Assembly: GCF_025791835.1 (NCBI RefSeq)
Contig: NZ_JAOXLP010000034.1
Location: 1 to 29,264, forward strand
Length of the DNA stretch: 29,264 bases
Direction: 5' to 3'
Origin: Roseomonas xinghualingensis
GTDB taxonomy: Bacteria > Pseudomonadota > Alphaproteobacteria > Acetobacterales > Acetobacteraceae
Within the stretch, counting starts at the first letter, position 1. Every line of letters begins with the position of its first letter. Shown here piece after piece: positions 1-29,264 of the stretch. A program made the position numbers and the translations under genes. Below the pieces are notes generated by a model. The model did not search any database. It saw only the letters and a program-made list of their open reading frames with translations, and was not told where the DNA came from.

Positions 1-349
<349 letters not shown>

Positions 350-639
350 GTGTTCTAATTTTCGCCGCACTCTTGCAGGCATGAGAGAGGTCGTGGAGGC
401 CGCAGCGGGAAGTTGTCAGCAAGGCTGACCGAATGCGCCGCAAGAATTCGCGGGCACCACCGGCTGCTTGCGCGGCTAGCGCTGATCATGCATCAGGTTA
501 CCCAAGCGCGCGCCGGCGCCAGGAAGATGACCAGGCCGGGGCTGCCTGCGGCCGATGGAAGTACATCATTGCCCGGTCAATTCGAGATGTTGGGCGCAGA
601 TTGCGGAACCGAGAGCGCCAAGAGGGTGGGCGCGGCAGG
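350..639. other. Gap with no recognisable gene
   Basis: About 290 bases between two transposase remnants. Several short open frames exist, but none has a recognisable motif, a convincing ribosome site or a steady codon pattern. It is probably degenerate IS or flanking DNA. I could not identify the outer terminal inverted repeat of the upstream remnant. Confidence 0.5.
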
Positions 640-832
640 CCCAGGCCTAACCCTTCGGCACCACATGCCCCACCGGCAGCGTGCGAAGGTCAAGCCAGCT
701 ATCGAGCACTGCCATGAGCAACTGCTTGCGCCTACGCCTCGGCAACCAGGGCAGGGGAGGCCGGATCCGCTCCCACTCGGTATTCGTTAGATGAGTCGGA
801 TAACGCTTGGTCTGCTTCTCGGTCCTGGGCAT
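640..832 (-). pseudogene. IS5-family transposase, N-terminal remnant
   Basis: An ATG at 832 begins MPRTEKQTKRYPTHLTNTEW, the start typical of a large IS5-type group (YPTDLTDAEWERI...LLP). WERIRPPLPWLPRRRRK follows in frame. Beyond that the reading breaks up. The expected TGCxWRMLPK block is visible only by changing frame near 665-690 (CRWGM in one frame, VPKG in another), and a stop comes at 647. It is therefore a decayed and truncated copy. It shares 17 bases (644-660) with another IS scrap at 3618-3634. Confidence 0.65.
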
Positions 833-889
833 CCGGCCGCGCGCCGCTCGGGTCCATATCCCGAGCTTGAATCGCAACAGGCTCAGGCT

Positions 890-1128
890 GCCAACCCATT
901 TTCAAACAGTTCGCCAGGAAACCGCGGCCATCTTCAAGCGCGTGACTCAATATGTTTGTCACGACGTCACCGGAGCCGACGGCGTTGGCGCGGATACCAT
1001 GCTCGATGCCCTCAAGAGCAAGGACCCGGGTCAGCTGCGCCAGGGCATCCCTTGGATGCCGCATAGGCGGCGATCGTCGGGAAAGCCTGGAAGCAGGCGT
1101 AGGAGGCGACGTTGACGATAGCGCCGCA
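890..1128 (-). pseudogene. SDR oxidoreductase, internal fragment, frameshifted
   Basis: Reading the minus strand from 1128 gives CGAIVNVASYACFQAFPTIA followed by AYAASK. This is the catalytic Ser plus YxxxK segment of a classical short-chain dehydrogenase. An indel near 1045-1050 then shifts the frame, and the protein resumes as ALAQLTRVLALEGIEHGIR, NAVGSGDVVTNIL and EDGRGFLA, the usual post-catalytic region. The glycine-rich cofactor motif and the C-terminus are missing. The fragment lies between two transposase remnants on the same strand, so I infer that IS insertion and decay destroyed the gene. It is not a close copy of the intact SDRs further along the window. Confidence 0.7.
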
Positions 1129-1239
1129 GCCTGCCGGTGCACTCGAATGTCACAGGCGACCGTGCCGCGGCCGCACTCCGGCGTGTCGTGGGTGCCTTTC
1201 GGCCAAGGTGAGTGGCATTTCAGCGCGACAATCAAGCCG

Positions 1240-1343
1240 CCAGGCCCGCAAACCACCCTGCGCGAAGCGGTCATAGCGTATGGCGGTCCGCCGCTAGTCC
1301 CTCAACGGCCGAATATGCGCTCGATCAAATTGCGCCGCCGATA
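1240..1343 (-). pseudogene. IS5-family transposase, C-terminal remnant
   Basis: From 1343 the minus strand reads RRRNLIERIFGR and then a stop. One frame over, it resumes as RD(stop)RRTAIRYDRFA. Together these correspond to the RRxxIERxFxRLKxWRRxATRYDRxA block that carries the catalytic Glu of IS427-group IS5 transposases, the same block seen intact in the right-hand element. The copy has an internal stop and a frameshift and is too short to function. Its remaining length is unclear because similarity fades after about 1240. Confidence 0.6.
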
Positions 1344-1387
1344 GGAGCGGGGGAGAAGGACCACCTCGCCACCCTTCCTTCTCCGCG

Positions 1388-1416
1388 TTGACGCAGTGCA
1401 GCATCACTCATAAAAG
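1388..1416 (+). promoter_or_regulatory. Possible promoter for the DEAD-box helicase gene
   Basis: TTGACG at 1388-1393 resembles a -35 hexamer. The AT-rich CATAAAAG about 16-17 bases on could serve as a weak -10. This would leave an untranslated leader of about 65-70 bases before the helicase start. The match is by eye and the -10 is poor. Confidence 0.3.
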
Positions 1417-1462
1417 CCCGCCTTCCGAACCAGCGAAGCCCGAATAGGCGCAGCCTTACCCA

Positions 1463-1475
1463 GCGCCGGAGGCGC
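1463..1475 (+). promoter_or_regulatory. Hairpin containing the helicase Shine-Dalgarno sequence
   Basis: GCGCC (1463-1467) can pair with GGCGC (1471-1475) around a GGA loop. The only good ribosome-binding sequence ahead of the helicase, GGAGG at 1468-1472, is split between this loop and the 3' arm. The stem is short but all G-C. Folding would limit access to the ribosome site. Whether it matters in vivo is unknown. Confidence 0.35.
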
Positions 1476-1484
1476 CGCTTTAAC

Positions 1485-2765
1485 ATGCTCATGACTTTTG
1501 CCGACCTCTCCCTGGCGCCGCCCCTGCTGCGCGCACTGGCCGAGGAAGGGTATGCCAAACCTACCCCGATCCAGGCCCAATCGATCCCGATGCTGCTGGA
1601 GGGGCGCGATCTGCTGGGCATGGCCCAGACCGGCACAGGCAAGACCGCCGCCTTCGTGCTGCCGCTGCTACATCGCCTTGCCACGGCCCCCCGCCCGGCG
1701 CCTAAGGGCGGTGCCCGCGTCCTGGTCCTGGCGCCCACCCGCGAACTGGTCTCTCAGATCGCCGACGGCTTCGAGAGCTTCGGCCGCCATCTGCAGCCCA
1801 GCGTGACGACGATATTCGGCGGCGTCAGTCAGTTCCACCAGGTCAATGCGCTCAAGACGGGGGTGGACATCATCGTGGCCGCGCCGGGGCGGTTGCTGGA
1901 CCTGATCAACCAGGGCCTCTGCGACCTGTCGCAGCTTGAGGCGCTGGTGCTGGATGAGGCTGACCAGATGCTCGACATGGGCTTCGCCAAGCCGATTGAG
2001 CGTATCGTCGCGACGCTGCCGAAGGATCGGCACACGCTGCTGTTTTCGGCAACGATGCCGAAATCCATCGCCTCGCTGGCCGAGAGCCTGCTGTGCGATC
2101 CGGCGAAGGTCGAGATAGCCCCGCCCTCAACCACCGTCGACCGGATCGAGCAGTCGGTCATGTTCGTCGATGCGGCCGACAAGAAGGCGGCGCTGCTGGC
2201 ACTGTTGCAGACGCCGGGGATTGGCCAAGCGGTGGTTTTCGCTCTGCAGAAGAACATCGCCAACGAAGTCTGCGCCTTCATCACCGAGGCGGGCATCACG
2301 GCCGAGGCCCTGCACGGCAATAAGTCGCAGGGCCAGCGGGAACGCGCGCTGGATGCCTTCCGCGCCGGAACCGTGCAGGTTCTGGTGGCGACGGATATCG
2401 CGGCGCGCGGCATCGACGTCGATACCGTGACGCATGTCTTCAACCATGACCTGCCGAGCCTGCCGGAAAGCTATGTCCACCGCATAGGCCGCACCGGTCG
2501 CGCGGGGCGCAGCGGCTTCGCCGTCACGCTCTGCGATGCCGAGCAGCGCGCTTGGCTGCGTGATGTGGAGCGGGAAATCGGTCGCACCCTGACCGTTCAG
2601 GCCGATAACCAGTGGCATTCGGAAGCGGCACGCAATTCGACCATGCGCCCGCCCGTGCTGGGCGGAGCGCCGGTCAAGGAAATCAAGCCGCAACAAAAGC
2701 GCGAGCGCAAAGTCTGGACCGAGGAAGAGAAGCTCGCCGCGCGGGCAGCGGCCAAGGCGGCCTGA
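1485..2765 (+). CDS. rhlE: DEAD-box ATP-dependent RNA helicase, RhlE-like
   Basis: A 426-residue cytoplasmic RNA helicase that would use ATP to remodel RNA duplexes, a role usually linked to ribosome assembly, mRNA decay and cold adaptation. All core motifs are present in order: Q motif GYAKPTPIQ (22-30), motif I AQTGTGKT (47-54), PTREL (84-88), DEAD (157-160), SAT (188-190), ATDIAARGID (about 302-311) and HRIGRTGR (332-339). A short basic tail follows (KPQQKRERKVW), typical of RhlE proteins. The start may be the ATG at 1485 or the one at 1491, which would give MTFADLSL, the more usual N-terminus. The gene stands alone between IS debris and a decayed region and is intact. The family is certain; the rhlE name is a best fit. 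Confidence 0.92.
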   Translation: MLMTFADLSLAPPLLRALAEEGYAKPTPIQAQSIPMLLEGRDLLGMAQTGTGKTAAFVLPLLHRLATAPRPAPKGGARVLVLAPTRELVSQIADGFESFGRHLQPSVTTIFGGVSQFHQVNALKTGVDIIVAAPGRLLDLINQGLCDLSQLEALVLDEADQMLDMGFAKPIERIVATLPKDRHTLLFSATMPKSIASLAESLLCDPAKVEIAPPSTTVDRIEQSVMFVDAADKKAALLALLQTPGIGQAVVFALQKNIANEVCAFITEAGITAEALHGNKSQGQRERALDAFRAGTVQVLVATDIAARGIDVDTVTHVFNHDLPSLPESYVHRIGRTGRAGRSGFAVTLCDAEQRAWLRDVEREIGRTLTVQADNQWHSEAARNSTMRPPVLGGAPVKEIKPQQKRERKVWTEEEKLAARAAAKAA

Positions 2766-2789
2766 GACGAAGTCTGATGAGGCTGGCCG

Positions 2790-3235
2790 GTCGGCCCCGG
2801 CTGGTCTTTGCCGTCCTGTCGGTGTTGTCGATCCTCGTCAACGCGAAGGAATCTGGCCCGGCCGTTGCCCCCCCGATCGCGGCCAGGAAGGCGGGAAGGG
2901 TGCCGAACCGCACCAGGGCCAGGCTGAGGACGAAGAAGAACACGGCGAAGCCGTAGAGGGCGAGCACCATCCTGCGCAGCACCTGCGTGGCGGTGGAGGC
3001 TCCCCGCATCCGGCGAGCGGAGACGGCCAGGATGGCGCCGAAGATCGGGAAGCTGGAGAGCATGCCCGCGACCTGCGGCCCCAGTGAGCAGGATGAGCGC
3101 CGTCACCACCGCCATGCGGGCTGGCAGATCCCACCAGAGCGCGACCACGGTGCCGCTCTGGAACTCGTGATGCGGAATGAACTGCGTCAACACCGTAAGT
3201 GCGGCAGCGGCATCGCCCGCACGAGGCGGGCCGAA
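2790..3235 (-). pseudogene. Small integral membrane protein gene, frameshifted
   Basis: Minus-strand reading from about 3235 gives AAAALTVLTQFIPHHEFQSG, LWWDLPARM and a hydrophobic stretch AVVTALILLTGAAG. Near 3075-3090 the frame must change to continue as LGPQVAGMLSSFPIFGAILA, then a helix VLRRMVLALYGFAVFFFVL and LVRFGTLPAFLAAIGGA. The composite has three or more membrane helices and resembles an uncharacterised proteobacterial membrane protein with a DLPxRM...LSGLLAPFPVF pattern. No start codon is preserved upstream in frame, and the C-terminus degenerates past about 2860. I see a family resemblance but cannot name a function. A sequencing error could mimic the frameshift. Confidence 0.55.
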
Positions 3236-3293
3236 TCAGCGCAGCCCAGCGACGCGGCCGCCAAGGCCGCAGCCTATCCTTGCCGAGCCGCAG

Positions 3294-3545
3294 CTACAGG
3301 GCTGACTTACGGGCAGCCTTAGCCTCGATTGGCTGGCGTGGTGCTGGTGCTGGGAGCGAGACCTCCCGCGTCAAAGCCACCTCTGCCGCAGCCAGACGCT
3401 GGGCACACAGCGCCATCTGGCTTTGGAGGTGTTCCAGCAATTCACGGGCTTGGACTACAGACGCATTCATCGGAAACTCGTGTCGGAGACTTGAGTGCGG
3501 GGCGGCGGCTTCTGCCATTTCTCCGGTACGCTTAACAATCGCCAC
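3294..3545 (-). CDS. Small hypothetical protein, possible
   Basis: An open frame of 83 codons beginning with GTG at 3545; an internal ATG at 3470 would give 58 residues. The part from that ATG (MNASVVQARELLEHLQSQMA...RLAAAEVAL) looks like an amphipathic helix and could form a coiled coil. It is followed by a Pro/Ala-rich tail ending KAARKSAL. No Shine-Dalgarno sequence is obvious at either start. The surrounding DNA is decayed, so this may be a remnant or chance frame. I do not recognise it and assign no function. Confidence 0.35.
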   Translation of the reverse strand: MAIVKRTGEMAEAAAPHSSLRHEFPMNASVVQARELLEHLQSQMALCAQRLAAAEVALTREVSLPAPAPRQPIEAKAARKSAL

Positions 3546-3617
3546 TGTTACCGAATTCGTGGCATCTCACGCACCTGTGTGGAACGCGCTGGAGGCTGTA
3601 GCGGGGGAGCGGGTAGG

Positions 3618-3660
3618 GGCCTAACCCTTCGGCATCCCATCCGGCTGCCGCACGCGAGAA
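3618..3660 (-). pseudogene. Short IS5-type transposase scrap
   Basis: The 17 bases at 3618-3634 repeat those at 644-660. The following bases are a diverged form of the segment that in IS5-type transposases encodes the (R)TGCxWRMLPK(D/G)F block; on the minus strand GMPKG is readable here. Only a few dozen bases survive. It marks another lost insertion. Confidence 0.4.
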
Positions 3661-4015
3661 GATGCAGGATCACGCGCATCTCTCCGGACAGCGCCATGTC
3701 GCCGGTCGTAGTGCGGCTGAGCCCTGCGGGTCAGGACCAGGCTCCACTGGCCTCACTTTACCTGCGGATCGCTTCTACGGGGGCAGGTCACAAGCACCAT
3801 CAGGCACGGATAGGGACAGTGGTGCATGTGGGACCGGGCGGTCGCCCAAGGTGCGCGTGCCGGCTGGTTCTGAGGAATCGCTTTACCTGCGAGGGGCGAG
3901 TAGCAATGCGCTGCTGGCGCGCAAGGCGGTCAGTGTCCGGAAGATGTTGCCCGGCGGCGCCGGGGAACTCGGAGCTATCCCCGACCATCGAATCGTGCCG
4001 GTCCCACGCCGACAG
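3661..4015. other. Gap with no recognisable gene
   Basis: About 355 bases downstream of the MBL-fold gene. Open frames exist on both strands but none shows a family motif, and amino-acid composition is Arg/Pro/Cys-rich as in out-of-frame reading. CTTTACCTGCG occurs twice (near 3756 and 3882). Apart from the hairpin at 3961-3983 I see no structure I can explain. Confidence 0.45.
3961..3983 (-). terminator. Possible terminator hairpin after the nine-gene operon
   Basis: CGGGGA (3961-3966) and TCCCCG (3978-3983) can pair across an 11-base loop, about 33 bases past the stop of the last operon gene. No T tract follows on the minus strand. If it acts, it would be as an mRNA 3' end stabiliser or a weak terminator. 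Confidence 0.3.
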
Positions 4016-5038
4016 CTATGCGTCAGATGCCGTTCTGAACTGCCAGGGATCGTCCGCGTCGTGGTGCCGCACCAGACGGCCTGCAGCAACCAGATGCGCA
4101 AGATGGGCCAGGGTTTCGGCCATTGCAAAGGAAAGCTGCCGCCCTTCGAAGCTGCGTAAGAAGAGGTGCTTCATCCCCTCTGCCGCGGTGATGCCATCGC
4201 CGGCGCCAGCCATGAGCCGGGACAAGCTTGCCTCGTGGTGTTGAAGCAGCGCGTCTATCCGCTCGTGCAACTGCCTGAAGGGCTCCCCATGCGATGGGAG
4301 GACAAGACTGTCCCCCGGCAGCGCCCGGAACCGTGTCAGCGCATCGAGAAAGACACCCAGCGGATCGGCATCAGGTTCCGACGGCTGCAGCCCGATATGA
4401 GGCGAGATCCGGGGCAGGATATGGTCGGCCGAGATCAGGACGCCGGCCCTGGGATCAAAGAGGCAGGCCATCTCGGGTGAATGGCCGGCACCGATCCAGA
4501 CCTGCCAGGGGCGCCCCCCAATCCGTAAGGTCTGACCCTCTCCTATCGGCTGGAAGGTGCTGGGCAGGGGGGTAACTATGCTTCGGTAAGGCGTACCCGC
4601 TTCTGCCATCCAGCGCAGATGCGCCGCGCTCGCGCCCGCCTGCCGCTGTAGCCCGACGAACATCGCGGTCAGATTCGCCTCGTCCTCCAGCAGAAGCAGC
4701 CGCGCCCGCTGCCACTCACTGCGCGGCATCAGCAGCGGCACTCCCCACTCGGCACAGACCCAGCCGGCCAGCCCGACATGATCGGGATGGAAATGCGTGA
4801 CCAGCACGCGGGTGACCGGCCGGCCGTCCAGCCCCGTCGCGAAGATCTCCCGCCATAGCGCGCGAGTTGGCTCGTCGCCCCGTCCGGTATCGACGAGCAG
4901 CCAGCCATCTCCATCTTCGATCAGCCAGCAATTGACGTGGGAGGGCGGGCCGGGAAGCGGCAGGCAGGTCCGCAGCAGCCCCGGCGCCACCTCCACCACC
5001 GCGCCCGGCGGCGGGCGGGTCTGTGCTGCCGCGGTCAT
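4016..5038 (-). CDS. Metallo-beta-lactamase-fold hydrolase
   Basis: A 340-residue cytoplasmic MBL-fold protein. The metal-binding HxHxDH motif is HFHPDH at 82-87. Later ligand positions look intact: GAGHSPEM, the Asp in ISADHILP and the His in LPSHGEPF. An extra C-terminal helical region (LLQHHEASLSRLM... onward) resembles the winged-helix tail of MBL proteins related to RNase Z/glyoxalase II-like thioester hydrolases. The start overlaps the stop of the upstream ligase by four bases (ATGA), so it is the last gene of the operon and probably translationally coupled. From the company it keeps I infer hydrolysis of a CoA thioester or a lactone intermediate, but the motifs do not settle the substrate. 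Confidence 0.85.
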   Translation of the reverse strand: MTAAAQTRPPPGAVVEVAPGLLRTCLPLPGPPSHVNCWLIEDGDGWLLVDTGRGDEPTRALWREIFATGLDGRPVTRVLVTHFHPDHVGLAGWVCAEWGVPLLMPRSEWQRARLLLLEDEANLTAMFVGLQRQAGASAAHLRWMAEAGTPYRSIVTPLPSTFQPIGEGQTLRIGGRPWQVWIGAGHSPEMACLFDPRAGVLISADHILPRISPHIGLQPSEPDADPLGVFLDALTRFRALPGDSLVLPSHGEPFRQLHERIDALLQHHEASLSRLMAGAGDGITAAEGMKHLFLRSFEGRQLSFAMAETLAHLAHLVAAGRLVRHHDADDPWQFRTASDA

Positions 5039-6555
5039 GCGGTCACGCCGTCATAGGTCTCGCGCAACCGGCGCTTGAACACCTTGCCCATGCTGTCCCG
5101 CGGCATCTCGTCCACGAACCAGATCCGCCGCGGCACCTTGTAGTCGGCCAGCTTGTTCCGCAGATGGGCGCGGATCTCCTCCGCCGAGGGCGCCGCGCCA
5201 GGCCGCGGCTGCACGGCTGCTACCAGCGCCTCGCCATATTCCGGGTCGGGCACGCCGAATACCGCGCAATCCATCACCTGGGGCTGCGTGATCAGCGCCG
5301 CCTCGATCTCCGCCGGATAGATGTTCACGCCGCCGGAAATCACCATGTCGCGCTTGCGGTCCGTAACGAAGAGGAAGCCCTCCTCGTTCAGATAGCCTAC
5401 ATCACCATTGGTGATGTGCCCGTCGCGCTCCACCCGTGCTCGTTCATCCGGCATGTTGTGATAGGTGAAGGGCAGGGCGTTTGGTCCGGAGTTCACGTAG
5501 ATCTCGCCCACCTCTCCCGGCGGAAGGATCTTGCCCTCCTCGTCCAGGATGCGGATGGAGGTGCCGGGCAGGGCGCGCCCGACCGTGCCGGGATGCCGCA
5601 GCCAATCCTCGGAGCGGGAGGCGGCGATCAGGCTCACTTCCGTCGATCCATAGGTCTCCGAGATGATCGGCCCCCACCATTCGATCATCGCGCGCTTCAC
5701 ATCCGGCGCGCAGGCCGATCCGCCATGCGTCACCCCCTCCAGGGAGGATAGGTCGTAGCGCGCCCGCACCGCCTCCGGCAGCTTCAGCAGCCGCACCAGC
5801 ATGATCGGCACCAGCGAGAGATGGGTGAGTCGGTGCTCCTCAACCGCGTGCAGCAGCTCCTCCGCATTGAAGCGCGACATCACCACGATTAGCTCCGCCT
5901 GGGCGAGCGCGACGCGCGCGTTGGAGGCGGGGCCGGCATGATACATCGGCCCCACGATGGCGGTGCGCATCCCCTGCCGCGCGCCGCCGACCAGGTTGCG
6001 GATGCGCCGCGCCGAATCATGCTGCTCCGGCGTGCCCGGCAGCCGGCGGACGCCCTTGGCCCGCCCGGTTGTGCCCGAGGTGTATAGCATCATGCCAAGC
6101 GAGGGCGGTGCCGGCGCCGTCCAGGGCTCCTGCGCGTCGCGCCAAGTCGGCCAATCCAGCACCCTCGGGGGTGCCTCCGGCACGGGGCCGATGCGATAGG
6201 CCGCCGCGACCTCCGGCGGCGTTGGTACCACGATCACCGTCACATCCGCGGGCACCAGGGCCGCGATCTGCGGCAGCAGGTCGGCATGCACGACGAGCAC
6301 GCGCGCGCCACTGTCCGCCAGGACATGCCCCGCCTCATCCGCGCGGAAATGCCAGTTGATCGCGACCAGCGGCGCGCCCAGCCGGTCGGCGGCCAGGATG
6401 ACCTCCAGATAGGCCGGTTCGTTCCGCATCATCACGGCGACCCGGTTGCCCGCCGAGACGCCCAGTGCCGCCAGGCCCGAGGCCGCCCGCGCCGCCCGCT
6501 CGCGAAGCAAGGCGCCATCGAAGCGCTGCGCGCCGAAGACGATGGTCTGGCTCAT
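5035..6555 (-). CDS. AMP-forming acyl-CoA ligase (FadD/ANL family)
   Basis: A 506-residue adenylate-forming enzyme that would activate a carboxylic acid to its acyl-CoA via an acyl-AMP. The phosphate-binding loop is LYTSGTTGRAKG (157-168), the A5 motif YGSTE (302-306), the hinge region TDRKRDMVISGGVNIYP (about 398-414) and the C-terminal catalytic Lys is probably K491 in SMGKVFKR. The usual TGD motif appears as ITNGDVGY (381-388), so Thr-Gly is replaced by Asn-Gly before the Asp that binds the ribose. Both ends overlap neighbours by ATGA. The substrate cannot be told; FadD-like enzymes of this length often take medium-chain, branched or aromatic acids. Confidence 0.9.
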   Translation of the reverse strand: MSQTIVFGAQRFDGALLRERAARAASGLAALGVSAGNRVAVMMRNEPAYLEVILAADRLGAPLVAINWHFRADEAGHVLADSGARVLVVHADLLPQIAALVPADVTVIVVPTPPEVAAAYRIGPVPEAPPRVLDWPTWRDAQEPWTAPAPPSLGMMLYTSGTTGRAKGVRRLPGTPEQHDSARRIRNLVGGARQGMRTAIVGPMYHAGPASNARVALAQAELIVVMSRFNAEELLHAVEEHRLTHLSLVPIMLVRLLKLPEAVRARYDLSSLEGVTHGGSACAPDVKRAMIEWWGPIISETYGSTEVSLIAASRSEDWLRHPGTVGRALPGTSIRILDEEGKILPPGEVGEIYVNSGPNALPFTYHNMPDERARVERDGHITNGDVGYLNEEGFLFVTDRKRDMVISGGVNIYPAEIEAALITQPQVMDCAVFGVPDPEYGEALVAAVQPRPGAAPSAEEIRAHLRNKLADYKVPRRIWFVDEMPRDSMGKVFKRRLRETYDGVTA

Positions 6556-7568
6556 GCGTCTACGCTGCCCATGGCGTCGAGCCGCTCCAGCCGCCGCCTT
6601 GCCGCCACGGCCTCGCTTATCAGCGTGTCGATGATCGTCTCCATCGGTTCCACCGCCCGCGTGAAGGCGGCGGCGGGTCCGCAGGAGAGCATGCCCCGCT
6701 CCACCTCGCCGTCGCGATAGGCATGGTCGCGCGACTTCGTGCCGCCGATCAGGTCGGAAAAGGCCGCGTAATCCCGCGCGCCCGCCGTCTCGCGCCGCAG
6801 CACCTCGCGCGATGTCTCGTTCTCCAGCACCCGCCAGGAGCCCATGGGATGCGCACCCGAGAAGGTAAGGAGCGTGGAATCCTGCTCCGCCGCGACGATC
6901 CGCTCCTTATAGGCCGGATGCGCCCAGACCTCCTCCGCTGCCAGCAGGCGCGACCCGAGCACCACCCCCTCGGCCCCGGAAGCCAGCGCCGCCAGGATGC
7001 CATCTCCCGTGCCGATGCCGCCGCCGATCACCAGCGGCACGGAAAGCTGCCGCGCCGCCATCGGCGCCACCACCATGGAGCCGAGCACGGCGGCGCCGGG
7101 ATGTCCGCCCGCCTCAACCCCGATGATGCAGATGGCATCCGCCCCGGCTCGCTCGGCATTGAAGGCATGGCGCAGCAGCGGGCATTTGTGGATGGCGATG
7201 CCGCCCGCCGCATGAATGCGGTGGATCAGGTCCCCCGGCGCCCGCCCCACGGTCTCGAAATGCCGGACCCCCGCGCGCAGAGACAGATCCAGCCATTCAT
7301 CCAGCTTGAGATTATGGCCCTCCACCTTCGAGACATTGAGGTTCACGCCGAAGGGCAGCCCCTCCGTCAGCTCACGGCAGCGCACCAGCTCCCGCGCGAA
7401 GGCGCCGGTCTCGGGGAAGGAGCGCGGGGTGAGGAAGGCCATGCCGCCCGCCCGCACCACGGCGGCGACGTAATTCGCGTCCGAAAGCCACATCAGCCCG
7501 CCCGCGAGGATGGGGTGGCGGATGCCGAACAGCTCCGTGATCCGCGTGCGGAAAACCGGGGGGTGCAT
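6552..7568 (-). CDS. Nitronate monooxygenase-like FMN protein (NPD family)
   Basis: A 338-residue TIM-barrel flavoprotein of the 2-nitropropane dioxygenase / nitronate monooxygenase family. FMN-binding features are the N-terminal PILAGGLMWLSD and the phosphate-binding GGGIGTGDGILAALASGAEG beginning at 182. The likely catalytic His is H156 in VEAGGHPG. Members either oxidise alkyl nitronates or, in related branches, reduce enoyl substrates. The gene sits inside a CoA-ester operon (four-base overlap with the ligase, 11-base gap after the SDR). A role on an unsaturated acyl-CoA, or in detoxifying a by-product, is therefore as plausible as nitronate oxidation. Ribosome site AGAGGAAC lies just ahead of the ATG. 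Confidence 0.85.
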   Translation of the reverse strand: MHPPVFRTRITELFGIRHPILAGGLMWLSDANYVAAVVRAGGMAFLTPRSFPETGAFARELVRCRELTEGLPFGVNLNVSKVEGHNLKLDEWLDLSLRAGVRHFETVGRAPGDLIHRIHAAGGIAIHKCPLLRHAFNAERAGADAICIIGVEAGGHPGAAVLGSMVVAPMAARQLSVPLVIGGGIGTGDGILAALASGAEGVVLGSRLLAAEEVWAHPAYKERIVAAEQDSTLLTFSGAHPMGSWRVLENETSREVLRRETAGARDYAAFSDLIGGTKSRDHAYRDGEVERGMLSCGPAAAFTRAVEPMETIIDTLISEAVAARRRLERLDAMGSVDA

Positions 7569-7579
7569 GGCCGTTCCTC

Positions 7580-8395
7580 TCAGGGCATCGCGTAGCCGCC
7601 GCTGGCTCCGACATGCTGCCCCGTGATGAAGGCCGCGCGGTCGGAAGCCAGGAAGGCGACGACGCCGCTGACATCCTCGGGGCGCGAGAGGCGCCCAAGG
7701 CCCTTGGCGGAAGGATAGGCGTTCAGCATCTTCGCCAGGCGCTCGTTGTTCTCCGGCGTTGCGTCGGCGCTCGTTGCCTGCCCCGGCGCGATGCCCTCAT
7801 GCGAAACGGCGCCGAGCACCACCACATTGGCCGTCACCCGGTCCCGCCCATGCTCCTTCGCCAGCGCCTTGGTCAGCCCGATGATCGCAGCCTTGGCGCC
7901 GGAATAGGCGGCCAGCCGCGCCTCGCCGATCCGCCCGGCCTCGGAAGCGATGGAGATGATGCGGCCCCATTTCTGCGACACCATGTCGGGCAGAACGGCG
8001 CGGCAGCAATACATGGTGCCATAGACGTTCAGCTCGACCGTGCTGTGCATTTCGCTATCGGGCGTCTCGATGAAGGTCGGTGGCATCCCGCCCTTCGCGC
8101 GGCGCTCCGGCGTGACGCCCGCATTGTTCACGAGAATGCCAATCGGCCCAAAGGCCTCCCTTCCCCTAGCCACCAGCGCCTGCACGGAATCTGCCCTGGT
8201 GATGTCGCCAGGCGAGGCCTCCGCCTCGCCCCCGGCGTCGCGGATCTCCTTCGCCACCGCCTCGGCACGCTCAGCGAAGAGATCGTTGACGATCACCTTC
8301 ACGCCCTCCGCCGCCAGCTCCTTGCAGATGGCGCGCCCAACGCCCTGGCCGCCGCCGGTGACGAGCGCCACGCGGCCCTTCAGGTTCAGTTCCAT
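7580..8395 (-). CDS. SDR-family NAD(P)-dependent oxidoreductase
   Basis: A 271-residue classical short-chain dehydrogenase. The cofactor motif is TGGGQGVG (13-20) with an acidic residue after beta-2 (NDLF, D38), which favours NAD(H). NNAG is at 90-93, the catalytic Ser is in SIASEAG (148-151) and YSGAK supplies Tyr164 and Lys168. Between NNAG and the active site it carries a modest insertion (PERRAKGGMPPTFIE). Position after the crotonase and before the NMO gene suggests oxidation of a 3-hydroxyacyl-CoA made by hydration of an enoyl-CoA; this is inference from context. Ribosome site GGGAA precedes the ATG at 8395. Confidence 0.88.
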   Translation of the reverse strand: MELNLKGRVALVTGGGQGVGRAICKELAAEGVKVIVNDLFAERAEAVAKEIRDAGGEAEASPGDITRADSVQALVARGREAFGPIGILVNNAGVTPERRAKGGMPPTFIETPDSEMHSTVELNVYGTMYCCRAVLPDMVSQKWGRIISIASEAGRIGEARLAAYSGAKAAIIGLTKALAKEHGRDRVTANVVVLGAVSHEGIAPGQATSADATPENNERLAKMLNAYPSAKGLGRLSRPEDVSGVVAFLASDRAAFITGQHVGASGGYAMP

Positions 8396-8404
8396 GATAT
8401 TCCC

Positions 8405-9199
8405 TCAGCGCCCGACATAGACGGGCTTGCGCTTCTCGACGAAGGCGCGGAATCCCTCGCGCCGATCCTCGCTGTCCGTCAGCATGCCGGCGGCATAGCG
8501 TTCGAACTCGAAGCCAGCATCGATGCCGCCCTGCATTCCCGCATTGACCGCGCGCTTGGCGAAAGCCACCGCTAGGGGTGGCATCTCCGCGATCTTTCGT
8601 GCGGTCTCCATCGCGGCCTCCAGCACGGAGCCCTCGACCACCTTGCTCACCAGCCCAATCGCCAGCGCTTTCTGCGCTGTCATGTGCTCGGCGGTGAACA
8701 TCAACTCCTTGGCCATGCTCGCGCCCACAACGCGCGGCAGGGTCTGCGTGCCGCCCGCGCCAGGGATGGCGCCCAGCCGCACCTCGGGCAGGCCCAGCTT
8801 CGCGTGGGCGGCCGCGTAGCGGATGTCCGCGGTCAGCGCCAACTCCATCCCGCCGCCCAGCGCCACGCCGTTGATCGCGGCGATCAGGGGACGCTCGAAC
8901 TCCTGCATGCCGCGGATCAGCTGGTGCGTAGCCTTCTGTGTCATAAAGTATTCCGGCCCGGTACGACGCAGATCCGCCCGTTCCTTGATGTCGGCGCCCG
9001 CGCAGAATGCCCTTTCCCCGGCGCCGGTCAGGATGACGCAGCGTAGTCCCACATCCTCCTTCGCGAGCCGGAAGAAGGCCGTCGCCAGATCCTCTTTCAT
9101 CGTGCCGCCGATGGAGTTCATTCGATCCGGCCGGTTCAGCGTGACGACCGCCACGCCATCACCCGACTCATAGATCAGCGTTCCAAGTTCCTCGCGCAT
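8405..9199 (-). CDS. Enoyl-CoA hydratase/isomerase (crotonase family)
   Basis: A 264-residue crotonase-fold protein, starting MREELGTLIYESGDGVAVVT. The CoA/oxyanion segment AFCAGADIKE is at about 65-73, and both hydratase glutamates are present: E119 in GVALGGGMELAL and E139 in GLPEVRLGAIPGAGGTQ. A true enoyl-CoA hydratase reaction is therefore possible. I chose the ATG at 9199 because AGGGA lies six bases upstream. The ATG at 9205 touches that ribosome site, and longer readings run into the thiolase gene in another frame without family similarity. It lies 11 bases after the thiolase-like gene. Confidence 0.9.
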   Translation of the reverse strand: MREELGTLIYESGDGVAVVTLNRPDRMNSIGGTMKEDLATAFFRLAKEDVGLRCVILTGAGERAFCAGADIKERADLRRTGPEYFMTQKATHQLIRGMQEFERPLIAAINGVALGGGMELALTADIRYAAAHAKLGLPEVRLGAIPGAGGTQTLPRVVGASMAKELMFTAEHMTAQKALAIGLVSKVVEGSVLEAAMETARKIAEMPPLAVAFAKRAVNAGMQGGIDAGFEFERYAAGMLTDSEDRREGFRAFVEKRKPVYVGR

Positions 9200-9210
9200 C
9201 GGCATTCCCT

Positions 9211-10359
9211 TCAGTCCCGCTGCAGCACGTGGCCGACCGCCACCGAGCCCAGCCCGATCATATGCGCCAGGGCCGTGCGCGCGCCCGGATGCTGCCGTCC
9301 CTCGGCCTCGCCGCGGAGCTGCCGCACGATCTCGGCAACCTGCCCCGCGCCCGTGGGGCCGATTGGATGTCCCATGCCGAGCAGCCCGCCCGAGGGGTTC
9401 ACCGCGCAACCGCCACCCCCGATGTCCCACTTCCCTTCGCGGACCTGCTGCGCGCCCTCGCCCAGCGGGCAGAGGCCGAGTGCCTCTGCATAGACGATCT
9501 CCTCGATGGTGAAGGCGTCGTGCAGCTCGATGATGTCGAGGTCTCGCATCTCAACGCCCGCCGCATCGAGTGCCGCGGTACCGGATCGCTGCACCATTTC
9601 CACCAGGCTCCACCCCTCATCTGCCACCGCATGCTCGGAGGATGAGACGGAGGACAGCACACGGATCGCTCGCCCGCGGTCCAGCCCGTGCTTCCGGATG
9701 GCGTCCTCGCTCGCGACGATCACCGCCGCAGCACCCTCGCCGCGTGGGGTGCATTGCAGGGAGGTGAGGTCACCCGCCACCTTGTTGGAGTTCAGCACCT
9801 GTTCCAGCGTGCGCGGTTTGCGGAACTGGGCATAGGGGTTGCGCGCAGCGTTGCCGTGGTTCTTCACGGCCACCCGCGCCATGTCCTCCGGCGTCAGCCC
9901 ATATCTATCCCGCCAGGCGCGCGCCATCAGCGCGAATTTTACAGCAGGGATCTCGGCTGCCGGCGTCAGCCGGGGGATGCCATCCTTGTGCGCGGCGCGC
10001 TGCGCTGAGCCGAACTTGTCCACGCCCAGCGCCAGCGCGATTTCGTGCTGGCCGCTGGCCACCATCATGCAGGCCATGCGGAAGGCACTGGAGCCGGAGG
10101 CGGAGGCATTCTCCACCTGCATCACCTCCAGCCCCGTCGAGCCGATATGGCGCAGCATCACGCGCCCGGCCGCCATGCCGATGGCCCCCGTGCCAATGGC
10201 CGCCATGGTCACGTCGGGCCATTGCAGGCCGGCATCGGCCAGCGCCTGACGCAGGGCCGTCAGCCCAAGCGTCACATAGGGCGTGTCCGTCGGGAACTGA
10301 TAGGAATGCATCCCTATTCCCACGACGCGCACCGGGCGCATCGAAGCCAGCCCGCTCAT
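9211..10359 (-). CDS. Thiolase-fold (SCP2/Ltp2-type) protein lacking the nucleophilic Cys
   Basis: A 382-residue thiolase-superfamily protein of the lipid-transfer/SCP2-thiolase branch. The fold is clear: VENASASGSSAF (82-93), the HDAF motif in IELHDAFTIEE, and NPSGGLLGMGHPIGPTGAGQ near the C-terminus. The residue that in thiolases is the acyl-accepting Cys (usually xxACASGS) is Ser86, encoded TCC. The second cysteine position near the end (GLGSVAVGHVL) is also not Cys. The two active-site histidine motifs are kept. It is coupled to a DUF35 gene by an ATGA overlap, as in the aldolase-type Ltp2 systems that cleave steroid side chains. I infer either retro-aldol cleavage of a 3-hydroxyacyl-CoA or another cysteine-independent reaction. 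Classic thiolysis looks unlikely. Confidence 0.88.
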   Translation of the reverse strand: MSGLASMRPVRVVGIGMHSYQFPTDTPYVTLGLTALRQALADAGLQWPDVTMAAIGTGAIGMAAGRVMLRHIGSTGLEVMQVENASASGSSAFRMACMMVASGQHEIALALGVDKFGSAQRAAHKDGIPRLTPAAEIPAVKFALMARAWRDRYGLTPEDMARVAVKNHGNAARNPYAQFRKPRTLEQVLNSNKVAGDLTSLQCTPRGEGAAAVIVASEDAIRKHGLDRGRAIRVLSSVSSSEHAVADEGWSLVEMVQRSGTAALDAAGVEMRDLDIIELHDAFTIEEIVYAEALGLCPLGEGAQQVREGKWDIGGGGCAVNPSGGLLGMGHPIGPTGAGQVAEIVRQLRGEAEGRQHPGARTALAHMIGLGSVAVGHVLQRD

Positions 10360-10760
10360 GCCGCGCCCTCCGTTACCCGAAAGCGGCAGCCCAGCACCGC
10401 GCCGCCCTCGCGCTCCTCCGGCACCAGAACCGCCTGCACCTTCGTCCCCGGCGCCGGTTCCTCCGTGCCCTCGATGATGCCGTCCAGCACGATCCCCTCT
10501 TCCAGCCGCAGCCGCGCTACCAGCAGCGGGACCTGCATTCCCGGCGAAAGCGGCTGATGGACGGTCACGCAGGTGAGCACCTCGGCGCGCCCGCTCAGCT
10601 CGGCCTGTTCGGCCGCCTCGGTGGGCGTGCCGGTAGCGCCGATGCCATAGGGCGTGCGCGGGAAGGCGAGGTCACCAGTTGCGGGATCGCGCAGCGCCAG
10701 GAGCACGGCATCCTCGCCGGTGCCGGATCGCGCGTAGAGGGTTGGTTCGCGAAGCTCCAA
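10356..10760 (-). CDS. DUF35/OB-fold acyl-CoA-binding partner protein, TTG start
   Basis: A 134-residue protein starting at a TTG (10760) with GGAG eight bases upstream; that GGAG lies in the last codons of the preceding Bug gene. The sequence fits the OB-fold part of DUF35: GRAEVLTCVTVHQPLSP, PLLVARLRLEEGIVLDGIIE, PGTKVQAVLVPEE and GCRFRV. DUF35 proteins normally carry an N-terminal rubredoxin-like zinc ribbon with two CxxC pairs. Here the matching stretch (LLALRDPATGDLAFPRTPYG) has no cysteine, so the metal site is lost or was never present. It overlaps the thiolase-like gene by ATGA. DUF35 proteins are usual obligate partners of thiolase-fold aldolases and ketothiolases, so the two probably form one complex. 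Confidence 0.8.
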   Translation of the reverse strand: MELREPTLYARSGTGEDAVLLALRDPATGDLAFPRTPYGIGATGTPTEAAEQAELSGRAEVLTCVTVHQPLSPGMQVPLLVARLRLEEGIVLDGIIEGTEEPAPGTKVQAVLVPEEREGGAVLGCRFRVTEGAA

Positions 10761-10765
10761 GTCAC

Positions 10766-11737
10766 CTACTCCAGTCGAATGCCGGCACGGCGGATCACGT
10801 CGGCGGCTCGCTGTCGCTCCGACGCCAGATGGGAGGCGAAGTCCTGCGGCCCGGCCCAGTAGGACTGGCTGCCGAGATCCTTCAGCCGCGCCGAGAATAC
10901 GGGCCCGCGCACAGCGTCCCGCAGCGCGTCCGAAAGCCGCGCGAGCACCGGCCCAGGCAGACCCGCCGGCCCGACCAGGCCGAGCCAGGTGGTAACGACC
11001 ACCTCGGGCACCACATCCTTCAGCAGCGGCAGGTCCGGGAAATCCGCGAAGGGTTCGCTGCCTGTCTGGGCCAGCGCCCGCAGCACGCCGTTCCGCACAT
11101 GGGTCGTGGTGGTCGAGACGCTGTCGATCATGAAATCGACCTTGCCCGCGATCAGGTCCGTCACCGCCGGGCCGCTGCCGCGATACGGCACATGGGTGAT
11201 GTCCAGGCCGCCATAGGCCTTCAGCATCTCCCCCGCGATATGCATGGAACTGCCCACGCCTGCCGAGGCGTAGTTCATCTTCCCCGCCTGCGCCCGCGCG
11301 CCCTCCACCAGCGATCGCGCATCGCGGTGGGGCGAGGAAGCCGGCACAACCAGCAGCAGCGGGCTGCTCGTCGTCTGCCCGATTGCCGTGATGTCGCGCG
11401 CCGCGTCGAAGGCGAATTTTGGGTCCAGAACCGGGTTTGCAACGAGCTGCCCGGGACTGGCCAGCATCAGCGTGTAGCCATCGGGATCGGCTCGGACGAG
11501 CAGATCCGTGGCCACGTTGCCACCGCCGCCCGAGCGGTTCTCGACCACGATGGACTGTCCCAGCGCCTCTGATAGCAGGGGCTGCAGCAGCCGCGCCGCA
11601 ATGTCGGTGGCGCCGCCCGGCGCGAAACCAACCAGCAGCTTGATCGGGCGAGTGGGCCAGGTCTGGCTCCGCGCCAGTCGCGGCGCGAACGGCGCCAGCG
11701 CGGCCGCCGCCAGCAGGGAACGCCGGGAAGAGCTCAT
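10766..11737 (-). CDS. Bug/TctC-family periplasmic solute-binding protein (second in operon)
   Basis: A 323-residue tripartite-tricarboxylate-type (Bug) receptor. The N-terminus MSSSRRSLLAAAALAPFAPR is a Tat-like signal with twin Arg at 5-6 and cleavage after about residue 24. Family signatures: PIKLLVGFAPGGATDIAARL, VVENRSGGGGNVAT, DGYTLMLASPGQ, the ligand-loop region ITHVPYRGSGPAVTDLI and GKVDFMIDSV. It overlaps the preceding Bug gene by ATGA and abuts the DUF35 gene. Its closest relative in the window is the plus-strand Bug protein at 13620-14615, with which it shares long near-identical blocks. Bug proteins bind carboxylates, but the ligand cannot be read from sequence. Confidence 0.92.
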   Translation of the reverse strand: MSSSRRSLLAAAALAPFAPRLARSQTWPTRPIKLLVGFAPGGATDIAARLLQPLLSEALGQSIVVENRSGGGGNVATDLLVRADPDGYTLMLASPGQLVANPVLDPKFAFDAARDITAIGQTTSSPLLLVVPASSPHRDARSLVEGARAQAGKMNYASAGVGSSMHIAGEMLKAYGGLDITHVPYRGSGPAVTDLIAGKVDFMIDSVSTTTTHVRNGVLRALAQTGSEPFADFPDLPLLKDVVPEVVVTTWLGLVGPAGLPGPVLARLSDALRDAVRGPVFSARLKDLGSQSYWAGPQDFASHLASERQRAADVIRRAGIRLE

Positions 11738-12711
11738 TGCGGTCGCACCCCCGCGATCTCCACGCCCCGCGCGGCCCGTGCACGCTCCTCGGCGTAGAAC
11801 CGCTCGAACTCCTCTGGCCCGATATAGGCTGGCCCGTTGCCCACGCTGCGAAGCCGCGCCCCGACCTCCGGGTCTTCCAGTGTTGCGCGGGTGGCGGCAT
11901 CCAGCCGGCGCAGCAGGTGCTCCGGCAGCCCGGCCGGCGCGGCGATCGCCGTCCAGCTCTGCACCACCACGTCGGGATAGCGGTCCGAGAGCCGGGGCAG
12001 ATCAGGCTGGGCGATATCGGGCAGCGACCCGCCATTGGCGATCACGTGCACCTTGCCGGATTGCAGGTGCGGCAGCAGTGGCCCGCGGCTGTCGAAGACG
12101 AAGTCCACCTCGCCCGCCACCAGGGCGTTGATGGCGGCCGCGCTACCGCGGTAGGGCACATGGACCGCGCGCGCACCGATCGCGTTCAGGAAAAGCTCCG
12201 ACCCTACATGCATGGCGAAGCCGATGCCGGGCGAGCCGTAATTGGCGGCATCGCCCTTGCGCTTCAGATGCGCGATCAGCCCGTCCACATCCGTCACCCC
12301 GATCGCGCTCGGCACCGCCAGCAGGAAGCCGCCCGCGGTGATGCGGGAAACCAGCCTGATGTCCCTCACGGGATCGAAGGGCATGTCGCGGTAGATATAT
12401 GGGTTCAGCGTCATGATCCCGCCGGAGATGACCATGATGGTCTGCCCGTCCGGCGCCGCGCGGGCCAGGAACTCGGCCGCGATGTTGCCACCCGCGCCAG
12501 GCCTGTTGTCCACGACCACGGGCTGCCCAAGCCGCTGTGCCAGGCCGGGCTGCACGATGCGGGCGATCAGGTCGGTGATGCTGCCTGGAGAGGAACCGCA
12601 GACGGCCCGGATGGGCTGCGCTGGCTCGGCCTGGGCCGAGGCGCTCCTGGCACGGAACAGCAGCGGCGTGCCAGCGAGGGACGCCAGGGCCGCTCGGCGC
12701 GGGATGGGCAT
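11734..12711 (-). CDS. Bug/TctC-family periplasmic solute-binding protein (first in operon)
   Basis: A 325-residue Bug receptor and first gene of the nine-gene minus-strand operon. The signal peptide has twin Arg (MPIPRRAALASLAG) and a likely cleavage after ARSASAQA. Signatures: PIRAVCGSSPGSITDLIARI, VVVDNRPGAGGNIAAEFLAR, ARAVHVPYRGSAAAINALV and GEVDFVFDSRG. The usual FAPGG(A/P)TD ligand loop appears here as SSPGSITD, so the binding pocket may differ from that of its neighbour. A divergent TetR gene lies upstream, and the intergenic DNA carries a TTGACT-TACCAT promoter with a palindrome. A ribosome site GGAGGAAGG precedes the ATG. Confidence 0.92.
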   Translation of the reverse strand: MPIPRRAALASLAGTPLLFRARSASAQAEPAQPIRAVCGSSPGSITDLIARIVQPGLAQRLGQPVVVDNRPGAGGNIAAEFLARAAPDGQTIMVISGGIMTLNPYIYRDMPFDPVRDIRLVSRITAGGFLLAVPSAIGVTDVDGLIAHLKRKGDAANYGSPGIGFAMHVGSELFLNAIGARAVHVPYRGSAAAINALVAGEVDFVFDSRGPLLPHLQSGKVHVIANGGSLPDIAQPDLPRLSDRYPDVVVQSWTAIAAPAGLPEHLLRRLDAATRATLEDPEVGARLRSVGNGPAYIGPEEFERFYAEERARAARGVEIAGVRPQ

Positions 12712-12772
12712 GGACCTTCCTCCGTCAGTCCGCCGCGTTGGCCGCAGCTGGAGCCCAAGTTGTCTTGGGTGA

Positions 12773-12805
12773 CCTCATGGTATGCTAAGTGACTTTCAAG
12801 TCAAC
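12773..12805 (-). promoter_or_regulatory. Promoter and operator of the nine-gene operon
   Basis: On the minus strand TTGACT, a 16-base spacer and TACCAT form a sigma70-like promoter (about 12805 down to 12778). Overlapping the -35 is a perfect palindrome TGACTT-TC-AAGTCA at 12790-12803. The same arrangement recurs upstream of the acyl-CoA dehydrogenase and, less exactly, after tetR. For the divergent tetR, TATGCT at 12781-12786 could be a -10 element, which would place the palindrome over the tetR start of transcription. TetR-type autoregulation is the simple reading. Confidence 0.6.
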
Positions 12806-12880
12806 TGACATGAATGGCACCTCGCGCCGGCTTGCGCTCGTCGCCAGGGGCAGTCAGATGGCGGAAAGCGGGAAGGCGAG

Positions 12881-13537
12881 ATGAACCGGACGACAGTAGC
12901 CGTGAAGAAGCCAGCGCGCTGGGCGGATGCCGTTCCGGCCCGCGAGGCGCAGTTCGAAACGAAGCGGCGTGCCCTGGTGCGCGAGGCCGCCCGTGCCTTC
13001 GGCCGGCGCGGCTTCCACAACACCTCCCTCGAAGAGATCGCGGAGGCGCTGGGCGTCACCAAGCCGGCGCTGTACCGCTATGTCCGCACGAAGCACGAGA
13101 TTCTGCATGAAGCGAAGTCCATCGCCTTCGATTCCGGCGCAAAGGCTCGGGAGATGGCTTTCGCCGCCAGCGAAGACCCGATCGAGCGGCTCCGCCTCTA
13201 CATCATCCACTATATCGACCTGGTCACGAGCGAGCTCGGATCCTACGCCGTGCTGGCCGAGCCTGTGACTTCGCTTCCGCCGGAGTATGCCGATCCCATC
13301 CGCGCCCGCATGCGCGAGGCCGACCGTGCCCTGCGAGACATGGTGCAGTCCGCCATGGATGCGGGCTTCATCCCTGCGGGGGATCCCAAGCTGTCGGTCG
13401 CGTTCTTCATGGGCGCGATCAATCACATCGCCCGCTGGTACACGCCCGACGGGCCGCTGACGGGCCGCGAGATCGGGGAGATCTTTGCCGGCTTCGTCCT
13501 GAACGGGCTGCGCGGCCCTGGCCCGCAACCAACTTGA
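12881..13537 (+). CDS. TetR-family transcriptional regulator
   Basis: A 218-residue cytoplasmic DNA-binding protein. The N-terminal TetR helix-turn-helix is complete: REAARAFGRRGFHNTSLEEI, AEALGVTKPALYRYVRTKHE (about residues 34-73). The C-terminal ligand domain (LRLYIIHYIDLVTSELGSYA... MGAINHIARWY) resembles regulators of fatty-acid or acyl-CoA metabolism. About 20 extra basic residues precede the HTH. It is divergent from the nine-gene operon, and its stop codon (13535-13537) lies inside an operator-like sequence for the next gene. An acyl-CoA intermediate of the pathway is the natural candidate inducer, by analogy only. Confidence 0.9.
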   Translation: MNRTTVAVKKPARWADAVPAREAQFETKRRALVREAARAFGRRGFHNTSLEEIAEALGVTKPALYRYVRTKHEILHEAKSIAFDSGAKAREMAFAASEDPIERLRLYIIHYIDLVTSELGSYAVLAEPVTSLPPEYADPIRARMREADRALRDMVQSAMDAGFIPAGDPKLSVAFFMGAINHIARWYTPDGPLTGREIGEIFAGFVLNGLRGPGPQPT

Positions 13538-13562
13538 CTCTGAAGTAACTTCAAGAACCAAT
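13534..13562 (+). promoter_or_regulatory. Operator/promoter between tetR and the third Bug gene
   Basis: TTGACT (13534-13539) overlaps the tetR stop codon. ACCAAT lies 17 bases further on, at 13557-13562. TGACTCTGAAGTAA at 13535-13548 matches the palindrome of the nine-gene operon at 11 of 14 positions. TGAAGT-A-ACTTCA (13541-13553) is itself a perfect inverted repeat. It probably allows the Bug gene its own transcript under the same regulator. Confidence 0.5.
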
Positions 13563-13619
13563 GGGTCACCGCTCAACGCGGACGGCGGCGCCTTGTGCCC
13601 GCCGGAAGGAGAACCCGTC

Positions 13620-14615
13620 ATGCGTTGGACCCGCCGGGGCGTGCTTGCCCTGGGTGCGGCGGCCCCCCTGGCCGCATTCTCCCCACCTTTATCCGCTCGG
13701 CCTGAAGCGCCAGCCGGCTATCCCGCCAAGCCCATCAGGCTGCTGATCGGCTTCGCTCCCGGTGGAGCGACCGATATCGCCGCACGCCTGGCGGCGCCCA
13801 TCATGTCGGAACTGCTCGGCCAGCAGGTTGTGCTCGAGAACCGCTCCGGCGCCGGCGGGAACGTGGCCACCGAACTCACGGCACGTGCCCCCGCCGATGG
13901 CTATACGCTGCTGATGCTGACGCCGGGACAGATCGTCACCAACCCGCTGATGATGCGCGTGCCCTATGACCCGGAACGCGACATCAGCATCATCGCCCGC
14001 ATGACGGCCGGCCAACTCGTCATGGTCGTGCCCAAGGATTCCCCGTTCCGGGACGTGCGCCAGCTGATCGACACGGCGCGGGCCCGCTCCCGCAGCAATC
14101 CGCTCTCCTACGGCACGCCCGGCCCCGGCACCTCGCAGCACATCGTCATGGAGATGCTGAAGAAGGAGGGCGGCTTCGAGGCGACGCATGTTCCCTATCG
14201 CGGCAGCGGCCCGGCCGTGACCGACCTCATCGGTGGCAAAATCGACTTCATGATCGACAGCGTCAGCCCCACCCTGCCGCATGTGCGCGGCGGCTCACTC
14301 CGTGCCATCGCGGTGAGCGGTTCCGAGCCCCATCCCGATTTCCCAGGTGCCGTCACGCTGAACAGTGTGGTGCCAGGCGTGATCATGACCACCTGGGTCG
14401 GCCTGGGCGGCCCGCCCGACCTGCCTCCGGCCATGGTGGCCTATCTGACAGACGTGATGCGCCGGACCGTGAACCATCCAGGCTTCGCAGAGCGCATCAG
14501 GGGGCTCGGTGGCCAGTCCGCTTGGCTGAGTCCCGCCGACTTCACCGCCGCGCTTGCGGCGGAGCGGAAGAGCATTGGCGAGGTCATTCGCAGTGCCGGC
14601 ATCCGGATGGAATAG
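13620..14615 (+). CDS. Bug/TctC-family periplasmic solute-binding protein
   Basis: A 331-residue Bug receptor. I start at the ATG at 13620 because GGAAGGAG lies eight bases upstream and this gives MRWTRRGVLALGAAAPLAAF, a Tat-type signal. A GTG 27 bases earlier would only add residues ahead of the signal. Signatures: PIRLLIGFAPGGATDIAARL, VVLENRSGAGGNVATEL, DGYTLLMLTPGQIVTNPL, ATHVPYRGSGPAVTDLI and GKIDFMIDSVSPTLPHV. It is clearly paralogous to the Bug protein at 10766-11737, and both likely bind similar ligands. The gene follows tetR on the same strand and ends facing a convergent Bug pair, with a hairpin between. Confidence 0.92.
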   Translation: MRWTRRGVLALGAAAPLAAFSPPLSARPEAPAGYPAKPIRLLIGFAPGGATDIAARLAAPIMSELLGQQVVLENRSGAGGNVATELTARAPADGYTLLMLTPGQIVTNPLMMRVPYDPERDISIIARMTAGQLVMVVPKDSPFRDVRQLIDTARARSRSNPLSYGTPGPGTSQHIVMEMLKKEGGFEATHVPYRGSGPAVTDLIGGKIDFMIDSVSPTLPHVRGGSLRAIAVSGSEPHPDFPGAVTLNSVVPGVIMTTWVGLGGPPDLPPAMVAYLTDVMRRTVNHPGFAERIRGLGGQSAWLSPADFTAALAAERKSIGEVIRSAGIRME

Positions 14616-14625
14616 GCGAGGGGTC

Positions 14626-14650
14626 GGGCGATCTCCCCCGGAGAACGCCC
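14626..14650. terminator. Hairpin between convergent Bug genes
   Basis: GGGCG-A-TCTCC, loop CCC, GGAGA-A-CGCCC: two five-base stems separated by one A-A mismatch, 11 bases past the plus-strand stop and just before the minus-strand stop. There is no T tract, so it is a candidate bidirectional terminator or 3' stabiliser, not a canonical one. Confidence 0.45.
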
Positions 14651-14659
14651 GGCCGCTTC

Positions 14660-15634
14660 TCAGATCGGCTGCGCGCCGGAGCGCCGGACGATCTCGCCCC
14701 AACGGATCATCTCTGCTTCGACAAAGCGGCCGAAGGCCGCACCGCTCAGCTCGTCCATCGGGCGGCTGCCGTTGCCTTCGCCATAGGCGCGCATCTCGGG
14801 GTCGCGGATCACCGCGCCTGCTGCTTCCGTCAGGCGGGCTACGATCTCGGGTGGCGCGCCGGCCGGCATGAACAGTCCGGACCAGGTCGAGGAAATGGCG
14901 TCCGGAAGCCCGGCCTCACCCATTGTCGGCAGGTCACGCAGTGCTGGGATCCGCTGGCGGGCCGTGACGGCGAGCCCCCGCATCCGCCCGTTCGCTAGAT
15001 GCTCTCGCGTGGTAGCGACATAGTCGAACATCACGTCCACATTGCCGGCCATCAGGTCCGTCAGCGCGGCGGCAGCGCCGGTATAGGAGACATGCGTCGT
15101 CTTGATCCCCGCGATCGATTCGAACAGGACGGCCGTCAGATGCGTCGAGGTGCCCACTCCGGCATGGGCGAGGTTCACACGCCCGGGATTCGCCTTCGCA
15201 TGAGCGACGAACTCCTCCACCGTGCGATAGGGGCGGGAGGGATTGGCGACCAGGACATTTGAGGATTCGAACCATCCCTGAATCGGCGTGAAGCTCCGCA
15301 CGGGGTGGTAGCCGAGCCGCCGGTACATCGCGGGCGCGCCGGATAGCGCGGCATTGGTGCCGTACAGGATCGTGTAGCCATCCGGTGCTGCGCGCGCCGC
15401 GTATTCCGTCCCCAGCGTGCCGCCGGCACCCGGCCGGTTCTCGATAATCACGGACTGGCCGAGCTGCTGACTGAGCTTGCGCGAGGCAAGGCGCGACGTG
15501 GCATCCGTCACCCCCGCGGGGGTGAAGGGCACAATCCATGTGATGGGCCGGCTGGGATAGCTGCCCTGGGCCGCCGCGCCGCGCGTGCATAGCGCCGCGA
15601 GCGGGAGCGCAAGGCCGCGTCGGGTGATCCGCAT
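14660..15634 (-). CDS. Bug/TctC-family periplasmic solute-binding protein (tandem copy B)
   Basis: A 324-residue Bug receptor starting at the ATG at 15634 (MRITRRGLALPLAALCTRGA), with GGGAGG about five bases upstream. Signal peptide cleavage is likely near RGAAAQG. Signatures: PITWIVPFTPAGVTDATSRL, VIIENRPGAGGTLGTEYAAR, TTHVSYTGAAAALTDLM and GNVDVMFDYV. It lies 11 bases after its upstream neighbour, with which it shares the MRITRR start, the PFTPAGxTD loop, the RPYRTVEE(F/L) block and the IVRRSGAQP end. The two are tandem duplicates. Position 3 of the PYRGSG block has diverged (SYTGAA), which may indicate a change in specificity. Confidence 0.92.
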   Translation of the reverse strand: MRITRRGLALPLAALCTRGAAAQGSYPSRPITWIVPFTPAGVTDATSRLASRKLSQQLGQSVIIENRPGAGGTLGTEYAARAAPDGYTILYGTNAALSGAPAMYRRLGYHPVRSFTPIQGWFESSNVLVANPSRPYRTVEEFVAHAKANPGRVNLAHAGVGTSTHLTAVLFESIAGIKTTHVSYTGAAAALTDLMAGNVDVMFDYVATTREHLANGRMRGLAVTARQRIPALRDLPTMGEAGLPDAISSTWSGLFMPAGAPPEIVARLTEAAGAVIRDPEMRAYGEGNGSRPMDELSGAAFGRFVEAEMIRWGEIVRRSGAQPI

Positions 15635-15645
15635 GTGACCCTCCC

Positions 15646-16620
15646 TCAACTCGGCTGGGCGCCGGAGCGGCGGACGATGTCGGCCCAGCGCGGGATTTCC
15701 GCTTCGATGAAACGGGCGAAGCTGTCCCGGCTGAGTTCTGCCATGGGGCGGCTGCCGTTGCTCTCCGCGTTATGGCGGATCTCGGGATCCTGGATCGTGG
15801 CGGCGCATTCCGCTGCGAGCTTCTCCACCACATCGGCCGGCGCGCCCGCGGGGAGGAGGATGCCGGACCAGGCTGCGGAAACGGCGTCTGGCATGCCCAT
15901 CTCGACCATTGTCGGTACGTCCGGCAACACGGGGATCCGCTCACGCGCGGTCACGACCAGTGGGCGCAGCCGGCCTCCCTGGATGTGTTCCCGCGTGGCG
16001 ACGGCATAGTCGAACATGATGTCCGTGGTGCCGGCGATGAGGTCCGTAAGCGCGGGGCCGCTGCCGGGATAGGGCACATGGGTCATCTCGATCCCCGCGA
16101 CCGTCTGGAACAGCACGGTCGCCAGATGCGTGCCGGTGCCGACGCCGGAGGTGGCGAAGTTGACCTTTCCGGGATTCGCCTTCGCATAGGCGATCAGTTC
16201 TTCCACCGTGCGATAGGGGCGGGAGGGGTGGACGACGACCACGCTCGGCGTCTCGAACAAGCCCTGGATCGGGACGAAGCTGCGGATCGGGTCATAGGGC
16301 AGGCGCCGGAAGAGGGATGGCGCGGTGCAGAGCGTGCCCTGGGTGCCATACATCATCGTGTAGCCGTCGGGCGTCGCGCGGGCGCCTACCTCCGTGCCCA
16401 GCGTGCCGCCGGCGCCGGGCCGGTTGTCAATGAGGACGGTCTGGCCAAGCCGCGCGCCAAGCTTCCGCGCGAAGAGGCGCGAGTTGATGTCTGTGATGCC
16501 GGCCGGAGTGAACGGCACGATCCAGTTGATAGGCCGGCTCGGATAGGTGCTCTGCGCCATTGCGCCGCGTGCGTGCAGCGCAGCCAGGCCCAGGCCCATG
16601 GCGCGTCGGGTGATCCTCAT
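15646..16620 (-). CDS. Bug/TctC-family periplasmic solute-binding protein (tandem copy A)
   Basis: A 324-residue Bug receptor, first of a two-gene unit. N-terminus MRITRRAMGLGLAALHARGA with cleavage around GAMAQ; ribosome site GGGAGG is six bases upstream. Signatures: PINWIVPFTPAGITDINSRL, VLIDNRPGAGGTLGTEVGAR, DGYTMMYGTQGTLCTAPSLF, MTHVPYPGSGPALTDLI and DIMFDYAVATREHIQGG. It keeps the standard VPYxGSGPALTDL block that its tandem partner has lost. Between it and the upstream IclR gene is a 119-base gap holding an inverted repeat and a leader hairpin, so it probably has its own regulated promoter. Confidence 0.92.
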   Translation of the reverse strand: MRITRRAMGLGLAALHARGAMAQSTYPSRPINWIVPFTPAGITDINSRLFARKLGARLGQTVLIDNRPGAGGTLGTEVGARATPDGYTMMYGTQGTLCTAPSLFRRLPYDPIRSFVPIQGLFETPSVVVVHPSRPYRTVEELIAYAKANPGKVNFATSGVGTGTHLATVLFQTVAGIEMTHVPYPGSGPALTDLIAGTTDIMFDYAVATREHIQGGRLRPLVVTARERIPVLPDVPTMVEMGMPDAVSAAWSGILLPAGAPADVVEKLAAECAATIQDPEIRHNAESNGSRPMAELSRDSFARFIEAEIPRWADIVRRSGAQPS

Positions 16621-16635
16621 CTTTTCCTCCCGCTT

Positions 16636-16683
16636 CGGCGTTTTCGCCGTTACCTCCGAGTCATCGGAGTGACCTTTAGGATA
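16636..16683 (-). promoter_or_regulatory. Leader hairpin and inverted-repeat operator ahead of the Bug pair
   Basis: CGGCG-TTTT-CGCCG (16636-16649) can form a small hairpin in the leader. Just upstream, GTTACCTCCGA and TCGGAGTGACC form an imperfect inverted repeat (8 of 11) around GTCA, with TCCGA/TCGGA exact. Parts resemble the TetR-type palindrome (TTACCTCCGAGTCA matches 10 of 14), but no TACCAT-like -10 is at the right distance. It may be a site for the adjacent IclR protein. Confidence 0.4.
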
Positions 16684-16739
16684 CCGAAGGCATGCGCGGA
16701 AGCAACTCGGCCGTGGTGCGACCGCACCGGGACCTGCGT

Positions 16740-17513
16740 TCAGGCTTGCGCCGAAGGGATCAGCCGTTCTTTAGGGGGGCTGCCAAAGAGATGCGGGCGG
16801 ACCTCATCAAGGGCCGCCAAGTACCGCTCGCGGCTGGTTTCCAACCGGCTCGTCGGGCCGGCGAGGGAGACTGCCAGCGGCTCGCCACCGGCCATGCCGG
16901 CGATGGCGATTGCTGCCACACCTTCGCCGGCCTCGTCCGCCACCCAGGCCCAGCCGCGCGCGCGAACCTCCTCGATGCCCCGCTCCAGCACCTCAGGGTC
17001 GGTGATCGTATTGGGACCGAATGCGCGCAGCGGCCGCGCCTGGATGATGCGGCGCATCTCCGCGGCCGGGAGCAGCGAGAGCAACGCCTTCCCCATCGCC
17101 GAGGCATGCCAGCTCAGCCGGTCCCCAGGCTTCAGCATGTAACGCAGAACATGGCTGCCCTCCTGAAAGGCGACCACCTGCACCCGCGTGCCGTCCGGCC
17201 GCCCGCAGACCGCTGTCTCGCCTGTCCGCTCGGACAGCGTCGCGATAGCCTCGGCGGAAAAGGTGGCGATCGGGTCCTGTTCGGCCCATTGCCTGGCCAG
17301 ATCCAGCATCCGCCGTGTGGGATAGAAGCGGCGGGACCGAAGGGTGCGCAGCAGGTAGCCTGCCTCATGCAGCGTGTGCAGCAGGTCGGAGGTGCTGCTC
17401 TCGGGCAGGCCGATGAGCCTGGCGACCTCGGCATTGGACAGTTCGCGCTGCTCACGGGCGAAGGTCTCGAACACGGCTAGGGTGCGCAGTGTCGCCGGAA
17501 CGGTGGTCGGCAT
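16740..17513 (-). CDS. IclR-family transcriptional regulator
   Basis: A 257-residue regulator. The N-terminal winged helix-turn-helix (LRTLAVFETFA, LSNAEVARLIGLPESSTSDL, LHTLHEAGYL; about 9-53) and a C-terminal IclR effector domain (LSWHASAMGKALLSLLP, GWAWVADEAGEGVAAIAI) are both present. IclR proteins usually control catabolic genes and sense aromatic or short-chain acids. The gene is divergent from the acyl-CoA dehydrogenase and lies directly upstream of the tandem Bug pair on the same strand, so either could be its target. The start at 17513 gives MPTTVPATLRTL. Confidence 0.9.
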   Translation of the reverse strand: MPTTVPATLRTLAVFETFAREQRELSNAEVARLIGLPESSTSDLLHTLHEAGYLLRTLRSRRFYPTRRMLDLARQWAEQDPIATFSAEAIATLSERTGETAVCGRPDGTRVQVVAFQEGSHVLRYMLKPGDRLSWHASAMGKALLSLLPAAEMRRIIQARPLRAFGPNTITDPEVLERGIEEVRARGWAWVADEAGEGVAAIAIAGMAGGEPLAVSLAGPTSRLETSRERYLAALDEVRPHLFGSPPKERLIPSAQA

Positions 17514-17776
17514 CGGGATTCCTGAAAGGGCAGGGAGAGAAGCAGCGGCTGCCCTGATACGGCGTCAGGAGGCCGGCTGCACCCTTTCCGCCAGGCATCG
17601 AACGATCGAGCATGTGACCCCAAAGACATGATGTTGACTTCAAAGTCACCTGAGCTACCATTCCTTCACAGAATGAGAGCCACGGCACCAATGCCGGGCG
17701 GCAGGAAGGAACGGGCCATTGCTTCGCGTGCATCTATGCCCATCGCGGCCTGGCCATTGGCTGCGTGGGGACCGAC
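17514..17776. other. Divergent intergenic region, IclR / acyl-CoA dehydrogenase
   Basis: 263 bases between divergent starts. It holds the promoter/operator at 17615-17661, described separately. The roughly 110 bases from there to the ACAD start give an unusually long leader, in which I see no gene and no clear hairpin. Confidence 0.6.
17615..17661 (+). promoter_or_regulatory. Promoter and double operator of the acyl-CoA dehydrogenase operon
   Basis: TTGACT (17634-17639), 16 bases, TACCAT (17656-17661) is the same spacing and the same hexamers as at the nine-gene operon. The perfect palindrome TGACTT-CA-AAGTCA is at 17635-17648. A weaker copy, TGACCCCAAAGACA at 17615-17628, matches 11 of 14 positions and sits exactly 20 bases upstream. 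The operator overlaps the -35, as expected for repression. Confidence 0.6.
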
Positions 17777-18925
17777 ATGGCCGTTGATCTGACCCCGGAG
17801 CAGGAACTGCTCCGCGATAACATCCGCCGTTTCATGGAGCGTTCCGTGGTGCCGGTGATCAACCGGCACGAGGCGGCCAAGACCTTCCCCTTCGAGTTGC
17901 TTGGGGAACTGAGGGAATTTGGCTATCTCGGCGGCCGGTTGCCGGAGGAGGATGGCGGCTTCGGGCTCGACTTCGTCACCTGGGGCATGTTGCTGGAGCA
18001 GACGGGCTACTACTGGATGTCGCTCCGTACCCTAGTGAACATCACAAATGGTGCGATCAACCGGCTGCACGCCTATGGCACTCCCGAGCAGAAGGAGCGC
18101 TTTCTCAAGCCTTTGCTGGAGAACACGCGCCGCGCCTGCTTCGGATTGACAGAGCCTGACACGGGGTCGAACGCAGCCGGCGTGCAGATGCGCGCCGAGA
18201 GGCGCGGCGATACCTATGTCCTCAATGGCCGCAAGATGTGGATCACCAACGGAACGAATGCGGATTTCGCCATCGTCATCGCGCGTACCTTCAGCCCAGA
18301 TTGCGACGGCAAGCTCTCAGCCTTCATCGTGGAGCGCGATGCCGCGAACTATGATGTCCGCGCGCTGGACACGATGGTGCTGCGCTGCACCGGCACAGCG
18401 GAACTGGGCTTCAGCGATGTGGTGATCCCGAGGGAGAACCTGCTGGGTACCGAGGGCGGCGCCTTCGCCAATGTGCTGAAGGGGCTAAACGCCGCGCGGG
18501 TGAACATCGCCATGGGGGCTGTTGGCGCAGCCCAGGCGGCGCTGGATCTTTCCGTGGAATATGCCAGGACCAGGAAGCAGTTCGGCAAGCCCATCGGCAG
18601 CTTCCAGCTGATCCAGAAGCACATCGTGGACATGACCATCCGAACCGAGGCGGCGCGCGCGCTGAGCTACAACGCCGCCATCGCCCTCGACCGTGGGCGT
18701 GACGCGCGGACGGAATGCTCCATCGCCAAGCTCTACGCCACCGAGGCGGCCCATGAGGTGGCGAACATGGCGATGCAGGTTCATGGCGGCCTCGGATACT
18801 CCACCGACTATCCGATCGAGCGCATCTTCCGCGACACGCGTGGCGGCATGATTCCGGAGGGCACGACCGAAATCCAGACCCTCATCGCAGGCCGTGAAAT
18901 CCTCGGGCTCTCGGCGCTGACATGA
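17777..18925 (+). CDS. Acyl-CoA dehydrogenase
   Basis: A 382-residue FAD-dependent acyl-CoA dehydrogenase that would introduce an alpha-beta double bond into an acyl-CoA, passing electrons to ETF. Signatures: CFGLTEPDTGSNAAG (121-135) and WITNG (155-159) for FAD/substrate binding, RKQFGKPIGSFQLIQ and VHGGLGYSTDYPIERIFRD. The catalytic Glu is probably E361 in IPEGTTEIQ, the position used in short-chain and glutaryl-type enzymes. I choose the ATG at 17777 with GGGGA just upstream; a GTG 12 bases earlier is possible. It is coupled to the next gene by ATGA. The product would feed the crotonase of the nine-gene operon, which shares the same promoter module. Confidence 0.93.
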   Translation: MAVDLTPEQELLRDNIRRFMERSVVPVINRHEAAKTFPFELLGELREFGYLGGRLPEEDGGFGLDFVTWGMLLEQTGYYWMSLRTLVNITNGAINRLHAYGTPEQKERFLKPLLENTRRACFGLTEPDTGSNAAGVQMRAERRGDTYVLNGRKMWITNGTNADFAIVIARTFSPDCDGKLSAFIVERDAANYDVRALDTMVLRCTGTAELGFSDVVIPRENLLGTEGGAFANVLKGLNAARVNIAMGAVGAAQAALDLSVEYARTRKQFGKPIGSFQLIQKHIVDMTIRTEAARALSYNAAIALDRGRDARTECSIAKLYATEAAHEVANMAMQVHGGLGYSTDYPIERIFRDTRGGMIPEGTTEIQTLIAGREILGLSALT

Positions 18926-21015
18926 AGGGCTTCTCCGATCTCACCCATCTCTTTGACCCGCGCTCGGTGGTGCTGGTCGGCGCCTCGGAGCGGGCGGCGA
19001 GCGTCGGCGGCCGGACACTGGCCAATATCCTGGACCATTCGGCCTTCCAGGGGGTGCTGCACCTGGTGAACGCCACCCGCGCGGAGATCCGCGGCATTCC
19101 CTGCCATAAGCGGGTGGCGGACCTGCCCTCCACTCCGGATCTCGCCGTTATCGCCGTTCCGGCCATCGGCGTCATGGAGGCGCTGCGGGACTGCGCGGCG
19201 CTGGGTGTGAAGTTCTGCGTCATCCTCACCTCCGGCTTCGGGGAGACAGGGGATGAGGGCCGCGCCTCCGAGGCCGGGATGAAGGCGCTGGCGGAATCAA
19301 GTGGTATGCGCCTCTACGGGCCGAACTGCCCGGGCATTACCAACATCAACAAGCGTCTCGGCTTCACCTTCTCGCCCGCCTTCGTGAACGACCTGCGGCC
19401 TGGCCCGATCGGCCTTGCCACCCAGGGCGGCGGGCTGGGGCGCAACCTGCTGCAATCCATGGAGCGCGGTACGGGCTTCGCGCTCTGGTGCTCCACCGGC
19501 AACGAGGTGGACCTGCAGGTGGCAGACTTCATCCACTACATGGCAGGCGCGCCGGATGTGAAGGTGATCGGCACCATTCTGGAGGGGATCAAGGACGGAC
19601 CCCGCTTTCTCGCCGCCGCACGCCGCGCGGCGGAGACGGGCAAGCCCATCGTGGCGCTCAAGATTGGGCGCTCCGAATACGGAATCAAGGCGGCAGCCTC
19701 GCACACCGCTTCGCTCACGGGATCGGCCGAGGTGAACAGCGCGGCGTTCCGCCAGCTCGGCATCATCGAGGTGGATGATATCGACGAGCTGGTGGATGTC
19801 GCCTCCCTCCTTGCGCGCGGCACGCCGCGCGGCGGGGAGAGGATTGCGGTGTTCGGCTCCTCCGGCGGTGCCTGCGCGCTGGCGGCGGATATGGTTGGGC
19901 AGGCCGGGCTGGTGCTGGCCGATCTTGCGCCAGAGACGACCGCGGTATTGGCCGCGAAGCTCCCTGCCTATGCCGCGCTCGGCAATCCCGTGGACACGAC
20001 TACCGTGACGCTCACCAATCCTGGCGTCATCGAGGAGACGCTGGCGGCGGTGGCGAATGACCCCTCCGTGTCGCTGGTGATGATGCCCATGCCCCTCGAC
20101 TACGGACCGGTTTCGCATACCGTCGCGCAGCGCATGGTGGCGGCACAGGCGCTCACCTCCGTGCCGCTCGTGCCGGTGTGGATGAGCGAGCGCACCGGCG
20201 CCGCCTATCGCTGCTTCGCCGAAGCAGGGATGGTGCCGATGCGGAGCCTGCGCAATGCGGCGAAAGCCTTTCGGCGCTACACCGACCACGGGGCTTGGCA
20301 GCCCGGGTCGATGCCAAAGGGGCTGGGTGCTGGCCTCTCCGCCGCGCCTGTCCGCAGCCTGTCCGAGGCGGACGGCAAGGCCCTGCTGCGGGAAGCCGGA
20401 CTGACGGTGCCGCAAGGTGTTCCGGCCCGGTCTGCGGCGGAGGCCCGCAGTGTAGCGGCCAGCCTGGGTTTCCCGGTCGCGGTGAAGATCGCCAGTGCCG
20501 ATATTCTGCACAAGTCCGATATCGGCGGCGTGGTGCTCGGCCTTCAGGACGTGGCAAGCGTGGAAGCAGCCTTCAAGGCGGTGACGCAGGCCGCCGCACG
20601 CCACCACCCCGCAGCGCGGATCGACGGCGCCCTGGTGGAGCGGATGGCGCCATCGGGTGGGGTGGAGCTTCTGCTCTCCATCTCGCGTGATCCGGTTCTC
20701 GGGCTGGTGATGACCTGCGGCCTGGGCGGCATCCATGTGGAGTTGCTGCGCGATGTGGCGCACCGCCTACTTCCCGTGGATGAGACAGAGGCTGGCCGGA
20801 TGCTGCGGGAACTGCGCGGCTTCCCGCTGCTCACCGGCCTGCGGGGCGCCGCGCCTTGCGATATCGACGCACTGGCGCGGGCCATGCTGGCACTCTCGGA
20901 CCTTGCCGAGGGACGGCCAGAGGAGATCGAGGAAATCGAGATCAACCCCATCCGCGTCGGTGCCGTCGGCGAGGGGGCCTGGGCGCTCGACGCGGTGGTG
21001 AAGATGCGTGCCTGA
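18922..21015 (+). CDS. NDP-forming acyl-CoA synthetase (ACD type), fused subunits
   Basis: A 697-residue single-chain acyl-CoA synthetase of the ADP-forming class, related to succinyl-CoA synthetase. Domain order: CoA-binding Rossmann domain (about 1-135; FDPRSVVLVGASER), succinyl-CoA-ligase-like domains (about 150-450) with the phosphohistidine probably H261 in AAASHTASLTGSAEV, and a C-terminal ATP-grasp domain (about 470-697; FPVAVKIASADILHKSDIGG, VERMAPSGGVELLLSISRDP, EIEINPIRV). The reaction is reversible: acid + CoA + ATP to acyl-CoA + ADP + Pi. It could activate the substrate cheaply or harvest ATP from a product thioester. It overlaps the dehydrogenase by four bases, so the two are co-translated. 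Confidence 0.92.
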   Translation: MKGFSDLTHLFDPRSVVLVGASERAASVGGRTLANILDHSAFQGVLHLVNATRAEIRGIPCHKRVADLPSTPDLAVIAVPAIGVMEALRDCAALGVKFCVILTSGFGETGDEGRASEAGMKALAESSGMRLYGPNCPGITNINKRLGFTFSPAFVNDLRPGPIGLATQGGGLGRNLLQSMERGTGFALWCSTGNEVDLQVADFIHYMAGAPDVKVIGTILEGIKDGPRFLAAARRAAETGKPIVALKIGRSEYGIKAAASHTASLTGSAEVNSAAFRQLGIIEVDDIDELVDVASLLARGTPRGGERIAVFGSSGGACALAADMVGQAGLVLADLAPETTAVLAAKLPAYAALGNPVDTTTVTLTNPGVIEETLAAVANDPSVSLVMMPMPLDYGPVSHTVAQRMVAAQALTSVPLVPVWMSERTGAAYRCFAEAGMVPMRSLRNAAKAFRRYTDHGAWQPGSMPKGLGAGLSAAPVRSLSEADGKALLREAGLTVPQGVPARSAAEARSVAASLGFPVAVKIASADILHKSDIGGVVLGLQDVASVEAAFKAVTQAAARHHPAARIDGALVERMAPSGGVELLLSISRDPVLGLVMTCGLGGIHVELLRDVAHRLLPVDETEAGRMLRELRGFPLLTGLRGAAPCDIDALARAMLALSDLAEGRPEEIEEIEINPIRVGAVGEGAWALDAVVKMRA

Positions 21016-21021
21016 GGGATT

Positions 21022-21048
21022 GAGTGGGCAGTGAGGTGCTGCCCACTC
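21022..21048. terminator. Strong hairpin between convergent genes
   Basis: GAGTGGGCAG (21022-21031) pairs perfectly with CTGCCCACTC (21039-21048) around a seven-base loop. It lies seven bases past the stop of the synthetase and about ten bases beyond the end of the convergent SDR. No T run follows on either strand, but the position and symmetry suggest a bidirectional transcription end. Confidence 0.6.
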
Positions 21049-21057
21049 CGCGGGTCT

Positions 21058-21900
21058 TCAGCCAGGCGCGGACTGGCGGCGATCCGGCAGGTCAAGCGAG
21101 GTGGTCGCTGTCGCGCCTGCATCCACCGGCAGGATGGTTCCCGTGACCCAGCGTGCATGCCCCGACGCTAGGTAGAGAACGGCTGCGCCGCAATCCCATC
21201 CCGTTCCCTCGCTGCGCAGGAGCGAGCGGTTACGGCGCGCGACGCGCAACTCCTCCGTCATTCCGCCCACATAGACCATAGGCGTGTAGAGCATGCCAGG
21301 GCAGACGCAATTCACCCGGATGCCGTCCCGCGCGTGATGCACGGCCATGGCACGGGTCATGTTCACGACCGCGCCCTTGGAGGTCGGGTAGAGCAGGTTT
21401 GGTGTGCCGCCGCGTAGCCCCGCCACGGAGGCGATATTCACGATCGCTCCGCCCCCGCGCTTCACCATTTCCGGTATGGCGAACTTCGCCATCAGCATCA
21501 TGGAGGTGACATTCACCAGAAGCCCGTGATTCCACTCATCCAGGTCGGCCTCCACCGCCGTACCTCTGGCGCCGCCGATGCCGACATTGTTGACCAGGAC
21601 GTCCACGCCACCGAAACGGGACACTGCCTGCTCTACGATGCCGCGGCATTCCTCTAGCCGTGTCACATCGGCCCTCACGACAAAGGTTTCCCCACCTTCG
21701 GCCGCGATCATCTCCGCTGTTCGCTCGGCCCACCCAGGGTTGCGGTCCACCAGCACGAGCCGTGCCCCGGCTTCGGCGAGGAGAATGGCGGAGGCGCGGC
21801 CATTGCCAATGCCCTCCGCCTGCGATCCGGCACCGGTGACGATGGCGACTTTACCTTCAAGGTCCCGCGTGATGCGCGGGGGGAGGGCTTCCTCCATCAT
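21058..21900 (-). CDS. SDR-family oxidoreductase with extended cofactor loop
   Basis: A 280-residue short-chain dehydrogenase. The glycine-rich loop is longer than usual: VTGAGSQAEGIGNGRA (21-36) in place of TGxxxGxG. D52 after beta-2 (VLVDRN) points to NAD(H). Other motifs: NNVG (104-107), catalytic Ser158 in NIASVAG and YPTSK with Tyr171 and Lys175. The late motif GTGWDCGAAVLYLAS is shared in form with the SDR at 27410-28303, and both have GNGRA, so they belong to one subfamily. It is the last gene of a three-gene minus-strand unit, overlapping the CoA-transferase by ATGA. A hydroxyacyl-CoA or alcohol substrate is likely, but the identity is unknown. Confidence 0.88.
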   Translation of the reverse strand: MMEEALPPRITRDLEGKVAIVTGAGSQAEGIGNGRASAILLAEAGARLVLVDRNPGWAERTAEMIAAEGGETFVVRADVTRLEECRGIVEQAVSRFGGVDVLVNNVGIGGARGTAVEADLDEWNHGLLVNVTSMMLMAKFAIPEMVKRGGGAIVNIASVAGLRGGTPNLLYPTSKGAVVNMTRAMAVHHARDGIRVNCVCPGMLYTPMVYVGGMTEELRVARRNRSLLRSEGTGWDCGAAVLYLASGHARWVTGTILPVDAGATATTSLDLPDRRQSAPG

Positions 21901-22970
21901 GCTCCCGCCTCCGCACGACCGCCGAGGAGTGGTGCTTCCTTCAGGGGCGCCATGCCCTCAAGCCGCACAGGGAAGCGCGCCAGCGGACCAGCCGCCGTTT
22001 CCTCCAGCACGCCGCGTGCCACGAATTGCGGGAACTGCGCCACCTCGCTGGGTGGTACCACGGGCGCTGCCGGCACATCGGCCGCCAGGAGGCGGGAGAG
22101 CAGCGCCTGGCTCTCCTCTTCTGCGCAGCGTGCCGCGATCAGCGCATTGATCTCCTCGGTCTGCGGAACGCGCTGGGCCATGCGCGCATGATCGGGCGTG
22201 TCGAAGGGGGCAAGATCCAACGACCTCACCAGCCGGGACCAGAAATGGTCCTCCAACGCGGCGATGCTGATGGAGCGGCCATCGAGGCAGATGAAGGCGC
22301 CATAGGCTGGGCGCGAAAGCGCCATCCGCCGCTGCGCCTCCAGCGTCTCTGCGCCGGCGCCTGAGAAGCGGCCCAGCCGTGGGTTAAGCCAGTGCAGCGC
22401 GCATTCCGCCAAGGCTATGTCCAGATGCTGCCCGCGCCCGGTGATGCCTCGCTGCACCAGTGCTGCCAGTATGCCGGCCAGCCCGTAGACGGAGCCACAG
22501 AGATCCGCCACCGGTACGCCGGCGCTGCCGCCCGAGATCGCCTTTATGCCGGCAACTGAAAGATAGTTGAGGTCATGGCCCGGAACGGCCGCATAGGGGC
22601 CATCCTGTCCGTAGCCGCTGAGTGAGGCATAGATCAGCCTTGGATTCACCTCAGCCAGTTCGGCAGGGCCGAGGCCGAGCCGCGCCATGACGCCGGGCCG
22701 GAAGCTTTCCACCAGTACATCGGCCTCAGCTGCCAGCGCACGCGCCTGTTCTCGCCCGGCCTCCTGCTTCAGGTCTATCAGCAGGCTGTCCTTGCCACGG
22801 TTCACAGCACCGAAAACGCCGGGTGACATGCGCCGCACCGGATCACCGGCCGGTGGGCGCTCGACCTTCTGCACGCTCGCGCCGAGTTCCGCGAGGCAAG
22901 CCGTCAGGAAGGGGCCTGGAAGCAGTTCGGAAAAATCGAGAACACGGAGCCCGTCGAGCGGTCCCGGCAT
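21897..22970 (-). CDS. CaiB/BaiF (class III) CoA-transferase or racemase
   Basis: A 357-residue class III CoA-transferase family protein. Signatures: MPGPLDGLRVLDFSELLPGP, LGASVQKVERPPAGDPVRR, NRGKDSLLIDLKQ, ADVLVESFRPGVMARLGLG and YASLSGYGQDGPYAAVPGHD, whose Asp (D133) is the catalytic residue that forms the acyl anhydride. The length is below that of many transferases (about 400) and near that of alpha-methylacyl-CoA racemases, which share the fold. Its start overlaps the stop of the dehydrogenase gene by one base (TGATG). Two roles fit: moving CoA from a product to a fresh acid, or epimerising a 2-methyl-branched acyl-CoA before dehydrogenation. Confidence 0.9.
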   Translation of the reverse strand: MPGPLDGLRVLDFSELLPGPFLTACLAELGASVQKVERPPAGDPVRRMSPGVFGAVNRGKDSLLIDLKQEAGREQARALAAEADVLVESFRPGVMARLGLGPAELAEVNPRLIYASLSGYGQDGPYAAVPGHDLNYLSVAGIKAISGGSAGVPVADLCGSVYGLAGILAALVQRGITGRGQHLDIALAECALHWLNPRLGRFSGAGAETLEAQRRMALSRPAYGAFICLDGRSISIAALEDHFWSRLVRSLDLAPFDTPDHARMAQRVPQTEEINALIAARCAEEESQALLSRLLAADVPAAPVVPPSEVAQFPQFVARGVLEETAAGPLARFPVRLEGMAPLKEAPLLGGRAEAGA

Positions 22971-24136
22971 CAGATCATCTCCTCATAGAGCGCGGCAGCC
23001 GCCGCGGCGTCCAGCGCACGGGGATTGCCCTTGGTGGCGGCACTCAGTTGCGCCTGTCTTGCCAACTCGGGGACCATCGAGGGCTGCACTCCCAGTGCGC
23101 CCAGGCGGGAAGGCATGCCGAAGTGGTCGCGCAAAGCGACGAGATGAGCGATGAGCGCCGCCGCCGCCCGATCATCTGCTTCGTCGGGGCCGGCGATGCC
23201 GATCATCCGGGCGATCCAGGCATAGCGTGCTCCCGCTACCGGCATATTGAACCGCATCACATGCGGGAAGATGACGCCGAGCGAATCCGCATGGGTACAG
23301 TCCGTCAGCGACTCCACCGGTGTGGAGAGCCCGTGGATGGCATCGACTCCCTTGAGGTGGATGCCGTGTCCAGCGAGGTAGCTGGCCAGCATCATCTCCG
23401 AACGCGCCTCGATATCCTTTCCATTCTCCACAGCTCGCCGGATATGGCCGGCCGCGCGGCGCATTGCCTCGGCGCCCACCATGTCGCCCAGCGGGTGGGG
23501 GCGGTTCGAGGTCAGCACACCCAGAGCGTGCATCAACACGTCGATCCCTGTCGCGGCGGTGGCGCGTGGGGGCAGTGTCAGCACCAACTCAGGGTCCAGG
23601 ATGGTGAAAGTGGGACGCAGATGCTCGCTGCGCAGGACCAGCTTGCGGCGCGGTGTCTTCAGCACCGCGCCCAGAGTCGTCTCGCTGCCCGTGCCGGAGG
23701 TAGTCGGAACAGCAACGAAGCGCAGCGGCTCTCGTGGCGCCTCGTGGATGCCTTCGTCGAACAGGCTGTCTAGGGAGCGGCCAGTGAAGCGGCGTAGGCA
23801 GGCGCCCTTCACAGCGTCGATGGTGCTGCCGCCTCCCAGCGCCACGACTGAGTCGCAGGCTTCTGTCTCCCAGAGGGAGTGGATTGCCTCCACCTCAGCC
23901 TCCCGGGGGTTAGGACTGACGCCTGTATAGGTTGAGACATGGAGCCCTGCTGCAGCGAGCAACTCGGCGACGCGGTCGACTAGCCCAGCCGACTTTAGCC
24001 CGGCGTCGGAAGCCAGCACGACACGCGTTGCACCGAGTCTGCGCAGGCGATCGCCGATGCCTGCGATACTCCCGCAGCCGAAGCTTGCTGGATTGGGCCA
24101 GGCAACGCCGAACATCGGGATGTCGTGAACGGCCAT
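22970..24136 (-). CDS. Iron-containing alcohol dehydrogenase (type III)
   Basis: A 388-residue group III metal-dependent dehydrogenase. The start is the ATG at 24136 (MAVHDIPMFG), with GGAGGAAG seven bases upstream; longer readings cross the divergent promoter. The NAD-binding motif is GGGSTIDAVKG (101-111). All four expected metal ligands are in place: D199 and H203 in GIDVLMHA, H268 in AIHGLS and H282 in THADSLG. PTTSGTGSE (144-152) is also typical. Members oxidise alcohols or reduce aldehydes and maleylacetate-type ketones. It is first in a unit with a CoA-transferase and an SDR, and divergent from an acyl-CoA ligase. Oxidation of an alcohol to a pathway aldehyde/acid is plausible but not proven. 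Confidence 0.9.
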   Translation of the reverse strand: MAVHDIPMFGVAWPNPASFGCGSIAGIGDRLRRLGATRVVLASDAGLKSAGLVDRVAELLAAAGLHVSTYTGVSPNPREAEVEAIHSLWETEACDSVVALGGGSTIDAVKGACLRRFTGRSLDSLFDEGIHEAPREPLRFVAVPTTSGTGSETTLGAVLKTPRRKLVLRSEHLRPTFTILDPELVLTLPPRATAATGIDVLMHALGVLTSNRPHPLGDMVGAEAMRRAAGHIRRAVENGKDIEARSEMMLASYLAGHGIHLKGVDAIHGLSTPVESLTDCTHADSLGVIFPHVMRFNMPVAGARYAWIARMIGIAGPDEADDRAAAALIAHLVALRDHFGMPSRLGALGVQPSMVPELARQAQLSAATKGNPRALDAAAAAALYEEMI

Positions 24137-24180
24137 CTGCTTCCTCCGCAACGCCGCGGATGCTTGTTCCCTGCAGCGCT

Positions 24181-24214
24181 TACGATATGATGTAGAACGC
24201 CACGACATATCGTA
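24181..24214. promoter_or_regulatory. Inverted-repeat operator between divergent genes
   Basis: TACGATATG (24181-24189) and CATATCGTA (24206-24214) are perfect inverted repeats separated by 16 bases, giving 25 bases centre to centre. They stand between the alcohol dehydrogenase (minus) and the ligase (plus), 45 bases from each start. The AT-rich arms contrast with the GC-rich surroundings. This is a different sequence from the TGACTTnnAAGTCA operator, so a second regulator is implied. Confidence 0.55.
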
Positions 24215-24219
24215 GTCAA

Positions 24220-24237
24220 GGCGCCACGAATGGCGCC
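24220..24237 (+). promoter_or_regulatory. Leader hairpin ahead of the second acyl-CoA ligase
   Basis: GGCGCCA-CGAA-TGGCGCC, a perfect seven-base stem with a tetraloop, ends eight bases before the GGAGG ribosome site (24245-24249) of the ligase. It could stabilise the 5' end or modulate initiation. Confidence 0.4.
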
Positions 24238-24259
24238 AGGAAATGGAGGAACAGCGCTG

Positions 24260-25837
24260 ATGAGCGAGCACCACCGCACGCCATCGGTCTATGAGAGCGG
24301 CACCGTCGGTGACATGATCGTAACGCTGCTGGACCGCTATCCGGATCGCGTCGCTTTCATCGACGGTGCCCGCTACTTCACCTATCGCGAGACGCGCGAG
24401 GGGATCAGCCGCGCCATTCAGCAGTTGCGCGCTCTCGGGCTGCGGAAGGGAGACACGGTGGTGCAGCTCTCCGGCAACCGGCCAGAGGTATTCTTCGTCA
24501 CCGCCGCAGTCTACCTGCTTGGGCTGCGTTCTGTGACATTGCAGGCGATGGGTGGGATCGAGGACCACGCCTATATCGTCGAACACGCCGAAACACGGCT
24601 GATGCTCGCTGATCCGGCCTATGTTGAACGCATCCAGGCGCTGCGCGAGCGCCTGCCGGGCGTTCCCCACTGGTACCTGCATGATACGGGCGGCGACCTT
24701 CCAAGTTTCTGGGAGGAGGCATTCCGCTTCGATCCCGCGCCGCTGCCATCGGAGGCAACGGCGGAGGATGTGATTCGCCTCGCCTATACCGGTGGCACGA
24801 CCGGCCGGCCAAAGGGCGTGATGCTCCCCGGCCGCTCGGTGGTGACGCAAACCCTCTTGCTGATGGCCGGGCGCGCATGGAGCGATGCGCCGCGCTTCCT
24901 GTGCCCGACGCCCATCTCCCATGGCGCTGGAGCGACGCTGATCCCGGTCTTGTGGCGTGGGGGGACGATCATCCTGCAGAAGGGCTTTGATCCGGACGCC
25001 TTTCTGGATGCCATGGAGGAGCACGACGCCAACGCGACCTTCCTGGTTCCCACCATGGTTTATAAGCTGCTAGATCACCCCCGCACGCGGCGCACCGACT
25101 TCTCGCGCATGGAGACGTTGATGTATGGCGCGGCTCCCATGTCGCCGGCGCGCATCCGTGAGGGGCTGGAGGTGTTCGGCCCCATCCTGCAACAGGGCTA
25201 CGGCCAGACGGAGGCCCCGAGCGCCATCCTTACCCTCTCGCGGCAGGACCATCTGGATGCAGATGAGCGCATCCTCTCCTCGGCCGGGAAGCCATATCCG
25301 GGAATCGCTGTCCGCCTGCTCGACGATAAGGACGAGGAGGTTCCGCAAGGCATGGTCGGTGAGATCTGCGTTCGAGGCCCGCTGGTCATGGCCGGCTATC
25401 TGAAGCAGCCGGAGCTGACCGCAGAGGTGCTGCGCAATGGCTGGTTGCACACCGGCGACATGGCCTATCGTGACGAGCGCGGCTTCTTCTTCATCGTGGA
25501 CCGCAAGAAAGACATGGTCATCTCCGGCGGCTTCAACGTCTATCCCAAGGAGGTGGAGGACGTGCTGACGGCACACCCCGCCGTCTCCGCCGCGGCCGTC
25601 ATCGGCGTGCCCGATGCCAAATGGGGGGAGGCAGTGAAGGCCATCGTGGTGCGCCGCCCCGGCATGGAAGTCTCCGCTGCCGAACTGTCCCGCTATGTGA
25701 AGGACCGCAAGGGCGCGGTGGCGGCGCCAAAGACGGTGGACTTCGTGGAACAATTGCCACTGACGGCACTGGGCAAGCCCGACAAGAAGGCACTGCGCGC
25801 GCCCTACTGGGAGGGCGAGGCGCGCGGTGTAGGCTGA
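24260..25837 (+). CDS. AMP-forming acyl-CoA ligase (ANL family)
   Basis: A 525-residue adenylate-forming ligase. The start is the ATG at 24260, ten bases after GGAGG, giving MSEHHRTPSVYESG; an earlier ATG at 24230 is buried in the leader hairpin. Motifs: TGGTTGRPKG (177-186), YGQTE (314-318), GWLHTGDMAYRDERGFFFIV (about 393-412) with a standard TGD, DRKKDMVISGGFNVYPKEVE, and catalytic Lys506 in LTALGKPDKKALR. It differs from the first ligase (5035-6555) in all variable parts and keeps the canonical TGD, so the two probably act on different acids. It is divergent from the alcohol dehydrogenase and convergent with the MDR-family reductase, whose stop is only eight bases away. Confidence 0.92.
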   Translation: MSEHHRTPSVYESGTVGDMIVTLLDRYPDRVAFIDGARYFTYRETREGISRAIQQLRALGLRKGDTVVQLSGNRPEVFFVTAAVYLLGLRSVTLQAMGGIEDHAYIVEHAETRLMLADPAYVERIQALRERLPGVPHWYLHDTGGDLPSFWEEAFRFDPAPLPSEATAEDVIRLAYTGGTTGRPKGVMLPGRSVVTQTLLLMAGRAWSDAPRFLCPTPISHGAGATLIPVLWRGGTIILQKGFDPDAFLDAMEEHDANATFLVPTMVYKLLDHPRTRRTDFSRMETLMYGAAPMSPARIREGLEVFGPILQQGYGQTEAPSAILTLSRQDHLDADERILSSAGKPYPGIAVRLLDDKDEEVPQGMVGEICVRGPLVMAGYLKQPELTAEVLRNGWLHTGDMAYRDERGFFFIVDRKKDMVISGGFNVYPKEVEDVLTAHPAVSAAAVIGVPDAKWGEAVKAIVVRRPGMEVSAAELSRYVKDRKGAVAAPKTVDFVEQLPLTALGKPDKKALRAPYWEGEARGVG

Positions 25838-25845
25838 GACGCGGG

Positions 25846-26817
25846 TCAGGGCAGGAGCAGGATCTTCCCGAAATGGCGGTTGGCCCGCATATGGGCCAGC
25901 GCCTCCAGTGCCTGGTCCAGCGGAAATTCCGCCGCGATCGGCAGACTCAGGCGGCCAGCCTCCAGGGCGCCCCAGAGATCGGCGCGCATGCGCCGGTTGA
26001 TCTCGCGCACCTCCTCCGTGCTGCGTGTGCGAAAGGTGACGCCGGTATAGGTGATGCGGCGCAGGGCGTGCAGATCGAAGTCGAAAGGTGCCAGGCGGCC
26101 GCCCAGGCGGCCGACATTGACGATGCGGCCCAGAATGGCGGTGGCACGCAGATTAGCGTTCATCATCGGGCCGGAAACCTGGTCCACAATCAGATCCACC
26201 CCATCGCCACCCGTTGCGGCTAGGACGACGTCGGGCCAGCCGGGATCGCTGCTGTCCACCGCCAGATGGGCGCCGAACTCCGTCAGCCGTGCGCGCCGTC
26301 CGGGATTGGTGGAGGTGCCGATCACGAGCCGCGCACCCATTTCCCTGGCGATCTGCAATGCCATCAACCCGACACCGCTGCTTGCGCCCTGGACCAGCAC
26401 AGCCTGACCTCGCTCAAGCCGACCGTTGGTGACGACGGCGTCATGCATCGTCTGCAGAGCGACAGGCAGGGTCGCGGCTTGCGAAAAGCTCATATTGCTG
26501 TCAGGAATCTTCGATGCGCGGCCGTAGTCAGTGACTGCATATTCGGCATACCCGCCGGCGCCAGAACACATCACGCGGTCGCCGGGCGCGAACTCCGCCA
26601 CCTCAGCCCCGACCGCTTGGACTTCGCCTGCCCATTCGAGACCGAGAACGGTCCCGGCGCCGCCCTGCTTGCCATGCGCATGGCCTGCCGCAACGCCGAT
26701 ATCGGCACGGTTCAATCCCGCTGCGCGCACGCGCACCAGTACCTCCGAAGGGCCCGGTTTTGGAACCGGCACCTCCCGAAGCGAGGGGCCTTGCTCGGTG
26801 ACGACGATGGCCTTCAT
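25846..26817 (-). CDS. Quinone oxidoreductase-type MDR protein
   Basis: A 323-residue medium-chain dehydrogenase/reductase of the zinc-independent quinone oxidoreductase branch. MKAIVVTEQGPSLREVPVPK opens the GroES-like domain (1-125), followed by the NADPH-binding motif VQGASSGVGLMALQIA (142-157). No catalytic or structural zinc cysteine cluster is present. The end (HMRANRHFGKILLLP) is standard for the family. I take the ATG at 26817, with AAGGAAACG upstream; longer readings lack family similarity. Such enzymes reduce quinones or conjugated enones, and some reduce enoyl thioesters. It is convergent with the second ligase. Confidence 0.88.
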   Translation of the reverse strand: MKAIVVTEQGPSLREVPVPKPGPSEVLVRVRAAGLNRADIGVAAGHAHGKQGGAGTVLGLEWAGEVQAVGAEVAEFAPGDRVMCSGAGGYAEYAVTDYGRASKIPDSNMSFSQAATLPVALQTMHDAVVTNGRLERGQAVLVQGASSGVGLMALQIAREMGARLVIGTSTNPGRRARLTEFGAHLAVDSSDPGWPDVVLAATGGDGVDLIVDQVSGPMMNANLRATAILGRIVNVGRLGGRLAPFDFDLHALRRITYTGVTFRTRSTEEVREINRRMRADLWGALEAGRLSLPIAAEFPLDQALEALAHMRANRHFGKILLLP

Positions 26818-27020
26818 GTCCGTTTCCTTCGATGAGCCGTTAGTCGGCGACATTTGCTGGGTTCGCCCCGCCCGGCGGCGCGCAGGAAGCGCCGTGATCC
26901 AGATGCAGCAGCAGGATGCGGCGGGGCCGTGCCGAGTCCCCTGGATATGCAAGCCGCGCCGGCAGGTGGCCCGCGATCTCGTCAGGCAGCTTGGCCGCGT
27001 CGCGCTACGACGTCCTTCAG

Positions 27021-27140
27021 CTTCATAGAGCGATGTCCACGCCGACGCCATCCATCCCGATGTGGAGAATCCGCTTCACGTGGTCTCCCATGAACCAAGG
27101 AAGACGCCCATGTAAATTTCCGTTGAAACGTTTCTGGGGA
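27021..27140 (-). pseudogene. C-terminal gene remnant, possibly M19 dipeptidase-like
   Basis: From about 27140 the minus strand reads RFNGNLHGRLPWFMGDHVKR and then ILHIGMDGVGVDIAL before a stop at 27021-27023. It looks like real protein and recalls the (D)HIxxxxxxxGxDHVGIGxDF segment of membrane dipeptidases (family M19), with the metal-binding part altered. No start codon or upstream continuation is visible. The family suggestion is weak. Confidence 0.3.
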
Positions 27141-27181
27141 GCGGCGTAGCTTGCGTCGAACAATAAGGATTGGGAGGGATC

Positions 27182-27373
27182 GTGACGGTGCAGTGGGTGG
27201 CATCCGCAGAATGCAAGAGATCAGCTGACTGGAACGAGCATTTTGCCGCTCATTATCCTTTAGTCCCTAACGCGGATTTCGCGGTAGTGACCTTCCGATC
27301 GGCAATGTCACGGAGCCCTTCGATACAGGGAATGTGCAGCCATGGGCGGCTTCAGTCACGACATGCAGTTTAG
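27182..27373 (+). CDS. Small hypothetical ORF, possible
   Basis: A 63-codon frame from a GTG at 27182 with a good GGGAGG ribosome site four bases upstream. Part of it (ADWNEHFAAHYPLVPNADFA) reads like genuine protein. It has no family motif that I recognise, ends just ahead of the SDR gene, and lies in DNA less GC-rich than its neighbours. It may be the 5' end of a truncated gene. Confidence 0.3.
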   Translation: MTVQWVASAECKRSADWNEHFAAHYPLVPNADFAVVTFRSAMSRSPSIQGMCSHGRLQSRHAV

Positions 27374-27409
27374 ACACCATCACTGCATGCCAAACGGTAT
27401 GGGCCATCG

Positions 27410-28303
27410 ATGAATCATGAGACGAGAGCGACAACCGTGGATGTGCCGGGTGTGAACCACGCTCTCACTGTCCCGGATCCGAGCCGGCAAGTTCATCCGG
27501 AAACACTGGGACGCGGCCCACGTTCAGCTCGCTTGGCTGGGCGTCGCATACTAGTTGTGGGCGCCGGGCAACGTACAACGATTGATCCCAGTCCCCCGAT
27601 GGGCAACGGGCGAGCCATGTCCGTCCTCTTCGCGCGAGAGGGCGCTTTGGTTGGATGTTTGGATCTCGTGTCAGAAGCGGCGGACGAGACTTGCCGTATC
27701 ATCGCTGCAGAAGATGGGCGGGCCGTACCATTGGTCGCAGATGTCGCCGATCCGGCTGCGATCGCGCGCGCTGTGGCAGAGGCTACGGAGAAGTTGGGCG
27801 GCCTGGACGGGATGGTGCTGAACGTGGGGATATCCTGCAGGAAACGGCTGGATGACCTGACGCCGGAGGATTGGGACCGCGACTACGCCATCAATGTGCG
27901 AAGCCACATGATCTTCGCTCAGAGGGCAATGCGGGTCATGTCCCCTGGCGGCTCGATCGTGCTGATCTCCTCGCTAGCCAGCCAGCGTGCTACCTCACGA
28001 AATCCCGCCTATGAATCGTCCAAGGCGGCACAGGTGGCCCTCGCACGGAGCATAGCCCGCGCCGGCGAGCCTCAGGGAATCCGCTGCAATTCCATTGCGC
28101 CCGGCCTCATGGACACGCCCATGGGCCGCGATGCCAGCCGCGCACGGGCGGATCGCGCGGCGCAGGTCCCATTCGGCCGGCAGGGAACAGGTTGGGAAGT
28201 GGCTTACGCGGCGCTCTTCCTGATTTCTAACGAAGCATCCTATGTCAACGGACACTGCCTGCTAGTGGATGGCGGGCTTGGCGTTGGGATCACGCGGAAC
28301 TGA
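27410..28303 (+). CDS. SDR-family oxidoreductase with extended cofactor loop and N-terminal tail
   Basis: A 297-residue short-chain dehydrogenase. The cofactor motif is unusual: VVGAGQRTTIDPSPPMGNGR (49-68), about ten residues longer than the standard TGxxxGxG turn. Other motifs: NVG (138-140), catalytic Ser188 in LISSLAS, and YESSK with Tyr201 and Lys205. The C-terminal block GTGWEVAYAALFLISNEASY and VDGG are normal. About 40 residues precede the first strand, longer than usual. The ATG at 27410 has no good ribosome site, so the true start may be internal (several GTG codons follow). The gene stands alone next to an IS element, and its relative is the SDR at 21058-21900. Confidence 0.85.
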   Translation: MNHETRATTVDVPGVNHALTVPDPSRQVHPETLGRGPRSARLAGRRILVVGAGQRTTIDPSPPMGNGRAMSVLFAREGALVGCLDLVSEAADETCRIIAAEDGRAVPLVADVADPAAIARAVAEATEKLGGLDGMVLNVGISCRKRLDDLTPEDWDRDYAINVRSHMIFAQRAMRVMSPGGSIVLISSLASQRATSRNPAYESSKAAQVALARSIARAGEPQGIRCNSIAPGLMDTPMGRDASRARADRAAQVPFGRQGTGWEVAYAALFLISNEASYVNGHCLLVDGGLGVGITRN

Positions 28304-28305
28304 CA

Positions 28306-28324
28306 GCGCATGGCGGTGATGCGC
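28306..28324 (+). terminator. Possible hairpin after the last SDR gene
   Basis: GCGCAT (28306-28311) and ATGCGC (28319-28324) pair across a seven-base loop, three bases past the stop codon. It is a short stem without a T tract, so only weak support for termination. Confidence 0.3.
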
Positions 28325-28437
28325 CGCCGCAGCGTGGTGCGCGGATTGCAGGGCGCTGTTGCGTAGATACTGCTGGATGCGCGCGGAAGCACTGAATGGC
28401 ATTGTGACATTGTTTGATGACTAGGTAGGGGCCTCAT

Positions 28438-29192
28438 TTAGGACCACTCTGTGATGGTGGCGATGAGGGCGAGGCTGGCCAGGAAGTTCCGGGCCAGCCG
28501 GTCGTATCGTGTGGCCAATCTCCGCCAGTTCTTGAGGCGGCAGAACAAGCGCTCGATGACGTTGCGGCGCTTATAGGCTCGTCGGTCGAGTGGATAGGGC
28601 ACGGTGCGGGTCGCGGTGGAGGGGATGATGGCCTTGATGCGCCCCTTTTTCAGCCAGCGGCGCAGGCTGTCTGCGTCGTAGGCCTTGTCCGCGATGAGGC
28701 GTCGGGGTCGCGCCACGGCCTGGAGCAGTGGCAGGGCCATGGTGATGTCGGCGACGTTGCCGGGCGTCAGTGCGAAGGCGACCGGGCGACCGCGATCATC
28801 GGCCAGGCAATGGATCTTCGAGGTGCGACCGCCGCGCGAGCGCCCGATCGCCTGCGTCCACTCCCCCCTTTTCCGCCCGCGGCAGACCGGTGCGCCTTCA
28901 CGTGAGAGCTGTCGAGGCTGAGTTCCTGAGGTACCTCGCCTGTGGCGGCCACCTTCTCGAACAGGCGCTGCCATAGCCCGCGCTGGGACCAGCGGTTGAA
29001 GCGGTTGTAGATGGTGGTGGGTGGGCCGTACTCGGATGGCACGTCACGCCAGCGGCACCCTGTCTTGAGCACATGCAGAATGCCGCTGATCATCCGCCGA
29101 TCATCGACCCGCGGCTTGCCCGGCCTGCCGCGTGGCAGGTGCGGATCAACGGCCGCCCAGGCCTCATCCGAAAGCCAGAACAGACGCGCCAT
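28438..29192 (-). CDS. IS5-family transposase made by programmed frameshift
   Basis: The first frame starts at the ATG at 29192 (MARLFWLSDEAWAAVDPHLP) and holds the N-terminal domain, TGCRWRDVPSEYGPPTTIYN and the first catalytic Asp in LSLDSSHVKAH. The second frame holds RSRGGRTSKIHCLADDRGRP, the second Asp in IADKAYDAD and the Glu in RNVIERLFCRLKNWRR, ending at 28438. The join is at an A4G6 run (28872 down to 28863). A -1 slip there continues GGKGG into EWTQAIGRS and so restores the known protein. All three DDE residues are present, so the enzyme is probably active. Without the slip, only a truncated protein ending at 28767 is made. Confidence 0.85.
28863..28872 (-). other. Slippery frameshift site of the transposase
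   Basis: AAAAGGGGGG on the minus strand, read as GGA AAA GGG GGG in the first frame. A one-base backward slip at the end of the run gives GAG TGG and the second frame. Position and outcome fit the -1 programmed frameshifting known in many IS5-family elements. Confidence 0.6.
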
Positions 29193-29200
29193 CTCCGCCT

Positions 29201-29224
29201 CCTGATCAGCCAAACCCGATCAGG
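29201..29224 (-). repeat. Hairpin overlapping the transposase ribosome site
   Basis: CCTGATC (29201-29207) and GATCAGG (29218-29224) are perfect inverted repeats around a ten-base loop. On the minus strand the second arm runs straight into AGGCGGAG and the ATG at 29192, so folding would partly hide the ribosome site. Such structures in other IS elements block translation from transcripts entering from outside. Confidence 0.5.
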
Positions 29225-29241
29225 AGGTGAAAACGCCAGTA

Positions 29242-29263
29242 AACCCAAAGAGTTGTTTGGGTT
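29242..29263. repeat. Eight-base inverted repeat near the IS end
   Basis: AACCCAAA (29242-29249) and TTTGGGTT (29256-29263) are perfect inverted repeats separated by GAGTTG. They lie at the window edge, upstream of the transposase, and may be a subterminal transposase-binding or regulatory site. Without the rest of the element their role is open. Confidence 0.5.
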
Positions 29264-29264
29264 C

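Follow-up and report, generated by a model that had tools for sequence, protein, structure and literature searches.

The KstR2 regulon of mycobacteria is described as a TetR-type repressor with a 14-bp palindrome that has a 2-bp centre, and with three sites, all near the repressor's own gene, that serve CoA-dependent catabolic genes (PMC3068626). In Pseudomonas aeruginosa, the TetR-type regulator PA3973 is reported to control an acyl-CoA dehydrogenase gene, with two closely spaced 14-bp (pseudo)palindromes around the -10 element (PMC9736018). DarR is reported to bind ATACT-N4-AGTAT as a dimer of dimers (PMC10636190), CprB and QacR are described as TetR-family proteins of which two dimers bind cooperatively (PMC4150764), and divergent TetR genes lying within 200 bp of a neighbour repressed it in all five cases tested, as given in PMC3511530. 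We compared these systems with a window of Roseomonas xinghualingensis DNA (the whole stretch analysed, 29,264 nucleotides), in which a tetR gene lies among transport and catabolic genes with three copies of one module. The genes are as follows.

4016-12711, minus strand: nine-gene operon under site A, comprising two TctC genes (11734-12711 and 10766-11737), an OB-fold protein gene (10356 to about 10772) and genes for a thiolase, an enoyl-CoA hydratase, an SDR protein, a nitronate-monooxygenase-family protein, an AMP-dependent acyl-CoA ligase and an MBL-fold protein
12881-13537, plus strand: tetR, the proposed regulator, with TetR_N and TetR_C_24 domains (domain search)
13620-14615, plus strand: Bug2, a TctC-type binding protein, the proposed target of site C
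14660-17513, minus strand: iclR (16740-17513, encoding a rival regulator), Bug4 (15646-16620) and Bug3 (14660-15649), a possible second target of site B
17777-21015, plus strand: acyl-CoA dehydrogenase and succinyl-CoA-ligase-like acyl-CoA ligase (18922-21015), the proposed target of site B

These are genes for the uptake and breakdown of a carboxylic acid, and the three modules very probably place them under TetR control. The nine-gene operon of the earlier note is correct provided that the second TctC gene is read instead of an overlapping 559-codon open reading frame. The acyl-CoA dehydrogenase frame is open from 17765 with a likely ATG at 17777 (tblastn matches start at residue 5 of the frame), and the start of Bug2 was chosen by eye, with an RBS-like GGAGAA preceding the ATG. 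The modules were located by scans and conservation, and for site A also by the sequence itself.

12769-12804, minus strand: site A, a 36-bp module between the nine-gene operon and the divergent tetR; first palindrome 12789-12804, degenerate second palindrome 12769-12784, -35 at 12799-12804, -10 at 12777-12782
13534-13569, plus strand: site C, a degenerate module between tetR and Bug2; first palindrome 13534-13549 with two mismatches, second 13554-13569, without a good -10
17614-17629, plus strand: GTGACCCCAAAGACAT, a weak putative third copy 20 bp upstream of site B
17634-17669, plus strand: site B, a 36-bp module between iclR and the acyl-CoA dehydrogenase gene; first palindrome 17634-17649, degenerate second palindrome 17654-17669, -35 at 17634-17639, -10 at 17656-17661

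The full unit spans 36 bp (TTGACT-N4-AGT-N-AC-N7-ACCA-N4-KTCAC) and is larger than the one in the earlier note, which had described TTGACT-N16-TACCAT with a palindrome over the -35. That pattern stands at site B where it had been placed (17634-17661, plus strand) and at site A on the minus strand at 12777-12804, one base below the 12778-12805 given; the first 16 bases of the two sites do differ at a single position, and both contain the 14-mer TGACTTnnAAGTCA without mismatch. The third version, reported at 13534-13562, is real, with two mismatches in its palindrome, and the string said to be held in common is not fully shared (site B has ACCT in place of ACTT). The first palindrome at A and B reads TTGACTYnnRAGTCAC and overlaps the -35, and 20 bp beyond it a degenerate second palindrome (type ACC-N4-nGTCAC) overlaps the -10. 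Across 18 aligned copies, two half-site pairs are conserved at a spacing of exactly 20 bp. A sigma-70-like promoter scan of 12600-18000 returned only A and B (shuffles: mean 0.6, s.d. 0.8) and did not pick up site C. The second palindrome of site C is GACC-N4-GGTC in two of five copies and departs from it by a single base in the remaining three; the weak first palindrome of this site and its want of a good -10 were counted against the regulon reading given below. At the weak copy upstream of site B, GTRAC is retained in five of six relatives.

The earlier note had named scattering of the motif across the genome as what would refute it, and this was examined directly, with an outcome that does not refute it. 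With zero mismatches, TTGACTTnnAAGTCAC occurs at only two places in the 4,875,494-base (4.88 Mb) genome, namely site A (12789-12804, minus strand) and site B (17634-17649, plus strand); with up to two mismatches it occurs at four, three of them A, B and C and one elsewhere; with up to three, the 66 rows on both strands do not exceed the reversed control (69). The 36-bp composite at up to three mismatches gave 17 matches in eight genomes, every one at the TetR locus and none elsewhere. Good matches are restricted to the locus in the source genome and its relatives. A genome-wide regulon was rejected: allowing one mismatch in the 16-mer, nine genomes gave three off-locus matches (G201, G202 and G205) against six for the reversed control. 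A literature query with the motif letters gave no related work, judged by title, among the matches listed.

The protein belongs to the TetR family by its domains, carrying both the N-terminal helix-turn-helix (TetR_N, 51.4 bits; cut-off, 24) and a TetR-type C-terminal domain (TetR_C_24, 87.1 bits; cut-off, 26.4), and its predicted model is all-helical and matches TetR structures. The nearest solved structures are PfmR, AibR and KstR2 (the last at E 1.6e-13). None of the named NCBIfam TetR equivalogs (FasR, AcrR, MftR, Bacillus FadR and others) scored above its curated cut-off; the best match, FasR, reached 46 bits versus 330, and FadR 22.1 versus 200. The conserved palindromes adjoin the tetR gene.

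Among Roseomonas-type genomes, the module is present at site A in all seven that have the flanking genes, at site B in all six that have iclR and the acyl-CoA dehydrogenase gene, and at site C in all five with Bug2 in the same place, while the sequences flanking the modules are variable. In KE0001, site B deviates in the -10 and +20 regions, and the composite search at three mismatches does not recover it. In a family sample of 200 genomes, the motif was found in three, which have a close TetR, and was absent from the 197 without a close TetR ortholog. The metagenome-assembled genome (MAG) G204, which may be incomplete, retains TetR and site A and has no IclR ortholog. The gammaproteobacterium Alloalcanivorax (G205) likewise has no IclR ortholog; its TetR (40% identical) stands beside related enzymes, and two close versions of the palindrome, without the +20 element, lie upstream of the ligase (scores of 22.1 and 16.9; best of 30 simulations, 13.7). 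The motif is absent from G092, in which TetR is 43% identical. This absence, the missing +20 element in Alloalcanivorax, the deviant KE0001 site and the possible incompleteness of the MAG were all counted against the main reading.

More distant TetR relatives were found in 15 of 398 phylum genomes at E 1e-35, the source genome included, and 11 of the other 14 were inspected. No convincing TGACTT-type palindrome lies close to TetR in any of these 11. Three (L088, L089 and L090) carry TACTYnnRAGTA 66-142 bp upstream of the TetR match, and, with Alloalcanivorax set aside, the core ACTYnnRAGT occurs six times in the remaining 12 loci, three times within 500 bp upstream; the resemblance of these sites to those of DarR may serve only as a lead. 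Searches with the thiolase (positive in 4 of 385 genomes of the class and 4 of 398 of the phylum, source included) pointed to six loci, spread over five genomes, whose clusters are related yet different; in these 20-kb stretches tblastn revealed no TetR relative and scans no convincing site. The best site scores at L083 (14.1 versus 13.8 in its own 30 simulations), L087 (14.5 versus 14.3) and L104 (equal, 15.1) were taken as chance, and the top sites of L083 and L087 lie about 8 kb from TetR.

We consider it quite likely that the locus forms a local regulon of TetR, with operators in tandem, in which the protein would bind module A at the nine-gene operon, module B at the acyl-CoA dehydrogenase/ligase operon and module C at Bug2. 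Each module would offer two sites 20 bp (two helical turns) apart on the same DNA face, with a strong palindrome covering the -35 and a degenerate one the -10. A single dimer, or two, bound there would exclude RNA polymerase until TetR takes up an acyl-CoA intermediate of the pathway, which would relieve repression. Sites A and B, lying in divergent intergenic regions, may also act on tetR and on iclR-Bug4-Bug3. The acyl-CoA effector is suggested by analogy with distant relatives (about 28-30% identity), and the likeness to the acyl-CoA-responsive group (AibR, KstR2 and Bacillus FadR) is one of sequence and fold neighbourhood. The local TetR regulon proposed by the earlier note is supported, with the corrections that its unit is a 36-bp tandem module, that site C is degenerate and that the divergent iclR had gone unweighed.

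TTGACT resembles a common -35 hexamer, but a chance resemblance to promoter hexamers is extremely improbable given that the module is unique genome-wide and conserved among relatives. As for which protein binds, TetR is the likelier candidate, since G204 and Alloalcanivorax keep TetR and the motif without an IclR ortholog (their IclR proteins are only 33% and 29% identical); site A, moreover, adjoins tetR in seven of seven close genomes, in keeping with the choice of TetR in the earlier note, and the motif's absence from the 197 family genomes that lack a close TetR ortholog also favours TetR. It seems very unlikely that the modules are bound by the neighbouring IclR (16740-17513), whose gene diverges from that of the acyl-CoA dehydrogenase, and that TetR regulates something else, even though iclR adjoins site B and the 3 of 200 family genomes with the motif are also the ones with IclR orthologs. 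The family sample does not discriminate, its co-occurrence fitting both regulators equally, and this too was counted against the main reading.

TetR might instead act as an activator or dual regulator on which the weak -10 depends, considering that TACCAT matches the consensus at only four of six positions and that the top NCBIfam match, FasR, is by name a TetR-family activator, albeit far under the cut-off. We hold this to be improbable: the sites overlap the -35 and -10 themselves, so a bound protein should block polymerase, and tetR lies 169 bp from its divergent neighbour, inside the 200-bp rule of PMC3511530, where the neighbour was repressed in all five cases tested. It is also possible, though unlikely, that a single TetR dimer binds the first palindrome and that columns 24-36 belong to the promoter and start region and form no second operator; the second palindrome is degenerate, columns 23-28 at A and B can serve as the -10, and the Alloalcanivorax palindromes do without the +20 element. 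Against this, TCAC at columns 33-36, past the -10, is retained in 16-18 of 18 copies per column, site C retains ACCA and GTC despite its lost -10, and the 20-bp spacing is exact across aligned copies. A further reading, to which we give somewhat less than even probability, makes the operator a composite: two TetR sites would be separated by exactly two helical turns, and the -10 hexamer would itself have arisen by divergence from a half-operator. At A and B, the second palindrome's left half would have turned into TACC, the -10, whereas C would have kept a nearer palindrome and lost the -10. If true, promoter strength and repressor cooperativity would trade off within one 36-bp unit that the transporter-plus-catabolism island uses at three of its promoters.

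An uncharacterised catabolic island, with TctC-type binding proteins, two kinds of acyl-CoA ligase and beta-oxidation-type enzymes, thereby gains a candidate regulator and a defined operator by which it could be recognised in other genomes, and the regulator's inducer could point to the island's substrate. The composite operator would also make a small, testable model for the sharing of one stretch of DNA between TetR dimers and RNA polymerase.

Compared with the known systems, the proposed regulon shares the architecture of the KstR2 regulon but differs in host group, in having a 36-bp module of tandem build and transporter proteins of the TctC type, and in its palindrome, TGACTTnnAAGTCA not matching the KstR2 motif AnCAAGnnCTTGnT as given in PMC3068626. 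PA3973, which the proposed regulator resembles in its acyl-CoA dehydrogenase target and its closely spaced paired palindromes, has the motif SAAGRNMTGAACG and more than 300 genomic binding sites by the published account (PMC9736018), in contrast to the single locus here. DarR, a relative of this TetR by sequence and fold, shares the ACT-N4-AGT core; its outer bases (ATACT versus TGACT) differ, its described ligands are cyclic nucleotides, and its palindromes overlap within 20 bp, whereas the centres here are 20 bp apart (PMC10636190). The two dimers known from CprB and QacR are only proposed here, and those of CprB are described on opposite sides of one 22-bp sequence (PMC4150764), whereas we propose two sites that share one face at a distance of 20 bp. 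AibR and PfmR have a similar fold at 26-30% identity, and the structure of AibR has been solved with isovaleryl-CoA and with operator DNA.

The island around the three sites carries the following features:

from 12711, minus strand: nine-gene operon, in order a TctC-type binding protein, a second TctC (10766-11737), an OB-fold protein, a thiolase, an enoyl-CoA hydratase, an SDR, a nitronate-monooxygenase-family protein, an AMP-dependent acyl-CoA ligase and an MBL-fold protein
12769-12804, minus strand: site A, before the operon and the divergent tetR
12881-13537, plus strand: tetR, followed by Bug2
13534-13569, plus strand: site C, between tetR and Bug2
16740-17513, minus strand: iclR; Bug4 and Bug3 are also on this strand
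17634-17669, plus strand: site B, between iclR and an acyl-CoA dehydrogenase gene
further on, plus strand: the acyl-CoA dehydrogenase and a succinyl-CoA-ligase-like acyl-CoA ligase

This gene set looks suited to taking up a carboxylic acid and degrading it in a CoA-dependent manner. As a set, the SDR, hydratase, thiolase, OB-fold and nitronate-monooxygenase-family genes (7580-8395, 10356-10359 and neighbours) resemble the KstR2-controlled steroid ring genes. Five TctC-type (Bug) genes lie within 5 kb (11734-12711, 10766-11737, 13620-14615, 14660-15649 and 15646-16620), and no membrane partner was seen among the scanned window genes. Part of a DDE transposase is located near the contig end (28438-28974).

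Site A reads TTGACTTGAAAGTCAC and then TACCAT (minus strand, 12804-12777), and site B reads TTGACTTCAAAGTCAC and then TACCAT (plus strand, 17634-17661); the earlier note had read both promoter modules correctly but placed site A one base too high. The palindrome TGACTTnnAAGTCA occurs in 4,875,494 bases only at sites A and B. A genome scan with TTGACTTnnAAGTCAC found four places at up to two mismatches (A, B, C at 13534 and one on another contig), and 66 rows at up to three mismatches versus 69 for the reversed control. Scanning 12600-18000 for sigma-70-like sites gave A and B only (shuffles, 0.6, s.d. 0.8). CGGCTTGC (12828-12835), which lies in the stretch from site A to the start of tetR, is invariant in six aligned loci with variable surroundings, and is possibly part of the tetR promoter.

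Close TetR orthologues (86–92% identity) were found in six further Roseomonas-type genomes: Roseomonas rosea, Roseomonas sp. KE0001, R. populi, Pararoseomonas baculiformis, Pseudoroseomonas ludipueritiae and a metagenome-assembled genome (MAG). Counting KE0001 (G016 and G200) and R. rosea (L035 and L040) once each, site A is present in all seven genomes (the R. rosea copy on another contig, L094), site B in 6/6 genomes that have iclR beside the acyl-CoA dehydrogenase gene (the MAG stretch is without both genes) and site C in 5/5 that have Bug2 after tetR, a count that leaves out P. baculiformis and the MAG stretch, which have no Bug2 there. In R. rosea and R. populi, site C escaped the 16-mer scan at three mismatches and was caught by alignment and a composite search. 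In P. ludipueritiae, two Bug4-like pieces lie between tetR and Bug2 (locus L042, 9539-10202), and site C has moved along with Bug2.

A gap-free alignment of the 18 copies (7 A, 6 B and 5 C) revealed conserved blocks within 36 columns: TTGACT at 1–6 and AGT at 11–13 (17–18 of 18 copies per column), AC at 15–16 (18), ACCA at 24–27 and TCAC at 33–36 (both 16–18). Conservation drops outside these columns, except in the two columns just before column 1, which are uniform within sets. The promoter hexamers do not account for TCAC, which is positioned past the −10. A degenerate palindrome occupies columns 21–36, its centre 20 bp beyond that of the first; at site C it is GACC-N4-GGTC in two of the five copies (KE0001 and R. 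populi), the remaining three deviating by one base. Site C lacks T at column 23 in 5/5 copies and at column 28 in 4/5. Given that site C mostly keeps ACCA and GTC although its −10 is lost, we read columns 21–36 as a second putative operator, the left half of which would double as the −10 at A and B. A third, weak copy may lie 20 bp upstream of site B, where GTRAC occurs in 5/6 genomes. A composite pattern derived from these sites (so that the zero-mismatch fit of the window's three is by construction, whereas the absence of matches elsewhere is not) gave 17 matches at up to three mismatches in seven of eight genomes, all at this locus, versus one for the reversed control; the one copy in 18 that it misses is KE0001 site B (TAGCAT, no TTCAC).

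Of the two candidate binders, TetR and IclR, TetR is the likelier. The motif, searched as an 18-base pattern, and a close TetR occur in the same three of 200 family genomes, and a fourth (G092) has a TetR of 43% identity and no motif; the IclR orthologue also occurs in those three, so this sample cannot separate the two proteins. Unlike the family sample, the MAG (G204) and Alloalcanivorax mobilis (G205) do separate them. The MAG has TetR and site A, with IclR proteins at best 33% identical, a case weakened because the MAG may be incomplete. A. mobilis has a TetR of 40% identity and a best IclR of only 29%. No TetR relative (tblastn) or convincing site turned up at six related-thiolase loci from five genomes.

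In the A. mobilis locus (L044), genes for a TRAP transporter, SDR, OB-fold protein, thiolase and hydratase (31–64% identity) run up to TetR, with a divergent ligase (51%). Two palindromes, TTGACTCTAAAGTTAA at 3501 and TTGACTTTAGAGTTGA at 3314, lie between ligase and transporter and score 22.1 and 16.9 against a matrix of 13 Roseomonas-type A and B sites, compared with a maximum of 13.7 among 30 simulated sequences of equal length; the composite pattern has no match there at up to three mismatches. A pattern derived from these two palindromes has no further match in 46 genomes of that family; its absence from the 45 other genomes searched suggests that the cluster is mobile. The TRAP transporter (DctP, DctQ and DctM; 3593-6617) stands in place of the Roseomonas-type TctC proteins, the enzymes being otherwise related.

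The proposed regulator is a TetR protein, and the conserved sites cover the −35 and −10 positions. TetR would bind sites A, B and C, possibly as two dimers per module, and repress. An acyl-CoA would release it, given the gene content and the most similar solved structures, namely PfmR, AibR (determined with isovaleryl-CoA and operator DNA) and KstR2. The TetR model behind the fold search had a mean pLDDT of 76.6 and was built on eight sequences. The KstR2 effector is HIP-CoA (excerpt of PMC8700777).

No NCBIfam model reached its cut-off for TetR. Among the papers listed, from a library that covers few subscription journals, none was recognizable by title or abstract start as an account of the present system. 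Both searches for structural relatives found DarR. Its binding site, occupied by a dimer of dimers, is ATACT-N4-AGTAT (excerpt of PMC10636190), which has the ACT-N4-AGT core in common with the present palindrome. DarR-operator-like TACTYnnRAGTA palindromes also occur shortly upstream of 3/11 distant TetR relatives (TetR_C_24 regulators; L088 10507, L089 10468 and L090 10398), perhaps an operator core common to that branch. Both observations are leads that would fit recognition of the ACT-N4-AGT core by TetR. Cooperative binding of two dimers is described for CprB and QacR (excerpt of PMC4150764). When a TetR gene and a divergent neighbour are <200 bp apart, the TetR protein is usually the neighbour's repressor (excerpt of PMC3511530); the gap here is 169 bp. 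The present locus matches the pattern described for KstR2, in which a TetR regulator has three palindromic sites close to its gene in a CoA-dependent catabolic cluster (excerpt of PMC3068626). The motif and the gene set differ.
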